Part shown: one piece after another, positions 1 through 64,000 of the stretch | Layout: the number at the start of each line of letters is the position of its first letter | Numbering within the stretch: the first letter of the stretch is position 1 | NCBI RefSeq assembly: GCF_024714475.1 | Contig: NZ_JAMZMI010000009.1 | Location: 62,001-126,000, forward strand | Source of the DNA: Marinoscillum sp. MHG1-6 | Lineage (GTDB): Bacteria > Bacteroidota > Bacteroidia > Cytophagales > Cyclobacteriaceae | Length of the DNA: 64,000 nt | Reading direction: 5' to 3' | Translations under genes and position numbers: made by a program | The notes under the pieces: model-generated | Seen by the model: the letters and a program-made list of their open reading frames with translations, nothing else | Told to the model about the DNA's origin: nothing | Database searches by the model: none

Positions 1-990
1 CATGGTGTATTCTTCAGCCAACGGCAGATTTACCTGGGTCAAACCAGTTGGCACCCCACCTGCCAGCTTCTGAAGAAGCGGTAACACATAGATGTAAAAG
101 CAGGTCAGAGCTGAGGCCGGATTACCCGGTAAAGCGAAAACAAACGCCTGATCTCTTCTGCCAAAATACAAGGGCTTACCAGGCTTTTGTGCCACTTTAT
201 AAAAAAGCTCTGATACTCCATTTTCCTCAAGCGAGCGCTTCACATAGTCGTAATCTCCTACAGAGATCCCACCGGATAGGAGCAACACATCACATTGACC
301 AAGTTGCTCTCCAATGGTCCATTTTATCTTATCAAAATCATCTTTGACTCTTATCTGTTCATCACAGATAAACCCAAGCTGTTGAGCTGCGGCAATCAGT
401 GTAGCGCCATTGGATTCATAAATCTGACCATCATCCAAAGGCTCCCCGGGAGAAACCAACTCATTACCAGTTGTGATCATTCTAATGACCGGCTTCTCAA
501 ACACGTTGACCTCTGACAATCCTATGGAACTCAGTGTAGCTACCGTTGCCGGACTAATTTTCTGACCGGAACCAAATACCTCCTCATCCCTTTTTATTTC
601 AGAGCCCTTAACTCTAATATTTTTCCCTCTGACCACATCATCCTTCACATTCAAAAGATGTCCTTTTATGGCTACCTTCTCCTGCATAATTACTGCGGTA
701 GTATTTTCAGGGACCTTCCCTCCGGTAAAAATCCTCACAGCTTCTCCTTCTTTCAAACTAACAGCAGAAATGTCACCAGCCGCGACCTCACCGATCACTT
801 CATAGGTTTCCTCATAGCCACATACAGCATACCCATCCATGGCAGAATTATCAAATGCAGGCAGATTCATCGATGACACGATGGGTTGAGACAAACAATA
901 CCCCAGGGCTTCAGCAACAGGACGTACGGAATTCTTAGTGCGAACATCCTGAGTTTTGACAATATTCTGAGCTTCAGTAATTGAAATCAT
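1..990 (-). CDS. moeA: Molybdopterin molybdenumtransferase MoeA (partial, C-terminus beyond window)
   Basis: This is an uninterrupted minus-strand frame of 330 codons that runs off the left edge. MoeA inserts molybdate into adenylylated molybdopterin, the last step before nucleotide attachment. The N-terminal part carries FDNSAMDGYAV, the middle has the molybdopterin-binding signature SGGISVGDYDYVK, and LPGNPAS follows near the cut end. Family members are about 390-410 residues, so some 60-80 C-terminal residues are missing. The start ATG (988-990) shares its A with the TAA stop of moaA (TAATG), which implies translational coupling. It is the last visible gene of the cofactor operon. The identification is secure; only the 3' end is unseen. 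Confidence 0.93.
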   Translation of the reverse strand, partial: MISITEAQNIVKTQDVRTKNSVRPVAEALGYCLSQPIVSSMNLPAFDNSAMDGYAVCGYEETYEVIGEVAAGDISAVSLKEGEAVRIFTGGKVPENTTAVIMQEKVAIKGHLLNVKDDVVRGKNIRVKGSEIKRDEEVFGSGQKISPATVATLSSIGLSEVNVFEKPVIRMITTGNELVSPGEPLDDGQIYESNGATLIAAAQQLGFICDEQIRVKDDFDKIKWTIGEQLGQCDVLLLSGGISVGDYDYVKRSLEENGVSELFYKVAQKPGKPLYFGRRDQAFVFALPGNPASALTCFYIYVLPLLQKLAGGVPTGLTQVNLPLAEEYTM

Positions 991-1973
991 TATCCTCCAA
1001 TTGAAACCATCGATCGGTTTTTCTCAAAATGGCTTGATACCATTTTGTCCATTCCGTCTCGACTATATTTTTTCTCTTTTATTGACTGAATGATCAAACC
1101 TTCAATCTGCGCTCCCTCACGGAAAGGAGTCAGCAAGTCCGTTTCCTTGGTGGCAAACAAACAATTCTTCATTTTACCATCTGCAGTCAAACGAATTCTG
1201 TTGCAATCATCACAAAAAGGATTGGTGATGGTACTGACCAAACCAAAACTCCCTTTAAATCCGGGTATGGCATAATTGCTTGATGTACTGTGAGCAGGGT
1301 TTTCAAGTACATCCAACCCTCCAAAATGTGTTTTGGCTACAGACAGTATTTCCTCCTCACTCACTCCTTTACTCCAATCCCATTTATTTCCTTTGAACGG
1401 CATAAATTCTATGAATTTGATCTGCACCTTACTATCCCGGGTGAGTTCAATGAAATCAATGATTTCTTTATCATTCACTCCTTTGATCAACACTACATTC
1501 AGCTTGATCTCAAATCCCCGCTTTAGGCCTTCCCGCACGTTGGCCATAATTCGGTCATAATAATCACGTTTGGTAATAAAAGCCATCCGTGTCTTATCCA
1601 GGCTATCCAGACTCACATTGATCGACTTCAACCCTACCTTCTCAAAAAGGTCATAGTATTGATCAAGCAATATCCCATTCGTGGTCAATTTCAACTTCAC
1701 GCCCAGTTCCGCCAGGTTTTCCACCAAAAAACCAAAATTCTTTCTAATCAATGGTTCACCTCCAGTCAAACGGATGGTATCCACACCCATTGAAACGAAG
1801 ATCTTGGATAAAGCTACAATCTCCTCCAGTTTCATCACATGAGGTTTGTCAGCCATCTCACTGCCTTCTTCCGGCATACAATAAAAACACCGCAGATTGC
1901 ACCTGTCTGTTAGTGAAATCCTCAGGTAAGTGTGCTTTCTTCCAAACTGATCTATGATTTGTGACTCACTCAA
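990..1973 (-). CDS. moaA: GTP 3',8-cyclase MoaA (radical SAM)
   Basis: MoaA rearranges GTP to 3',8-cyclo-GTP, the first step of molybdopterin synthesis. The radical-SAM cluster motif CNLRCFYC gives C25, C29 and C32. A second [4Fe-4S] site lies near the C-terminus (FCDDC followed by KNC, around residues 252-272). The protein ends in the conserved diglycine (SIGG) needed for activity in the family, and 327 residues is the normal length. The start is TTG at 1971-1973. It overlaps the upstream stop as TTGA and has a strong Shine-Dalgarno nine bases before it, so I prefer it to any internal ATG. Its partner MoaC is encoded immediately upstream. Confidence 0.95.
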   Translation of the reverse strand: MSESQIIDQFGRKHTYLRISLTDRCNLRCFYCMPEEGSEMADKPHVMKLEEIVALSKIFVSMGVDTIRLTGGEPLIRKNFGFLVENLAELGVKLKLTTNGILLDQYYDLFEKVGLKSINVSLDSLDKTRMAFITKRDYYDRIMANVREGLKRGFEIKLNVVLIKGVNDKEIIDFIELTRDSKVQIKFIEFMPFKGNKWDWSKGVSEEEILSVAKTHFGGLDVLENPAHSTSSNYAIPGFKGSFGLVSTITNPFCDDCNRIRLTADGKMKNCLFATKETDLLTPFREGAQIEGLIIQSIKEKKYSRDGMDKMVSSHFEKNRSMVSIGG

Positions 1974-2869
1974 TCGTGCCTCCCTCCTTTTAATACATGA
2001 AATACATGGAACAATCCCGGCAAAATGGCGTCCATAGCCTCTGACGCGCCGGCCGTAGAGCCTGGAACTGCCAAAACAATATTGCCTTCCCTTACACCAG
2101 CCACAGACCTTGATAACATTGCGAACGGCATGCGGTCCTGTCCATAGCGACGCATGGTTTCTTCCACTCCCAGCAATCTGGTTTCAAGAAGGGACTCAAC
2201 AGTATCAGGTGTTTTATCTCTTGGCCCAACTCCGGTACCTCCGGAAAAGATCAAAAGAGATGCCTCATTTTGAAGTACAAGCTTTTCAATTTGATCGGGT
2301 TCATCGGGAATGATAGTATAATCGATTTGCTCCATGCCAAACCCTTCCAGCCTGGCTTTGATAGCCTTACCTGCCCGATCTTCTTTTTCACCCTTTGATA
2401 TCGTATCCGAGCAAACCACAATCTTAGCTGTTAATCCTTTAGTTCTCGGGCGATTGGAGGACTTCCCTCCTTTCTTCTCAAGTAATTTGATATAATGAAT
2501 CTCAACTCCTTTATCAACTGGCTTGAGCATATCATACATGGTCAACGCCACCACGCTCGCACCGTGCATCGCTTCCACCTCTACTCCGGTTTTATAGATA
2601 GTCTTGACCGTCATCAAAATCTGAATTTCCAATCCATCTATCTTATATTCGATACCGGTAAATTCTATCGGTAAAGGATGACAGTCCGGAAGCAGGTCCG
2701 GTGTCTTTTTGACACCCAAAAACCCTGCAGCCTTCGCCATTTCAAATACATTCCCTTTCGGAATTTGATTGGCTTTGATCAGGTCAATAGTCTCCTGCTT
2801 GCTCACTTTGACCACGGCCTGAGCCGTTGCAGTCCTTAAGGTGGTAGATTTATGTGTTATGTCTATCAT
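1970..2869 (-). CDS. Bifunctional MoaC-MogA/MoaB molybdenum cofactor protein
   Basis: The 299 residues contain two complete domains. Residues 1 to about 145 are MoaC, cyclic pyranopterin monophosphate synthase, with KTPDLLPDCHPL and VEVEAMHGASVVALTMYDM. Residues from about 150 to 299 are a MogA/MoaB-type molybdopterin adenylyltransferase with SGGTGVGPRDKTPD and AVPGSTAGASEAM. The fusion joins an early step (MoaC) with adenylylation of finished molybdopterin (MogA), so it does not channel consecutive intermediates. MoaC-MoaB fusions are known in several bacterial groups. The ATG overlaps the moaE stop as ATGA, and the 3' end overlaps moaA as TTGA. Confidence 0.93.
   Translation of the reverse strand: MIDITHKSTTLRTATAQAVVKVSKQETIDLIKANQIPKGNVFEMAKAAGFLGVKKTPDLLPDCHPLPIEFTGIEYKIDGLEIQILMTVKTIYKTGVEVEAMHGASVVALTMYDMLKPVDKGVEIHYIKLLEKKGGKSSNRPRTKGLTAKIVVCSDTISKGEKEDRAGKAIKARLEGFGMEQIDYTIIPDEPDQIEKLVLQNEASLLIFSGGTGVGPRDKTPDTVESLLETRLLGVEETMRRYGQDRMPFAMLSRSVAGVREGNIVLAVPGSTAGASEAMDAILPGLFHVFHVLKGGRHD
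1983..1990 (-). promoter_or_regulatory. Shine-Dalgarno that fixes the TTG start of moaA
   Basis: AAAGGAGG on the minus strand lies nine bases before the TTG start of moaA. It sits inside the last codons of the upstream MoaC/MogA gene, whose Gly-Gly-Arg codons GGA GGG AGG supply the purine run. This supports the non-ATG start and coupled translation. Confidence 0.7.
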
Positions 2870-3309
2870 TTATTGACCTTCCACTGGTGGGTTTCGTCCT
2901 CAAATATTTCCTTTCCAAAAACAGGCACTTTGCTTTTGACCTCCTCCACCAGGTATCTACACGCCTCAAACGCATCATTCCTATGCGGAGAAGAAGTAAA
3001 CACAAATAAGCATAATTCACCAGCCTTTACAGTACCCAGACTATGATATATGTGGGCGCATGTGAGATTAAACTTTTCAAAGGCGCTTTCCCGTATTTCA
3101 TGAAAAGCTTCTTCTGCCATTTCTTCATAGGCCGTGTACTCAATGGCACCAACTATTTTACCGTCAACCTGATCAGCGCGAACCTGCCCAAGAAAAATAT
3201 CATGTGCGCCAATATTCGTTTTCGACTGATGATTCGCAATGGAGTTTGCAATCTTTTCAGGGGATATAGGCCCCTGCACAAAAGTCTTCTTCCTTTTTTT
3301 ATCACTCAT
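2866..3309 (-). CDS. moaE: Molybdopterin synthase catalytic subunit MoaE
   Basis: MoaE forms the (MoaD)2(MoaE)2 synthase that adds the dithiolene sulphurs to cyclic pyranopterin monophosphate. The family landmarks are visible: HDIFLGQVR near residue 36, YTAYEEMAEEA, IYHSLGTVKAGE, SSPHRNDAFEAC and the lysine-rich catalytic stretch VEEVKSKVPVFGKE. The length of 147 residues is normal. The start ATG shares its A with the TAA of the upstream moeB gene (TAATG), and its own stop overlaps moaC-mogA as ATGA, so it is translationally coupled on both sides. Confidence 0.94.
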   Translation of the reverse strand: MSDKKRKKTFVQGPISPEKIANSIANHQSKTNIGAHDIFLGQVRADQVDGKIVGAIEYTAYEEMAEEAFHEIRESAFEKFNLTCAHIYHSLGTVKAGELCLFVFTSSPHRNDAFEACRYLVEEVKSKVPVFGKEIFEDETHQWKVNK

Positions 3310-4331
3310 TACATCAATTCTTTAACACCTCCCGGCAAATCCACCAGGTTAGTGTAACCATATTCATTAGATAGAAAGGCTATCGCTTGTCTACTTCTTA
3401 TCCCTGATTGACAGCAAACGACCACCTTTCCTTGCCTGGGTACTTCTGCATGTCTGTTGATTAATTCTCTTAATGGGATCTCAATCACTTGTCCTGAATC
3501 TATCCGAGGTTGTTCAAAAGTCTCCCTAACATCGAGATAGATATCATCACGATCTATTTTGCAATAGGAAAGATTTTCTTTCAGTCCAGCCAATTTCACG
3601 TTCTCAATTACCTCTTCGTTCCGCTCAAACTCAATGATTTGGTCCTCACCGGTTAATGTGTCTATTAGCTTTAGCTTTCCTGAGAGTACATCACCCAGCT
3701 TTAAGATAATCTTCATGGCCTCAATGGCCTGTTGTACCCCTAGTAGTCCCGGAACGACTCCCAACACCCCCACCTCTTCACAAGTATCGGGGGTGTCATC
3801 TTCATCAGGGAACAAACATCTGTAACTAGGGCCACCTTGATAATTGAATACCGACAATTGTCCCTGAAATTTGTATACGGACGCAAATACCATCGGCTTA
3901 TCTTCAAGAATGCAGGCATCATTGATCAGGTACTTTGTAGGTAGATTATCAGTCCCATCTATGACAAGATCTGCCTCTCTGACTAATTCAAGTGCATTCT
4001 CCTTGGTAAAAGGCCTGTTGATGGTTTGAATTTGAACATGAGGATTGAGAGCTCTCAACTTTTGAGCTGCTACACTCACCTTTGATTGTCCAATATCCTG
4101 AAGATTGAATAATATCTGTCTGTGCAGGTTTGATTCCGAAACCTCATCGTGATCAACAAGAGTCAGCTTCCCAATACCGGCAGCAACCAGGTACTGTGAA
4201 GCCGGGCACCCTAATCCTCCAATACCAACCATCAGGATATGAGCCTCGCTCAGAAGCTCCTGACCGGATGCTCCCACCTGATCTAGCGTGGTTTGCCTTT
4301 GATAGCGCTTTATTTCTTCCGGGGAAAACAT
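3309..4331 (-). CDS. moeB: MoeB/ThiF-like adenylyltransferase with C-terminal rhodanese domain
   Basis: This E1-like enzyme adenylates the diglycine tail of MoaD so that it can be loaded with sulphur. Residues 1 to about 240 form the ThiF/MoeB domain, with GIGGLGCP as the nucleotide loop and SNLHRQ, DGTDNLPTKYLIND and VFASVYKFQGQL following. The last 90 residues are a rhodanese domain with the active-site loop CCQSGIRSR, so the sulphur donor function may be built in, as in eukaryotic MOCS3. I start it at ATG 4329-4331. A longer frame opens at 4406 but would overlap most of the moaD 3' end, whereas an AGGAGG sits six bases before 4331. The paired zinc cysteines of E. coli MoeB appear incomplete (PSYRC, no CxxC). 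Confidence 0.9.
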   Translation of the reverse strand: MFSPEEIKRYQRQTTLDQVGASGQELLSEAHILMVGIGGLGCPASQYLVAAGIGKLTLVDHDEVSESNLHRQILFNLQDIGQSKVSVAAQKLRALNPHVQIQTINRPFTKENALELVREADLVIDGTDNLPTKYLINDACILEDKPMVFASVYKFQGQLSVFNYQGGPSYRCLFPDEDDTPDTCEEVGVLGVVPGLLGVQQAIEAMKIILKLGDVLSGKLKLIDTLTGEDQIIEFERNEEVIENVKLAGLKENLSYCKIDRDDIYLDVRETFEQPRIDSGQVIEIPLRELINRHAEVPRQGKVVVCCQSGIRSRQAIAFLSNEYGYTNLVDLPGGVKELM

Positions 4332-4333
4332 TA

Positions 4334-4576
4334 TTAGCCTCCTGCGAAAGGTGGTAAAAAAGCTACTTCGTCTCCTTCTTGTAAAACTTCCTTCGATCCG
4401 AGACACTTATTAATAGCTATCTGATATTTTATATCTCCCATACCCGGATAGCTTTTTTCACAATATGTCTTTAAGTCAGTCAGGTGATTACCCACTTCCT
4501 CAAAACTGATTTGTTCTATCTCCTTGCCCGTCTTCTCGGCTATCATTCCAAAATATTTCACACTCACAAAACCCAT
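4334..4576 (-). CDS. moaD: Molybdopterin synthase sulphur carrier MoaD
   Basis: MoaD is the ubiquitin-like small subunit that carries the thiocarboxylate used by MoaE. It has 80 residues, with a beta-grasp start (VSVKYFGMIAEKTGKE), AINKCLGSKEVLQEGDEVAFLPPFAGG at the end split over two strands, and the obligatory C-terminal Gly-Gly. It lies one base downstream of the TauE-like gene and two bases before the moeB start, and its stop forms TAATAATG with that start. The diglycine tail, the length and the moeB/moaE neighbours make the call firm. Confidence 0.92.
   Translation of the reverse strand: MGFVSVKYFGMIAEKTGKEIEQISFEEVGNHLTDLKTYCEKSYPGMGDIKYQIAINKCLGSKEVLQEGDEVAFLPPFAGG
4338..4343 (-). promoter_or_regulatory. 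Shine-Dalgarno for moeB inside the MoaD diglycine codons
   Basis: AGGAGG is read on the minus strand six bases before the moeB ATG at 4331. It is made of the final moaD codons GCA GGA GGC, so the catalytic diglycine of MoaD and the ribosome binding site of moeB are the same bases. This decides the moeB start. Confidence 0.7.
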
Positions 4577-4577
4577 A

Positions 4578-5306
4578 TCAGATTAATATTAATTTAACAC
4601 TTGCCATCATGAGAACAAAAGAAAGGCACCATTTAAGCAGTTTCAAATCCCATTTAAAACTACCAAAATAAGCCCCTAAAAAGCCTCCAATCAATGCCAC
4701 TGAGACATATGGCACCAGGTTCACTGTTTCAAAATTTCCGGATATACCCAGCCCTAAAAGTCCTGAGAACGAGTTGATCCATATAAACGCTGCGGAAACG
4801 GCAGCTGTTTCTTTGACATTCCCCCAACCCAGTAGCATAATGATGGGGCTTAGGATGATCCCTCCACCAATTCCAATAAGCCCGGAGAAAAAACCAATTC
4901 CGGCGCCTAATAATAATGCCGGTAACCACTGCACTTCTCTTTTCTCCTCCTTGTTCCCGAAAATTCCCGATAATCTCAACACTGCAAAAATTAGCAGTAT
5001 CCCGAGGATACGCTTATACCATATTGGGTCAACAATCATCATACCGCCCACAAAGGCCATGGGCACAGAAGTAATAATAAATACTAACAGCAGCCTGAAA
5101 TTGAAATGACCATTTCGGTAATATTGTACAAACGAGACTCCGGCAACGAATAAGTTCAATACCAGGGCAGATGGTTTCATTACTTCAGGCGCAAAACCAT
5201 AGATAGCCATTAGCGCCAAATACCCACTTGCGCCTCCATGCCCTACTGCAGCATAAAGCCCAGCAACAAAAAATAGAATGAGAAAAAATTCGAAACCTAC
5301 CTCCAT
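4578..5306 (-). CDS. TauE/SafE-family membrane transporter
   Basis: This inner-membrane protein of about 242 residues has seven to eight hydrophobic segments and the two internally related TauE/SafE halves, each with a glycine motif (GHGGASGYLALMA near the N-terminus, GIGGGIILSPIIM in the middle). The family exports or imports sulphite, sulphonates and other small anions, and the substrate here is unknown. As first gene of the molybdenum-cofactor operon it could handle a sulphur or oxyanion species. I start at ATG 5304-5306 because an AGAGG lies upstream; a TTG at 5316-5318 would add four residues but leaves no room for a ribosome site. Confidence 0.8.
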   Translation of the reverse strand: MEVGFEFFLILFFVAGLYAAVGHGGASGYLALMAIYGFAPEVMKPSALVLNLFVAGVSFVQYYRNGHFNFRLLLVFIITSVPMAFVGGMMIVDPIWYKRILGILLIFAVLRLSGIFGNKEEKREVQWLPALLLGAGIGFFSGLIGIGGGIILSPIIMLLGWGNVKETAAVSAAFIWINSFSGLLGLGISGNFETVNLVPYVSVALIGGFLGAYFGSFKWDLKLLKWCLSFVLMMASVKLILI

Positions 5307-5377
5307 ATTGGGAATCAATCCTCTACTTTGTACTGTTAAGCGAATATACAGCCTTCGCTCAGGACATTAAATGAAAA

Positions 5378-5393
5378 TACGTATTTTTACGTA
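5378..5393. promoter_or_regulatory. Predicted operator TACGTA-N4-TACGTA before the Crp/Fnr gene
   Basis: This is a perfect inverted repeat, TACGTA TTTT TACGTA, extended by A and T to seven-base arms (5377-5394). The six-four-six layout is that of Crp/Fnr-family sites. It lies in the divergent region between the tauE-moa operon and the regulator gene, so it may serve autoregulation, the cofactor operon, or both. The same palindrome recurs before narK, and a near-copy before the porin. Confidence 0.6.
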
Positions 5394-5406
5394 TAAATAC
5401 TTAAAA

Positions 5407-6120
5407 ATGCTCCCATCAAAGCCAAATTGTCTCAAATGTTCCAATAAGAGCTGCATCATGCACAAAAATAGCTCGAATGAGGAACTGCAACCATATCTAA
5501 ATAAAAAGACCGTATTGGTTTGTAAAAAGGACCAGGACTTCATTCTGGAGGGAACGCCAGTAGTTGGTTTATACTTTGTCTATCAGGGCAAGGCAAAGAT
5601 TGCCAAAACCGGGCTTATGGGTAAAGAGCAGATTATCCGGTTTGCCAAACCTGGTGAGATCGTTGGGCATAGAGGATTTGGCTATAGCCAGGAATATCAA
5701 ATATCAGCAAAAGCGCTTGAGAGAACGGTTTTATGTAGTTTTTCCACTGAAGTAATCACCAAAGCCTTATTAACTGTACCTTCACTTACTTACGATCTGT
5801 TAACCTTTTATTCTGAAGAATTGAACAGAAGCGAAACGAAGGTTAAAAAATTCGCCCAGATGACCGTCAGGGAAAAGGTCATTGATGCCTTATTATATAT
5901 CAATAGAAAATTCGGCCAATCGAAAGGCCTGCTCAACCTTCAGTTAACCAGAAAGGAAATTGCTGACTTTGCCGGGACTACAGAGGAGCAGGTCATCAGG
6001 GTACTGTCAAGTCTTAAAAAAGAAAAACTACTTAATACCGAAGGCAAGAAAATCGGTATTGAAAGAGTAGAACTACTGAGCAAAGAAATAGCAGATCACA
6101 ATTATTTCATTGACAGTTAA
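5407..6120 (+). CDS. Crp/Fnr-family transcriptional regulator, probable nitrate-cluster regulator
   Basis: It has an N-terminal cyclic-nucleotide-binding-type beta-roll (about residues 30-135), a dimerisation helix (LTFYSEELNRSETKVKKF) and a C-terminal winged helix with the recognition region TTEEQVIRVLSSLKKEK. Before the beta-roll is a cysteine cluster CLKCSNKSC (C8, C11, C16), and a further cysteine (C39) starts the sensor domain. An FNR-like iron-sulphur site is therefore possible but unproven. An in-frame ATG exists at 5371, but choosing it would put the palindromic operator inside the coding region. I therefore take ATG 5407 (238 residues), though the ribosome site is weak for both. Position between the cofactor and nitrate genes suggests it controls them. 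Confidence 0.82.
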   Translation: MLPSKPNCLKCSNKSCIMHKNSSNEELQPYLNKKTVLVCKKDQDFILEGTPVVGLYFVYQGKAKIAKTGLMGKEQIIRFAKPGEIVGHRGFGYSQEYQISAKALERTVLCSFSTEVITKALLTVPSLTYDLLTFYSEELNRSETKVKKFAQMTVREKVIDALLYINRKFGQSKGLLNLQLTRKEIADFAGTTEEQVIRVLSSLKKEKLLNTEGKKIGIERVELLSKEIADHNYFIDS

Positions 6121-6148
6121 TAACTCATTATCAGATAGTTACAAACAA

Positions 6149-6176
6149 TAAACCTGCCATAGCGCAGGTTTTTTTA
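6149..6176 (+). terminator. Rho-independent terminator after the Crp/Fnr gene
   Basis: The stem AACCTGC/GCAGGTT has a CATAGC loop and is followed immediately by a T run (TTTTTTTA). It lies about 30 bases after the regulator stop and isolates it from the nitrate porin operon. Confidence 0.85.
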
Positions 6177-6236
6177 TGGTGTAAAAAGAGGTGCAGTTTC
6201 TAGTTTGATTCCTTGCAGAGAGCACATCTACGTACG

Positions 6237-6269
6237 TATGTTTGCTCCGTAATTACGTATTACTACTTA
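6237..6269 (+). promoter_or_regulatory. Porin/nrt promoter region with imperfect TACGTA-N4-TACTTA site
   Basis: Bases 6254-6269 read TACGTA TTAC TACTTA, matching the operator palindrome in 11 of 12 arm positions. Upstream, 6237-6244 is TATGTTTG, an exact TAnnTTTG Bacteroidota minus-7 word, next to the short palindrome TACGTACGTA (6229-6238). If that word is the real promoter, the site lies just downstream of the transcription start, which would suit repression better than activation. If another start is used, the site may activate. The rest of 6177-6306 shows nothing else clear. Confidence 0.45.
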
Positions 6270-6306
6270 ATTAAAAGATCTAAACTAACTACTAATTGCA
6301 CTCAAG

Positions 6307-7572
6307 ATGAAAAGATTTATCTACCTTTTTGCACTATTGGCCGGTCTGGTGACCTTCCAATCAAACGCACAGTTTAAACTAACTGGCGAGATCAGACCTA
6401 GAACTGAGGTCTACAATGGAAACAACTCTACTCTAGCTACTAAAGACCAGAGATGGGGAGTTGCTACTCAACAAAGAACAAGACTGAACTTTGTATACGA
6501 AGATGAAGGATTGAAATTCGTTTTCTCTCCTCAATTGATCCACTTCTGGGGACAAATGCCACAAGCTTATGACTTATTAGGTGATGGTGCTCCTGGAAGC
6601 CCTGAAGGAAACTTCTCTGTATTTGAAGCATACGGTGCTTACAAATTCAGCGATGCATTTACACTACAATTTGGACGTCAGGCTATCAGCTACGGCGATC
6701 AAAGATGGTTCGGTGCTCTTGGCTGGGCTGCTTCTGGAAGATCTCACGATGCTTTCGTTGGAAAATTCTCTCTTGGATCAGCTAAACTAGACGTTGGAGC
6801 TGCTTTAAACCAAACTAAGCACGTAAACGCACTAGATTCTGCTGCTATTTCTAACATCAGAGCTGGCTACAAAAGCTTACAATATGCATGGTTAACACTT
6901 CCTGCTGGAGATTTGAAAATCAACGCGATGGTAACGAACGTTACAGGCCTTAAAAGCCTTTCTAGCTCAGCCGTAAAATACAAGCAAACGACTACTGTAG
7001 GTCTCCTTCCTTCATACAGCACAGGAGATGTAGCGATCAATGCTTCTGCATACTATCAGACTGGTGAAAACCTTTCTTCTTACCTGTTAGCTGCCGATAT
7101 CACTTACAAAGGATTAGGTCTGCCTATCACTTTAGGAGCTGACATCGTATCTGGTGACGACGAAGGAACTGCTGATAGCGAAACATGGCAACAGCCTTTC
7201 GGTACTAACCACAAATTCTATGGTTTCATGGACTTCTTCTACGTTGGAGAAACTCCTAAAATGGGATTGAACGACTTCTACATCAAGTCGGTAATCAAAA
7301 CAGGCGAGAAAACTAAGCTTATCGCTTTTGTACACCAGTTCATGACTAACCAGTCATTCACTAATGGAGCTTCTGAAGAAATCAGCGGTAACCTTGGTAC
7401 AGAAATCGACCTTGTTTACAACTACAATGTAGCAGCAGGTTTCAACATCAAAGTTGGATACTCTAAGCTATTTGCTGATGACAACTTCGAGTCATACAAG
7501 CCTGGTGACGCTAGCGCTGGAAACCAGTGGGGATGGGTTCAGCTTACTTTGACTCCTGGATTGATCAAGTAA
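6307..7572 (+). CDS. Outer-membrane porin, alginate-export (AlgE-like) family
   Basis: The 421 residues start with a clear signal peptide ([21 protein letters not shown], cleavage before QF). The mature part alternates short amphipathic strands with glycine and aromatic turns and contains [17 protein letters not shown], typical of the alginate export/AlgE-type barrel family. It ends near LTLTPGLIK. In this setting it is probably the outer-membrane channel for nitrate or nitrite ahead of the ABC importer rather than an alginate exporter. It is the first gene of the nrt operon, 34 bases before nrtA. Codon choice is noticeably uniform (CTT, GCT, GGA), as in highly expressed genes. The substrate is inferred from neighbours only. 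Confidence 0.78.
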
Positions 7573-7606
7573 TTCAAACTCAAATAAACATTTAAATCAA
7601 ATAAAC

Positions 7607-8992
7607 ATGATTTCAATCAAAAAACTTACCACCCACATTAGCCTCTTCGCCACGGCAGCTGTATTATTCAGCTGCGGTGGTGGGAGCTCAAAATCGACAG
7701 CCGAGACTGAAGCAGTAGAAGAGTCTTCTACCATTCAGTTGGAGATCGAAAAACCTCAGTTGACTTTCGGTTTCATCAAGCTGACAGATATGGCTCCTTT
7801 GGCAATCGCCAAAGAACTAGGCTTCTTTGAGGATGAAGGTTTGTTTGTAACAATAGAAGCTCAGTCAAACTGGAAAAACGTCCTTGACCGTGTAATTGAC
7901 GGACAGTTGGACGGATCACACATGCTTGCTGGTCAGCCTATCGCTGCCGGAGCAGGTTTCGGTCGTCAGGCTGAATTGGTAACTCCTTTTTCTATGGACC
8001 TAAACGGAAACGGAATCACTGTTTCTAACGAAGTATGGTCTAAAATGAAGCCAAATGTTCCTGCTGATGGTGAAGGTAAGCCAGTTCACCCAATCAAAGC
8101 TGATGCGCTTGTTCCAGTAATTAAGGAGTACAAAGACGCAGGTAAGCCTTTCAAAATGGGTATGGTATTCCCGGTTTCTACTCACAACTATGAGATCAGA
8201 TACTGGTTGGCAGCTGCCGGCGTAAATCCTGGTTACTACTCTGCTGACAATATCCAGGGACAAATTGATGCTGAGGTATTGCTTTCAGTAACTCCTCCAC
8301 CACAAATGCCAGCTACTTTGGAAGCAGGTACTATCTACGGATATTGTGTGGGTGAGCCATGGAACCAACAAGCGGTATTTAAAGGTATCGGTGTACCGGT
8401 TACGACTAACTACGATGTTTGGAAAAACAACCCAGAGAAGGTGTTTGTAATGACTAAAAAATTCGTAGAGCAGTATCCTAACACAGCTGTAGCTGTAACA
8501 AAAGCGCTTATCAGAGCTGGTAAGTGGTTGGATACTCCTGGTAACAGACCGAAAGCGGTAGGTATCCTTTCTATGCCTGAGTATGTTGGTGCTGACTCTG
8601 TTGTAATTGCAAACTCTATGACCGGAACTTTCGAATTCGAAAAAGGTGATAAGAGATCAATGCCTGACTTCAACGTATTCTTCAGATACAATGCAACTTA
8701 TCCATTCTACTCTGATGGAATCTGGTTCCTAACTCAAATGAGAAGATGGGGTCAAATTCCTGAAACTAAGCCTGCAGAATGGTATGGTGAAACTATCAAG
8801 GATATCTACAGACCTGATATCTGGACGAAGGCTGCTGAACTTCTTGTAGAAGAAGGTAACCTGGAAGCGTCTGACATTCCTCAGACAGATGGTTACAAAG
8901 CACCTACTTCTGACTTCATTGATGGTATTACTTATGATGGAAAAGATCCAATCGGATATATCAACAGCTTCCCTGTTGGTAACAAGGACTAG
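7607..8992 (+). CDS. nrtA: Nitrate-binding lipoprotein of ABC importer (NrtA-like)
   Basis: This is the periplasmic substrate-binding component. A signal peptide ends in a lipobox (LFSC, followed by GGGSS), so it is anchored as a lipoprotein. The mature part matches the NrtA/CmpA type: [21 protein letters not shown], then [30 protein letters not shown] and the C-terminal [21 protein letters not shown]. Length is 461 residues, in the family range. The order porin, nrtA, nrtB, nrtC, nrtD is a complete outer-to-inner uptake path. Bicarbonate or other anions are alternatives, but the nitrate reductase and narK nearby favour nitrate or nitrite. Confidence 0.9.
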
Positions 8993-9116
8993 TTAGAAGG
9001 TTGGTTTGAGGGTTTCGGACAATTTGGTTCGGCCCTCTTACCACATTGAATACAAATGAAAAATAATACAATCCACCCCACCATTTCGATGGTAGTAAAA
9101 GACAAATGATAAAGAA

Positions 9117-10208
9117 ATGAAAACGAAATCAATTAAAACACTCAAATTCTTAGGCCTGGGATTCCTGGAGCCTTTGATCAGAATGTTCAGCGGTGAAGAG
9201 CCGAAGAAAAACGCCTCGGTTTTCATCAAAAAGACATTATTTCCCATAGCCTCTATGGGACTCTTCCTGATAATCTGGCATTCAGGTGCTACTGCACTTT
9301 ACAATAAGGAAGCCAACGAGCGGATCGAAAAAGCGAGAGTAGAGCAAGGTGAAGAAGCCGCTATCGCCATGGAAGAATGTATTAAAAGCGGAGATATCAG
9401 TTGTCAGCCAAACACACTGCCATCACCTGCACAGGTTTATGCAGCATACAAAACACTTTGGAATGACCACATTGAAATCTCTGACAAGAAAGACAAATTC
9501 GCACAGAAGACAGCTAAAACCAATGCTAAAAGAGCTGAAAAAGGACTGTCTCCTATTGAATATACCGGTCGTCCATCCTTTTTGGATCAGATCGGAACAA
9601 GCTTAAAAACTATTGCAGCCGGAGTATTGCTAGCCATCTTTATTGCTATTCCAATTGGAATCATCATTGGATTGAGTGATGTGCTGAGAAACTCTATGAA
9701 CTGGTTGATACAAATCTTAAAACCTGTATCTCCAGTAGTATGGTTGCTATTGGTGTTCATGATCGTAAAGACACTCATCACAGATCCGGATTTGGATAAA
9801 TCATTTATCATCTCTGCCATCAGCGTTGGATTGTGTGCGATGTGGGCTACCCTGATCAACACCAGTGTAGGTGTATCAACTGTAGACAAAGACTTCATCA
9901 ATGTTTCAAAAGTATTGAAACTAAGCATTGGTCAAAACATATTCAAAATCGTACTTCCTGCTTCTTTCCCGTTGATCTTCACTGGATTGAGAATCACAGT
10001 TTCAGTTGCATGGATGGTATTGATTGCTATCGAGCTATTAGCTCAGAGTCCAGGCCTCGGATCTTTCGTATGGGAAGAATTCCAGAATGGTGCGAACGAC
10101 TCGAATGCTAAAATTATCGTAGCCATGTTCGTGATCGGAATCATCGGATTCTTGCTTGACAGAATCATGCTTTCAGTTCAGAATTTCATGACCTTCAACA
10201 AAGCATAA
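9117..10208 (+). CDS. nrtB: Nitrate ABC transporter permease NrtB
   Basis: This 363-residue inner-membrane permease is longer than the usual 270-300 because of a charged insert between the first helix (about residues 40-62) and the remaining helices (about 165 onward). The insert contains [10 protein letters not shown]-like charged segments and [15 protein letters not shown]. The transmembrane core has the EAA-type coupling loop near [25 protein letters not shown], followed by [28 protein letters not shown], which is characteristic of nitrate, taurine and bicarbonate permeases. A 124-base spacer separates it from nrtA, while nrtC begins one base after its stop. It works as partner of the NrtC/NrtD ATPases. 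Confidence 0.9.
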
Positions 10209-10209
10209 G

Positions 10210-11094
10210 ATGGCTCTACTCGAATTAAGAAACGTATCAAAATCTTACGGAGTAGGCTCCTCGAAAGTGGAGGTGTTGGATAACATCAACCTATCCGTAG
10301 AAGAAGGCGAGTTCCTTGCTATCGTGGGTTTCTCCGGTAGCGGTAAAACAACTTTGATCAATATGATCAACGGGTTGGATTTTCCGGATTCTGGTGAAGT
10401 GCTACTTCATGGTAAGCCAATCACCGGACCGGGACCAGACAGAGGGGTGATATTTCAGAATTACTCATTGCTCCCGTGGTTGTCTGTATATAAAAATGTA
10501 AAACTCTCAGTTGATGAGGTTTTCCCTAAGCTCTCCAGCAAGGAAAAGGACGCTCATATCCGCAAGTATGTGGAGATGGTAAACCTTAGCCACGCAATAG
10601 ACAAAATGCCTTCTGAACTGTCAGGTGGTATGCGTCAAAGGGTATCTGTAGCCAGAGCTTTGGCTATGAACCCCGAAGTATTGCTAATGGATGAGCCATT
10701 AAGTGCATTGGATGCCTTAACAAGAGGAACACTTCAGGAAGAGATCGTTAAGATCTGGAGCCAGGATAAGAAAACAGCCATCCTAATCACCAATGATGTG
10801 GATGAAGGAATCATCATGGCAGACCGAATCATTCCTCTTACTCCGGGACCTAAAGCAACGCTTGGGCCAGAGTTTCAGGTGAATTTCGACCGTCCGAGAG
10901 ATGTAACGGAGATCAACAAAGATCCGAATTACAAAAAACTAAGAAATAATGTCCTCGAATATCTGATTGAGGTTGGTGCAACCAGAAGACAAGTAAGCGA
11001 TCAGAAATATATTCTTCCTGATTTAAAGCCGGTGATGCCGGGCCGGGTAGTGTTCGGTAAAAGGAAGAAGAAAGAAAAAGTGAAGTATTTCTAA
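10210..11094 (+). CDS. nrtC: Nitrate ABC transporter ATPase NrtC (lacks binding-protein-like tail; H-loop changed)
   Basis: The nucleotide-binding subunit has Walker [11 protein letters not shown]-loop [12 protein letters not shown], canonical signature LSGGMRQR (L137 on) and Walker B LLMDEP with the catalytic glutamate. The usual H-loop histidine is replaced by asparagine: ITNDVDEG, N195. At 294 residues it lacks the NrtA-like C-terminal regulatory domain of cyanobacterial NrtC and instead ends in a basic tail ([12 protein letters not shown]). It probably pairs with NrtD in a heterodimer, the two genes being 19 bases apart. Transport identity comes from context and from family resemblance to the nitrate/taurine ATPases. 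Confidence 0.9.
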
Positions 11095-11113
11095 AGCAAA
11101 AAAGACTTAGACG

Positions 11114-11932
11114 ATGAATGCATTATTAGAAAAGCAAATACAAGTCATACCACACCTTGACGGGAAACCCGAAATGTTGGTATGCAAAGATATCAGAAAG
11201 GTCTACCCGACTCCTAAAGGAGACTATGTGGTATTGGATGACCTTCAACTCAGTATCAAACAAGGAGAATTTGTCTCTATCATTGGACACTCAGGATGTG
11301 GAAAGTCCACTCTACTTACCATGATCGCCGGACTCAATGAGATCAGCGGTGGTAATGTTATTGTGGATGGATCACCTATACGTGGAGCTGGTCCGGATAG
11401 AGCGGTAGTATTCCAGTCTCCGAGCTTACTTCCATGGCTAACTGCCTTGCAGAACGTAATGATTGGCGTAAAGCAGGTATTCCCTCATGCCTCTAAAGCT
11501 GAAAAGGAAGAAATCTGTAAGTACTACCTGGACAAAGTTGGTTTGGGTAATGATTTTCACAAGAAAGCTACTTCTCTGTCACAAGGAATGCAGCAAAGAG
11601 TGGGTATCGCCAGAGCATTTGCTCTGAAACCAAAAATCCTCCTGCTGGATGAGCCATTCGGAATGTTGGATTCCCTTACGAGAGGTGAACTACAAGATGT
11701 GCTTTTGGATGTATGGCAGAAAGAACAAATCACTGCTGTGGCCATCACGCATGATGTGGATGAGTCAATCTTCCTTGCTGACCGCGTGATCATGATGACC
11801 AGCGGACCATACGCTAAAATCGGAGACGAACTGGTTATTCCATTTGAGCGTCCAAGAAACAGAAAGGCTGTATTGGAGCATCCGGAATACTACGATTACA
11901 GAGGATATCTAATGAATTTCTTAAACCACTAA
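11114..11932 (+). CDS. nrtD: Nitrate ABC transporter ATPase NrtD (signature motif changed)
   Basis: This second nucleotide-binding subunit has 272 residues with Walker A GHSGCGKST, Q-loop VVFQSPSLLPWL, Walker B LLLDEP and a normal H-loop ITHDVDES (H213). The ABC signature reads LSQGMQQR, with Q157 where glycine is expected. The deviation is complementary to that of NrtC: the composite site made of NrtC Walker/H-loop and NrtD signature is altered on both faces, and the other site is canonical. The gene ends 15 bases before hemA, so the operon continues into tetrapyrrole and haem-protein genes. Confidence 0.9.
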   Translation: MNALLEKQIQVIPHLDGKPEMLVCKDIRKVYPTPKGDYVVLDDLQLSIKQGEFVSIIGHSGCGKSTLLTMIAGLNEISGGNVIVDGSPIRGAGPDRAVVFQSPSLLPWLTALQNVMIGVKQVFPHASKAEKEEICKYYLDKVGLGNDFHKKATSLSQGMQQRVGIARAFALKPKILLLDEPFGMLDSLTRGELQDVLLDVWQKEQITAVAITHDVDESIFLADRVIMMTSGPYAKIGDELVIPFERPRNRKAVLEHPEYYDYRGYLMNFLNH

Positions 11933-11947
11933 CCTCAACAAGTAACT

Positions 11948-13228
11948 ATGAGTGAGCTGAAGTACATAGGAATTGACTACAAGAAAGCGGATGTGAACGT
12001 GCGTGGATTATTCGCACTAAATCCAGCAGAAAGAGCCAATATGTACATTCAGCTTAAAGAATACTTCGGATTGCAGGAGGCATTGATCCTTTCCACCTGC
12101 AACAGAACTGAGGTTTATTATGTTCATAAAAAGGATATTGGAGAGCAGATTGTCGCTCTTCTTGTTTCCATTAAGGGTTTAGTCGCTTCAGACTACCTAC
12201 CCTACTTCCACCTCAATACAGATGGTACGGAAGCTATCACCCACCTGTTCCGAATGGCTATTGGCCTGGAGTCACAGGTACTGGGAGACATTCAAATATT
12301 TGGTCAGGTTAAACAGGCGTACCAGGAAGCCGCTGATGCAGACATGGCAGAAGCCACACTGCATCGAGCGCTCCATACCTTGTTTTACACGCATAAACAG
12401 GTTTGTCAGGAGACAGCCTTTAAAACCGGAGCAGCTTCTACCTCCTACAATGCAGTCAAAATCCTAAAGGAGAATGACATTGCCTCCGGAGCCTCCGTAT
12501 TGGTAGTTGGTGCAGGGAAAATCGGAAGTGATGTGTGTAAGAATCTTACAGATTTAGGATTCTCAAATGTCACCGTGACTAACCGAACCCAGCAACGAGC
12601 TGATAGCCTGGCGAAGGAGCTTAACTTAAAAACAACGCCCTACAAGACCCTTTACCATCAATTGACAGATTATTCTGTCATCATTGGTGCGGCCGGTAGT
12701 GATGAGCCGATCTTCAAAGAAAAACTAACAGGTGATAAATCAAATACAAGATTCTTTATTCTGGATCTCTGCGCACCTAACAGCTTTTCTGATCTGTTTA
12801 TCATGCATCATGGCGCTCAATATTACAACATTGATCGTATCGGGAGCTTACAGGAGGAAACGATCATGACAAGGAGTCTTGAAGTTCCGAAAGTGGAGCA
12901 AATCATTGAGGCGACCATTAGGGAATGGAAGGAATGGGTGGAAGAATATGGTCAAACAAGAGAGATCAAAAAATTCAAAAAGACGCTCGACGAAATCCGT
13001 CAGCAATGTCTGGCTGAATACATGAAGAAGACCGATGAGGCCCATCATGGCCTGATTGAGCAAGTTGCAGAGTCACTGATCAATAAAATTGTCAAAATCC
13101 CTGCTGTTCAGATCAAAACGGCTTGCCAGAGAGATCGTGCAGAGGAGCTGGGTTCTATACTCAACGAACTATTTAATCTCGAATATCCAAAAAAATCTAA
13201 ATCTAAATCTAAATCAAATCAACTATGA
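11948..13228 (+). CDS. hemA: Glutamyl-tRNA reductase (HemA), nitrate-operon copy
   Basis: GluTR converts glutamyl-tRNA to glutamate-1-semialdehyde, the committed step to haem and siroheme. The catalytic cysteine is in STCNRTE (C51), the glutamate-recognition part has GLESQVLGDIQIFGQVK, the NADPH domain has VVGAGKIGSDV, and the helical dimerisation domain follows. The usual DLAVPRD-type stretch is divergent here (DLCAPNSF), so this may be a specialised paralogue rather than the housekeeping enzyme. The C-terminus has three tandem AAATCT hexamers (13193-13210) encoding Lys-Ser repeats. Its stop overlaps the globin start as ATGA. The location suggests extra tetrapyrrole for nitrite reductase, globin and cytochromes. 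Confidence 0.9.
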   Translation: MSELKYIGIDYKKADVNVRGLFALNPAERANMYIQLKEYFGLQEALILSTCNRTEVYYVHKKDIGEQIVALLVSIKGLVASDYLPYFHLNTDGTEAITHLFRMAIGLESQVLGDIQIFGQVKQAYQEAADADMAEATLHRALHTLFYTHKQVCQETAFKTGAASTSYNAVKILKENDIASGASVLVVGAGKIGSDVCKNLTDLGFSNVTVTNRTQQRADSLAKELNLKTTPYKTLYHQLTDYSVIIGAAGSDEPIFKEKLTGDKSNTRFFILDLCAPNSFSDLFIMHHGAQYYNIDRIGSLQEETIMTRSLEVPKVEQIIEATIREWKEWVEEYGQTREIKKFKKTLDEIRQQCLAEYMKKTDEAHHGLIEQVAESLINKIVKIPAVQIKTACQRDRAEELGSILNELFNLEYPKKSKSKSKSNQL

Positions 13229-13680
13229 GCATTTTCAAATCACTCTTTAAGAAGAAAGAGGAAGGTCCAATTTCTTCAAAACAAAAGGAACTTGTACAAA
13301 GTACTTTTGCGCAGGTAGCACCTATCGCTGAGACTGCAGCAGACATCTTTTACAATAAACTTTTCGAATTGGACCCGGCTTTAAAGCCACTTTTTAAAGG
13401 CGACATCAAGGATCAAGGTAAAAAACTCATGACTATGCTAGCAGCAGCTGTTAAGGGCCTGGATGACTTAGGAAGCCTTGTACCAGTAGTGCAGGACCTT
13501 GGTAAAAGACACGTAGGATACGGCGTTACCGACGAGCACTATGACACTGTTGCGGCAGCTCTATTGTATACCCTGGAGACGGGACTTGGAGACAACTGGA
13601 ATGATGAGGTAAAAGATGCCTGGGTAGCAGTGTACACCGTACTTGCAACAACAATGAAAGACGCTGCCAAAGCAGCATAA
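13225..13680 (+). CDS. Single-domain globin of the flavohemoglobin family
   Basis: This 151-residue globin of Vitreoscilla-haemoglobin/flavohemoglobin type has no reductase domain. Putative pocket residues are Tyr43 (B10), Gln64 (E7) and the proximal His96 (KRHVGYGV), the set linked to NO dioxygenation and tight O2 binding. A short basic N-terminus (SLFKKKEEG) precedes the fold. It is translationally coupled to hemA, and an FAD/2Fe-2S reductase that could reduce it is encoded two genes further on (15100-16158). A role in removing NO formed during nitrate or nitrite reduction is inferred, not shown. Confidence 0.88.
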   Translation: MSIFKSLFKKKEEGPISSKQKELVQSTFAQVAPIAETAADIFYNKLFELDPALKPLFKGDIKDQGKKLMTMLAAAVKGLDDLGSLVPVVQDLGKRHVGYGVTDEHYDTVAAALLYTLETGLGDNWNDEVKDAWVAVYTVLATTMKDAAKAA

Positions 13681-13705
13681 TGTACCATCTAAACCTATAC
13701 TAACC

Positions 13706-14524
13706 ATGAAAACTCTAAGTAAAAGGACTAAACTTACTTATTTCGGTGGCCTGCTATTGGCTGCCATGAGCTGTACACCTCTTCCAGAGGAAACAGCGAG
13801 TGAAGCTTCAGACAAGATGTATTCAATCGAAGAAGCATTCGAAATTGTTGCAGCGGAGAATGACGTTGCACGTACTCTATACACTAAAGCAATTGTAGGA
13901 GCCGGAAAGAAACAAGGACTTAAGTTCCACGAAGACTGGGAAAAAGACGAAGTTGAAGCTGGGCCACTTCCTGCATTGTTTTTAAGAGGAATTGCCGGAG
14001 ATATCCGAAAAAAAGGTGAAGTGCCTCTAGGCCTTTTCCTTGGATCCGACTTCCCGGTAAGAAAGTCCAACAAATTTGTTGGTAAGCAGGCAGAATTGTT
14101 TGCTGCTATCAGAGAAGACGGTAAGCCGAAATACTTCTATGATGAAGAAAATCAGCTTTACACTGCTATGTTCCCTGATTTTGCAGCAGCTGCACCTTGT
14201 GTGAACTGCCACAATGAACACCCTGAAACTACCAAAACAGATTGGGCTTTGGGTGATATCATGGGTGCTACCACCTGGACTTATCCTAGTGACTCTGTTT
14301 CTTTCGATGAACTACAAGGTATCATCATGGCTTACAGAGACGGAGCCGCAGCTACCTTCCAGACTTATCTGGACAAAGCTGCAGGTTTCAAAGAAAGCGA
14401 TGTTCCTGCAGTGGGCGCAACATGGCCTGTTGGTGGATATTCGCTACCTACCCCTGATGTGTTTCTTGATAGCGTAAATGAATTGGCTTCTGAGAAAACA
14501 CTTAAGGGAATCCTAAAGATCTAA
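13706..14524 (+). CDS. Haem-c lipoprotein with Tll0287/DUF3365-like domain
   Basis: This is a 272-residue lipoprotein: a signal peptide ending in AAMSC is followed by a low-complexity acidic linker, then a domain of the Tll0287-like/DUF3365 sensor type with GLFLGSDFPVRKSN, TAMFPDF and a single CVNCH haem-c site (C165, C168, H169). Known DUF3365 proteins bind one haem c with a cysteine or histidine distal ligand and are proposed redox or gas sensors. Here it would sit in the periplasm, tethered to a membrane, next to a b-type cytochrome and a pentahaem protein. Function is unknown; an electron carrier or NO/O2-sensing role is possible. Confidence 0.75.
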   Translation: MKTLSKRTKLTYFGGLLLAAMSCTPLPEETASEASDKMYSIEEAFEIVAAENDVARTLYTKAIVGAGKKQGLKFHEDWEKDEVEAGPLPALFLRGIAGDIRKKGEVPLGLFLGSDFPVRKSNKFVGKQAELFAAIREDGKPKYFYDEENQLYTAMFPDFAAAAPCVNCHNEHPETTKTDWALGDIMGATTWTYPSDSVSFDELQGIIMAYRDGAAATFQTYLDKAAGFKESDVPAVGATWPVGGYSLPTPDVFLDSVNELASEKTLKGILKI

Positions 14525-14547
14525 AGTTTTTCATTTGTCTAAGTTGA

Positions 14548-14586
14548 TTGACGCACGCTCTTAGCTCTCGAGCGGAGCGTGCTCAA
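14548..14586 (+). repeat. Intra-operon stem-loop between haem lipoprotein and cytochrome b genes
   Basis: TTGA-C-GCACGCTC pairs with GAGCGTGC-TCAA, giving a 12-bp stem with one bulged base. No T run follows, so it is more likely an mRNA stabiliser or partial attenuator within the operon than a full terminator. Confidence 0.55.
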
Positions 14587-14618
14587 TCTCTTTCAAAACC
14601 TCTAACTACAACCAACCT

Positions 14619-15095
14619 ATGGGAAGGATAGCCTTTATCATAACTGGTGGCATCTTATTCACATTATTTATTCTTCAAGATGCTCTCGACTGGCATTGGG
14701 AAGCCCTTCACACCTTACAAGATGACCAAATGTATCGTCGTTGGTCGGGTCTTGGATTATCCCTTATTATCTTATTCCAGTGGACATTAAGCCTGGTCAG
14801 AACAAGGCCAAAATGGGAAGACCTAAGTCTTACATTCTATAATATCCACAACTGGGTGGGTGCCTTTACTCCCCTACTCTTTTACATCCATAGCATGGAG
14901 CTCGGGTTCGCCTATCTCTTTGTTTTGAGCATCACGTTTTTTGGAAACTTCCTCATGGGAATGTTCAACCTGGATGTTATCAAAAACAAGTCACAGCTCG
15001 TATTTCAGGGTTGGATGATCCTTCATGTGGCATGTTCGTTCTTCATTACATTTTTAACTATATACCACATCTACGTGGTATTCTACTACGAATAG
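14619..15095 (+). CDS. Small b-type membrane cytochrome (ferric-reductase-like four-helix protein)
   Basis: This 158-residue integral membrane protein has four hydrophobic helices. Two helices carry histidines with identical H-x13-H spacing: IHNWVGAFTPLLFYIH and LHVACSFFITFLTIYH. That spacing in paired helices is the bis-histidine pattern for two stacked b haems seen in cytochrome b and in ferric-reductase/NADPH-oxidase cores. It lies four bases before a separate FAD/2Fe-2S reductase gene, so the pair resembles a split transmembrane NAD(P)H oxidoreductase. I do not recognise a named family; haem binding is inferred from the motif. Confidence 0.6.
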   Translation: MGRIAFIITGGILFTLFILQDALDWHWEALHTLQDDQMYRRWSGLGLSLIILFQWTLSLVRTRPKWEDLSLTFYNIHNWVGAFTPLLFYIHSMELGFAYLFVLSITFFGNFLMGMFNLDVIKNKSQLVFQGWMILHVACSFFITFLTIYHIYVVFYYE

Positions 15096-15099
15096 AAAA

Positions 15100-16158
15100 A
15101 TGGGAAAAGCTGTATCACTAAAAATTAAGAAGGTTATTAAGGTTACAGATGATGCGGTCAGCATTCACTTTAAGCAACCCTTCTTCAAAAAAATTAAATA
15201 TACTCCGGGGCAGTTCCTCACCCTGCTGGTCAATATTGACAAGGAAGTAGTGCGAAGATGCTACTCCCTGAATAGTGCCCCCGATGTAGACGACTACGTA
15301 AGTGTTACAGTAAAAAGGATTAAAGACGGTAGAGTCTCTAATCACCTGTTCAACAACATTAAAGAAGGAGATAAAATGAAAGTGCTCCTTCCGATGGGAA
15401 ATTTCACGATCATCCCTGATAAAAATAAGAGACGTCATATTGTTCTTTTCGGAGCAGGAAGTGGCATCACCCCATTGATCTCCATCCTAAAATCAATTAT
15501 CAATAAGGAACCTTCAAGTATCGTTTCCCTGATCTATGGAAACAGAGATGTTGAATCCATCATTTTTAATGATGAACTCAACGAGTACAAAGAGAAGTAT
15601 CCTAACAGAGTCAACTTACTACACATCCTGGAAAACCCGGGTGATTTTGAGGATTGCTATAAAGGTCGTGTGGAAAGAACTCAGGTGCCGGGCCTATTAA
15701 GGCAACTACCTAATCTTCCTGATAGCGATACCGAATACTATATATGCGGTCCTTCAGGGATGATGATCGAGGCGGAAGAAGGACTAAAACTGAGTGGAGC
15801 TCCTGCAGACAAAATCAATATTGAGAAATTCTCGGCTCCTCCTCCAAGTGCTGAAGAAACAAAAGCTGCTGGTCCAATGCTCCAAAACCGTGAGGTGACC
15901 CTCAAGCTTAAAGGAAAGACTCACGAAATTCCGGTTAAGGCAGGCACTACCATATTAGATGCCGCCCTTGACGAGAAAATAAAAGTGCCCTATGTATGTA
16001 TGGATGGTATCTGCGGAACATGTAGAGCTACATGTACTTCAGGTGAAGTATTCATGAGAAAAGGTCATATACTGACAGATAAGGAGGTAGAAGAAAAAGT
16101 GATCTTACCATGCATTTGCAAGCCTGTGAGCAATAATGTTGTAGTAGAATTTCATTAA
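15100..16158 (+). CDS. NAD(P)H oxidoreductase with FAD, NAD and C-terminal 2Fe-2S domains
   Basis: The 352 residues show a ferredoxin-reductase-type module and a plant-type ferredoxin tail. The FAD motif is RCYSLNSAP (about residue 48), the NAD(P) motif is GAGSGITPLISILKS (about 120), followed by YICGPSGMM. The C-terminal 2Fe-2S loop is CMDGICGTCRATC with a distal cysteine in LPCICK. The order resembles PaaE, HCP reductase and benzoate-type reductases. It could supply electrons to the globin, to the preceding b-type cytochrome, or to both. Gaps of four and five bases to its neighbours indicate one transcript. Confidence 0.88.
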   Translation: MGKAVSLKIKKVIKVTDDAVSIHFKQPFFKKIKYTPGQFLTLLVNIDKEVVRRCYSLNSAPDVDDYVSVTVKRIKDGRVSNHLFNNIKEGDKMKVLLPMGNFTIIPDKNKRRHIVLFGAGSGITPLISILKSIINKEPSSIVSLIYGNRDVESIIFNDELNEYKEKYPNRVNLLHILENPGDFEDCYKGRVERTQVPGLLRQLPNLPDSDTEYYICGPSGMMIEAEEGLKLSGAPADKINIEKFSAPPPSAEETKAAGPMLQNREVTLKLKGKTHEIPVKAGTTILDAALDEKIKVPYVCMDGICGTCRATCTSGEVFMRKGHILTDKEVEEKVILPCICKPVSNNVVVEFH

Positions 16159-16163
16159 TATCT

Positions 16164-18743
16164 ATGATTGGGGACTGGGGGCATTTTTCGGTTGTACTGG
16201 CTTTTGTAGCAATCCTGCTATCAACCGTTTCCTATGCCTTCGCGGGAAACCAGTCTTCGCCTTCCAACAGGAAGGAATGGATACGATTTGCTCATGCAAA
16301 TTTCATGGTCCACGGACTAGCTGTACTTTCAACAGTGGCGACGCTTTTCCTGATCATATACAATCACCATTACGAATATCAATACGCCTGGAAGCATTCT
16401 TCAAATGATCTCCCACTTCATTTTATTGTATCATGCTTTTGGGAAGGTCAGGAAGGCAGTTTTCTTTTATGGATATTCTGGAATGCAATCATTGGGACGA
16501 TATTAATCAAAAGCAAGAGCGGTCGAAATGCACCTACCATGGCTGTTTTTTCATGTGTACAGCTCTTTTTGGTTTCGATGATTCTGGGCTCCTATTTCGA
16601 TGAGATTCGAATTGGTAGCTCTCCATTCATATTACTCAGAGATGCCATTCAGGCAGATATTTTTAAGGTCAACCCGAACTTTGTCCCATTGGACGGCTCA
16701 GGACTGAATCCCCTCCTACAAAACATCTGGATGGCTATTCACCCTCCTGTGGTGTTTTTGAGTTTTGCAATGGCTGGTGTTCCATTTGCGATTTCTTTGG
16801 GAAACCTCTGGAGTGGTAATTTGTCCAATTACACCAGGGATGTTTCTCATTGGGTACTGGCATGTGTAGGTATCATGGGAATTGGCATTATGATGGGTGC
16901 CTACTGGGCTTATGAAACGTTGAATTTTGGAGGCTACTGGAACTGGGATCCGGTAGAAAATGCAATTTTCATTCCATGGCTCATTCTCATGGCAGCCTGC
17001 CATGGACTGGTGCTTTATAGAAGAAAACAAAAAGGAATGGCCCTTACCATGTGCCTGATCATCTCAGGTTTCATTCTGGTGCTTTATTCCACCTTTCTTA
17101 CCAGAAGTGGTATTCTGGGAAATGCTTCAGTCCACTCCTTTACCGACCTGGGTTTATCCGGTCAACTGTTGTTATTCCTGCTCTTTTTCATTGCTATCTC
17201 CATAGCACTGGTGGTATACCGTAGAAACACCATTGGTGAATCGGAGTCTAACCCCCAGGTACTTTCTCTGGAATTCTGGATGTTAGTCGGTATCTGCATA
17301 TTTTGTCTCGCAGCATTTCAGGTTTTGCTGCCAACCTCGATTCCGGTTCTTAACACCATACTTTCGAACATCGGAATCGATAAAAGTTTTGCTCCGCCGG
17401 CAGATCAAATTGCCTTCTATAGCAAATTCCAGATTTGGTTTGCAGTAGGATTTGCTCTTCTGGCCAGCCTGGGACAGCTTTTCTACTGGAAGAAAATACA
17501 AAAAATGAGCACCCTGGAAAATGAGGTCCTTATTCCTCTGACCATCGCGCTCATTCTTGCCTCGGGCATCATTTATTTCGGTGGCACCTCGAAAATTAGT
17601 TACATGTGTCTGATCACGGCGGCAATCTACCTTTTCATTGTGAGCGGCCGACTATTATTCAACCTGATCAAAAGCATCAAAAGAACATCCATTGGAGGAT
17701 TACTGGCACATTTAGGAATGGCTCTGATGCTGATCGGATTCGTATATAGTGCCGGGCATCAGAAAATCTTAAGCCAAAACCTGACGATCAATTCCCCGCA
17801 AAGTAACCTCCCGGCACATACGGTACAGGAGAACCTCTTATTGAACGCACAACTGCCCAAGAGCAACGAAGGCCTCACCTTCACCTTTCTGGGTTCATTG
17901 AATGAAAGCATTGAAACCGGCGAAAGGATCCCCTCAACTTTATTTATGGATGGTTTTGAGGCCTCTCAAAAACTGATCAAATCCACTGCCAAACTTGGTG
18001 ATGGAGAATGGCTGGATGAAGGAGATACGCTTTTGGTTGATACGGAAAATACCTTCTATCGAATTGGCATAAAGACCGAAGATGGAAAAAGTTTTACTGT
18101 AGAGCCTCGCATGCAAAACAACCCTTCCATGGGGTATGTCGCCTCTCCATTTATTCTAAGCTCCTTTAGCAGAGATATTTATACTCATGTCACCAACTTT
18201 CCGGACCCGGAGAAAGTGAAATGGGATGAGCCGGCAAAAACAAAAGTACAAATGGGACAAATCGTCGAATTGAAAGGATTACGTTTTGTACTTGAAAAGA
18301 TAGATATCAACCCTAATCCAGTGGGCATTCCTAATCAGGCCAATGACATCCCATTGGAAGCCTCTATACGAATCCTCGATCAGGACAGATCATACCTTGC
18401 TCACCCTATTTATCACATTGACCAAAAAAATCATGTTCGGGTATTCCCTGATGAAATCGATGCACTTGGTGTCAAGGTTATGTTGACCAAAATTGACCCT
18501 CAAAACCAGCTTTATGATCTTACGGTGATCACCTCTCAAAGAGACTGGATCACCATTAAATGCATCGAAATGCCTTTTATCAGCCTGGTATGGCTTGGAA
18601 CCATTATACTTTCGATGGGCATAGGTGTGGCTTTTTATTTCCGCTATCAGGAAGCAAAAAGTCAACCCGTAGCCCAAAATGATGAGGCAGATATCGAGGA
18701 GCTTTTGACCATCATCAACCCCGGCGCGACCGTCAACCTATAA
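16164..18743 (+). CDS. CcmF/CcsA-type cytochrome c haem lyase
   Basis: This polytopic inner-membrane protein has 859 residues, about 14 hydrophobic segments and a large periplasmic region near residues 540-790. The tryptophan-rich haem-handling (WWD) motif is visible as GGYWNWDPVEN around residue 258. CcmF-type proteins deliver and attach haem to CxxCH motifs of exported apocytochromes. A CcmF copy inside this operon, next to the haem-c lipoprotein and the pentahaem protein, suggests dedicated maturation of these partners. No CcmE or CcmH gene is present in the window, so the rest of the machinery must lie elsewhere. The longer length than typical CcmF (about 640-680) comes from the periplasmic insert. 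Confidence 0.82.
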   Translation: MIGDWGHFSVVLAFVAILLSTVSYAFAGNQSSPSNRKEWIRFAHANFMVHGLAVLSTVATLFLIIYNHHYEYQYAWKHSSNDLPLHFIVSCFWEGQEGSFLLWIFWNAIIGTILIKSKSGRNAPTMAVFSCVQLFLVSMILGSYFDEIRIGSSPFILLRDAIQADIFKVNPNFVPLDGSGLNPLLQNIWMAIHPPVVFLSFAMAGVPFAISLGNLWSGNLSNYTRDVSHWVLACVGIMGIGIMMGAYWAYETLNFGGYWNWDPVENAIFIPWLILMAACHGLVLYRRKQKGMALTMCLIISGFILVLYSTFLTRSGILGNASVHSFTDLGLSGQLLLFLLFFIAISIALVVYRRNTIGESESNPQVLSLEFWMLVGICIFCLAAFQVLLPTSIPVLNTILSNIGIDKSFAPPADQIAFYSKFQIWFAVGFALLASLGQLFYWKKIQKMSTLENEVLIPLTIALILASGIIYFGGTSKISYMCLITAAIYLFIVSGRLLFNLIKSIKRTSIGGLLAHLGMALMLIGFVYSAGHQKILSQNLTINSPQSNLPAHTVQENLLLNAQLPKSNEGLTFTFLGSLNESIETGERIPSTLFMDGFEASQKLIKSTAKLGDGEWLDEGDTLLVDTENTFYRIGIKTEDGKSFTVEPRMQNNPSMGYVASPFILSSFSRDIYTHVTNFPDPEKVKWDEPAKTKVQMGQIVELKGLRFVLEKIDINPNPVGIPNQANDIPLEASIRILDQDRSYLAHPIYHIDQKNHVRVFPDEIDALGVKVMLTKIDPQNQLYDLTVITSQRDWITIKCIEMPFISLVWLGTIILSMGIGVAFYFRYQEAKSQPVAQNDEADIEELLTIINPGATVNL

Positions 18744-18756
18744 TAAATTAGAGCAA

Positions 18757-19479
18757 ATGAAAATCAGCAGAAAAAGAAAAAGACAGTGGATTGGATTTGG
18801 AGTGGGTCTGTTTGTAACTACAGCAACATATACCATTCTAAGTCTACCTAGCAACGATGACATGTTATCTCTGGGACCAATGAACACAGGTCACGAGGAT
18901 TTAACGTGTGAATCCTGCCACACTCCGGCTAAAGGAAATGTTTTCCAACAGGCTCAGGCAAATCTTCTCTTCTCTATTGGACTGCGCAGCAAGGAAGCTG
19001 ATTTTGGAACTGAAAACGTGGATACCGAAAAGTGTCTGGAGTGTCATGACAGAGATAATGATCGACATCCGCTTCACAGATTCAAAGAACCACGATTTTC
19101 AGCTGCACGTAAAGACCTGGGACATGAAGGTCAGGTGGAATGCGAATCCTGCCACAAGGAGCACAATGGGGTCCGCGTAACACAAACAAACATTGGCTAC
19201 TGCCAAAACTGTCACGAGGAAACAGTGCTCAACAATGATCCCCTGGAGATCAGCCACGAAGAGTTAATTGACAGGGGCATGTGGGAAACCTGTCTCCAAT
19301 GTCATGACTTTCATGGAAACCATATCTTCCATGCGGCGGAATCTATGAATGACACTATACCCGTAGCTATTGTCAGGGAATATTTTGAAGGCGGTGAGAC
19401 ACCTTATTCAGAAATTAAGAAATACTATCCTCTGACCGAAGAAGACTGGAATAGTGGAATGAGGGGAGCCAAAAAATAA
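18757..19479 (+). CDS. Membrane-anchored pentahaem c-type cytochrome
   Basis: It has 240 residues with a basic N-terminus and one hydrophobic segment (about residues 10-30) that probably stays as an anchor. Five CxxCH motifs follow: CESCH, CLECH, CESCH, CQNCH and CLQCH, with several extra histidines (HPLH, HNG, HGNHIFH) able to act as distal ligands. It has no CxxCK, so it is not an NrfA catalytic subunit; size and haem number are closer to small electron carriers such as NrfB. It is the last gene of the nrt-hemA-globin operon, 13 bases after the haem lyase. The electron acceptor is unknown. Confidence 0.85.
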   Translation: MKISRKRKRQWIGFGVGLFVTTATYTILSLPSNDDMLSLGPMNTGHEDLTCESCHTPAKGNVFQQAQANLLFSIGLRSKEADFGTENVDTEKCLECHDRDNDRHPLHRFKEPRFSAARKDLGHEGQVECESCHKEHNGVRVTQTNIGYCQNCHEETVLNNDPLEISHEELIDRGMWETCLQCHDFHGNHIFHAAESMNDTIPVAIVREYFEGGETPYSEIKKYYPLTEEDWNSGMRGAKK

Positions 19480-19579
19480 CTTTCTACCTCTTACCAGTCG
19501 AGGCCTTTACCACCCGCTTAAATACTTTACTTTATTTTAATAGAATAAGGAAAGACTGTTTAGTAAATTCATTGACCAA

Positions 19580-19604
19580 ACGGTATTTATGAGTTAAATG
19601 CCGT
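19580..19604 (+). repeat. Stem-loop upstream of the membrane histidine kinase
   Basis: ACGGTATTTA and TAAATGCCGT can pair (one G-T) around a five-base loop, about 35 bases before the kinase ATG. It may be 5' UTR structure or an operator. Nothing else clear is seen in 19480-19639. Confidence 0.35.
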
Positions 19605-19639
19605 CTGATATTTTTGGTTTGACCCAAACTAAATGACCG

Positions 19640-21640
19640 ATGAATTCCAGGTTTTCCGACCTCAATGAACATAAACCGCGTCATGTAGCTAACCAGCTCA
19701 TCGTTGAAAATACCTTTGAAATAACCTGCATCATTCTTTCTATTGTAGTGATGTGCGGCTGGTTCCTGAACATAGAGCCTGTTCTCAGTATCGTCCCAGG
19801 GAGCCCAACGATGAAATTCAATACCGCCCTGATATTTTTTATTTCAGGGCTTCACCTCAGGTTCATTAATAAGAATGAACCTATCTACGTAATAGCACGG
19901 GTCATTTCTGTCGTAACCATCATCCTGATTGGCCTTATCACCATATTGGAATATATTCAGTGGATTCCCTTTTCTATTGACAATCTATTTGTGGTTGACA
20001 CGCTTTCCGATTCCAATCCTGGCAGAATGTCTCCTGCAACTGCGATATGCGGGGTATTACTTGGCTTAGGGTTCATCTTCTTTCATGCCAAAAGCAGATG
20101 GGGCAACTTCATTGGCAGGTACTCTCTGAAACTAGTTGGGTCGATCTCGCTGATCGCTGCTATAGCCTTTATCCTGCTTATTCCGTCGGAAAATAAGACT
20201 TCGTTTTTTCAAACAATGGCCATTCATACCTCTGTGCTATATATGCTATTTGCCATTTTGGTGCTCCTAAAAAACCCCGAATCTGATTTAAGTAAAATGG
20301 TGATGGGACAACACGCCGGGAATCGAATTATTAGAAAACTATTACCTGTTGTCATTATTTTCCCAATTGTCATGAGTTATCTGCTGATTATGGTCATCAA
20401 CGAAAATATTGTCAGCATAGATTTTGGCGTCATCTCTTTTGCAGTGCTTTTCATTCCTACCAGCATTATCTACATCGCATACATCGCCAATGACCTGAAC
20501 AAGGCAGATATCGAAAAGGAGATACTGCAGCATGATTTAAAAACAAGAAATCAGGATCTCGAACAATTCAAAAACGGGTTAGATCAGGTAGCAATTGTCG
20601 CCATCACAGATGCCCGCGGAGTAATCACTTATGTCAATCAACAATTTTGTGAAATATCTCAATACACTGAAGAGGAACTGATTGGCAATACTCATGCGCT
20701 CATCAATGCAGGCTATCACAGCAAAGAGTTTTTCGCCAATATGTGGCGAACCATCGCTTCAGGGACCATCTGGTCAGACGAGATTAAAAACAAAGCCAAG
20801 GACGGATCATACTACTGGGTTTATACCGCAATTGTGCCTTTCACAGACGAAAAGGGCCGTATAGTCGAATACCTGGCCATCAGACAGGATATTACTCAAA
20901 GAAAGGAAGCGGAGGAATTACTGAAATCCGAATTTGTACAGAAGCTACAGTATAAGAACAAGGAATTAGAGCAGTTTGCATATGTAGCAAGTCACGACTT
21001 ACAAGAGCCATTACGCACAATCACAAGCTTTACTGATATACTGGCTAAAAAGTATAAGAGTGACCTTGATGAATTGGGACAAAAAAGCATGGGATATATT
21101 CAGGAAGCTACCCACCGAATGAGCGCTCTGATAAAGAGCCTGCTTGACTATAGTCGATTAGACAAATACCAGGAAATATCTACGATTGATTGCAATAAGC
21201 TGTTAGAGGATGTGAAAAATGATTTAGCCAAACGGATTTCAGATTCCAAAGCACAAATATCAAATGACCCCTTACCTACCCTGAACGGCTATGAAACCCC
21301 TCTAAGGCTTTTATTTCAAAATCTGATTGCCAACGCAATCAAATTCCAAAAAGCCGGAGTCACTCCTGAGATACATTTATCGGTAATCAAAAAGAGAAGA
21401 ATGTGGGAGTTTTCGGTAAAAGACAATGGAATTGGAATTGATGATGAGCATCAGGAAAAAATATTTGTGATATTCCAAAGGCTACACAGCAAAAGTGAAT
21501 TCGATGGTACAGGCATTGGCCTTTCACATTGCAGGAAGATTGTCGATTTACATGGTGGCTCAATATGGGTTTCTTCCAAAGTGGGTGAAGGAAGTACTTT
21601 TTATTTCACCATTCCTTTTAAAACAAGCCCGCTACATTGA
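19640..21640 (+). CDS. Membrane PAS sensor histidine kinase
   Basis: The N-terminal half has about eight hydrophobic segments in two groups. A PAS domain (about residues 320-430, ITDARGVITYVNQQFCEISQYT) and PAC segment (YLAIRQDITQRKEAE) follow. The phospho-acceptor helix is ASHDLQEPLR and the ATPase domain has NAIKF, DNGIGI and FDGTGIGLSHCRKI. At 666 residues it resembles Bacteroidota and cyanobacterial light- or redox-type kinases of the HWE/BaeS-like class. The signal is unknown. A receiver gene and an Hpt gene lie convergently just downstream and are candidate partners. It is not obviously part of the nitrate operon, since a 160-base gap with its own leader separates them. Confidence 0.87.
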   Translation: MNSRFSDLNEHKPRHVANQLIVENTFEITCIILSIVVMCGWFLNIEPVLSIVPGSPTMKFNTALIFFISGLHLRFINKNEPIYVIARVISVVTIILIGLITILEYIQWIPFSIDNLFVVDTLSDSNPGRMSPATAICGVLLGLGFIFFHAKSRWGNFIGRYSLKLVGSISLIAAIAFILLIPSENKTSFFQTMAIHTSVLYMLFAILVLLKNPESDLSKMVMGQHAGNRIIRKLLPVVIIFPIVMSYLLIMVINENIVSIDFGVISFAVLFIPTSIIYIAYIANDLNKADIEKEILQHDLKTRNQDLEQFKNGLDQVAIVAITDARGVITYVNQQFCEISQYTEEELIGNTHALINAGYHSKEFFANMWRTIASGTIWSDEIKNKAKDGSYYWVYTAIVPFTDEKGRIVEYLAIRQDITQRKEAEELLKSEFVQKLQYKNKELEQFAYVASHDLQEPLRTITSFTDILAKKYKSDLDELGQKSMGYIQEATHRMSALIKSLLDYSRLDKYQEISTIDCNKLLEDVKNDLAKRISDSKAQISNDPLPTLNGYETPLRLLFQNLIANAIKFQKAGVTPEIHLSVIKKRRMWEFSVKDNGIGIDDEHQEKIFVIFQRLHSKSEFDGTGIGLSHCRKIVDLHGGSIWVSSKVGEGSTFYFTIPFKTSPLH

Positions 21641-21659
21641 TTAAGTCTGTCAGCCACGC

Positions 21660-22016
21660 CTAGGAAGTTGCAATACGATCAACTGACTCGCGCAGCCTGT
21701 CTAGCGATTCTATTGGTTTTTGAATGTAATCGTGAACTCCAAGTGCATCAGCTTCCTCCTGATAAGCCATGCTATTGGATATGACTATGATTTTTGATTT
21801 AGGGTGAACTACTTTCAGTATATCAAGGCCGGTAAGAATATCAACCTCCATATCTAAAAAGATAATATCAGGCTTAAGCCTTTCTATTCCGGTAGCTGCT
21901 GAAATTGTCCTTCCGTAGGACTCAAGAAATTCCAGATCATCAAAAAAACTCAATTGGTGTTTAAGCAAAGTCACAAAAGCCTCATCATCATCTACAATTA
22001 CATAAGTGTACTTCAT
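21660..22016 (-). CDS. Stand-alone receiver-domain response regulator
   Basis: This is a 118-residue receiver domain with no output domain. It has the acidic pair in VIVDDDEA, the phospho-accepting aspartate in IIFLDMEVDILTG, a switch serine in VISNS and the lysine in DYIQKPI. It starts one base after the Hpt gene ends, so the two form a small operon convergent with the membrane kinase. The most likely job is phosphotransfer to or from the Hpt protein. Confidence 0.88.
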   Translation of the reverse strand: MKYTYVIVDDDEAFVTLLKHQLSFFDDLEFLESYGRTISAATGIERLKPDIIFLDMEVDILTGLDILKVVHPKSKIIVISNSMAYQEEADALGVHDYIQKPIESLDRLRESVDRIATS

Positions 22017-22017
22017 A

Positions 22018-22347
22018 TTATTTGATATTGCCTAGTTCAACCATGATAAGTTCACTATAACTTTTGATTTGCTTAAGCTTTTCAAGATGGCCAAAGAATT
22101 TGTTGGTATTTGCAGAAAGATCGGATAAAAAAATTTGAAACTCTTTACAGTGAAAAAGTTTATTCAAGGCCTGAATTTTGTGAACTGACCTTTTAAATAA
22201 AGCCTCATCACTCCTCAAAAATGCAGCTTCCGCATTATTAACAAACTCGCGATAGTTCTTTAAGCACAAAGTACTAAACGTTACCTTGAACTCATCATTT
22301 CCTCTTGCCTGTGCAATCACTATCTGGCTAATCTGATTTACCTCCAT
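22018..22347 (-). CDS. Histidine phosphotransfer (Hpt) domain protein
   Basis: This 109-residue, mostly helical protein carries FKRSVHKIQALNKLF with the candidate phospho-accepting His56, the standard Hpt helix pattern. The C-terminal helix (LKQIKSYSELIMVELG) completes a four-helix bundle. It is co-transcribed with the receiver protein at 21660-22016. Overall similarity to known Hpt sequences is weak outside the histidine helix, so the call rests on that motif, size and neighbours. Confidence 0.65.
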   Translation of the reverse strand: MEVNQISQIVIAQARGNDEFKVTFSTLCLKNYREFVNNAEAAFLRSDEALFKRSVHKIQALNKLFHCKEFQIFLSDLSANTNKFFGHLEKLKQIKSYSELIMVELGNIK

Positions 22348-22489
22348 TATTTTATTGAAATAGTTAACTCAGAATAACTTCATATAAATTAATGAAGTAT
22401 TTCAAAAAATAAGACAGTATTGAAAGAATATATTTAAATTCTGTAAAGCCTGTAACGGTTTTATTAAATGCTAAAACAATATTCCCAAA

Positions 22490-22906
22490 ATGAAACAGAA
22501 GCTTAATTGTGTCCTGCTAATAGATGATGATGAAGCAACTAATTTTCTTCATGAATTACTCATCTCGGAATGTGAAATAACGAACAAAATTATCAAAGCT
22601 GAGAATGGTGTTGAAGCACTGGATTATTTAACCAACAAGGTCAACGGCAGATACCCAAAACCTGATCTCATTTTTGTGGATATTAACATGCCTTTAATGA
22701 ATGGGTGGGGCTTTCTTGAGGAATACGAAAAGCTGGAACTCACTCAAAAGGGTAGAATTGTGGTGGTTATGCTCACTACATCGCTTAACCCTGAGGATAA
22801 GGACAAAGCACAGGAAATTTTAGCCATCAGAGACTATAAAAGTAAGCCCTTAACAGTAGATATGCTCAACGAAATTCTGCAAACACATTTTAAGGAGTGG
22901 CTATAA
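22490..22906 (+). CDS. Single-domain receiver (Rcp1-type) response regulator
   Basis: This 138-residue receiver has LLIDDDEATNFLHELL, the phospho-accepting aspartate in LIFVDINMPLMNGW, the switch TTS and the lysine in YKSKPLT. The longer alpha4 region (LNPEDKDKAQEI) is typical of Rcp1/CheY-like partners of phytochrome and PAS kinases. It is monocistronic on the plus strand, divergent from the Hpt gene with a 142-base gap in which I see no clear regulatory word. Confidence 0.87.
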   Translation: MKQKLNCVLLIDDDEATNFLHELLISECEITNKIIKAENGVEALDYLTNKVNGRYPKPDLIFVDINMPLMNGWGFLEEYEKLELTQKGRIVVVMLTTSLNPEDKDKAQEILAIRDYKSKPLTVDMLNEILQTHFKEWL

Positions 22907-22941
22907 AAATGAGGATAAAAGAGGTACACAATCCCCTTTTT

Positions 22942-23328
22942 CTATATACGTTTTTCAGCTACTTTAAGTATTGTTGATTCTATTTCCTTTGGATTAAATG
23001 GTTTTTGAAAGAATGCGTAAATAATATTATCCTCCATTGCACGCTGTACTTGATCATCATACCCATAACCTGTAAGAATACAATAATAAATATCGTTGTA
23101 CTTGGCTTGAGCCTTTCTTACAAATTCAACCCCATTCATTACCGGCATTCTCATATCACTTAAGACCACAATGATTTCATTATGATGCCTGTCGAGTTCA
23201 TTAAAGGCCGAAATCGGCGAAATGGAAGTAATGACATGGAATTTTCTATCAAAATTGGCTTTGAAGACTACTAAATTATCTTTTTCGTCATCCACATATA
23301 AAATGGTAATTCTGTTTCGCTGATTCAT
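22942..23328 (-). CDS. Receiver-domain response regulator paired with PAS kinase
   Basis: The 128 residues form a receiver domain: ILYVDDEKDN, phospho-accepting aspartate in VVLSDMRMPVMNG, LTGYG and FFQKPFN. There is no DNA-binding or enzymatic output domain. It begins five bases after the stop of the large PAS kinase gene and is surely co-transcribed with it, making it the probable cognate acceptor. It resembles the receiver part of RpfG/HupR-like regulators. Confidence 0.87.
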   Translation of the reverse strand: MNQRNRITILYVDDEKDNLVVFKANFDRKFHVITSISPISAFNELDRHHNEIIVVLSDMRMPVMNGVEFVRKAQAKYNDIYYCILTGYGYDDQVQRAMEDNIIYAFFQKPFNPKEIESTILKVAEKRI

Positions 23329-23333
23329 AACTC

Positions 23334-25916
23334 CTATTCTTTTACACTTGAAAATTTAATCGAGAAATCAGTTCCTTCACCCACTATAGATTGCACATCA
23401 ATCTCACCATTCAGCTCCTGAATTATGGAAAAGGTAATAAAAAGCCCCAACCCTGTTCCTTCTCCAGGATTTTTGGTTGTGAAGAAAGGATCCGCAATCC
23501 GACCGAGATATTCATTTGGAATTCCTGAACCATTATCTTTAAAACTAACAATCACACCGTTAGGTTCCTCTCTGGTCGTTATGGTAATCCTGCCTTCCTT
23601 ACCTGCATCTATGGCCTGCTCTGCATTTGACAGAATATTTAGAAAGGCCTGGTGCATCCTTCCCTCATTTCCGATGATAACCGGGTTGTTTGGGCTATAA
23701 TTTCTAATTATTTCAACCCTGCCTTTCATTTTAGACTTAAGTATGATCAGACAGTTTTCAATGATGTCATGAATATCACATTTTTCATTGTCCGCTTTTA
23801 CCTGTCTACTAAAATGACTCAGGCTTTTCACAATGCGGCTTGCTCGTTGGACACCATCATTAATAATATCAAGAAGTGGCTGAAATCGCTGCTCATCATA
23901 GCGCTCTTTTCTTTTCAACTCTTCCATCAACCCATAAGTACCATTCTGAATAAAGTTCAGAGGATTATTAATTTCGTGCCCGACCCCGGCAGCAAGGACT
24001 CCCAACGAGGCCATTTTTTCAGATTGGATGAGTTGAGTTTGTGTCTTTTTCAAATCAACCAGCGTTTGTTCAAGTTCTGCATTGGTTCGTTGAAGACTTT
24101 CATTCTTTAGTAGCAGTTCCTTTGTACGTTCAGTAACAATTCTCTCCAGATTCTCATTCTGTTTTTGAAGCTGGGACTGAGCATTCTTCAACTCCGTAAT
24201 GTCATCCAGAAAAAAAGAAACACCAATGATTTTATCATCATTTATCACTGGATTTAAACTGAATTGAAAATAATAATTTTGGGCTCCTCCTTTGACTTTT
24301 AGGGTATCCCTTATTGGATTTCCTTCCAGGGCCTGATCAAGCATTTTGGATAACATCGCCTCTCTTGGACTTATGTTTTTACCCCATATATCCTTATCAT
24401 TCTCAAGATCAAATCCATAACTGGATCTCACGTATTCCCTAAAAGCTGCATTTGCCTCCACCAGTTTTTTATTCACATCAAAAAGCCCAATCATACTGTC
24501 GGTGCTAGCCATAATAGCCTTCAGGTTGGCTTCTCGCTCCTGAATGATACTCTCAGCTTCCTTGCGACCGGTAATATCAATAATTACCCCTTCAATCAGG
24601 GTTAGCTTGTCATCTTCAAAAATACCCTGACCATGCTCGTCTACCCATACCCAGGATTTCTTATGAGCTGGTTTTATCCGATATGTCAGGTGAAATGGTT
24701 CCTTTCGCTTGATGGCCTCAGCAAACGTTTCGAAAATGTAAGCTTTATCATCAGGATGATAAAGGTCTGTCATATTTATCGAGTCCTTGAAAAACTCTTC
24801 CCGTCTATAACCGGTGAGGTTTTCAATTTCCTGATTCAAATAAAGCATGCTGTAGGTCTTATCATTACGACACAGATAAATCACACCAGGCATGTTATCT
24901 GCAATTCCGCGAAAACGAGCATGACTTTCACGTAGCGCCAACTCGATCCTTTTTAGCTCCGTAATATCTCTGGAGCTCGACAACAAGAGCAGAATCTTCC
25001 CATCTTCTCCTCTGACACAATCTGTAAAAGCCTCCATCCAAACATAATGTCCATCTTTATGCCTTAACCGATAGTGAACATTTTTGGCTTCACGTCCTTC
25101 AAATATCAGCCTTCTGGCTGCCAATCTGATGCGATCTATATCATCAGGATGTATGTATTCGATCGGGTTCTTACCGACCAATTCCGAAGAAGCATAACCC
25201 AGTATCGCTCCTGAGTTTGGTGAAACCTCCTTGAAAATCCCATCTACATCATGAATAGCTACAAATTCACGACTTGTCATAGTCATGTACTCGTACTTGG
25301 CTTCAATCTCGTAATAAGCCTTTTCCATTTTAAATTTTTCGGTGAGATCAATTCCCTGGATCACATGGCAGGTCATTTTGGATTGGGAATTTTGAAAGGA
25401 GTTAAAACGGTATTCCATGATATTTCCATCATGGCTTTGCTCCTGAATAGACCTCATTTCGTCGCAAGAACTATCTCGTATCAACCTCTTTATACTCTGG
25501 GCTAAATGGACACCAACAAGATCAGAAAAAGGTCGACCTATCAGACCGTCTTTATCAATTTCACTTCCTGCGACATGAACAATCCTCATCAACTCATCAA
25601 GAAGACAAACAAAATCGCTCTTTGGCCTATTCTGGCCACTTTGCGCCTCCTTGTTGTAAATGACGATTGTATTACCGTCAAATGAATAGCTATATAATTC
25701 CGAAAGGGCATAGACTTTCCCTTCTTCAATCAGTTGATCTTCCGATACCCAAACCAGCGAGTACGGTGTCTCATTGGTGACAAATTCAGCCAATTGACCT
25801 AATAATGAGTCAGATAAATCCGTAATGATGTAGGAGATGGAAGGGTTATGGTTCAATAGAATACCTGAAATATCAGATAACAAACAACCTTTTCCATCCA
25901 CGAGTAGTACACCCAT
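23334..25916 (-). CDS. Soluble multi-PAS sensor histidine kinase
   Basis: This 860-residue kinase has no transmembrane segment. After about 90 divergent residues (including IEEGKVYALSELYSYSFDG split by family-unlike sequence) come at least four PAS/PAC units: about 115-200, 215-325 (YIHPDDIDRIR), 335-455 (DLYHPDDKAY) and 465-580. A coiled coil follows (QNENLERIVTERTKEL), then the kinase core with GVGHEINNPLNF, NILSNAEQAID, DNGSGIP and GEGTGLGLF. The ligand is unknown; redox, light or oxygen are typical for PAS arrays. It is transcribed away from narK and shares the 213-base divergent region that holds the TACGTA operator, so it may be co-regulated. The receiver gene downstream is its likely partner. 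Confidence 0.87.
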   Translation of the reverse strand: MGVLLVDGKGCLLSDISGILLNHNPSISYIITDLSDSLLGQLAEFVTNETPYSLVWVSEDQLIEEGKVYALSELYSYSFDGNTIVIYNKEAQSGQNRPKSDFVCLLDELMRIVHVAGSEIDKDGLIGRPFSDLVGVHLAQSIKRLIRDSSCDEMRSIQEQSHDGNIMEYRFNSFQNSQSKMTCHVIQGIDLTEKFKMEKAYYEIEAKYEYMTMTSREFVAIHDVDGIFKEVSPNSGAILGYASSELVGKNPIEYIHPDDIDRIRLAARRLIFEGREAKNVHYRLRHKDGHYVWMEAFTDCVRGEDGKILLLLSSSRDITELKRIELALRESHARFRGIADNMPGVIYLCRNDKTYSMLYLNQEIENLTGYRREEFFKDSINMTDLYHPDDKAYIFETFAEAIKRKEPFHLTYRIKPAHKKSWVWVDEHGQGIFEDDKLTLIEGVIIDITGRKEAESIIQEREANLKAIMASTDSMIGLFDVNKKLVEANAAFREYVRSSYGFDLENDKDIWGKNISPREAMLSKMLDQALEGNPIRDTLKVKGGAQNYYFQFSLNPVINDDKIIGVSFFLDDITELKNAQSQLQKQNENLERIVTERTKELLLKNESLQRTNAELEQTLVDLKKTQTQLIQSEKMASLGVLAAGVGHEINNPLNFIQNGTYGLMEELKRKERYDEQRFQPLLDIINDGVQRASRIVKSLSHFSRQVKADNEKCDIHDIIENCLIILKSKMKGRVEIIRNYSPNNPVIIGNEGRMHQAFLNILSNAEQAIDAGKEGRITITTREEPNGVIVSFKDNGSGIPNEYLGRIADPFFTTKNPGEGTGLGLFITFSIIQELNGEIDVQSIVGEGTDFSIKFSSVKE

Positions 25917-26065
25917 GATCAGATTAAAGAGTAATTAACATAGCTGATATTAAGTTAGGTATAAATTTGCTGCCACAGAAATTTCGCCTTGAATTAACCT
26001 CAAAACCCCTTATCAGAATACAAGTACTCATTAAGTAATTGGTTTAGTTTCTTTTAAATTAATTC

Positions 26066-26081
26066 TACGTATTAATACGTA
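26066..26081. promoter_or_regulatory. Perfect TACGTA-N4-TACGTA operator before narK
   Basis: TACGTA TTAA TACGTA is a 16-base perfect palindrome centred at 26073.5. It matches the site at 5378-5393 in both arms and spacer length. Further TACGTA words occur at 26096-26101 and 26117-26122 without a well-formed second arm. It lies 48 bases before the narK start and about 150 bases before the divergent PAS-kinase gene. Confidence 0.65.
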
Positions 26082-26099
26082 TTTGTAAGAAATTATACG

Positions 26100-26107
26100 T
26101 AGTTTTG
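26100..26107 (+). promoter_or_regulatory. Predicted minus-7 element of narK promoter
   Basis: TAGTTTTG is an exact TAnnTTTG Bacteroidota minus-7 word. A start of transcription a few bases downstream (about 26112-26115) would put the TACGTA palindrome near -40, the class II activator position used by Crp/Fnr proteins. No well-spaced TTTG minus-33 word is present, which fits activator dependence. Confidence 0.5.
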
Positions 26108-26129
26108 ATCCACGATTACGTAAAGACAA

Positions 26130-27491
26130 ATGAAAATGAGTGCGAAAGCTGAAAAAATTCAATTATTCAACCTAAGTACCATCAATATGAGGGTATTCCA
26201 TTTGACATGGTTATCCTTCTTCTTATGCTTCTTTGGATGGTTCGGAATTGCCCCTATGCTCTCTATCGTAAGAGAGGATTTGGGTATCACAACAGATCAA
26301 ATTGTAAACACCAACATGATTGCTGTCGCATCAACAGTAGTGATGAGATTGGTCATTGGTTGGTTGTGCGACCGTATCGGTCCGAGAATTACTTACACCT
26401 GGTTATTGATACTTGGTTCTATTCCGGTTATGCTCATCGGGCTTTCAAATAGCTACGAACAGTTTTTGATTGCCAGAATGTTCATCGGAGCTATTGGAGC
26501 TGCCTTTGTAATCACACAATTTCACACCTCGGTAATGTTTGCCCCAAAAATTGTTGGGACAGCCAATGCAACAACAGCAGGATGGGGAAATTTAGGTGGT
26601 GGAGTAACTCAGCAGGTTATGCCATTCATATTTGCAGCTACACTTGCATGGTTTGGTAGTGAACACCTTGCCTGGAGATACGCTATGATTGGCCCGGGTA
26701 TCCTCCTATTTATAATGGGTATCCTGTATTACAACTTCACAAAAGATACACCTGAAGGAAACTATAAAGATTTAACTGACGGAACCAACCGCAAGAAATC
26801 TGCTAATGGTTCATTCCTTGAGGCTGTTAAAGATTACCGTGTTTGGATCTTATTCTTAATCTACGGTGCATGTTTTGGAGTAGAACTTATCGTGAACTCA
26901 AAAGCAGCACTTTATTTCACTGACTATTTTGACATGGACCTCAAAACAGCCGGATTAATAGCTGGTCTTTTTGGAATGATGAACCTGTTCGCAAGATCTC
27001 TCGGAGGTTTCATGGGTGACCGTTTCGGAAAATTTATGGGGCTTGTAGGGCGTGTAAGATGGTTGTTCGTAGCCTTACTTTGTGAAGGTGCGGCACTTAT
27101 CCTATTCTCCAGAATGGATACCATCCCATTGATTATTGGGTCGATTATGATATTCAGTCTATTTGTTCAAATGAGTGAAGGAGCTACTTATAGCGTGGTG
27201 CCATTCATCAACAAAAAGGCTTTAGGAGCTGTTTCCGGAATTGTTGGAGCGGGCGGTAACGCCGGTGCTGTGGCAGGAATGCTTCTTTTCAAAAAGCAGC
27301 TTACCGGACTAGAATGGACTGAATCATTTCTATACCTTGGATTTATTGTCGCTGGCGTTTCATTAGTAACATTCCTGATCAAATTCCCTAAATCAGCAGA
27401 GGAAGAAGAGCCGATGGAAGAAACTAAAGAAAAACAAGAGTCTGTTTCTAAAGAGGTTGAGCCTGAAGAGGCTGAATTGGAACTGGCTTAA
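26130..27491 (+). CDS. narK: Nitrate/nitrite MFS transporter NarK
   Basis: The 453 residues have 12 predicted helices. The nitrate-binding arginines of the family are recognisable in helix 2 (VVMRLVIGWLCDRIGPR) and the second half (ARSLGGFMGDRFGK). Both nitrate signature glycine stretches are present: TAGWGNLGGGVTQ and GAGGNAGAVAGM. The C-terminal tail is very acidic (EEEEPMEETKEKQE, then EPEEAELELA). It lies 43 bases before the nitrate reductase gene, so uptake and reduction are co-expressed. The same organism also has the ABC system; NarK may serve high nitrate or exchange nitrite. The start could also be the ATG two codons later. Confidence 0.93.
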   Translation: MKMSAKAEKIQLFNLSTINMRVFHLTWLSFFLCFFGWFGIAPMLSIVREDLGITTDQIVNTNMIAVASTVVMRLVIGWLCDRIGPRITYTWLLILGSIPVMLIGLSNSYEQFLIARMFIGAIGAAFVITQFHTSVMFAPKIVGTANATTAGWGNLGGGVTQQVMPFIFAATLAWFGSEHLAWRYAMIGPGILLFIMGILYYNFTKDTPEGNYKDLTDGTNRKKSANGSFLEAVKDYRVWILFLIYGACFGVELIVNSKAALYFTDYFDMDLKTAGLIAGLFGMMNLFARSLGGFMGDRFGKFMGLVGRVRWLFVALLCEGAALILFSRMDTIPLIIGSIMIFSLFVQMSEGATYSVVPFINKKALGAVSGIVGAGGNAGAVAGMLLFKKQLTGLEWTESFLYLGFIVAGVSLVTFLIKFPKSAEEEEPMEETKEKQESVSKEVEPEEAELELA

Positions 27492-27534
27492 CTGATCATT
27501 TACGGAATAGAAAAAGGACACTAAAAAATACACT

Positions 27535-30500
27535 ATGCCACAAAAATGGGGAGAGACTCATAAGACTATTTGCTCCTATTGCGGAGTTGGCTGTGGTATT
27601 GAGGTCAAAAAGAGTGATAAGGGTCGTCTGTCACTGAAGGGAGATGAGGAATACCCGGTAAACAAAGGAATGCTTTGTTCAAAGGGTATGAACCTTCACT
27701 ATACTGTGATGGACCAAACGGACAGGTTGTTGCATCCTCAGATGAGATGGAGCAAAAACCATCCTATGGAACAGGTATCCTGGGATGCAGCCATTAAGCG
27801 TGCTGCTGCCGTATTTAAAACCTTTATCGATCAGCATGGCCCTGATAGCGTTGGACTGTATGTATCAGGCCAATGCCTTACAGAAGAGTATTACCTGGCA
27901 AATAAGCTTGTTAAAGGCTTTTTTGGAACCAATAACATTGACACCAACTCACGACTGTGCATGAGTTCTGCCGTGGTTGGTTATAAAGAAACACTCGGAG
28001 ACGATGCGGTTCCGATCGCATATGAGGATATAGAGCAATCAGACTGTATTCTTATTGCAGGAGCGAACCCGGCCTGGTGCCACCCTATCCTATTCCGTAG
28101 AATAGAAAAGTATAAGGCTGAAAATCCCGATTTAAAGATCATTGTAGTAGATCCTAGGGTTACGGATTCATGTGCTTTGGCTGACCTGCATTTGCAGGTC
28201 AAGCCAGGTACTGACACGGTTCTATTCCATGCCATAGCACGTTACCTGATTGATCATGGATTGATCGACGAGGCTTTCATCAGAGAGCATACGTCGGGAT
28301 TTGAAGAATTAACAAAAGAACTAAAATCAAAGACGCTTAAAGAATCCGCTGCTATTTGCGATGTGCCTGCAGATGCTATTATCAAGGCAGCCAGATTCAT
28401 AGGGCAGTCAAAAGGATTCATCACCATGTGGGCGATGGGTCTGAACCAAAGTACTGCCGGAGTTAATCAAAACCTTGCATTACTTAATCTTAACCTCATT
28501 ACCGGACAAATCGGAAAACCGGGTGCCGGCCCATTCTCCCTTACCGGTCAACCTAATGCCATGGGAGGCCGTGAAGTTGGTGGATTAGCAAACTTGCTTG
28601 CTGCTCACAAAAACCTGGCAAACCCGGTACACCGTCAAGAGGTGGCTGATTTTTGGGGAGTAGAAAAAATCCAGGAAAAACCGGGGATGACCGCAACGGA
28701 AATGTTCGAAGCGCTTAGAGATGATCGTATGAAAGCCGTATGGATCATTTGTACGAACCCTTCCGTCAGTATGCCAAATGCCCGATTGGTGGATGAGGCG
28801 TTGAAAAAGGCACGTTTCGTAATCGTTCAGGATATTTCTCACCGTAGTGATACTTCCAAATATGCCGACTTGTTGCTACCTGCAGCAGGATGGCTTGAAA
28901 AGGAAGGAACGATGACCAACTCAGAAAGGAGAATCTCCTATTTACCGAAGGTCCTTGATGCTCCGGGAGAAGCTTTACCTGATTCGGAAATCATTATGCG
29001 ATTCGCCAAGGCTATGGGGTATCATGGCTTTGATTTTAAAGACGCAAGTGAGATATATGAGGAATACACCCGTATGACCAAGGGTACTCCTATTGATATC
29101 TCTGGGCTCTCCTACCCTAAGCTGAAAAGCATGGGATCCATTCAATGGCCTGTACCATCCGAAGAATCAACAGGTACGACCAGGCTTTTCAGTGATTATA
29201 AATTCTTAACTGAAGACGGAAAAGCCCATATAAAACCGAACGGACCCCAAAATGAGGCTGAACCGGTTACAGATGAATACCCTCTGGTACTCACTACCGG
29301 AAGAATCAGAGATCAATGGCATACCATGACCAAAACCGGTAAGGTATCCAAACTTAATAAGCATATTGATCGTGCGTTTTTAGAAATTCACCCTTTCGAT
29401 GCGGAAAAAAGAGGCATCAAAGAGGGCGACCCAGTTGTGATTGCAAACCCAAGAGGTGAAGTACGCGTTGGTGCAAGAATTTCTGACAGGATCAAAAAAG
29501 GAGTGGTTTTCCTTCCCATGCACTGGGGTAAAAAACTAACTTCAGATATGTCCAGGGCTAACAACCTGACTAATGAAACATATGACCCCAAATCCAAACA
29601 ACCCGGATTCAAATTCTCAGCTGTCGAGGTGACTCGATATCAGACACAACCCAAAAAGATTGTTGTTGTTGGGGCTGGTGCTGCCGCCTTTAGGTTTGTA
29701 AATACCTATCGCGATTTCAATCAAACTGATCAGATTTCAGTTTTTTCTAAGGAAGAATGGCCTTTTTATAATCGGGTACTCCTTCCTGAATACATCAATG
29801 AGACCAAAGAGTGGGAAGATTTATTAAAATTCACTCAGGATGAATTAAAGAAACTGAACCTTGATCTGTACCCTTCCAACCCAATTCAAAAGGTTGACCG
29901 GGAAAACAAACTGGTCATTGACAGCAAAGGTGAAAGTCATTCTTATGATGTCCTGATCATGGCTACAGGTAGCCGGGCCTTCATTCCGCCAAATGCGCCT
30001 ATTCACCTGCCACGAGTATTCACTATGCGTGACAGGCAAAATGCAGATGACCTTAAGGATCGTCTGAAACCAGATAGTCATGTTCTCGTTATTGGAGGTG
30101 GTTTATTAGGCCTGGAGTTAGCAGCTGCACTTTCAGAAATACATATCGAAACAACCATCATTCAATTGGGCTCGAGGCTAATGGAACGTCAGCTTGACCC
30201 GGTTGCCAGTTCGATGCTTAGGGAATATGTAGAAGGTCTGGGAGTTAGGGTATTTACGAATGACCAGGTCGTAAGCATTGATGAGGTAAACGAGGATGAT
30301 CTTTTTGTGAAGCTGAAAAGTGGCCATAGTTTCCATACCAATGCTGCAGTTTTTGCTATCGGTACCCGACCAAATACTGAGTTAGCTGTTGAATCTGGAC
30401 TTGAAACAGGTCGTGGTGTGAAGGTCAATGACTATCTCCAGTCAAGCGATCCGAACATTTTCGCACTGGGTGAAATTGCTGAGCATAATCAAAAACTCAA

Positions 30501-31041
30501 TGGAATTACCGCCGCTGCAGAACAACAGGCTGATGTCTGCGCAAGATTTATTGCGGGTGACCCAAGTAGTTATTACAAAGGCACTACCCCGATGAACATT
30601 CTTAAGTTTCCAAGTTTGGATCTATGTTCCGTTGGCCTTGCTGAAATTCCTGTTAACGGGAAAAACTATAACGAAATTACCTTCCTCGACAGAGAGGAAC
30701 TGTATTATAAGAAATGTATCATCCACAATGATAAGCTGGTAGGAACCATACTTATGGGTGATAAGGCGGAGTTTGCTGAGTATAAGGAACTCATTGAAAG
30801 TGAAACTGAGCTTTCAGAAAAAAGAGTTCAGCTGTTGCGCTCAGGAAAGGCTCCTGAGCCGGTCAAAGGAAAGTTGGTATGTTCGTGCAACAACGTTGGT
30901 GATGGTAATTTGAAAGAAGCTATTGCCTCCGGTTGCAGTTCGTTAAATGACTTATGCCAGGCTACCGGGGCCGGATTGGGCTGTGGTAGTTGCAAATCGG
31001 AAGTTAAAAGAATAATAGATGCCTCTTTAGAACCGGCATAA
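27535..31041 (+). CDS. Single-chain assimilatory-type nitrate reductase fused to FAD and BFD electron-input domains
   Basis: The 1168-residue cytoplasmic enzyme contains an N-terminal [4Fe-4S] site (CSYCGVGC, then MLCSKG), a bis-MGD molybdopterin domain (about 55-545), a molydopterin dinucleotide-binding domain (about 575-695), a pyridine-nucleotide-disulphide-type flavoprotein module (about 702-1020) and a C-terminal BFD-like 2Fe-2S domain (CSC and GLGCGSC, about 1120-1165). In several bacteria these parts are separate proteins (NasA plus NasB) or partly fused. The first dinucleotide loop is unusual (VVGAGAAAFRF); the second is canonical (VIGGGLLGLELAAAL). No signal peptide is visible. A reduced nicotinamide is the likely donor. 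It requires the cofactor made by the moa/moe operon and mobA. Confidence 0.9.
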   Translation: MPQKWGETHKTICSYCGVGCGIEVKKSDKGRLSLKGDEEYPVNKGMLCSKGMNLHYTVMDQTDRLLHPQMRWSKNHPMEQVSWDAAIKRAAAVFKTFIDQHGPDSVGLYVSGQCLTEEYYLANKLVKGFFGTNNIDTNSRLCMSSAVVGYKETLGDDAVPIAYEDIEQSDCILIAGANPAWCHPILFRRIEKYKAENPDLKIIVVDPRVTDSCALADLHLQVKPGTDTVLFHAIARYLIDHGLIDEAFIREHTSGFEELTKELKSKTLKESAAICDVPADAIIKAARFIGQSKGFITMWAMGLNQSTAGVNQNLALLNLNLITGQIGKPGAGPFSLTGQPNAMGGREVGGLANLLAAHKNLANPVHRQEVADFWGVEKIQEKPGMTATEMFEALRDDRMKAVWIICTNPSVSMPNARLVDEALKKARFVIVQDISHRSDTSKYADLLLPAAGWLEKEGTMTNSERRISYLPKVLDAPGEALPDSEIIMRFAKAMGYHGFDFKDASEIYEEYTRMTKGTPIDISGLSYPKLKSMGSIQWPVPSEESTGTTRLFSDYKFLTEDGKAHIKPNGPQNEAEPVTDEYPLVLTTGRIRDQWHTMTKTGKVSKLNKHIDRAFLEIHPFDAEKRGIKEGDPVVIANPRGEVRVGARISDRIKKGVVFLPMHWGKKLTSDMSRANNLTNETYDPKSKQPGFKFSAVEVTRYQTQPKKIVVVGAGAAAFRFVNTYRDFNQTDQISVFSKEEWPFYNRVLLPEYINETKEWEDLLKFTQDELKKLNLDLYPSNPIQKVDRENKLVIDSKGESHSYDVLIMATGSRAFIPPNAPIHLPRVFTMRDRQNADDLKDRLKPDSHVLVIGGGLLGLELAAALSEIHIETTIIQLGSRLMERQLDPVASSMLREYVEGLGVRVFTNDQVVSIDEVNEDDLFVKLKSGHSFHTNAAVFAIGTRPNTELAVESGLETGRGVKVNDYLQSSDPNIFALGEIAEHNQKLNGITAAAEQQADVCARFIAGDPSSYYKGTTPMNILKFPSLDLCSVGLAEIPVNGKNYNEITFLDREELYYKKCIIHNDKLVGTILMGDKAEFAEYKELIESETELSEKRVQLLRSGKAPEPVKGKLVCSCNNVGDGNLKEAIASGCSSLNDLCQATGAGLGCGSCKSEVKRIIDASLEPA

Positions 31042-31084
31042 GTTCTTCTTGAGGTAATTTTAACGCATTACAGACTATTGAACT

Positions 31085-32506
31085 ATGCAACTTAAAGATC
31101 TGGTAAGGGTATTTGTTAAGGGGGGAATCATATCTCCGGGAGACTTTCTCAAAATCATTCTTGTAGCTGAAAAATTAGGAGCCGACCATCTTCATTTTGG
31201 ATCAAGACAAGACATCCTTTTTTCGGCTAAAGAAAAGAGCAAGGAAATCCTGGACTCGACCTTCAACTCCATTAGCACAGATTATGAGATAAATACTTTC
31301 AGCCACCAAAACATTAGCAGTAGCTATGTGGCTCAGGACATCATGCCGGGTAAAAAGTGGCTTGCTTCTCATGTCTACCATTATGTACTGGATAGCTTTA
31401 CCTATAAGCCTGCATTGCGAATCAATATTGTTGATTCATCTCAAAGTCTTGTACCCCTTTTTACAGGTCAAATAAACTTCATTGCCTCAAGCCAGGAGAA
31501 TTACTGGTACGTATACCTACGATTTAAGCGTATACAGAGGACCCCTTATCAAATGCCTTTGCTGGTATACAGCGAAGACCTGAGCAAGGTGGCTCAAAGT
31601 ATCGAGGATATTAACTTCATCGATTCCGACTGGAGCTATCAGGATCTTTTCACCTACCTCACGGATAATGTGAAAATGAATACACAACCCGTGACGGAGG
31701 ATATGCTCTTGCCAGAGCCTCATTTCCCTTATTATGAAGGGATCAACCGTCTACCAGATGGCAAATACTGGCTGGGTCTGTACTGGAGGAATAACAATTT
31801 CAAGATCTCCACGCTGAAAGCGATGATGGAGAGATGCATCTACACCGAGGTTGGGAAGGTGAGCCTCACCCCATGGAAGTCGTTCATTATCAAAGGGATA
31901 TCTGAAAAAGATCGGATTGGATGGGAAAAGCTGATGGGTAAATTTGGTATGAATCTACGACATTCTTCTCTCGAGATGAACTGGCATTTACCTGCTTTGG
32001 ATAATGAAGCGCTGGATTTGAAAATCTTCCTGGTAAGGGAGTTAGACCAGCAGGACGTCAGTACCTATGGACTTACGTTTACCATTAAGACGACGAGTGA
32101 TATTACCTTGTTTACTTCCGTGGTGATTGAAAAAAATCCTATCGGCGAATCAGGGAACGAGACCTACAACCTACTCTACAGTAAGAATTTCAATCCGAAC
32201 CTCAACGAATATTTCGTTTATGCCAGTGAGGTAGACAAGAGCGTCTTACCGGCATTAATACTTGAATTGAGTCTCGTGTATTATGAAAGTCTGAACGAAG
32301 AGCCTGTTACTTCTGCAAAGGTCAAGTCAATTGTAGATAACCTAAGTAAGGATTTATACCAGTGTAACTCTTGCCAAACTGTTTATGACTCGGAATATGG
32401 GGATAGTATGGGTGGCATAGCTCCCGGAACGGCTTTTCAAAATTTACCGAAAGAATACACCTGTCCTACTTGTGGTAAAGGCAAAGAAGAATATTATAAA
32501 ATGTAA
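31085..32506 (+). CDS. Siroheme-less nitrite/sulphite-reductase-like protein with C-terminal rubredoxin
   Basis: This 473-residue protein begins with a nitrite/sulphite reductase ferredoxin-like half-domain (LVRVFVKGGIISPGDFLKI, then LGADHLHFGSRQDILF). The middle, about 120-400, is compatible with a second degenerate repeat. It has only five cysteines: one isolated, and four in a complete rubredoxin at residues about 423-471 (YQCNSCQTVYDSEYGD, GIAPGTAFQNLP, YTCPTCGKG). The four cysteines that hold the [4Fe-4S]-siroheme centre in real nitrite reductases are absent, so it cannot be a conventional one. It follows the nitrate reductase by 43 bases. Electron transfer to or from that enzyme or a distant nitrite reductase is a reasonable guess; function is unknown. 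Confidence 0.7.
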   Translation: MQLKDLVRVFVKGGIISPGDFLKIILVAEKLGADHLHFGSRQDILFSAKEKSKEILDSTFNSISTDYEINTFSHQNISSSYVAQDIMPGKKWLASHVYHYVLDSFTYKPALRINIVDSSQSLVPLFTGQINFIASSQENYWYVYLRFKRIQRTPYQMPLLVYSEDLSKVAQSIEDINFIDSDWSYQDLFTYLTDNVKMNTQPVTEDMLLPEPHFPYYEGINRLPDGKYWLGLYWRNNNFKISTLKAMMERCIYTEVGKVSLTPWKSFIIKGISEKDRIGWEKLMGKFGMNLRHSSLEMNWHLPALDNEALDLKIFLVRELDQQDVSTYGLTFTIKTTSDITLFTSVVIEKNPIGESGNETYNLLYSKNFNPNLNEYFVYASEVDKSVLPALILELSLVYYESLNEEPVTSAKVKSIVDNLSKDLYQCNSCQTVYDSEYGDSMGGIAPGTAFQNLPKEYTCPTCGKGKEEYYKM

Positions 32507-32509
32507 CCC

Positions 32510-33058
32510 CTAACTCAGGTCCTTGGGATGATTAAAATTTTTCAGCGCCTCAAAATCTTCCGGAACGACCTCTTTGACGGTCAGCTTTTGCAAGGCACTT
32601 TGAAGACTATAATCCCCTGCATGAACCTGCTTAAGAATGACGGAGTGAGCAGAAGGGTTATAAATGGTGATCGTAGTCTCAAAAAAGGAATTATCCGGTT
32701 TTTGATAAGCAATCACATCATAAGCTTTATCCTGCTGCCCCATAAGGTTTTGAACGCTTTCTTTAGTCAGGTTCATAAGATCACAGGCCACGACCAGCCA
32801 GGAGGATTTCGGGTCATTGCCCATAGCAGATATGACACCGCCCATGGGACCTATGGCATTATAGGTGTCAACAATTTTGGGGGTTTCATCATCAATTTCA
32901 GCCTGCTGAGATTGACTGCAGGAAACATAAACATCGATTTGAAAAGATGACAACAACTCATAAAGATGTAGATACTGTGGAAGTCCGTGAATATCCATCA
33001 AATATTTATCTGAGCCCATTCTTTGACTCTTACCACCGATTAATATGAGACCTTTCAT
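32510..33058 (-). CDS. mobA: Molybdenum cofactor guanylyltransferase MobA-like
   Basis: The 182 residues form a nucleotidyltransferase. The N-terminal loop LILIGGKSQRMGSDKYLM is the GTP-binding signature, and GPMGGVISAM and VVACDLMNL (metal aspartate) follow. MobA attaches GMP to molybdopterin to give the bis-MGD form used by DMSO-reductase-family enzymes, including the nitrate reductase next door. The gene is convergent with the rubredoxin fusion, with only three bases between the stops, and divergent from the small gene at 33139. Cofactor genes are therefore split between this spot and the operon at 1-5306. Confidence 0.88.
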   Translation of the reverse strand: MKGLILIGGKSQRMGSDKYLMDIHGLPQYLHLYELLSSFQIDVYVSCSQSQQAEIDDETPKIVDTYNAIGPMGGVISAMGNDPKSSWLVVACDLMNLTKESVQNLMGQQDKAYDVIAYQKPDNSFFETTITIYNPSAHSVILKQVHAGDYSLQSALQKLTVKEVVPEDFEALKNFNHPKDLS

Positions 33059-33138
33059 GTATCGAAATTATGAATAAACTCTTTTTAAGATAGAGAATCT
33101 AATCAAAACAATCAATTAACCCCTAACCCCAATCTGCA

Positions 33139-33450
33139 TTGAAACTACAAATCACTGACCAACAACTCAATTTACAACTCAAAAGGGATGAGATCGAAGA
33201 CCTTAAGGAAGGCTTCCCTCTTTCCGTCAACGTATCGTTTGGGTTGGCACTCGCCCCATTCAGTTGTGAGTTAAAAGCATGCTACGACGATGGTCTATAT
33301 TCCGTAGACTTTTCTAAAGGCACCATTTCAATTAAAGCACCCATGGCTCTGGTGTCCGCATGGGCAGATACAGAATCCAACAGCCTTGAATTCAATATTC
33401 GAACAGAAGCCAGAGAAACACTAGGCGTTATTATTGAAAAGGCATATTAA
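33139..33450 (+). CDS. Small conserved hypothetical protein (DUF7009-like)
   Basis: This 103-residue soluble protein is predicted to be all beta with a final helix. It begins MKLQITDQQLNLQLKRDEI and has GTISIKAPMALVSAW, which resembles a small family (DUF7009-type) that I recall next to molybdenum-cofactor genes; the assignment is from memory. The start is TTG at 33139-33141; no ATG gives a sensible length. It is divergent from mobA with an 80-base spacer. No catalytic motif is visible. A role with cofactor genes is suggested only by position. Confidence 0.5.
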   Translation: MKLQITDQQLNLQLKRDEIEDLKEGFPLSVNVSFGLALAPFSCELKACYDDGLYSVDFSKGTISIKAPMALVSAWADTESNSLEFNIRTEARETLGVIIEKAY

Positions 33451-33464
33451 GACTTAACCACCAA

Positions 33465-33509
33465 TTGATCATAAAAAAAGCGACCACAATGTGGTCGCTT
33501 AATGATCAA
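33465..33509 (-). terminator. Strong terminator between the nitrate block and the pectin locus
   Basis: The stem AAGCGACCACA/TGTGGTCGCTT (33478-33500) lies inside a second pair TTGATCAT/ATGATCAA. On the minus strand the hairpin is followed by seven T, so it best ends transcription arriving from the pectin locus, about 180 bases after its last gene. In the plus direction the T tract is weaker, but it may also serve the gene ending at 33450. Confidence 0.85.
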
Positions 33510-33590
33510 TTTTCCTTGAAAATCAATCTGCCTTAGTTCTATAATTCACACTTAAAGAGAAATCTCTTCAAACTTGAAATTAGCCAATAC

Positions 33591-33620
33591 GTGCACCACC
33601 TGTATCCTGCACCATCCTGA
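33591..33620. repeat. Direct-repeat element, copy 1 (distal end of pectin locus)
   Basis: GTGCACCACCTGTA is followed by TCCTGCACCATCCTGA, two approximate direct repeats of CTGCACYAYCCTG. The 15-base core TCCTGCACCATCCTG (33605-33619) recurs with one change before susC at 61743-61757, in the same orientation. The words ATTATTCCTA and AAAGTACATTT also lie near both copies. The rest of 33510-33683 has no gene that I can see. Confidence 0.5.
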
Positions 33621-33683
33621 ATTGGACCAATTATTCCTAAAAAAGTGTTTAAAGTACATTTTTTTTTTAAAATGGCTATGAGC

Positions 33684-34604
33684 TCACTTATTCAATTCAT
33701 TTGATAACCCTTTCACCAGACTTTCTTTTGCTTTAAAAATGGTCCCATGCTTGTGACCTTCCGGTACTGATATCTCCGAGGTGATATCCTGGAAACTTTT
33801 AAAATCGGTTGTCTTTTGAGCCCCGTAAGTTTTCGTTCGGTACTCATCATAATAGATCACATATTCCTCTCCTAACCGCACCACCGTAGGTCCTTCTGTC
33901 AAAAAGCCCGTAAAGGGCTCCGAAACGTCTTCCCACGGCCCAAGTGGATTATCTGAAAAAGCTACCTTCATATTTCTATTAGGACGGGTATTATCTTTCA
34001 AGACAAGGACGTAGTCCTCATCACTTCTCTTTACAATTACTGCATCTATTACACTAAACCCCGGATCAAGAAACAGCTTTGTTTCTGTGAAAGTTTTAAA
34101 GTCCCTGGTAGTTGTAAAGTACATTCGGTGATTGTTCTTTTCTTCCTCTTCACCCTTTTCAAACTTGAATGGGATAGTAGAGGCCCAAATGATAATAAAA
34201 CGATCATCAACATCATCATAAAACAGTTCGGGAGCCCAGACGTTGACGGTGCTAGTATCAAACTCCATTACCGGGATCAATTGTTGTTCCGACCAATGGA
34301 TCAAATCTTTGGTATGAGCATAACCAAAACCCAGATCACCTCTCCAGCTGGTTGTCCATACCATGTGATAGGTGCCTTCCGGTCCGTGAACCATTGATGC
34401 GTCCCGCATTACCTTTTGCTTGCCTATCTCCGGTTTCAAAAACACCTTCTCTATGCGTGTCCAGTTGAGTCCGTCTTCACTGTACAAATAGTAAAGTCCC
34501 TCATCCGCTGGCTCTTTAAAGGAAGTGAACATATAGTATTCCTTTTCCGGCCCACATGAGACCAACCAAACAAGCGTGAAAATTGAAACAATTAATATCC
34601 TCAT
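33684..34604 (-). CDS. GH43-like five-bladed propeller lipoprotein
   Basis: This is a 306-residue secreted lipoprotein (lipobox LVSC, Cys17). The repeated YYLYSEDGLNWT, AHTKDLIHWSEQ and TTRDFKTF segments are propeller blades. Candidate GH43-type acids are Asp68 (RDASMV), the VWAPEL segment and the glutamate of EGPTVV. GH43 and related clans remove arabinose, xylose or galactose side chains, and which one applies here cannot be told. It is the last gene of the long pectin transcript, two bases after the GH140 gene. A sugar hydrolase acting on pectin side chains is likely, though it could be a distant GH43-clan member. Confidence 0.7.
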   Translation of the reverse strand: MRILIVSIFTLVWLVSCGPEKEYYMFTSFKEPADEGLYYLYSEDGLNWTRIEKVFLKPEIGKQKVMRDASMVHGPEGTYHMVWTTSWRGDLGFGYAHTKDLIHWSEQQLIPVMEFDTSTVNVWAPELFYDDVDDRFIIIWASTIPFKFEKGEEEEKNNHRMYFTTTRDFKTFTETKLFLDPGFSVIDAVIVKRSDEDYVLVLKDNTRPNRNMKVAFSDNPLGPWEDVSEPFTGFLTEGPTVVRLGEEYVIYYDEYRTKTYGAQKTTDFKSFQDITSEISVPEGHKHGTIFKAKESLVKGLSNELNK

Positions 34605-34605
34605 C

Positions 34606-36054
34606 TTATATTTTTTCCAGGATCAACACCCAATCATTCCCTTCCTTCGGTTCCCCGGGAGGATCAAATGTGGCTGTATCTCTATTTTGAAAAACTCCCG
34701 CTTCCGTTATTGTACCTGATCTGGGATCAAACCAACTTGCTTTAATTTCATTTCCTTTTATACGCCCCATATTCACTTCCATATCCCTTCCGGTATAAGT
34801 ATAGATCATGGCGTATTGTTCGCCTTTGGTTCCAACAATGTAATCGTAACGTTCACCCTGGTTGACAATTAATCCCTGATCCGGGATTCGCTCAAAATAA
34901 GGCTTTGACAACATCAAGGTCTTCAAATGTTCCATCTGACCTGCACCTGGATGATTTAACCCCTCTATCCAGAACTCTCTTGCACCAAAGGCACGGTTCC
35001 CATTATCTTCTGCCCGGTAAAATTGCATTACCGCATTATGTCCATAAGTAAACCCGGCACCTCCAGCAAAAACTGACCAATAAGCATATCTTCTAATGTC
35101 ATCGGCATTCCAGTAAACCTCCGTAGTATCATGTAGCCCATGCGGTATCCCTTCATATGAAGGCTCTCCGTCAAGCGTCGGTTTAGTAGGCTGCTTATTG
35201 TATTCAACACTTATATATTTCCAGTTATCCGGACCAAATCGGTGGGAGTCATAAGCGGTATCCTGGTCATAGTTCCTATGTCCGGACTGAAACATATTAA
35301 AGTCCAACCAGCTCTCATCATGAAACCACTCAGACGACATGGTGCGTCCTCTTGGGTGGAAAGTAATTAGGTGTTGATCATCCAGACTGTCCAGCGTGGC
35401 ACCAATCTGCAACCATACCTCCTGATGATCATCTCCTCTGATATCTCCACCATTAAGCCATATGATATTTGGATAATCTTTAAATCGGTTGGCCAAAAAG
35501 CTCGCGTAATCCTTCGCCTCATCCACAGTCACGTTGTCATTGCTAACAGGAGTGCCCCAAACCGGAACACATGCCATAAACATGTCTCTTTCCTGAGCCA
35601 TTTCGACTGCAAAAGCCACATGATCCCAATAGTCGTACTGTTCCGGATCATTCGGATCATCACCTTCAGTCACATTGGGTGTAGCCACATTATTGTCAAC
35701 TAAGGCCTTATCACCTTGAAAGCTTTCTACATCAACATTATGTAGCAACATCACCTGAATCACATTGTACCCTTTATCTTTTCGATCATCCAGATACTTA
35801 ATAATCTCTCCTCGATCAAGCTTTTTGAAGATCAACCAACCCGTATCCCCCAACCAAAAAAACGGCTCTCCGTCATCATACTGGAAAAACCGCTGATTTT
35901 CAGAGATCTTAATAGGTCTGAATGAGCCTGTAATCTCGGCTTCCTTTTTCTCTGGTTTTTGACAGCTAAAAATTCCCGCTGACAGCATCAAAACAATCAG
36001 GCCGCTGTTCAATAAATGATCAATTTTAGGCATGTTCTTAATATTAAAATTCAT
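34606..36054 (-). CDS. GH140/DUF4038 family glycosidase, probable apiosidase
   Basis: The protein has 482 residues with a signal/lipoprotein start (SAGIFSC, Cys about 31). The catalytic (beta/alpha)8 barrel shows the DUF4038 landmarks: FFWLGDTGW, YLDDRKDKGYNVIQVM, NIIWLNGGDIRGDD and LDGEPSYEG, with a C-terminal beta domain (SWFDPRSG) typical of the family. The characterised GH140 enzyme releases D-apiose from the base of RG-II side chains, so this gene is the best marker that the locus reaches RG-II or apiogalacturonan. It is tightly linked to the SSS symporter gene, with one base between the frames. Specificity is by family only. Confidence 0.82.
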   Translation of the reverse strand: MNFNIKNMPKIDHLLNSGLIVLMLSAGIFSCQKPEKKEAEITGSFRPIKISENQRFFQYDDGEPFFWLGDTGWLIFKKLDRGEIIKYLDDRKDKGYNVIQVMLLHNVDVESFQGDKALVDNNVATPNVTEGDDPNDPEQYDYWDHVAFAVEMAQERDMFMACVPVWGTPVSNDNVTVDEAKDYASFLANRFKDYPNIIWLNGGDIRGDDHQEVWLQIGATLDSLDDQHLITFHPRGRTMSSEWFHDESWLDFNMFQSGHRNYDQDTAYDSHRFGPDNWKYISVEYNKQPTKPTLDGEPSYEGIPHGLHDTTEVYWNADDIRRYAYWSVFAGGAGFTYGHNAVMQFYRAEDNGNRAFGAREFWIEGLNHPGAGQMEHLKTLMLSKPYFERIPDQGLIVNQGERYDYIVGTKGEQYAMIYTYTGRDMEVNMGRIKGNEIKASWFDPRSGTITEAGVFQNRDTATFDPPGEPKEGNDWVLILEKI

Positions 36055-36055
36055 G

Positions 36056-37600
36056 TTAGTTCTGTAATTGCTTCCAGCTTTTATAAGTCAGTCCCTCCAC
36101 CTTGGCCGGCTCTTTAAAAAAATAACTCGCCACATACCCAACCACGAAAAGGATCAAATGACTATAAACACCAAGCATGTATTTATGATGGGTGAAATTC
36201 CAATCTCCCAGGTCTATCAACAATCGATCTTCCCCGCCAATAGTTAAGGGAGTAGAAGTGATGACGGCATACGCCGTAAATAACACGCTGGCAATGATAC
36301 CCATATAGGTCCCCATTCGATTGGCGCGATTGCTCACAATTCCTAATAAAAACAATCCGGCAATACCCCCTGAAAATATCGCATATAGTTTGAAGACGGT
36401 CTTAAGCACACCCTTTCCTCCCTGATCCACATAATAAAGCGCCACCAGGATGGAAGCGATCCCCGCAATGACAACAATAAGCTTGCTCAGGAACAACTGC
36501 TTCTTAGCGTCGGTATTAGGTCTGAATCGGAGATAGTAGTCCTCCATGAAAATGGCTGAAAGACAATTGAGATCTGAATCCAGACTCGATATGGCCGCCG
36601 CCAGAAGTCCAGCAAGTACCAACCCGACCACTCCTATCGGCAGTTCGGTCATGATAAAAAACGGGAAAACTGCATCCGCTTTGGTTCCATCGAGAATAGG
36701 TGCACCACTGATCTGGTAATACCCAAAGAGTGCTGTACCGATGAACATGAAAAGGGCCCAGACAGGAACACTCATTAAAACTCCTATTAAAGAAGCCTTG
36801 ACGGCATCTTTATCACTTTTTGCTGTCAAGTAGCGCTGTACGATGGTCTGATCGGTCCCGTACTTTTGAATCGCATAGAAAACCCCATTAATGGCCATCA
36901 CAAAGAAGGTCAGAGAGGTCAGGTCAAAATCATATGGCCCAAAACCTACATGCCCTGCGTCGTTGGCAACATCATAAATGGCAGGTAGACCTCCGGTAGT
37001 CGAAAAAATAATGATCCCTAAAGTGATCAATCCTCCTCCGATCAGGATGAAGCCTTGTATAACATCCATCCAGATCACGGCTTCCATTCCTCCCAGGAGG
37101 GTAATCAATATGATCATTGCTCCAAGTAACCAGATCATATTTACCGTGCCCATTCCTGTCATTTCTGAAAATGCCAGCGCAATCAGGTAGAACACCGTCC
37201 CCATTTTAGAAAAGTGGGCTAAAAAGAAAGCAAGCGAAGTATATAACCTTGCACCAAACCCAAATCGTTTTTCAAAGTACTCATAGGCACTCAGACCAAT
37301 CACTTTACGATAGAGAGGAACGACAAACTTGATAAAGAAGATCAACGTGATCGGTACCATCAACCCCTGAACCAACAATATCCAGTTAGATGAATATCCA
37401 CTCCCAGGATAGGCTAAAAATGTTACACTGCTTATCAACGTGGCAAGAATTGACATCCCCACTGCCCAGGCTGGTATATTACCCCCACCTTTAAAGTAAT
37501 TCCCCGTATCGGTCTGCTTCTTAGCCAACCTGATACTGATGTAGATCGGAATGATCAGGGAAATAGCAATAATGATATAGTCAATGGGGTGTAAAGTCAT
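36056..37600 (-). CDS. Sodium:solute symporter (SSS family)
   Basis: This is a 514-residue inner-membrane transporter with about 13 helices in the LeuT-like SSS fold. It shows NYFKGGGNIPAWAVGMSILATLISSVTF split across helix 1, then SAYEYFEKRFG and GGMEAVIWMDVIQG. SSS members carry sugars, sialic acids, uronates and carboxylates with Na+. Its place between the DUF1537 kinase gene and the GH140 gene suggests uptake of a sugar acid released by the periplasmic enzymes, such as Dha, apiose or a uronate. The substrate is not predictable from sequence alone. Confidence 0.87.
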   Translation of the reverse strand: MTLHPIDYIIIAISLIIPIYISIRLAKKQTDTGNYFKGGGNIPAWAVGMSILATLISSVTFLAYPGSGYSSNWILLVQGLMVPITLIFFIKFVVPLYRKVIGLSAYEYFEKRFGFGARLYTSLAFFLAHFSKMGTVFYLIALAFSEMTGMGTVNMIWLLGAMIILITLLGGMEAVIWMDVIQGFILIGGGLITLGIIIFSTTGGLPAIYDVANDAGHVGFGPYDFDLTSLTFFVMAINGVFYAIQKYGTDQTIVQRYLTAKSDKDAVKASLIGVLMSVPVWALFMFIGTALFGYYQISGAPILDGTKADAVFPFFIMTELPIGVVGLVLAGLLAAAISSLDSDLNCLSAIFMEDYYLRFRPNTDAKKQLFLSKLIVVIAGIASILVALYYVDQGGKGVLKTVFKLYAIFSGGIAGLFLLGIVSNRANRMGTYMGIIASVLFTAYAVITSTPLTIGGEDRLLIDLGDWNFTHHKYMLGVYSHLILFVVGYVASYFFKEPAKVEGLTYKSWKQLQN

Positions 37601-37609
37601 CTTGTGGGT

Positions 37610-38770
37610 TTAGTTTTTGGGTTGGGGTAACTCTAATATTTCATCCGACCAGCGATAACTGCCCGGTTTGGAGGTGATGCAAAATTTAAATTCGCCATCA
37701 GGCTGCATGCGGATCACACCCGGAGCAAATTCTTTAACTGGTTTTAAGCTCGTTATCCCTACTTCATGAAGGATCGCCGCCATGGTACTACCTCCTTCAA
37801 TAAGTAGCTCATTGACAGGTATTCGCTTTAAAACACCACTGACTAGCTTAGCCATTTCGCTGCTCAGCCTATTGGCTATGAAATCTGCTCTTGGTCCAAA
37901 ATGATTAATTCTAATGAGCGCGTTATGATCCTTCATCGCCTCAACCACCTCATGCTCCCATTTCACCAGATACTCTCCTCTCGGATCCGAATCTTCGTAC
38001 ACCTCTATGGGCATATTAAAGGTCTCATAACCAAGACTATTCATCAGGTTGATATAGACATCTCCTTTAGGGAATTTGCTGCCCTGTACAATCAGTCTCT
38101 TGTCCCCGATCTCGGGAATGGCATCTGATTTACGTGGTTCCATTTTCAAGCTATAAAGCAGTGCGTCGAAGAAGCCAGCGCTACCCGCCAAAGTTGTTTG
38201 TTCATCAGCGGCCCCAACCCATAACTGATAGTCATCCATTGTCTCCACATCACCAATAACAATCCCATCTTCTCCACCGTATTTAACAGGGTTACCACTG
38301 AAAACATCAACCATTCCTCTCTTTCGAACTATTGAAAGCACCTCATTGGTATGCATGGGGAAATGTGGATCAGCAGAAAACCCTGATTCATTCAATGGAA
38401 CATCATCAATAAAATAAGCTCCATTTTTAATGACTCTACCCATAGACGGGTTGCCTGCTGCCAGTATAGCTTTGGTAGTACCCACCACTCTCATTTGTGT
38501 TTCCAACTCCACATACACATGACCACGAAGTACTGAATCAGTTTTTTTGAAAATCAGCTGTGGATTAAGGCTTAAAAGCTCTCTTGTCACTCTTTCTATT
38601 TCGGCTACCGACTGAGGAGCATCAAGTGATCTCACATCCGTAGCCACAATGAGCACATCTGCAGATACTGCACTGGGTTTGGTTTGAATGCGAACATCCA
38701 AGCCATGCCTCAAGGCCACACCGCCTATTTCAGCAGCTCCGGTGAAATCATCTGCAATTACTGCAATCAT
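37610..38770 (-). CDS. Four-carbon acid sugar kinase (DUF1537 family, DtnK/OtnK-like)
   Basis: The 386 residues contain the N-terminal sugar-acid domain (IADDFTGAAEIGG, FKKTDSVLRGHV) and the C-terminal nucleotide domain (ELLIEGGSTMAAIL). DUF1537 kinases phosphorylate four-carbon acids such as D-threonate, D-erythronate or related substrates at C4. The start is coupled to the PdxA2-like gene stop as TAATG, and the DtnK-PdxA2 pair is the established route from D-threonate to DHAP and CO2. OiaK of apionate catabolism is also a DUF1537 member, an alternative given the GH140 neighbour, but the PdxA2 partner favours a tetronate. Confidence 0.85.
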   Translation of the reverse strand: MIAVIADDFTGAAEIGGVALRHGLDVRIQTKPSAVSADVLIVATDVRSLDAPQSVAEIERVTRELLSLNPQLIFKKTDSVLRGHVYVELETQMRVVGTTKAILAAGNPSMGRVIKNGAYFIDDVPLNESGFSADPHFPMHTNEVLSIVRKRGMVDVFSGNPVKYGGEDGIVIGDVETMDDYQLWVGAADEQTTLAGSAGFFDALLYSLKMEPRKSDAIPEIGDKRLIVQGSKFPKGDVYINLMNSLGYETFNMPIEVYEDSDPRGEYLVKWEHEVVEAMKDHNALIRINHFGPRADFIANRLSSEMAKLVSGVLKRIPVNELLIEGGSTMAAILHEVGITSLKPVKEFAPGVIRMQPDGEFKFCITSKPGSYRWSDEILELPQPKN

Positions 38771-39798
38771 TAGATAGTTAGTTTTTCTGCGTATTCAATC
38801 GCGTGGAAAAGTGCATCCGGACTGGCAATTCCTTTTCCGGCTATTTCAAAGGCAGTTCCGTGATCCACCGATGTACGTATGATCGGAAGCCCCATGGTGA
38901 TATTCACACCTTTAACACTCTTCATCTTCTTTGTTTTTTGGTCCCAATTGAAGCCAATGACCTTGAATGGAATATGCCCCTGGTCATGATACATAGCCAC
39001 ACAGCCATCATATTTCCCCCCATAAGCCATCGCAAACAGGGTATCAGGAGGAACTGGTCCATCTACTATAACGCCTTCCTTTCTAGCCTGCTCTATCGCC
39101 GGAAGAATCTCCTCAGCATCCTCCGTTCCAAAAAGGCCTCCATCACTGGCATGAGGATTAAGTCCCGCCACACCTATTCTTGGGTTTTCTATTTTAAGGC
39201 TTTTCAATCCATTGTTAATCAAATGGATTACTTCCAATACACGGTCCTTTTTCACGAGGTCACAGGCCTGACGCAACGAAACATGAGTAGACACATGAAT
39301 CACCTTGAAACTCTCCTCAACGAGTAGCATGGCATATTTTTTTGTTCCGGTATAGTGAGCATAGATCTCCGTATGACCTGCGAACTTGTGCCCGGCCTTG
39401 TTAATTGATTCCTTATGGATTGGACCGGTTACCGTACCGTCCACCTCTTTTTTCAGAGCCAGGTCAATTGCAGTAGTTACAGACCTGAAGGCCAGGTCTC
39501 CAGCCAACGCTGAAACCTCACCGTACCTGATCGTATCCACATCTTCACCTCCGATATCGTAAACATTCATTATCCCCATCTCAAACTTCGCATCCTTGAC
39601 ATCAGTAATGGTATTAAGAATAATGGCACCTCCCACAAGATCAATGGCCTTCAGCATCACTTCCGGATGACCCACCACGATTGGATAACTGGTCTCATAA
39701 GCCTTTCCGCTTGCAAATAGTTTAACCGCGATTTCCGGTCCAATCCCGGCAGGATCCCCCATCGTCACGGCTAATACAGGTTTCTTTCTTGTCGTCAT
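38770..39798 (-). CDS. PdxA2-like 4-phospho-tetronate dehydrogenase/decarboxylase
   Basis: This 342-residue PdxA-family enzyme has AVTMGDPAGIGPEI, VTGPIHKESINKAG, and metal-binding histidines in GHTEIYAHYT, STHVSLRQ and MYHDQGHIPFK, with RTSVDHGTAFE near the C-terminus. PdxA2 members oxidise and decarboxylate 4-phospho-D-threonate or 4-phospho-D-erythronate to DHAP. The cofactor route would need true PdxA, but the DUF1537 kinase gene directly coupled downstream points to PdxA2 function. It lies ten bases from the DapA-family gene and belongs to the same transcript. Confidence 0.85.
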   Translation of the reverse strand: MTTRKKPVLAVTMGDPAGIGPEIAVKLFASGKAYETSYPIVVGHPEVMLKAIDLVGGAIILNTITDVKDAKFEMGIMNVYDIGGEDVDTIRYGEVSALAGDLAFRSVTTAIDLALKKEVDGTVTGPIHKESINKAGHKFAGHTEIYAHYTGTKKYAMLLVEESFKVIHVSTHVSLRQACDLVKKDRVLEVIHLINNGLKSLKIENPRIGVAGLNPHASDGGLFGTEDAEEILPAIEQARKEGVIVDGPVPPDTLFAMAYGGKYDGCVAMYHDQGHIPFKVIGFNWDQKTKKMKSVKGVNITMGLPIIRTSVDHGTAFEIAGKGIASPDALFHAIEYAEKLTI

Positions 39799-39808
39799 CA
39801 GTCAGTGA

Positions 39809-40708
39809 TTAAATATTTGCTAATTGAGTTCTTAATTGTGATTTCAATGCTTCCTGTTCATCCGGAGCAATATCATACATGGGTGGCATCGCATGAGGTT
39901 TGCAAAGTCCCAATTCTGACATCAGTACTTTTAGGGCAGGCAATGAAGTATTGAGCTTTCGATCCTTTTGGTAGATCAATGAAATCTGATCGGTCAATTC
40001 TTGCAAACGATGGGCTTCCTCATGGTTTCCGGCTTTTGCGGCATCATACAACTGCTTGAATAGTTCCGGCACAAAATTCCCGGTACTCGGAACGATCCCG
40101 TCAGCTCCTAGCAGCACCGAATGTGCCGATTGTGCGGCCCACCCCAGATAGAACGCAAATTCTTCCCGATCCTTCCACATGCCAATGGAGGTATCGATAC
40201 GTTCAGGGTCCCTTTCAGAGTCCTTCATACCTACAATATTTGGGTGTTGACTAAGGTGGTCGGCTACATCAAGTGGAATTCTCTCACCTACCATAGCTGG
40301 CATGTTGTAGAGCACCACAGGACAGTCAATCGCATCTGCCAGCTGAGTGAAGAACCGGGTCATCTCAGATTCCGAAATTGGAAAATAGTATGGTAGTGTG
40401 GTCACCATGACATCTATTCCCAGGTCCCGATAGGTTTTCGCCATCTCAATGGATTCGACCAGGCTGGTACTTGATATCCCGGCAAAAGTTTTCACCCTGC
40501 CATTAACAGCTTTTACGGTTTGCTTAACCAGTTCCGTTTTCTGTGTCGATGAAAAGGAAGTTGACTCGCCAGTGGTACCTAGTACGAAGGGCGCACATTC
40601 CTGTGCAATAAAAGATTCCACGATCTTCCCTACTGAGGCCGCATCGATGGAATAATTCGCATTGATTGGTGTTACCATGGGTATGATGACCCCTTCAAAT
40701 ATTTTCAT
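39809..40708 (-). CDS. DapA/NanA-family pyruvate-dependent aldolase
   Basis: This class I aldolase of 299 residues has LGTTGESTSFS (pyruvate-carboxylate loop), Tyr134 in VVLYNMPA and the Schiff-base Lys162 in VGMKDSERD. The family includes dihydrodipicolinate synthase, N-acetylneuraminate lyase and 2-keto-3-deoxy sugar-acid aldolases. The catabolic setting between an iron alcohol dehydrogenase and a tetronate kinase/PdxA2 pair argues against lysine synthesis. Cleavage of a 2-keto-3-deoxy acid, giving pyruvate and a short aldehyde acid, is inferred. Candidate substrates are Dha, Kdo or KDG; Dha uniquely yields a four-carbon product that suits the next enzymes. Confidence 0.85.
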   Translation of the reverse strand: MKIFEGVIIPMVTPINANYSIDAASVGKIVESFIAQECAPFVLGTTGESTSFSSTQKTELVKQTVKAVNGRVKTFAGISSTSLVESIEMAKTYRDLGIDVMVTTLPYYFPISESEMTRFFTQLADAIDCPVVLYNMPAMVGERIPLDVADHLSQHPNIVGMKDSERDPERIDTSIGMWKDREEFAFYLGWAAQSAHSVLLGADGIVPSTGNFVPELFKQLYDAAKAGNHEEAHRLQELTDQISLIYQKDRKLNTSLPALKVLMSELGLCKPHAMPPMYDIAPDEQEALKSQLRTQLANI

Positions 40709-40710
40709 TT

Positions 40711-41856
40711 CTAATAGGCATTTTGATAAATAGTCACAGCGTCACCATGCTGCACTTCTCTAACATTGTTTTTTAATAACCGCTGAATCAACATGGCATC
40801 AGCAGCCATTTGATCAACATCTTTCAATTGGATTTCTAATTCAGAAAGTCTTGAAGGCATTCCGCATTCCCTGATGAGCTTACGGATCAGCGCTATTCCC
40901 TGAAGAGCTGTCTCCCGATCTGAATCCAAGGCTTCACCCCCCATCGCAAGTGATATTTGAGCGTACCTTGATTCCGCAGCTTCCAGATTATATTCTAATA
41001 CAAAAGGAAGCAGCAGAGCGTTACTCAGACCATGAGCAATTTTGAATTTCGTACCCAGTGGATAGGCTAATGCGTGCACTGCGGCAGTATTGACCGGCCC
41101 CAGACACATCCCTCCGTAATAGGCACCTAGCGCTACTTTCTTACGTGCTTCGAGGTCATTGCCATTAGCAATGGCTTTTCCTAAATTTTGACTGATCAGT
41201 TTTATTCCTTCCAGAGCATACACGTCTACCACAGGATGAGCAAACTTATTTGCAAAGGCTTCGATACAGTGGGTGAGCGCATCAAGTCCTGTATATGCCG
41301 TAATGCTTGGAGGAAGACTGGCAATCAATGTTGGATCTATGTAAACACCATCAGGCATCAACACAGCGTCAATGATTCCCTTTTTGCTGTTATCCGAATC
41401 ATCAATCAAAATAGCATTGGGAGAGGACTCGCTTCCCGCTCCAGAGGTGGTTGGAACGCAGACTAAAGAAATGTTTCTACTCTTGATCAGTCCATTCCCT
41501 ACATAATTGGATATAGGTTCCGTTGCATTAGTCAATGCCGCAACCAACTTCGCAATATCCAATACACTTCCTCCCCCTACACCAACAACAAAATCAGTCT
41601 TTGCCGCTCTAGCGGCCAAAATAATTTGATCAAAATCTGAAAAGGAAGGCTCCGCTCCGGTACTTAAATGATAGAATACTCGAATGCTTTTGGATGTCAA
41701 TCCATTAAATACCGGTTTGATTTTATCCGCTACATGGGGATCGGTCAGAACAAATACATTTTGAGCATTGGATTGATCGATTTGCTCCAGAAGCAAATTC
41801 AAGGCTGTTTCTGAAATAACAAGCTTTTTCGGTTGGTTAATTACAATATCTTGCAT
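40711..41856 (-). CDS. Iron-containing (group III) alcohol dehydrogenase
   Basis: The 381 residues include the NAD(P) loop GVGGGSVLDIAKL, VPTTSGAGSESS, and the metal ligands in GLDALTHCIEAF (Asp, His), AAVHALAYPLG and KIAHGLSNALLLP (His, His). The family reduces aldehydes such as lactaldehyde, glycolaldehyde or succinate semialdehyde. It lies two bases from the aldolase gene and seven from the DUF6298-like gene. Reduction of the aldehyde released by the aldolase is the simplest role. It has no signal peptide and is cytoplasmic. Confidence 0.87.
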   Translation of the reverse strand: MQDIVINQPKKLVISETALNLLLEQIDQSNAQNVFVLTDPHVADKIKPVFNGLTSKSIRVFYHLSTGAEPSFSDFDQIILAARAAKTDFVVGVGGGSVLDIAKLVAALTNATEPISNYVGNGLIKSRNISLVCVPTTSGAGSESSPNAILIDDSDNSKKGIIDAVLMPDGVYIDPTLIASLPPSITAYTGLDALTHCIEAFANKFAHPVVDVYALEGIKLISQNLGKAIANGNDLEARKKVALGAYYGGMCLGPVNTAAVHALAYPLGTKFKIAHGLSNALLLPFVLEYNLEAAESRYAQISLAMGGEALDSDRETALQGIALIRKLIRECGMPSRLSELEIQLKDVDQMAADAMLIQRLLKNNVREVQHGDAVTIYQNAY

Positions 41857-41862
41857 CTAGTT

Positions 41863-44800
41863 CTATTTTTTATCCAGCCACACAATTGAGGATTTAACAT
41901 CGGTCAGTTGATGCTTCTTTTGACCTTCCAAAATTTTACCCGAACGAAGAACTTCTCCGGTTGATTCGTTTACCCAACAAACCTCAAACTTTCCTTTATG
42001 ACCGGTAAGGTCAATGTCTACTGAGCTTTGTCCCTCGATATATAAAATCTGCTCGCCATTAACGCCTTTAAGCGCTTTTGTCCCCGCAATCTTGTAAGGA
42101 CTCATTAAAGCTACATCCCTTGAAAATTCAGTATCCGATACTTTTGGGATATTCATCAACGAACCTCCTCCTATAAATATGGCCCAGCCAAAAGCCTGAG
42201 ATCTATGCGTGTTGTGAATTACCGCTTTATCGGGATAATTGGACTTGTATTCAAAAACGGACTTGTAAGTGCTCTCAAACGTTTCCTTCGGTGTTTTTAC
42301 CAAACGGGCATGCTGACGGGGTGCCAGGTTTTTGCCTCCCTCCGGCGCATATAGCTCACTCTCACCTGCCTTATTCTCTCCATACCACCAATACTGAACA
42401 TCAATCACATCGACTATTTTACTTCTTACAGGATCCTGCAGAATGGCATCCTGAACGTCCTTCGTGGCACTCAAGGCAACCATTACTTCCTTCCCGGTTT
42501 CATCTTGCCACCTGGCTATAACATCCAGCCAGAACTCTATGAACGATAGCGGACCGGTATATTCCGCACTCGTGAACTGGATAACATTGGACTGTTCCGA
42601 GAAGTTATCGAGACATTTTCTAATGTAAGCTTCGTGAAGTGATCGGTACTCAGGGTTGCTCACATCATAAAATTGTTCGGCAATGAATATTCGTTTATCT
42701 CCCGCATAGTTGACAGGCTCAGGGAAAGGTGTTTCATTGACATTGTTAGCGGTTCTCCATGGAAAATCTGCATAGTGTCCACCAGCCTCGAGAATATTGT
42801 GCTGGAAGTAGTTTTGATGATAAAAGATCAACCCTTTCTCCTCACCATATTCCACAAATTTGGAAAGCCTATTCCAGTACCAATAATTGTATTGGGTAAG
42901 ATCATACTTGCTCATGCCATCATAGGATATGCCCTGACCTGACCTGGCAAATGGCAATTCATAGAAAGGGGCCCACACCTCACCATTCATCCTACGTACA
43001 CGCTCGTGATCGTCTCTCCTTCGATCGTACCAAAGACCATAATTGTGCTCCAAAACTGTCACTCCCTGACTGGTCAATAAGGTTGTGGCCTCATCGAGAT
43101 CATCGGTGTATCCTGTACCAGTTTTACCCGGGACGTAGCGCGATACATGAGGGCGCGTCTTCATCGCATCATAATATCGCACATTGCCTCGCCACCACTG
43201 AATTGGCTGTGTCGCCCCATAGGCCAGTTGATCATTCAGGACCAATCGGCCGAAATCATTCTTTGAAAGCACCAATGCCTTTTCTTCGGTTTTTGGGGTT
43301 TTGCACTTGATGTTATCCACATCCAAAGCATCTCCTTTAGAAATGCTTATTGGGTTACGTTCTGCTGCTTCACTGATCCAGTCGATCAACTGGATTTGAG
43401 GCTCATAAGCCTGAGCAATATATTCCTCGGCTTGCTCAACCGTTGGGCTACTGGTAGCTTCCATTTCAAGGGGCAGCAATTGCCCTCTTTCATATGCCTC
43501 CTTTCCAAGCCTATCTGCAAGTTGGCCATAAAACAGGCTTCTTGGTTTAACAAAACTATTAGCTTCATACCAGTATCCGTTCCCGGCGAATTGTGACCAT
43601 GCCCCACAAGCCCAGTTCATAGCAGTCGGAGGAGCGGGGCATTCGATCAGTGACGCGGAACATTGCCAAAACATGCTATTGGCTGCAGTATAGCCTGCTC
43701 CCTGCACCTCCATACCTCTATTGCTAAACCGAAGAGCCTGAGCATCAATATTCACTATATCAAATAGAACTCCGGAGGCCCAGCTGTCAATGGTACCGCT
43801 AAAACTGTGTGGTAGAACGGAACGACACTCGACAAACGCATTTGGACCTGTAGCCCGGAAGCCCACTGCAAAGTCATGATAGCCATACTCAGCATACAGC
43901 CTTTGAAAAAGACATTGCTGACCCTCCGTAATAAAAGTATATCGACGCTGCCCGCCTATTTCAGAAACTGGATTTAATGATTTACAATCCTCAACAGTCA
44001 CCCGGCTACCGGTTTCCCATATAGCTACCGCTGAACCTGCAAAATGCTCGAAGTTTACCTGTCTTACCCATGCATCACGCGTGTTCTCGATGACAATGGC
44101 CATCCATCTATGCTGCTCATCCTTCGGATTGGAGGTATCAAAAGTGGATTCCAGCTTAAGGTTTTCGATTCCCACGTTTTCAATTCTTCCCGGCCATTCC
44201 ATTTTGGAGACCAGTCCTCCACCATATTCCTTATCCAAAGCTGTAGTAAGAGGTGCGTCAAGTGTAATCTCATTACCAGTAATGGAAACAACCTTTCTGT
44301 TCCAATAGATATCCCTTTCACCAGCTTTCCATCCTATGTAGCCAGTCTCACCACCGAAATGCTGCATTTGGAGCTTTTCAATCCATTCTTTGGTACTCGG
44401 ACGAAGGATTCTGATTTCATCACCTACTTTTATCCCCTTGACGTCCTCAATAGACAATGACATGGCACCTACAGGAACATAGTCATCATTTACGTTGATT
44501 GGAGCGCCCAGACGTACGTCATTTGCCCCAAAGACTCTGATTAATGTTGTCCTATCCAAACCTGTTCCGAGAAGAGTGGTTTTGCCTGTTTCATTTCCAC
44601 TTCCTCTGATGACCACTCCTGAAGCCCTGATTTCCAGGCCACCATCGATTCGATAATCCCCAGGACCCAGCAAAACGGCTCCTCGATAACCATTTGCATC
44701 CATAGGAAGGTTGCTCACATAGTCAATGGCTTTTTGAATGCGAGAGGTTTGATCTCCTTCTTTATGGTCGATAAAGACCTCTATCTCTACGGTAGGAATT

Positions 44801-45015
44801 TCCTCGTCAGAAGCTTTATACCCTGCATAGGAATAGTCAGGAACCTGATTACCCAATTCATCTTTGAGGTATGACAGACCGTCTTTTGATGGAGATACCG
44901 GAGCAATTTTCTCCTGAGCATTTACATTCAAAAAAGAAAAGACCAGGATGAAAATCATCCCGATCTGATCAAGTGAATATTTTCTTTTGGCCGGGCGGCC
45001 AGACCATATACTCAT
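41863..45015 (-). CDS. Secreted beta-helix protein with large C-terminal DUF6298-like domain
   Basis: It has 1050 residues with a signal peptide (KRK n-region, hydrophobic core to VNAQ, about residue 34). Residues about 90-500 look like a right-handed parallel beta-helix of the pectate-lyase superfamily, opening with IQKAIDYVSNLP, VLLGPGDYRI and GVVIRGSG. Residues about 610-970 form a separate domain rich in aromatic and acidic residues (NYGLWYDRRRDDHERV, IFYHQNYFQHNILEAGGHY, FTSAEYTG), resembling the uncharacterised DUF6298. A short beta tail ends the protein. I see no T9SS tail. A pectin-active lyase or hydrolase is likely, but neither activity nor substrate can be assigned. Confidence 0.65.
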   Translation of the reverse strand: MSIWSGRPAKRKYSLDQIGMIFILVFSFLNVNAQEKIAPVSPSKDGLSYLKDELGNQVPDYSYAGYKASDEEIPTVEIEVFIDHKEGDQTSRIQKAIDYVSNLPMDANGYRGAVLLGPGDYRIDGGLEIRASGVVIRGSGNETGKTTLLGTGLDRTTLIRVFGANDVRLGAPINVNDDYVPVGAMSLSIEDVKGIKVGDEIRILRPSTKEWIEKLQMQHFGGETGYIGWKAGERDIYWNRKVVSITGNEITLDAPLTTALDKEYGGGLVSKMEWPGRIENVGIENLKLESTFDTSNPKDEQHRWMAIVIENTRDAWVRQVNFEHFAGSAVAIWETGSRVTVEDCKSLNPVSEIGGQRRYTFITEGQQCLFQRLYAEYGYHDFAVGFRATGPNAFVECRSVLPHSFSGTIDSWASGVLFDIVNIDAQALRFSNRGMEVQGAGYTAANSMFWQCSASLIECPAPPTAMNWACGAWSQFAGNGYWYEANSFVKPRSLFYGQLADRLGKEAYERGQLLPLEMEATSSPTVEQAEEYIAQAYEPQIQLIDWISEAAERNPISISKGDALDVDNIKCKTPKTEEKALVLSKNDFGRLVLNDQLAYGATQPIQWWRGNVRYYDAMKTRPHVSRYVPGKTGTGYTDDLDEATTLLTSQGVTVLEHNYGLWYDRRRDDHERVRRMNGEVWAPFYELPFARSGQGISYDGMSKYDLTQYNYWYWNRLSKFVEYGEEKGLIFYHQNYFQHNILEAGGHYADFPWRTANNVNETPFPEPVNYAGDKRIFIAEQFYDVSNPEYRSLHEAYIRKCLDNFSEQSNVIQFTSAEYTGPLSFIEFWLDVIARWQDETGKEVMVALSATKDVQDAILQDPVRSKIVDVIDVQYWWYGENKAGESELYAPEGGKNLAPRQHARLVKTPKETFESTYKSVFEYKSNYPDKAVIHNTHRSQAFGWAIFIGGGSLMNIPKVSDTEFSRDVALMSPYKIAGTKALKGVNGEQILYIEGQSSVDIDLTGHKGKFEVCWVNESTGEVLRSGKILEGQKKHQLTDVKSSIVWLDKK

Positions 45016-45036
45016 ATCGAATCCTGCTTTATTAAC

Positions 45037-46728
45037 TTATTTGGTTAATGTGTCCTTATTATTTGCAAGATCAGTCCAGTCTGTTTTAGAGTTTGGATCA
45101 ATATTATAAATGTACATTTCTATGTTGGTATATCCATCTCCATTGAGATCTCCTGTCGCATCCGACGGATCTTTAGGGTCAAGACCAACTTTCTTTTCAT
45201 AGCCATCCGGCATGCCATCCATGTCCGAATCCTTGTAAGGCTTACCACTATACTCAGGATATCCTCCTACCTGTGCGATATCTGTTATGATGCCCATTTT
45301 CCAGGAATCCGGGGGCAATCTTCTGTATTTAAACTGGTAGAAGTCATCAGGGTCAAGACCTTCTTCATACTCAATTTCCCCGGTTCGAACCTGTTTCGTA
45401 ACACGAACATCAACAGGATCCCTTACAGGCAAGGTCGCTCCGGCATTGTCAAGTACGTAATCAAATGCCTCGTCCGCTGGTATAATATCAACAGGAGCCA
45501 TTGGAAACGGCTTTGGCCATTTCATGGCAGCGGTATATTTGCCTGCATCCCACAGGTCCTTGTCATTATCATCTTCTATCTGAATACCGCCAGCCCAGTT
45601 ATCATTGGTTACCTTTTCATTACCCTCCATGATATTGCCATTGGCATATACACGACCAAACTCTTTGTAACCTAAATTACTCCGACCGGATTCAGGGTTT
45701 AGAATTCTTTGCCCCACCGGATCATCCATTTGAGTCACCGGACCGGGCTTATAGTAATTATTGATAATGTTGAATAAGGCCGTATAATCACCCCCATCTA
45801 CTGATCTGTGCTTCCAGTTATATACTACGTTATTGGTGAAATTAAAGATTCCGTTCCAGCCAATGGATGGGTTCCTTCCGGTATTGTTGGCCCAAAGGTT
45901 TCTGTGAAAACTACAGTTTTCGCCACCCAATGTACTACCAAATGAATGGTTGTAGGTGTCTAGCGCTTCAGAGAAGATGCTGTTTTGAATGGTAATGTTA
46001 ACCGTTGGAAGTTTCAGGTCCTTTTTACCTGTTCCGTCAGACCACATGTGACGGTAGATTGACATGTTTTCATCTAATCCCCAGCTTGCAGAAACGTGAT
46101 CGATCATGATGTTTCCAACCGGATTTCCACCAATCGCATCATCCCTTCGACCTACAAAAGTGTCTCCTCTTCTAAATCTCATATGTCGGATCACTACATC
46201 GTGCGTATCGATCCAGACGGTTTCTCCGGCAATACATACACCATCACCCGGAGCAGTGTTTCCAACAATTGTTACATAAGGTGCTCTGATGATGAGGGGG
46301 CTTTCCAACTTGATAATACCGGCAACGTTGAAAACGATAATCCGTGCACCACCAATCTCACAAGCCTCACGAAGGGTGCCAGGGCCCTTGTCTGCCAGGC
46401 TAGTAACTACAAGCACCTTACCACCTCTTCCTCCAAAAGAGTACATACCGCCTCCCTGAGCCCCTGGAAATGAAGGTATCTCGGCCTGAGGAAGGTCAGT
46501 TGGGCGACCGGCCCATGGGATATACGGTTTTCCATTTTTAGCCTCTTCCTGCACAATCGGCCAGGCCTTTTCCCAGGCTTTGTCCGATGCAGCCCTTGCT
46601 TCGTTAACAATGTCTACACCCCTTTGCTTCTCTTCCTTCGTCATCGAGGGATACTGAGCATACGTTTGCGTAAACAGGGCAAAAATGAATAAGAATAGTA
46701 CTAAAGCGTGTCTTTTGAAATAATTCAT
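45037..46728 (-). CDS. Secreted pectate lyase (PL1-like)
   Basis: The 563 residues begin with a signal peptide (to TYAQ, about residue 25), then a helical prefix and a PL1-type parallel beta-helix with FPGAQGGG, GGRGGKVLVVTSLAD, GPGTLREAC, VIRHMRFRRGDTF and IDHVSASWGLDEN. The C-terminal region has Ca-binding-like DSDMDGMPDGYE and DLNGDGYTNIEMY stretches, common in Bacteroidota PL1 proteins. PL1 enzymes cleave polygalacturonate by beta-elimination, giving unsaturated oligomers. There is no T9SS tail, unlike the PL1 gene two positions upstream, so the two lyases may work in different compartments. Confidence 0.87.
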   Translation of the reverse strand: MNYFKRHALVLFLFIFALFTQTYAQYPSMTKEEKQRGVDIVNEARAASDKAWEKAWPIVQEEAKNGKPYIPWAGRPTDLPQAEIPSFPGAQGGGMYSFGGRGGKVLVVTSLADKGPGTLREACEIGGARIIVFNVAGIIKLESPLIIRAPYVTIVGNTAPGDGVCIAGETVWIDTHDVVIRHMRFRRGDTFVGRRDDAIGGNPVGNIMIDHVSASWGLDENMSIYRHMWSDGTGKKDLKLPTVNITIQNSIFSEALDTYNHSFGSTLGGENCSFHRNLWANNTGRNPSIGWNGIFNFTNNVVYNWKHRSVDGGDYTALFNIINNYYKPGPVTQMDDPVGQRILNPESGRSNLGYKEFGRVYANGNIMEGNEKVTNDNWAGGIQIEDDNDKDLWDAGKYTAAMKWPKPFPMAPVDIIPADEAFDYVLDNAGATLPVRDPVDVRVTKQVRTGEIEYEEGLDPDDFYQFKYRRLPPDSWKMGIITDIAQVGGYPEYSGKPYKDSDMDGMPDGYEKKVGLDPKDPSDATGDLNGDGYTNIEMYIYNIDPNSKTDWTDLANNKDTLTK

Positions 46729-46791
46729 GAAAATTACTTTTCTCTAATTAACAGTTATTTTTTGAATGGTAAAATGAATTTCATTAAATAT

Positions 46792-48258
46792 CTAAAGCAG
46801 TATTTTGAAAATTTCTGTTTTAGTGTCAAAAATACATTTAACCACAAATACACCATGCAAATTTGACGCCAACTTGAAGTTCTGCGTATTTTTTTCTTGT
46901 TGTACCAATCTTCCGTTCAAAGAATATACCAAAGCATCGGCCCTGCGCAGTAATTCAACCTCACTACCCTTTCGTATCACCCAGGATTGTTCCATGGACT
47001 TCTCATTGTCTAGTGTAATTTCTTTTTCATCAACTACCAGAATATCGGATACCCCACTCAAAGCGCCACTTTCTGTAACAGATTTAACGCTATACTCCAC
47101 CGAGCCAGTCACCACCCCTCCCATAAAGGAAGTTGAATCAGTAAAACCTTCCACGACTCCATCGCGCAAAACAGCATACCCAATGGCATCTGTAACGGAA
47201 TTCCATGAAATAACTGGTTTATCTTCGGCTCCATAGCCATCCATGCTTAAACCTCCTGGTGATGATAGCGCTGTACCCGGAGCATCATAGTCCCAGGGTT
47301 GAGCATTTTTCGTCAAAAAATAAGTAAGGTTATAATAGGTGTTCGCGTAATCAGTAGTCAATTGTTTACTCCAGTCCACCCGACTGGTAGTATCCACCAA
47401 ATCTCCAGCCGGGGTGATACTTTGATACTCAGCATAAGTGCCACTCAAATGATTATTATCATTCCAGATGGACCATCCCTCCGCTTTAACATGAGCACCT
47501 AAGGTGCAATTAATATAGACGGAGGATGCATTGGGCTGCCAGGGCCTACCCAGATAATAAGAGTCAGCTGACACATCATTATTCGAGGTGATATTACATC
47601 CATTGAAAAGTAATCCGTGATAAACCGTATTGACATCAGTATCTGTGGAAGTGAGTTTAGTATCTGCCGGAGCGGTAATGTATTGACCTCCATTCACACA
47701 TCTGATCTCACAACTATCGAATACAGCTGTGGCATCTCCAAAAATAAAGTCAGTAGCTCCTTCTATGTAACAATTTTGATTATAAACTAACCCGGCGCCA
47801 TCGGCATAATAGGTATCCTGAAAACCGATGAACTTACAATTTTTGACAGCTATTCGCTGTCCTTCAGTGTGTATCGCCACTGCCTGACCAACATTGCCGG
47901 CGGTATTCTTAATGGTGATGTTTTCCATGTAATAATCATCCGCCTGAACTGATAATGTGTAAGACGTTCCAGTGGTATGGCCATCTATATCTCCACTATA
48001 GTCATCCCACTGAATGATCACTCCATCAACACTCTCACCGATTAAACTAATCCCATCTTTCGTTGCAGAAATGGATACTTTTTCCTCATAAACACCATTT
48101 TTTATGAATAATCGCTGGGTAACTGATCTTGATTTTAACGCCTGAACAATACTTGTATAATTGCCTGTTCCATCTTTAGCTACGATAGCATCAAATACCT
48201 GTGCCCTAGTGGGTAGACATATGCCAATCAACAAAATGAGTATTAAAACAACCCTCAT
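46792..48258 (-). CDS. Pectin methylesterase (CE8) with C-terminal sorting tail
   Basis: The enzyme has 488 residues with a signal peptide ending RAQ. The CE8 beta-helix shows VAKDGTGNYTSIVQAL, AVAIHTEGQ, the two catalytic aspartates in GFQDTYYADG and GATDFIFGDA, and the substrate arginine in YLGRPWQ. After about residue 345 a fibronectin-like region and a T9SS-type tail follow (YSLNGRLVQQEKN, ending KIFKILL-like). It removes methyl groups from homogalacturonan so that the pectate lyases can act. The start overlaps the upstream lyase stop as ATGA. A 63-base gap separates it from the next lyase; no signal was seen there. Confidence 0.9.
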   Translation of the reverse strand: MRVVLILILLIGICLPTRAQVFDAIVAKDGTGNYTSIVQALKSRSVTQRLFIKNGVYEEKVSISATKDGISLIGESVDGVIIQWDDYSGDIDGHTTGTSYTLSVQADDYYMENITIKNTAGNVGQAVAIHTEGQRIAVKNCKFIGFQDTYYADGAGLVYNQNCYIEGATDFIFGDATAVFDSCEIRCVNGGQYITAPADTKLTSTDTDVNTVYHGLLFNGCNITSNNDVSADSYYLGRPWQPNASSVYINCTLGAHVKAEGWSIWNDNNHLSGTYAEYQSITPAGDLVDTTSRVDWSKQLTTDYANTYYNLTYFLTKNAQPWDYDAPGTALSSPGGLSMDGYGAEDKPVISWNSVTDAIGYAVLRDGVVEGFTDSTSFMGGVVTGSVEYSVKSVTESGALSGVSDILVVDEKEITLDNEKSMEQSWVIRKGSEVELLRRADALVYSLNGRLVQQEKNTQNFKLASNLHGVFVVKCIFDTKTEIFKILL

Positions 48259-49931
48259 TTTTTAACAAGTTTATTCTGGATAGTGGATCCATCTACCAAA
48301 GTGACTTGCACCACATACAGACCATTTCTTAAATCTCCAAGACTTAGAGCGACCGTTGATCTGCCATAAACAGCAAGTTCTCTCACAACTCTGCCTCCAA
48401 TATCTACCAGTTCTACTTTCTCTATTCCAATAGGGTAATTGATCTTAACCTTATCAAAAGAAGGGTTGGGATAGACAGAAAGAAGCTGTTGAGGATTTAT
48501 TTGTTTTTCATTGGCCAAAAGTGTAGGGTCGTTCGCGCTCCCTACTTTACCTGAAATAGCATTTAGGTAATGCTCTAAATAAGAATATCCATCGGAGGCA
48601 ATCATAGCTCCATCAGTGCTGTCTTCAGGGTTGAGACCTTCTGCTGTTTCGAATTCATCAGGCATCCCATCATTATCGGTGTCGATTGGAGGAAACCAGT
48701 TTACATATGTTGGCCATCCGCCAACCTCAGTTTGGCTATCAATGATTCCGTTTCCGGTTAATGATCTTTCACCCTTTGCTTCTTCAACCAATCTCATATC
48801 AATTGAATCCCTGACAGGGAGACTTGCTCCTGCATCAGCCAGCACTGAATAACGGGCCTGCAAAGCTGTTTCTAGCTGGATTTCGGAGTTTTCATACACA
48901 AACTTTGAATCCGACCGTATGCTGTCGGCATTACCTCCCGCACTTTCAATATAATCTAATCTTATACCTGTCCAATTATCATCATTAATACCTCCTACAA
49001 CTCCTTCCATCACGTTTCCGTCAACGTACCATGAAGCAAAACCTGTAGCACTGACTGCACTTTCATAGGAAGGTCGGGCAAAAAAACCATTGTCACTGGC
49101 GGGACCTGGTATATAATAATTATTGATCCAATTCACTTCGCACCTTCCACCTTCTATTTCTTCCTCGCCGCCGTAAATCGCACCACTTCCACCCCAATTG
49201 AATATGACATTATTTCGAAAATCCTGAATAGCTAAAGTATCGTGAGCCCTGCATCCATTTATTCGCGGAGATCTACTGTTATTATGAGCAAGGAAATTAT
49301 GATGATAGGAAGCAAATTGCCCTCCCCATTGTGAAGCATACCCCCGTGCACCTTTTGGGTCAAAGGAATTATATAGACCTTCACTCAAAATACTCCATTG
49401 TACAGTCGTGTACTTATTGTCGTAACTACCCATGGTTTCTTCGACAGACCAACTCATTGAGCAGTGATCAACGATAATATTTTTAGAATTTTCAAACCTC
49501 AGCGCCGAAACTTCTGTTTGGCTCTCATCGCCAGGTCTAAACCTCAAATACCTGATAATTACATTATTACTCCCTCCTAAATTAATCGTGTTTCCCTTGA
49601 TGCAAATACCATCCCCTGGAGCAGTCTGACCTGCTATGGTCATATTTGATCTACTGGCTCTAAGCTCCCCACTTAGCTCTATGATTCCCGAAACTGTGAA
49701 GACTATTGTAATAGGATCACTTCCCGGAGTAGCCAATGCGGCACGCAAACTGCCGGGCTCCGTTGCCCCTCTTCGATCCTTATCTAAAAGATTGGTCACC
49801 TGTACCACCTTACCACCTCTACCTCCTGTGGTGTACTTTCCATAGCCCTCAGCCCCCGGAAAAGCCAGTTGTTGACCCTTTACATCCAATAAGAAAAATA
49901 GGAGAATCACTAAAGAAATATGTCTAACCAT
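48255..49931 (-). CDS. Pectate lyase (PL1-like) with T9SS sorting domain
   Basis: The 558 residues carry a signal peptide (to VKGQ, about residue 20). The PL1 beta-helix has FPGAEGYGKYTTGGRGG, PGSLRAALATPG, VIIRYLRFRPGDES and VDHCSMSWSVEETMG. A DTDNDGMPDEFE calcium-type loop is followed by a type A T9SS tail (LSVYPNPSFDKVKI, LRNGLYVVQV, NKLVKK). It is therefore expected at the cell surface or released. It starts the second transcription unit of the locus, just after a terminator for the giant repeat gene, and is coupled to the methylesterase by ATGA. Confidence 0.88.
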   Translation of the reverse strand: MVRHISLVILLFFLLDVKGQQLAFPGAEGYGKYTTGGRGGKVVQVTNLLDKDRRGATEPGSLRAALATPGSDPITIVFTVSGIIELSGELRASRSNMTIAGQTAPGDGICIKGNTINLGGSNNVIIRYLRFRPGDESQTEVSALRFENSKNIIVDHCSMSWSVEETMGSYDNKYTTVQWSILSEGLYNSFDPKGARGYASQWGGQFASYHHNFLAHNNSRSPRINGCRAHDTLAIQDFRNNVIFNWGGSGAIYGGEEEIEGGRCEVNWINNYYIPGPASDNGFFARPSYESAVSATGFASWYVDGNVMEGVVGGINDDNWTGIRLDYIESAGGNADSIRSDSKFVYENSEIQLETALQARYSVLADAGASLPVRDSIDMRLVEEAKGERSLTGNGIIDSQTEVGGWPTYVNWFPPIDTDNDGMPDEFETAEGLNPEDSTDGAMIASDGYSYLEHYLNAISGKVGSANDPTLLANEKQINPQQLLSVYPNPSFDKVKINYPIGIEKVELVDIGGRVVRELAVYGRSTVALSLGDLRNGLYVVQVTLVDGSTIQNKLVKK

Positions 49932-49948
49932 CGCTGATCATTTTTAAG

Positions 49949-49984
49949 TATAAAAATCGATACCGCCATAAAGGCGGTATCGAT
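49949..49984 (-). terminator. Rho-independent terminator after the giant repeat gene
   Basis: A 12-bp perfect stem (ATCGATACCGCC/GGCGGTATCGAT) has a five-base loop and, in the minus direction, is followed by TTTTTAT. It divides the pectin locus into a susCD-giant unit and a lyase-to-GH43 unit; some read-through is possible. Confidence 0.85.
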
Positions 49985-50029
49985 ATATGATGAACCTATG
50001 GTTTCGCAATGGAAACCAAAAACTACAAA

Positions 50030-53000
50030 CTACTCCTTAACAAACTTGATCGTTTGGATCTCGTCGTTAGTAGTTACCTTCAATACGTAAAGTCCTGGCT
50101 CAAAAGAACTTATATCAAACGCAGTACTACCTTTAACAGCTTCTGACAATAATAACTGTCCTGACAAGTTGATCAGTTTCACTTGTGCTGAACCATCAAT
50201 GGTTACGTTAATAATATCAACTGCAGGGTTCGGGTAAAGCGTTGCCAAATCAGCAACTGGTGTTAACCCAAGGGCTTCAACCACAGTCAGACTAACAGAA
50301 CCTGAAGCACCAGCACCATCGGCTGCTGTCGCTATGATATCAACCGCTCCAACTGCTACTCCTGTAACTAAACCATTTGCATCAACGGTTGCTTTTGACT
50401 CATCCGAAGATGACCACACCACTGATCCATCAGCTGCATCTCCAGGAGATGTGATTGCAGATAATTGCAGAGTTCCTCCAACAGAAACTTCTGTATCAGG
50501 TGCTGAAACTGTAACACTCGCCACTGCGACCGTCACTGTCACTGCATAGGTTCCAGTTACTCCTGAGCCATCGGTAGCGGCTGCAGTTACCATAACTGAA
50601 CCTGCGCTAATCGCAGTTAATAAACCATTTGCATCAATAGATGCCAACGCATCATTATCAACAGACCATGTCAATGTACTATCAGCTGCATCGTTGGGAC
50701 CCACATCTGCCATTAGTTGTAGAGTAGCTCCAGCAGCTACAGATGTACCTCCAGAGATGACAATTTCCGTCACCGCCTGATCTATTTGAAGGTTTAATGT
50801 TGCATTCAATCCATCCGCATCAGCTGTCGCGAATACTACTACACTACCTGAAGTAATCGGGTTCACCTGAATCGCATCATTACTGCTTTGAGTAAATGAG
50901 GCCACAGCAGGATTACTTACGCCCCATGTCAAACTACGATCAGAAGCATCAATTGGTAGAATGTTAGCTACAATATTGCTCACTCCGGCCGTATTGATTA
51001 ACGCAGCATCAGCAATCAACTGAATAAACTGAACAGGAATATACCTGTCTGAAATCTCCACTTCAATCTGGTCAGAAACTCCTTCAGCTTCATTATGAGC
51101 AATAACGAGAACTGTTCCTTTAGAAACCGCAGAGAAGGTCCCGGTTTTGGAATTGATGATCGCCTGACCACCAGTACCGTTGAAGTTATTTTGAACCATC
51201 CAGGTCACTGCAACATTCGCATCAGCCACAAACTCAATCACATCATCTTCAACTACATCAGTTGGTGCAGTAATGATAGAAATGAATGCCGGGATACCAT
51301 CCTGCAATGTCCATCTTGGGTCACCAAGTTGACCACCTTCTGTATCCGCTGTCAAAACAGCAGTATTCAATGGTGTATAGTTGATAGGTCCAAGGAACTC
51401 CGGATCATCCATGCTGATGTTGGCAGTTACCACATTCGATAACCTTTGGGCTGAATCAAGGTTATATGCCAGATTACCACTACCATCTACTCTTGATGAC
51501 TCAAAGTCATGGAAAACGTTGTTGGACAGATTCACTGTACCTACTTCTTCATTGATTCTGAACGGACGACTGTTTACGTGATCAAGCAGGCCACTCGCAA
51601 TGTTGTTGGTAAAGTTGAATGCTATTGATCCATCCTTACCATCATTCTGCTGGATGAATACATCACTGGCAGCATTATAGAAGGTGTTATGATCGATATA
51701 AACCGCTTGTCTCGTACTATCCCATGGGTTGCTGTTGTTGTTATCATTGTCATTGTAGAAGTTCTTGATGAAGCCCTTCACATTGGCAAATGTTGAATTA
51801 ACAATTGCAGTGGTATCAACGTGGTTCAACCTTGGATCCAATACGAAGTCACCCAGCATATCGTGGAAATAAACCCGATCAAGAATCACACTGTTGTATT
51901 GTTTTCTCTGATTTTTGTATAGCTGAACACCTCCGTTGAAGTCATAAGCCTCAACATTCTCCAACAATACATCATAGCCATTGTACCAGCCTCCCTGGTC
52001 AAATCTCAATACATAGGTACCTTTTTTACCATCTGTATCAGCTGGTGGCTCTCCGTCCAATATCATATTTCTCAATGTAATGCCGATAGAGTCCTCTTTG
52101 GCTCTGAAACCAGCATCGTACATGTAGATGATCGGAGGATTGTTTGCATCTGCTCCTTCTACTACGATCTCCTGGAAGATATCTATCGTTCCGTACACAT
52201 GGTACTCAGGCTCATTCAGGATGATCGGAACACCAGCAGTCCATAGACTTGGCGTCTCAATGAACGCTTCAAGATCTAAGTCCTGAGGCTCCAATCCTTT
52301 GTCCCATTCCTGATCTCCTAAAAGTCCAGCTGCATCATCCGCAGTGTAAACATCAAAGTTTTTAGGAGTGAAGTCTCCGCCATCTGCATCTGTGTATCTT
52401 GGATCATCAAAGCTGATGAACATCGTATCTACGTTAGATAGTCTTGCTGCTGAATCCAGGTTATAAGCCAGGTTGCCACTACCATCTACTCTCGATGATT
52501 CAAAGTTGTGGAAGACATTGTATTGGATACTTACCGTTCCTACTTCTTCATTGATTCTGAATGGACGGCTATTCACATCATCCAACAATCCACTCACAAT
52601 GTTGTTAGTGAATGTAAAATCCATTGATCCATCTTTACCATCATTCTGCTGAATGAAGACATCACTGGCAGCATTGTAGAACGTGTTGTGATCGATGAAT
52701 ACCGTCTGTGTCAGACTATCCCATGGATTGCTGTTGTTGTTATCATTGTCATTGTAGAAGTTCTTGATAAAGCCCTTCACATTGGCAAATGTTGAATTCG
52801 TAATGGAGGTGTTCTCAACCCAGCAAAGTCTTGGGTCCAAAACGAAGTCTCCTAACATGTCATGGAAGTATACATTATCCATAACCACACTGTTGTAGTG
52901 TTTTCTCTGGTTTTTGTACAACTGAATACCCCCGTTGAAGTCATAAGCCTCAACGTTCTCAATTAATATATCATAGTCATTGAACCAGCCTCCCTGGTCA

Positions 53001-55336
53001 AATCTCAACACATAAGTACCTTTTTTACCATCTGTATCAGCTGGTGGCTCTCCGTCCAGGATCATGTTTCTCAACGTGATACCGATAGAGTCTTCTTTGG
53101 CTCTGAAACCAGCATCGTACATGTAGATAATTGGAGGATTGTTAGCATCTGCTCCTTCTACTACGATCTCCTGGAAGATATCTATCGTTCCGTACACATG
53201 GTACTCAGGCTCATTCAGGATGATCGGAACACCAGCAGTCCATAGACTTGGCGTCTCAATAAATGTTTCAAGATCCAAATCCTGAGGTGCCAGTCCTTTG
53301 TCCCATCTTGGGTCTCCCAATAGTCCACCTGCATCATCAGCATCGTAAACATCAAAGTTTTTAGGTGTGAATTCTCCACCATCCGCATCCGTGTATCTTG
53401 GATCATCAAAGCTGATGAACATCGTATCTACGTTAGATAGTCTTGCTGCTGAATCCAGGTTATAAGCCAGGTTGCCACTACCATCTACTCTCGATGATTC
53501 AAAGTTGTGGAAGACATTGTATTGGATACTTACCGTTCCTACTTCTTCATTGATTCTGAATGGACGGCTATTCACATCATCCAACAATCCACTCACAATG
53601 TTGTTAGTGAATGTAAAATCCATTGATCCATCTTTACCATCATTCTGCTGAATGAAGACATCACTGGCAGCATTGTAGAACGTGTTGTGATCGATGAATA
53701 CCGTCTGTGTCAGACTATCCCATGGATTGCTGTTGTTGTTATCATTGTCATTGTAGAAGTTCTTGATAAAGCCCTTCACATTGGCAAATGTTGAATTCGT
53801 AATGGAGGTGTTCTCAACCCAGCAAAGTCTTGGGTCCAAAACGAAGTCTCCTAACATGTCATGGAAGTATACATTATCCATAACCACACTGTTGTAGTGT
53901 TTTCTCTGGTTTTTGTACAACTGAATACCCCCGTTGAAGTCATAAGCCTCAACGTTCTCAATTAATATATCATAGTCATTGAACCAGCCTCCCTGGTCAA
54001 ATCTCAATACATAGGTACCTTTTTTACCATCTGTATCAGCTGGTGGCTCTCCGTCCAGGATCATGTTTCTCAACGTGATACCAATGGAGTCCTCTTTGGC
54101 TCTGAAACCAGCATCGTACATGTAGATGATCGGAGGATTATTAGCATCTGCTCCTTCTACCACGATCTCCTGGTAGATGTCAATTGTTCCGAACACATGG
54201 TACTCAGGCTCAGTCAAAAGAATAGTTTCTCCCGGAGACCATAAGCTGGTATCTTCAATGAAAGCTTCAAGATCTTTCACGCTACTTGCACTTTGGCTCC
54301 ATTCCGGATCTCCGATAGTTAAGGTTGTGTAAAAAGCTCCGTTATCAGGATTGGTATAACCAGGATCATTTTTATCAATAGCGGTCAAAGTCACATTCGC
54401 CTGAAGAGCAGCAGTATCAAGATTCCACTTGCTGTTATCTCTTAGAGATGTGAAGTTATGCACGACACTGTTGTCAAAAGTGAATGTTCCTGCATCAGCG
54501 TTAATCAAGAATGGTCGCGAAAAATCAGGGTCAATAACCGTACTTACAATATTGGAATTGAAGTCTAATGTAACCGAGTTGTCATTCGGGTCATTGATTT
54601 GGATCAAAGCTCCTCCATTTCCTCCTACCTTGTAGAAGGTATTGTTTTCGACTAAGAAGTTCTGTTCCTGAAATAGATGAGCACCAGTTCCATCCTTATT
54701 GAAGTATGGGTTCTTTAAAAATCCAAAAACATTAGCGAAAGTTGAATTAGTTACTGAAAGCTCTTTTACCACATTAAGGAATGGATCTACCGCAAACTGG
54801 TTCGCCATATCATGGAAATAGACATTGTCCAGCGTCAACGACTCATAATATCCATTTTTGTTCTTGTAAAGCTGAATACCCCCTTGAAAATCCCATGCTT
54901 CGACATTTTCAAGTGTGACATTCTTAAAGTATTTCCAATCAAACTGATCAAATCTAAGTACATACGGAGCATACTTTCCATCATTAGGATCATATCCATC
55001 CATACGAAGATTCTTCAAGGTTATATCAATACTATCTTCTTTTGCTCTGAATCCATTGTCATAACAATACAACAAAGGAGCTTCCGGAAGACTTGGATCT
55101 CCGACGATAGTTACATCCTGAAAGAAGTCGACTGTACCATTTAAGGTATATTCCTCATCAATCAATAAAATGACATCACCAGGTTGCCATTTAGTTATAT
55201 CCTCTATGAAGGATTCTAAATAAGGCACACCTTGGACCGTACTAGGCACCCGGTGAACCTGCTGCGCATTCGTTTTCGCAAGTAGTCCCAAAAGGACACC
55301 GGCAAAAAGAATCGAACGTAAAATTCCAGATTTCAT
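50030..55336 (-). CDS. Giant secreted protein: four beta-helix repeat units, Ig-like domains and T9SS tail
   Basis: This 1768-residue protein has a signal peptide (to TNAQ, about residue 25). Four units of about 333 residues follow (roughly 39-350, 352-686, 686-1019, 1020-1345). Each has the order EAFIE, GTIDI, YDAGFRAKEDSI, LRFDQ, NVYFHDM, NSTFANV, HNTFYNA, FTNNI and LGDPRW, resembling DUF4957/DUF5123 beta-helix modules of Bacteroidota polysaccharide loci. About four Ig-like/Big_2 domains (1350-1685) and a type A T9SS tail (LYPNPAVDIINV, PGLYVLKV) end it. The units are Asn/Asp rich. It may bind or cut pectin at the surface; no catalytic residues can be named. Units 2 and 3 are nearly identical in DNA. 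Confidence 0.75.
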   Translation of the reverse strand: MKSGILRSILFAGVLLGLLAKTNAQQVHRVPSTVQGVPYLESFIEDITKWQPGDVILLIDEEYTLNGTVDFFQDVTIVGDPSLPEAPLLYCYDNGFRAKEDSIDITLKNLRMDGYDPNDGKYAPYVLRFDQFDWKYFKNVTLENVEAWDFQGGIQLYKNKNGYYESLTLDNVYFHDMANQFAVDPFLNVVKELSVTNSTFANVFGFLKNPYFNKDGTGAHLFQEQNFLVENNTFYKVGGNGGALIQINDPNDNSVTLDFNSNIVSTVIDPDFSRPFLINADAGTFTFDNSVVHNFTSLRDNSKWNLDTAALQANVTLTAIDKNDPGYTNPDNGAFYTTLTIGDPEWSQSASSVKDLEAFIEDTSLWSPGETILLTEPEYHVFGTIDIYQEIVVEGADANNPPIIYMYDAGFRAKEDSIGITLRNMILDGEPPADTDGKKGTYVLRFDQGGWFNDYDILIENVEAYDFNGGIQLYKNQRKHYNSVVMDNVYFHDMLGDFVLDPRLCWVENTSITNSTFANVKGFIKNFYNDNDNNNSNPWDSLTQTVFIDHNTFYNAASDVFIQQNDGKDGSMDFTFTNNIVSGLLDDVNSRPFRINEEVGTVSIQYNVFHNFESSRVDGSGNLAYNLDSAARLSNVDTMFISFDDPRYTDADGGEFTPKNFDVYDADDAGGLLGDPRWDKGLAPQDLDLETFIETPSLWTAGVPIILNEPEYHVYGTIDIFQEIVVEGADANNPPIIYMYDAGFRAKEDSIGITLRNMILDGEPPADTDGKKGTYVLRFDQGGWFNDYDILIENVEAYDFNGGIQLYKNQRKHYNSVVMDNVYFHDMLGDFVLDPRLCWVENTSITNSTFANVKGFIKNFYNDNDNNNSNPWDSLTQTVFIDHNTFYNAASDVFIQQNDGKDGSMDFTFTNNIVSGLLDDVNSRPFRINEEVGTVSIQYNVFHNFESSRVDGSGNLAYNLDSAARLSNVDTMFISFDDPRYTDADGGDFTPKNFDVYTADDAAGLLGDQEWDKGLEPQDLDLEAFIETPSLWTAGVPIILNEPEYHVYGTIDIFQEIVVEGADANNPPIIYMYDAGFRAKEDSIGITLRNMILDGEPPADTDGKKGTYVLRFDQGGWYNGYDVLLENVEAYDFNGGVQLYKNQRKQYNSVILDRVYFHDMLGDFVLDPRLNHVDTTAIVNSTFANVKGFIKNFYNDNDNNNSNPWDSTRQAVYIDHNTFYNAASDVFIQQNDGKDGSIAFNFTNNIASGLLDHVNSRPFRINEEVGTVNLSNNVFHDFESSRVDGSGNLAYNLDSAQRLSNVVTANISMDDPEFLGPINYTPLNTAVLTADTEGGQLGDPRWTLQDGIPAFISIITAPTDVVEDDVIEFVADANVAVTWMVQNNFNGTGGQAIINSKTGTFSAVSKGTVLVIAHNEAEGVSDQIEVEISDRYIPVQFIQLIADAALINTAGVSNIVANILPIDASDRSLTWGVSNPAVASFTQSSNDAIQVNPITSGSVVVFATADADGLNATLNLQIDQAVTEIVISGGTSVAAGATLQLMADVGPNDAADSTLTWSVDNDALASIDANGLLTAISAGSVMVTAAATDGSGVTGTYAVTVTVAVASVTVSAPDTEVSVGGTLQLSAITSPGDAADGSVVWSSSDESKATVDANGLVTGVAVGAVDIIATAADGAGASGSVSLTVVEALGLTPVADLATLYPNPAVDIINVTIDGSAQVKLINLSGQLLLSEAVKGSTAFDISSFEPGLYVLKVTTNDEIQTIKFVKE
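52392..53008 (-). repeat. 617-bp perfect internal repeat, copy A (giant gene, unit 3 region)
   Basis: By eye these 617 bases are identical to 53391-54007, at an offset of exactly 999 bases (333 codons). The first mismatches are at 52391 and 53009. Outside the block the units drop to partial identity, so a recent duplication or gene conversion, or an assembly problem, is indicated. Confidence 0.85.
53391..54007 (-). repeat. 617-bp perfect internal repeat, copy B (giant gene, unit 2 region)
   Basis: This is the second copy of the block at 52392-53008, in direct orientation and in the same reading frame. The corresponding stretch of unit 4 (from about 51393) keeps the 999-base spacing but differs at many synonymous sites. 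Confidence 0.85.
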
Positions 55337-55383
55337 AATTCTCGGTTTAGTTGTTTAGTTGAGTATTAACTTATTAAAGGGTA

Positions 55384-55415
55384 ACAGATGAATGGGTTTT
55401 CACTCATTCATCTGT
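55384..55415 (-). repeat. Hairpin between the T9SS-tailed unknown and the giant gene
   Basis: ACAGATGAATG pairs with CATTCATCTGT (11 bp, ten-base loop) four bases after the upstream stop. No T run follows on the minus strand, so it may be an attenuator or an RNA-processing/stability element setting susCD above the giant gene. Confidence 0.6.
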
Positions 55416-55419
55416 GGTA

Positions 55420-56460
55420 TTATTTTATAAAGACTTTCTCCGCAAAACCACTCTCAGTTTTGATGATAAACAAGCCTTTACTGCTTGGTATTTTCACATT
55501 ATTTCCTGTGCCAACGAGTGCACCTGAAAGCCTGTAAACGTAGAGCTTCTCATTACACAGAGACTCAAATTCTCCATTCACAATTCTGTATGGTGCTTGT
55601 GTAAGATCTACTGAAGTTGCAAGTGCTGTTGTGTCTCCTGGTCCACCTGAAGATGGGACTACTGTCTGAGCCTCAATCGTCATTTCCCAAATCTTCAAAC
55701 GCTCTCCATCAATTTTTGATCGGTCCAAATCAGGGAAGGAAACAATTCTTAACATGATTGAATCAGCACTTTCGGAAATGGCTTTGATCGCATCAAAATC
55801 CGAATTACCAGAAGTATAAGTATGGATATCTCCACCCTGATTAGTCATTTTCTGAATGATAAATGCGTCAGCTAATGCATCCCCTCCAGGGATTTCAGAA
55901 TAATCTAAATAACTCCACACCTGACCGTCACGAGATATTTCTATTAAAAAGAAAATGTCACGACCTCCGTTGATAGAAACATCAGTACTTGCTTTTACCG
56001 TCAATGATTTGATGTTAGAGAATGCAGGACTTTGGATATAACCAAATGTCATGTCTGCAGAATCGAGTTTTTTTAGCTTAGTTATTTGAATTATACTTTC
56101 AGATGTAGGCCAATCACTTACAGGTTGAGTCCCCTTAATAGTAGATCCCGCTGCAACCGATATTTCATCATCTTGGCAATCATTGAAAATGATCACATTT
56201 TCATAGGTCCAACCGTTTTGAATGCCAGTTTCATTGTGACTTGCATCACCATAAGCATCCTCACAGCCATCATAGTGTTCTGGTATACCATCATTCCCCA
56301 CTTTATCAACATCAGCACCCGACACATAGTACCCATCTTCATGCGGCACAAAGTTGTCCGGGTTCAGAATTATGGTGGTGTCGGTTTGCGCAAACGTTAT
56401 ACTAGATATTGCTAAAAATATCAGGCTCAATAAAAATTGTAAAGTTCGAGTTTTCATCAT
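55420..56460 (-). CDS. Secreted protein of unknown function with T9SS-like tail, SusCD-linked
   Basis: The 346 residues have a signal peptide (to TFAQ, about residue 25). The N-terminal region contains DNFVPHEDGYYVSGADVD and CEDAYGDASHN, then a beta-rich domain (IKSLTVKASTDVSINGGRDIFFLIEISRDG split by turns). The last 50 residues resemble a sorting tail (LYVYRLSGALVG, GLFIIKTESGFAEKVFIK). It lies directly after susD, the place where surface glycan-binding proteins are usually encoded, but most of those are lipoproteins rather than T9SS cargo. I do not recognise the family. A carbohydrate-binding role is inferred from position only. Confidence 0.6.
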   Translation of the reverse strand: MMKTRTLQFLLSLIFLAISSITFAQTDTTIILNPDNFVPHEDGYYVSGADVDKVGNDGIPEHYDGCEDAYGDASHNETGIQNGWTYENVIIFNDCQDDEISVAAGSTIKGTQPVSDWPTSESIIQITKLKKLDSADMTFGYIQSPAFSNIKSLTVKASTDVSINGGRDIFFLIEISRDGQVWSYLDYSEIPGGDALADAFIIQKMTNQGGDIHTYTSGNSDFDAIKAISESADSIMLRIVSFPDLDRSKIDGERLKIWEMTIEAQTVVPSSGGPGDTTALATSVDLTQAPYRIVNGEFESLCNEKLYVYRLSGALVGTGNNVKIPSSKGLFIIKTESGFAEKVFIK

Positions 56461-56496
56461 ATTGTAGTTTTAAGGGTATTGCTATTCATTGTTTTC

Positions 56497-58341
56497 TTAT
56501 TCGACTAAAGGATCAAAATCTCCATCCAACCAATCCCTTGTCTGAATCAAATTCTCATTTCTTACAGTCGCATTTGTTGGCAAATAGTAGAAATTATACT
56601 TTGGCTGTAAATAATTGATCTGACTGGTTTCGTTATCCTTATACTCCAGGGAATACTTGAAATAAAGGCCTGGGTTAACCGGATTGCTCCAGTCCACGGT
56701 ATCCTGAATATTTGCTTCAAAATATCCCACGGCTGCAACCATTTTGTTTATCCCATTAGGAATGGTGTCCAGATCCGGATTGATCGTACTGATATAGGCC
56801 GTATCAACTTCAGTGAGTATTCCTGTTCTTCTGGATCCGTTGATACCATTTCCCACCGCACTCAATCCATTAATAAACATGTTTCTTCGTCGCAGGTCAA
56901 AATGCCTTTTATTCTCAAAGCACAACTCGATTCTGCGTTCGTTCATTATCAACGCTCGAAGCGTCGCTTTGTCAGTACCATTCAGCGTCAATCCATAATC
57001 ATTGGCACCCATTTCAATACCGGCTCTTTGTCTTATTCTGCGCAGCTGATCAAGGGCTATTGATGTTTCTCCAACCTCATTGGCACATTCAGCTAAATTC
57101 AATAACACTTCGGCAAATCGAATTTCAATCCAGTCTGTCCCAACAGCGTTCGACTCTGTTTTTGGAATGCTGGTATTTACATTCTTACGTAAGTAAAAAC
57201 CCGTATTGGGTAGCCTTCCTCCCTCTTGGGAATTATATTGGTAGGTCCATTGGTAGTCGTCAGCTCGTCCGGAAAACTTCCACTCGGATCCATTGTAAGC
57301 TACAATATTATAAAACCTTGGATCCCTATCAACCCAATACTCAGCTGAGTCATAACCAGCACCTTGAGTAGCCGGCGAACCATCTTTCATTGTAAAAGCT
57401 TTTACAAAATCCCAGGTAGGGGTGCCATTTCCTTGATAGGTATTAGCAACAGAGAAAGGCCTTACAGAGTTGTCATATCCATGAGAACGCAAGCCAACGG
57501 TAAACTTTGTAAATAAAATGGCCTCTTCATTATCTTCATTGATGAAAATATTAGCATAATCCGGATATAAATCATGCCCGGCCGCTTCAGCTATATCTTT
57601 TGCCTCAAGGTTTGCCTGATAGGCTTCTTGCCATCTTGCGCTGATTCCATCCACGCTATTTTCCCCATTAGGGTCAAACTGCGGACTGGCATAAAACATC
57701 AAAACCCTGCCTTTTAGTGCCGCTGCCGCTGAGGCGGTGATTCTTCCAAATTCCATTGATTTACTACTCAAAAGCTCAATGGATTTATCTAAATCAGCTA
57801 CGATAAAATCTACACACTCCTTGGCAGATGACCTGGGGAAAGAATTTCCAGCAGCACCGTCATTCACATCCAATATTCTATCTATAATAGGGACTCCTCC
57901 GTAATACAATACCAAATCCCAATACACATAGGCTCGCAGAAAATAGGCTTGTCCCAAAAGCTCTTCCTTATAGACTTCTTCAAGATTTCCATCAAGCACA
58001 CCATTAATGAAAAGTATAATGTTCCGAATATTGGCAAAGGTCGTGACGTTATAAGCTCCAGGTGTATCATCTGTCCCTTCTACCGGATCAAGTAACATAC
58101 CCGTCATGTATTGTCCTCCACCAGTCCCATCAGTAGTCAAATCTGCATTCCGAAGCATATCGAACCTGGGTGGCAAAACAGATAAGTATAGTCTGTTTAA
58201 ATACATTACAGCCAGCCCATCATCATTAAATAACAATACCTCATCAACTGCGGACTGATCCTCCGTATCAAGCACCTGATTACATGAGTTGATTGAAAGC
58301 GTAATAAAAACAGCAATAAGTATTTTACTGAAATGTCTCAT
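56497..58341 (-). CDS. SusD/RagB-family glycan-binding lipoprotein
   Basis: This 614-residue lipoprotein (lipobox SINSC, Cys20) has the TPR-rich SusD fold: LFNDDGLAVMYLNRLYLSV, YFLRAYVYWDLVLYYGGVPI, AAAALKGRVLMFYA, VLLNLAECANEVG and the C-terminal NERRIELCFENKRHFDLRR. It caps its SusC partner at the surface and passes oligosaccharides to it. The gene lies six bases after susC. The substrate is inferred to be a pectic oligosaccharide from the surrounding lyases and GH genes. Confidence 0.93.
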   Translation of the reverse strand: MRHFSKILIAVFITLSINSCNQVLDTEDQSAVDEVLLFNDDGLAVMYLNRLYLSVLPPRFDMLRNADLTTDGTGGGQYMTGMLLDPVEGTDDTPGAYNVTTFANIRNIILFINGVLDGNLEEVYKEELLGQAYFLRAYVYWDLVLYYGGVPIIDRILDVNDGAAGNSFPRSSAKECVDFIVADLDKSIELLSSKSMEFGRITASAAAALKGRVLMFYASPQFDPNGENSVDGISARWQEAYQANLEAKDIAEAAGHDLYPDYANIFINEDNEEAILFTKFTVGLRSHGYDNSVRPFSVANTYQGNGTPTWDFVKAFTMKDGSPATQGAGYDSAEYWVDRDPRFYNIVAYNGSEWKFSGRADDYQWTYQYNSQEGGRLPNTGFYLRKNVNTSIPKTESNAVGTDWIEIRFAEVLLNLAECANEVGETSIALDQLRRIRQRAGIEMGANDYGLTLNGTDKATLRALIMNERRIELCFENKRHFDLRRRNMFINGLSAVGNGINGSRRTGILTEVDTAYISTINPDLDTIPNGINKMVAAVGYFEANIQDTVDWSNPVNPGLYFKYSLEYKDNETSQINYLQPKYNFYYLPTNATVRNENLIQTRDWLDGDFDPLVE

Positions 58342-58347
58342 ATTCTA

Positions 58348-61300
58348 CTAAAGTGAAAAGCTTGTTCCTATGTTAAACGTTCTAACCAAAGGGTAATCAT
58401 AACCTTCGCTAACAACTGGATCTTTGTAGTCGAAAGGACTGACGATTGTCCATACATTCGTCACAGAAACATAGAATTTCCATGAATTCAGTTTAAGTCT
58501 GTTTGAAATCGGTTTAGGCATTTGATAAGAGAAATTCAGGAAGTTGAGTCTTAGAGTATGCCCATCTCTCATCCAGAATGTGGAGTGCTCTCCTTCATAC
58601 CCATACCCATAGGGACGCGGAAGTTTTGCATCTGTATTTTCCTCTGTCCAATAATCACTCCACCAGGAATAAACATTCTCATCAACCTCAGGTAGGGCCT
58701 GCTCATTTTTTGTAATAAATACCTTATGACCAAATACTCCTCCAAAAGAACCTGATACCTTAAAACCCTTCCATGACGCCCCAAGCGTAAACCCATAACT
58801 ATATGGTGCATCCGTATATTTGGCAATAATTCCTCTATCATTTCCATCAATAATTCCATCTGGCTCACGGCTATAATCCGGGCCACCCACATCTTCATAA
58901 TAAATCATTCCCGGAGTCAGTGGTTTACCATCGACCAACAAGAAACCATTTGCATCTCTCGGCTGGTTAGGATACATCTGTTCTACCTCGGCAAGGTGCT
59001 CTGCATCACGGATGATGCCCAATGCAAAGTATCCAGGTTGGTTACTATCCGGATTTTTTCTCTCATCAACCCAGGTGCCTAATACGGCAGGGTTTTGATA
59101 CAATTTGACAGGTCTACTCTTTCTAGTGCTGAAGTTGGCGTCAAAAGAGTATCCAAAATCCTGACCAACCTTTTCTGACCAACCAAGCATGAATTCTACA
59201 CCAGTTGAATATGAAACTTTGTAATTTTCAAATGGAGGCTTGTCATTCCCAAGAACAAACGGATAGGTTCTATCCCGATCAAAAGCATCGTATGTTTTGT
59301 TGTAATAATATTCAAAAGTATAGCTCAGTCTATTATCTAAAACTCGTGCATCAAGCCCGACGTTCAGGTTTCTAACTTTAGCCCATGTTCGTGATGGCAC
59401 CGTAAATCCATTCAGTCTGGGTTGAGCTGTATTAGAAAGGGATCCATTGCCTGTTCCGAAAATCGGACCATTAGCTTGCGCTTCCGGTATAAATGCCGTT
59501 CTGTGTTCATAAGGTCTGGTATTATCATTTCCGACAATACCAACGGAGGTTCTGATCTTTAAGAAATCTATGAAACCGACATTATCACGTAGAAACGACT
59601 CCTCGCTAATGACCCAACCCAATGAAACAGAAGGAAAGAATCCAAAACGCTCAGATTTAGCAAATTTGCTGGAGGCCTCTCCTCTGAAGGCTGACTCAAA
59701 AAGATATTTTCCATCATAGTCGTAGTTTAACCTACCAATTAAACCCCAACGGCCAGTCTGATCGTAATCACCTCTATTTGTTATATTATTTGCTGAATAA
59801 GCCCATACATAGGGATAACCGTCGACTAAGGCTCCGGTTTGGTTGAAAGATAAACTACGTGATTGTCCGTCGGCCTGCTCATATACCAATAATGCGTTCA
59901 AATTATGTTTACCAAAGTTGTTGGCATATGATATGGAGGTATTCAATTGATAATTCACACCTTTGCCCCAACTTTCGGACAAAATCGCAGGAACATTTAT
60001 AGTCCTGGGATCATTTGCGGAAAGCGTCTCCTCAAAAAGCAACTTGTTATTGTTAGTTCCTGCAATTCTTTCCAAAGAATAAACCTCATAAGCCGTTGTA
60101 TGATTGGAACCTGTAGAAGTATTTAAGTTGTATGAGAATCGTGTGTTGAGTTTAAGACCTTTTACAAAGGGAACATCATAAGTCAGACTTGTATTAATAT
60201 TAGTATTATTACTAACACTAAATCGCTCACTACCAGACTCCAACAACCCATAAGGGTTGTTAGCATAACCTATATCTACGGGTTTTCCATCCATTATAGC
60301 AGGAACCCATTTTGGTGCGGTTAAAGGTGTTTTAAACCATCCTGTCAACCTACCGTCATCTCCCTGTACATAAGGAACTTTTCTGGTCCCTTCGTTAAAA
60401 CTCATCCCAATATTAAACAATAGGTCTTTGGTTAGATCAGCCTCAATATTTGATCTCAAACCATATCTTCTGTACCACAGGTTATCAAAATTCCCTGTCT
60501 CGTAGTAATAGTTTCCGCCAACGAAATATCGTACTCTTTCAGAACCACCAGAAACATTCAGTGTATGTCTATTCGTAATAGCGGCTTTAAACAAATCATC
60601 CAACCAATCGTAATCCCTGGTTTTGATCAATTCCAATTCTTCTTCTGTAAACAAATCGCTTGCTCTCGGAGGACGACCACCAGGAAGGTTTCCCTCGCCA
60701 ATTGCGATATCATTCAACATGGAGGCATGTTCATAACCGGAAAGCATTTTAGGAATCTGAGTAGGTTGCCCAACTCCAACTGAACCTGAATAATTCACTA
60801 CAGTCTTGCCTGCCTTGCCCCTTTTGGTTTTAACCACCACTACTCCACCTGCAGCTCGGGCACCATAAACCGCAGCGGCTGCATCTTTTAGGATTGAAAT
60901 ACTTTCTATTTCGGAAGGGTCTAGTCTATTAAACATTTCATCTCCAGAAGGTCCTGTGCCGTCCTGTTCATTAGTGTAAATGACCCCATCAATTACATAT
61001 AATACCTGTCTTTGAATATTTCCAGATGCATCTTCCCCTCTAATGATCAATGGTGATGGTACACCGGGAGCACCAGTACCATTTCGACTTACTTGGACAC
61101 CGGCTAGCTTACCAACTAATGTCTGAGCCAAATTACCTGTAGGAATATCTTCTAATTCATCAGGTTTTACAGAGACAATTGCGCCAGTCAAATTAGCTTT
61201 CTTCTGCTCGCCATAACCTACGATAACAACCTCATCCAGGGACTCAACGTCCAGGGGCATCGTTACATTTACTTCAGTTTTACCGGAAACCGGAACCTCT

Positions 61301-61569
61301 TGCGTTACAAAACCTACGTAGGAGAATATCAGTACATCTTCATCATTTACCTGTAAAGAAAAATTACCATCAAGATCGGTAACCGTACCTTTTGATGGAG
61401 TGTCCTTAATAATAATGGTCACACCTGGAAGTGGAGCATTATCATCAGAGCTAATCACTTGCCCTTTTAGTACATATGAATCTTGCTCAATTAAAACGTT
61501 TGCATAATTATTGCCAACGATTGCACAAAAGCCTAGTACTAATAATAAAATCCGTAAGTTTTGGTTCAT
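58348..61569 (-). CDS. SusC/RagA-family TonB-dependent outer-membrane transporter
   Basis: The 1073 residues start with a signal peptide, then a carboxypeptidase-regulatory-like domain (LPGVTIIIKDTPSKGTVTDL, about 40-115), the plug with DEVVIVGYGEQKKANLTGAI and LVGKLAGVQVSRNG, and a large barrel ending FNIGTSFSL. It imports oligosaccharides using TonB energy. No STN domain precedes the regulatory-like domain, so it probably does not signal through an anti-sigma factor. It is the first gene of the susCD unit, with 336 bases of upstream region carrying a palindrome and a direct-repeat element. Confidence 0.94.
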   Translation of the reverse strand: MNQNLRILLLVLGFCAIVGNNYANVLIEQDSYVLKGQVISSDDNAPLPGVTIIIKDTPSKGTVTDLDGNFSLQVNDEDVLIFSYVGFVTQEVPVSGKTEVNVTMPLDVESLDEVVIVGYGEQKKANLTGAIVSVKPDELEDIPTGNLAQTLVGKLAGVQVSRNGTGAPGVPSPLIIRGEDASGNIQRQVLYVIDGVIYTNEQDGTGPSGDEMFNRLDPSEIESISILKDAAAAVYGARAAGGVVVVKTKRGKAGKTVVNYSGSVGVGQPTQIPKMLSGYEHASMLNDIAIGEGNLPGGRPPRASDLFTEEELELIKTRDYDWLDDLFKAAITNRHTLNVSGGSERVRYFVGGNYYYETGNFDNLWYRRYGLRSNIEADLTKDLLFNIGMSFNEGTRKVPYVQGDDGRLTGWFKTPLTAPKWVPAIMDGKPVDIGYANNPYGLLESGSERFSVSNNTNINTSLTYDVPFVKGLKLNTRFSYNLNTSTGSNHTTAYEVYSLERIAGTNNNKLLFEETLSANDPRTINVPAILSESWGKGVNYQLNTSISYANNFGKHNLNALLVYEQADGQSRSLSFNQTGALVDGYPYVWAYSANNITNRGDYDQTGRWGLIGRLNYDYDGKYLFESAFRGEASSKFAKSERFGFFPSVSLGWVISEESFLRDNVGFIDFLKIRTSVGIVGNDNTRPYEHRTAFIPEAQANGPIFGTGNGSLSNTAQPRLNGFTVPSRTWAKVRNLNVGLDARVLDNRLSYTFEYYYNKTYDAFDRDRTYPFVLGNDKPPFENYKVSYSTGVEFMLGWSEKVGQDFGYSFDANFSTRKSRPVKLYQNPAVLGTWVDERKNPDSNQPGYFALGIIRDAEHLAEVEQMYPNQPRDANGFLLVDGKPLTPGMIYYEDVGGPDYSREPDGIIDGNDRGIIAKYTDAPYSYGFTLGASWKGFKVSGSFGGVFGHKVFITKNEQALPEVDENVYSWWSDYWTEENTDAKLPRPYGYGYEGEHSTFWMRDGHTLRLNFLNFSYQMPKPISNRLKLNSWKFYVSVTNVWTIVSPFDYKDPVVSEGYDYPLVRTFNIGTSFSL

Positions 61570-61658
61570 CCTTGTTTATAAAATCTAGTAGTTCGGTTCA
61601 CTCGGGAATTTTCTGCTTTCATTTTTACATCAAATGGCAACATCCTTTAAAAAAATTA

Positions 61659-61668
61659 CAAACGTTTG
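61659..61668. promoter_or_regulatory. Palindrome CAAACGTTTG before susC, LacI-type operator candidate
   Basis: The perfect ten-base palindrome, flanked as ACAAACGTTTGC, lies about 90 bases before the susC start. Its centre AACGTT and arms match the general LacI/PurR/CcpA operator form. LacI-family regulators control several Bacteroidota polysaccharide loci. No LacI gene is in the window. Confidence 0.4.
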
Positions 61669-61730
61669 CTCACTTTGATCAAGAAATGTTAAAAGTACAT
61701 TTATTCCTATATCTAAATTCCTGAATATAG

Positions 61731-61758
61731 CTGCACTAGCCGTCCTGCACTATCCTGT
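61731..61758. promoter_or_regulatory. Direct-repeat element before susC, copy 2
   Basis: CTGCACTAGCCGT is followed by CCTGCACTATCCTGT, an approximate tandem repeat with about 14-base period, 160-190 bases before the susC start. The core TCCTGCACTATCCTG matches 14 of 15 bases of the copy at 33605-33619. Direct repeats of this size suit AraC-type regulators such as hybrid two-component systems. The rest of 61570-61905 shows no gene. Confidence 0.5.
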
Positions 61759-61905
61759 CTGATTATCTGATTGTTTAACAAAAGTTACTATTTTTTACTC
61801 ACTCATCAATTTTTTCTACGCAATTTCGACGAATATTGAGATTATGACAACAAGTGTTTATTTAACACCTATAAGCAGATGATACTACATCAGCCTTTTT
61901 CCTTC

Positions 61906-64000
61906 TCATTTATTTATGACCCAGTTCAACTGTGGATCTAACAAATAAGACTCTCCTGCCCTCATGGGTATTTCCCTTGAAATTCCTTCATATTCAATCA
62001 TGCATTTTCCATTTGATACGGAATAAATGGAAAGTTTCTCCAACTCATGATTTAACCATTCAATATTTAACTCATAGCCTCCACGGGCCTTGACTCCTTT
62101 TATCTTTCCATTTCCCAAGGCATCAGGCAATGCAGGCAGCAACACGATCTTATCATTTTGACTTTGAACAATCATCTCTAATATCCCTGCGGAAGCACCA
62201 AAGTTGCCATCGATTTGGAATGGAGGATGTGCATCAAACAAGTTAGCATAGGAACCTCCCCTGCCACTTCTCTCTACCCAGGCAGGGCTTAACAAGGTAT
62301 TCACCATCTTCCATGCATGATTGCCTTCTCTGAATCTGGACCAAAGGTTGAGTTTCCATGCCAGACTCCATCCTGTTCCCTCATCGCCCCTAAATTCTAA
62401 AGACTTGATGGCTGCATCCATCAATTCGGGTGTTTTCACATTAATCTCCTCTCCCGGGTATACGGCCCATAGATGAGACACATGCCTATGATGATTTTCA
62501 GGATCATCCTTATCTGCCAACCACTCCTGCAGCTGACCATATTGCCCAATCTGATCAGGGGCTACTTTCGGAAGCGTTTCTTCTATCTGACGTGTAAGGT
62601 CATCTGTTATACCCAGAATCTGAGCAGCATCCAGGCAATTTCGAAATAGCTCTCGCACAATTTGATGATCCATTGCGGGGGCCATGACCAATCCACCGTT
62701 TTCAGGTGAGTTCGAAGGCCCACTTACCAGGTACCCGGTTGTTGGATCTTCCACCAGAAAATCGATGAAAAACTCTGCTGCACCTGCCATTAGCGGATAG
62801 GCCTTCTCTCTTAGAAATGTTGTGTCCAGGGTAAACTCATAATGCTCCCAAAGATGATGACACAGCCAGGCTCCGCCAGTTACCCAAATCCCATGATTTG
62901 GGTTATTGATGGGGGCGGTACCTCTCCATAAATCTGTATTGTGATGTAGTACCCACCCATTGGCTCCATAATGTATTTTGGCTGTCTTAGCACCTCTTTC
63001 TGCAACCTCTTCAATCAGCTCAAAAAGTGGCTCATGCATCACCGAAAGGTTTAATGGTTCTGCGGGCCAGTAGTTCATTTCCAGATTAATATTACAGGTA
63101 TACTTTGAGTCCCAAGGAGGTGTCAACTCTTCATTCCAGATGCCCTGAAGGTTAGCAGGTCTGGTGCCCTGTCTGGAAGATGAAATCAATAAATATCGTC
63201 CATATTGAACATACAGTCCAACCAGGGATGGATCTTGAGTTTCGTTAAACGTTACTATTCGTTGATCGGTCGTTAGCGAGTCAAGCCTATTCTCCCCTAA
63301 ATCAATGTCAAAAGTGTTATAGTGCTTTTGGTAATCCTCAATATGAGTAGCTTTAACTTTATCATATGCACCAACCTCTATTTGGTTCAAAGCATCCATT
63401 GCCTTTACCTCAGGCTTCCCTGAAACATCATTATAATTCCTGTAATTAGTAGCAGCTGTAAGATACAAGGTAGCCTCATTGGTATTAGCTACTGTTAGTA
63501 TATCACCTATAACGGAAATGTATCCCTCCGGACTTTCACATCTCAAGTAACTGACTCCATGTAAGGCACCATCCTCCACCTTCGCCAGTAGCATGATTAC
63601 CCGATCATCCACTTTCCTTATCTCAAAATCTCTATGAAGACTCGTGAGAGAGGCCTTGAAGTTCAGTTTACCGGGCACTGAAGAAGCAAGGTGTAAAACC
63701 AATGCCTGATCGGGCGCACTTACAAAATATTCCCTGGTATACCGCACTCCCTCTGATTCATAGCTGGTCCTGGCCATTGCATTTTCTATATCCAGTTCAC
63801 GGGTGTAATTCTCAATATGCTCCTGTCCTTCGAATTCCAGCCACAAATCCCCAAAAGGTTGGTATGACTCCTGGTATTTTGGATATTGTGGAACCTGACT
63901 GTTCTGAATAAAGTACTTCCACTCTACATCAAGAGGAATTCCATTCTCCATCTCTTCTCCTACCGGATAGATGACCATGGGCTCCCCTGTTTTGAAACCC
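61906..64000 (-). CDS. GH95 alpha-L-fucosidase/alpha-L-galactosidase (partial, N-terminus beyond window)
   Basis: At least 697 residues remain. The frame stays open to the right edge, so the methionine at 63978 is probably internal and about 80-120 N-terminal residues are missing. Family landmarks are SYQPFGDLWLEF at the end of the N-terminal domain, LQGIWNEELTPPWDSKY, the catalytic-asparagine region NINLEMNYWPAEP, HHNTDLWRGTAP, a helical barrel with HRHVSHLWAVYPG, and FQIDGNFGASAGILEM. GH95 enzymes remove terminal alpha-L-fucose or, in RG-II and xyloglucan loci, alpha-L-galactose. With GH140 in the same locus, RG-II galactose is a candidate. No sorting tail is present at the C-terminus. Confidence 0.88.
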   Translation of the reverse strand, partial: GFKTGEPMVIYPVGEEMENGIPLDVEWKYFIQNSQVPQYPKYQESYQPFGDLWLEFEGQEHIENYTRELDIENAMARTSYESEGVRYTREYFVSAPDQALVLHLASSVPGKLNFKASLTSLHRDFEIRKVDDRVIMLLAKVEDGALHGVSYLRCESPEGYISVIGDILTVANTNEATLYLTAATNYRNYNDVSGKPEVKAMDALNQIEVGAYDKVKATHIEDYQKHYNTFDIDLGENRLDSLTTDQRIVTFNETQDPSLVGLYVQYGRYLLISSSRQGTRPANLQGIWNEELTPPWDSKYTCNINLEMNYWPAEPLNLSVMHEPLFELIEEVAERGAKTAKIHYGANGWVLHHNTDLWRGTAPINNPNHGIWVTGGAWLCHHLWEHYEFTLDTTFLREKAYPLMAGAAEFFIDFLVEDPTTGYLVSGPSNSPENGGLVMAPAMDHQIVRELFRNCLDAAQILGITDDLTRQIEETLPKVAPDQIGQYGQLQEWLADKDDPENHHRHVSHLWAVYPGEEINVKTPELMDAAIKSLEFRGDEGTGWSLAWKLNLWSRFREGNHAWKMVNTLLSPAWVERSGRGGSYANLFDAHPPFQIDGNFGASAGILEMIVQSQNDKIVLLPALPDALGNGKIKGVKARGGYELNIEWLNHELEKLSIYSVSNGKCMIEYEGISREIPMRAGESYLLDPQLNWVINK

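Follow-up and report, generated by a model that had tools for sequence, protein, structure and literature searches.

The closest described systems each cover part of the chemistry that we propose here. D-Threonate is reportedly catabolized by DtnK, a DUF1537 kinase, together with the dehydrogenase PdxA2; the chemistry of these two families on D-threonate has been established by others, and in other bacteria they also serve D-erythronate. The galactarate/glucarate route uses the aldolase GarL, the semialdehyde reductase GarR and the kinase GarK. The apiose pathways OiaK/OiaX and AplK/AptA/AptB serve a sugar of RG-II, and OiaK is also a DUF1537 protein; the known apiose routes are said to need neither a pyruvate aldolase nor PdxA2. 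Another RG-II sugar is Dha (3-deoxy-D-lyxo-2-heptulosarate), a rare component of side chain D. RG-II hydrolases are known, as in the B. theta degradome (BT1020, GH143/GH142; BT1012, GH140; GH138), for which the published work concerns sugar release. In the literature that could be searched we found no account of bacterial use of Dha, no described breakdown pathway and no fate for the sugar once released.

Within the window, i.e., the whole 64,000-nucleotide stretch of Marinoscillum sp. MHG1-6 DNA that was analysed, a four-gene block on the minus strand (37610-41856) encodes an Fe-containing alcohol dehydrogenase (FeADH; 40711..41856, PF00465/PF25137), a DHDPS/NAL-family class I pyruvate aldolase (39809..40708, PF00701), a PdxA2-type dehydrogenase (38770..39798, PF04166) and a DUF1537 kinase (37610..38770, PF07005 and PF17042). 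FeADH and the aldolase are separated by 2 bp, the aldolase and PdxA by 10 bp, and PdxA and the kinase overlap by 1 bp (TAATG). The block is part of a run of minus-strand genes with short gaps, which begins with a pectate-lyase-like secreted protein (45037..46728; assigned by sequence resemblance with no Pfam match above threshold, and conserved in RG-II loci) and a DUF6298 protein (41863..45015, PF19815), and continues past the four genes with an SSF sodium:solute symporter (36056..37600, PF00474), a GH140 apiosidase acting on RG-II backbone apiose (34606..36054, PF13204; match to 3kzs/5msy, E = 5e-126) and, as its final gene, a GH43-like protein (33684..34604, PF04616). A terminator-like hairpin follows on the same strand (33478..33500; 10 pairs and a TTTTT tail), assigned by consensus match only, and a promoter scan performed no better than on shuffled sequence.

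Also on the minus strand lie a pectin methylesterase (46792..48258, PF01095), SusD-like (56497-58341) and SusC-like (58348-61569) putative outer-membrane import partners, assigned from translation and size, and a GH95 glycoside hydrolase that runs past the window end (61906..63999). The first-pass annotation had described four adjacent genes of these families in a pectin locus with GH140 and GH95, and both parts hold, the families by Pfam and the two hydrolases by the structural match and the Pfam GH95 model. Beyond the window, GH28, GH78, a permease, GH138 and GH2 follow GH95 in the same locus, and the GH138 matches BPa0997 at about 1020 bits. Since GH95, GH28, GH78 and GH138 continue outside the window, we assign the locus to RG-II; it combines GH138 and GH140 with the presumed SusC/SusD pair, as is typical of an RG-II utilisation locus. 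The genome also carries GH143, on another contig. The cassette is flanked by the same hydrolase families as in the B. theta degradome.

We consider it probable that the cassette is dedicated to the catabolism of Dha, a proposal that the analysis strengthened but did not prove. GH143 would free Dha from side chain D of RG-II, and the SSF symporter, our putative inner-membrane importer, would bring it into the cell. The proposed Dha aldolase would then cleave the C3-C4 bond by a Schiff-base retro-aldol reaction, giving pyruvate and a four-carbon aldehyde acid (a tetruronate), for which FeADH is the proposed reductase, yielding D-threonate. The kinase, a proposed D-threonate 4-kinase, would form 4-phospho-D-threonate, and the PdxA2-type enzyme, as a proposed 4-phospho-D-threonate 3-dehydrogenase (decarboxylating), would oxidize and decarboxylate this intermediate to DHAP and CO2. 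The net reaction would be Dha + ATP to pyruvate + DHAP + CO2, and it would be redox-neutral provided that the two dehydrogenases share a cofactor. Re-tracing the Fischer projection confirmed the earlier argument that Dha leads to D-threonate, while Kdo, used as a control, gives D-arabinose. The last two proposed steps match DtnK/PdxA2 catabolism in enzyme families, adjacency of genes and end products, whereas the pair described here shares its RG-II locus with genes for an aldolase, a reductase and a symporter. The galactarate/glucarate route follows the same logic, in which a 2-keto-3-deoxy diacid undergoes retro-aldol cleavage to pyruvate and a semialdehyde acid that is reduced and phosphorylated; the proposed cassette substrate is, in contrast, one carbon longer, the enzyme families are different and a decarboxylating dehydrogenase is added. 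The proposal comprises four enzymes and a transporter, is complete and redox-balanced and has a strong genomic association; if true, it would give names to genes in Prevotella, Alistipes and Bacteroides of the gut and rumen.

All substrate assignments within the cassette are ones that we infer, and none of the kinase, the PdxA2-type enzyme and the reductase reaches the curated NCBIfam cut-off of a specific named enzyme. The aldolase has the TIM barrel, Schiff-base Lys, Tyr and G-T-T-G-E motif of the class I superfamily, with Lys162, Tyr134 and GTTGE invariant in 20 orthologues. Arg166 and Arg170, likewise invariant, are candidates for binding the distal carboxylate. Its structure model (pLDDT 93) is closest to N-acetylneuraminate lyase (NanA), YagE and B. 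theta 4xky (TM-score about 0.87-0.93), with which it shares the Schiff-base Lys and Tyr; it differs from them in sequence (23-34% identity) and in belonging to a clade of its own with the motifs KDSER, GWAAxS and PSTGN. This clade, in which the class I residues are intact, is distinct from DapA: PAMVG replaces PPRTG, so that the DHDPS 'RTG' Arg is missing, and the score against TIGR00674 (dapA) is 164 bits for a cut-off of 206.

The kinase contains both DUF1537 domains, PF07005 at 119 bits (cut-off 25) and PF17042 at a borderline 28.3 bits (cut-off 28.3), and its model (pLDDT 90) matches the fold of DUF1537 structures (E about 1e-23). At 386 aa it is short, in contrast to DtnK, and it shares about 20% identity with DUF1537 proteins of solved structure. 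Its best NCBIfam model is D-threonate kinase NF047819, at 123.8 bits against an equivalog cut-off of 450, and we therefore do not file it as DtnK by sequence. The PdxA2-type enzyme is nearer to PdxA2 than to biosynthetic PdxA, scoring 280 bits against 6e85, a D-threonate 4-phosphate dehydrogenase and its closest solved relative, 276 against 2hi1 and 185 against E. coli PdxA; against NF002891 it reaches 326 bits for a cut-off of 583. FeADH belongs by Pfam to the Fe-dependent alcohol dehydrogenases and falls below every equivalog cut-off.

The symporter, which accompanies the aldolase in 77 of 80 loci, counts as a cassette member in addition to the four genes first described. FeADH, found in 59 of the 80, is the gene most frequently absent, and five loci keep the other genes without it. 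Of 64 related Bacteroidota loci with enough flanking sequence, 53 have aldolase, symporter, dehydrogenase, PdxA2 and kinase all on the same strand, in two gene orders, an arrangement that is far from chance. In 16 genomes the contig with the aldolase had no kinase, and 14 of these carry the kinase elsewhere. Cultured carriers of the cassette include Gaoshiqia sediminis, Niastella and Palleniella. A 700-aa neighbour in Prevotella is an anaerobic ribonucleotide reductase and a bystander. In L126, an RG-II locus without the cassette, the DUF6298 and GH140 genes are adjacent, and in the window the cassette sits between that pair.

The first-pass annotation had named a missing genomic association with GH143 or RG-II growth as grounds for abandoning the Dha route. 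The association is strong: GH143 occurs in 46 of 50 cassette genomes, a set that was selected on similarity of the aldolase and is weighted towards Prevotella. A class-wide search recovered the kinase in only 2 of 395 genomes, and an independent sample of 181 genomes of one family, with a GH143 background of 12%, was therefore added. All five kinase genomes of this sample carry GH143, compared with 17 of the 176 others (Fisher p = 1.7e-5; p = 1.4e-4 once the centre genome is removed). GH143/GH142 lie within the same 20 kb as the cassette in five loci (L013, L015, L016, L040 and L079), in the first two of which a GH43-like gene is followed by GH143 and GH142; neighbours of 1106-1195 aa in L027 and L070, taken as possible GH143 proteins, are C10 peptidases. 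As RG-II enzymes travel together, this association alone cannot single out Dha among the RG-II sugars; the D-threonate interpretation draws further support from the stereochemistry and from the nearest relatives of the kinase and PdxA2. Of the GH143 genomes, most have no kinase gene, namely 10 of 12 from the class sample and 17 of 22 from the family sample; Dha must therefore have some other fate as well. No alternative Dha aldolase stood out near GH143 in GH143-positive, cassette-free genomes.

Kdo and Dha share the C4-C6 configuration, and among the folds closest to the aldolase are broad-range ulosonate aldolases, for example NanA. The aldolase might therefore cleave both, Kdo to D-arabinose, with the other genes handling the Dha half; an L-fucose isomerase, able to act on D-arabinose, adjoins the cassette in the marine locus L014. 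We consider such dual use unlikely, since a second RG-II-linked clade, sister to that of the cassette, is a better Kdo candidate and the window genome has both. Sister-clade aldolases lie in RG-II-type loci with their own symporter, in L123 near an L-fucose isomerase. Kdo would need a route of its own, for which the sister clade, with the aldolase at L097:13169-14113 as a member, is a candidate. A wider picture, which we put forward tentatively, is that the two clades split the RG-II ulosonic acids: the cassette clade would open Dha, which passes through D-threonate to DHAP, while Kdo would be opened by the sister clade, which has a symporter of its own and, in some cases, an arabinose/fucose isomerase. 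In the same picture the Dha cassette would also serve Dha-containing algal cell coverings, as is suggested by L014, which carries the full cassette and is one of the four cassette genomes without GH143.

It is quite improbable that the kinase and PdxA2 form a general tetronate (D-threonate/D-erythronate) pathway beside an unrelated aldolase and reductase that act on KDG or on some other 2-keto-3-deoxy acid from pectin. The five loci without the reductase and the use of D-erythronate by these families would fit such a pathway; however, the aldolase and the symporter accompany the kinase and PdxA2, with the gene order conserved, and KDG and hexuronate-derived acids yield three-carbon products, unusable by PdxA2 or a tetronate kinase.

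Participation in D-apiose use, with 3-oxo-isoapionate as the kinase substrate, was an alternative raised by the first-pass annotation, and we regard it as very improbable. GH140 directly follows the symporter, and the genes next to the cassette in G110 and in a number of Prevotella loci include those for an FGGY kinase and a split transketolase, relatives of E. coli AplK/AptA/AptB, but we read these neighbours as reflecting a shared polymer rather than a shared pathway. The window genome carries, on other contigs, an OiaK-like kinase next to an OiaX-like RuBisCO-like protein and an AplK/AptA/AptB-like set, and the apiose pathways are not known to include a pyruvate aldolase or PdxA2. The window kinase itself scores best as a D-threonate kinase, does not match the OiaK model NF042436 and has no RuBisCO-like partner.

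That these are vitamin B6 or lysine biosynthesis genes misread as catabolic, as the family names PdxA and DapA would suggest, has a negligible likelihood given the sub-cut-off dapA score and a separate dapA with the PRTG motif and a separate pdxA in the window genome; with separate genes for each, we rejected the apiose, vitamin B6 and lysine readings. Annotation pipelines would probably label such cassette genes dihydrodipicolinate synthase and PdxA. The second pdxA lies beside ksgA (G000:C18:155400), and its PdxA2/PdxA score order is the reverse of that of the cassette enzyme.

The four open reading frames described in the first-pass annotation (an iron alcohol dehydrogenase, FeADH; an aldolase of the DHDPS/NAL family; PdxA2; and a DUF1537 kinase) lie exactly where it had placed them, and its family names agreed with the family models. 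On the minus strand, FeADH and the aldolase are separated by 2 bp, the aldolase and PdxA2 by 10 bp, and PdxA2 and the kinase overlap through TAATG. These genes are part of a longer run, comprising in order pectin methylesterase, a pectate-lyase-like gene, DUF6298, FeADH, aldolase, PdxA2, kinase, an SSF symporter, GH140 (a match to BT1012-type structures) and a GH43-like gene, followed by a terminator-like hairpin. Beyond the window the locus continues with GH95, GH28, GH78, a permease, GH138 and GH2; the GH138 scores ~1020 bits against BPa0997. To our knowledge GH138 is specific to RG-II, so the "pectin locus" of the earlier annotation holds and can be narrowed to an RG-II locus. Also in the window, near a SusC/SusD pair, is a secreted protein of 1768 aa (50030-55336), whose long internal repeats are nearly identical and apparently of the beta-helix type, and a 4739-aa ORF with a TTG start lies just past the RG-II locus on contig C25 (L004:4309-18528).

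A pyruvate aldolase requires a 2-keto-3-deoxy acid, and those of RG-II are Dha and Kdo. Of the two, only the seven-carbon diacid Dha yields an acid of four carbons, the size on which DUF1537 tetronate kinases and PdxA2 act. Fischer bookkeeping reproduced the proposed conversion of Dha to D-threonate, with Kdo giving D-arabinose and KDG giving D-glyceraldehyde as controls. The nearest relative of the window PdxA2 is D-threonate-4-phosphate dehydrogenase (280 bits), with biosynthetic PdxA far off (185 bits), and a second PdxA of the genome, beside ksgA, leans the opposite way. The best named relative of the kinase is D-threonate kinase, at a score well under that model's cut-off. We infer that the cassette enzymes would act on Dha and the intermediates of a route via D-threonate. 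No description of Dha catabolism was found in the open-access literature searched, including RG-II papers (for the side chains, see PMC12282258); a published account may exist in subscription literature.

With the aldolase as query, 84,980 species genomes yielded 80 loci, mostly from Prevotella and other Bacteroidales and also from Niastella, Gaoshiqia, Alistipes and Marinoscillum. In tblastn searches, aldolase (ALD), symporter, FeADH, PdxA2 and kinase (KIN) are all on one strand in 53 of the 64 loci with enough flank. When every locus with all five genes found was counted, the order ALD-SSF-FeADH-PdxA2-KIN occurred in 53 and FeADH-ALD-PdxA2-KIN-SSF in five and the window. The genes of the originally proposed four-gene unit do go together, but that unit left out the symporter, which is present in 77/80 aldolase loci. 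FeADH is the most replaceable member: it alone is absent from five loci. Of 16 genomes with no kinase on the aldolase contig, 14 carry the kinase elsewhere.

Association with the Dha hydrolase GH143, which the first-pass annotation had named as a check, was found in 46 of 50 cassette genomes, scored with Pfam PF24067 (GH143 propeller). A full BT1020-type GH143-GH142 protein (5mqr, 1625 bits) precedes the cassette by about five kilobases in locus L016; L013 and L015 read FeADH, ALD, PdxA2, KIN, SSF, GH140, GH43-like, GH143, GH142, and the Niastella loci L040 and L079 read GH143, GH142, GH2, GH78, FeADH, ALD, PdxA2, KIN, SSF. An independent sample of 181 genomes from one family had GH143 in 22 and the kinase in five, all five among the 22 (Fisher p=1.7e-5, or 1.4e-4 when the centre genome is left out). 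A class-wide draw of 395 genomes gave GH143 above cut-off in 12 and the kinase in two, both with GH143, one of them being the window's own genome, in which GH143 is on another contig beside pectin genes. This independent test could have gone against the interpretation and instead supports it. L126, an RG-II locus that has no cassette, has DUF6298 directly next to GH140; the window and L013 have the five cassette genes between this pair. The cassette thus behaves like a module that RG-II loci may carry or lack.

The cassette is absent from about three quarters or more of the GH143 genomes in the class and family samples, so Dha there is either wasted or used in a different way; the surroundings of GH143 in these genomes showed no other aldolase that stood out. 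GH143 is absent from four of the 50 cassette genomes, two of which are small MAGs. The third, L025, has other RG-II hydrolases. The fourth, L014, from a Marinoscillum marine MAG, has a full cassette, and a sulfatase, an L-fucose isomerase and an ulvan-lyase-type trefoil protein nearby. Dha is contained in prasinophyte scales and the Tetraselmis theca (PMC10762512), which would explain L014, whose cassette may target Dha of algal scales.

An unlikely alternative is that the cassette belongs to apiose use, its kinase being of the apionate-route type, as the RG-II apiosidase GH140 adjoins it and OiaK of that route is a DUF1537 kinase too. However, a different contig of the window genome encodes an OiaK-like and an OiaX-like protein side by side, close to a gene set made up of an FGGY kinase, a split transketolase and an isomerase. 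The FGGY kinase and split transketolase show 39-45% identity to AplK, AptA and AptB of E. coli SE15, whose type of apiose cluster has been described (PMC13001218), and such a set adjoins the cassette itself in genome G110 and several Prevotella. It is thus probable that two RG-II-derived sugars are used in parallel, each through its own genes. The two apiose-type sets of the window's genome lie on contig C20 (L096:2401-7390 and 10243-14912); one has AplK/AptA/AptB-like genes and a Fucose_iso_C-type isomerase, the other an OiaK-like kinase, an OiaX-like RuBisCO-like protein, an Asp/Glu racemase-family protein and an SBF transporter. A Fucose_iso_C-family isomerase also occupies the expected place of D-apiose isomerase, by the split transketolase and FGGY kinase, in L012, L017, L018, L069, L070 and L075, and is possibly a non-homologous apiose isomerase.

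Schiff-base Lys162, Tyr134 and the GTTGE loop are kept in 20/20 cassette aldolases compared, which do not have the arginine used by DapA. They share KDSER(D/N)xxR, GWAAxS and PSTGN motifs that were not seen in the further members of the family compared, apart from one or two single-residue exceptions. Two invariant arginines lie four and eight residues past the Schiff-base lysine, and our guess is that they might bind the second carboxylate of Dha. The cassette aldolases form one clade (support 100/99), the sister of which (94/93) is a second DHDPS-family group found in RG-II-type loci, with members in the window's genome (L097:13169-14113, contig C20), at L123:9614-10528 and at L025:22-711. 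A symporter stands alongside the first of these, and an SSF symporter and an L-fucose isomerase alongside the second. L-fucose isomerase can take D-arabinose as a substrate, which makes the sister group a candidate Kdo aldolase. Its KDSSAN/GPEE motifs are also those of B. theta 4xky, a structure whose deposited name is dihydrodipicolinate synthase.
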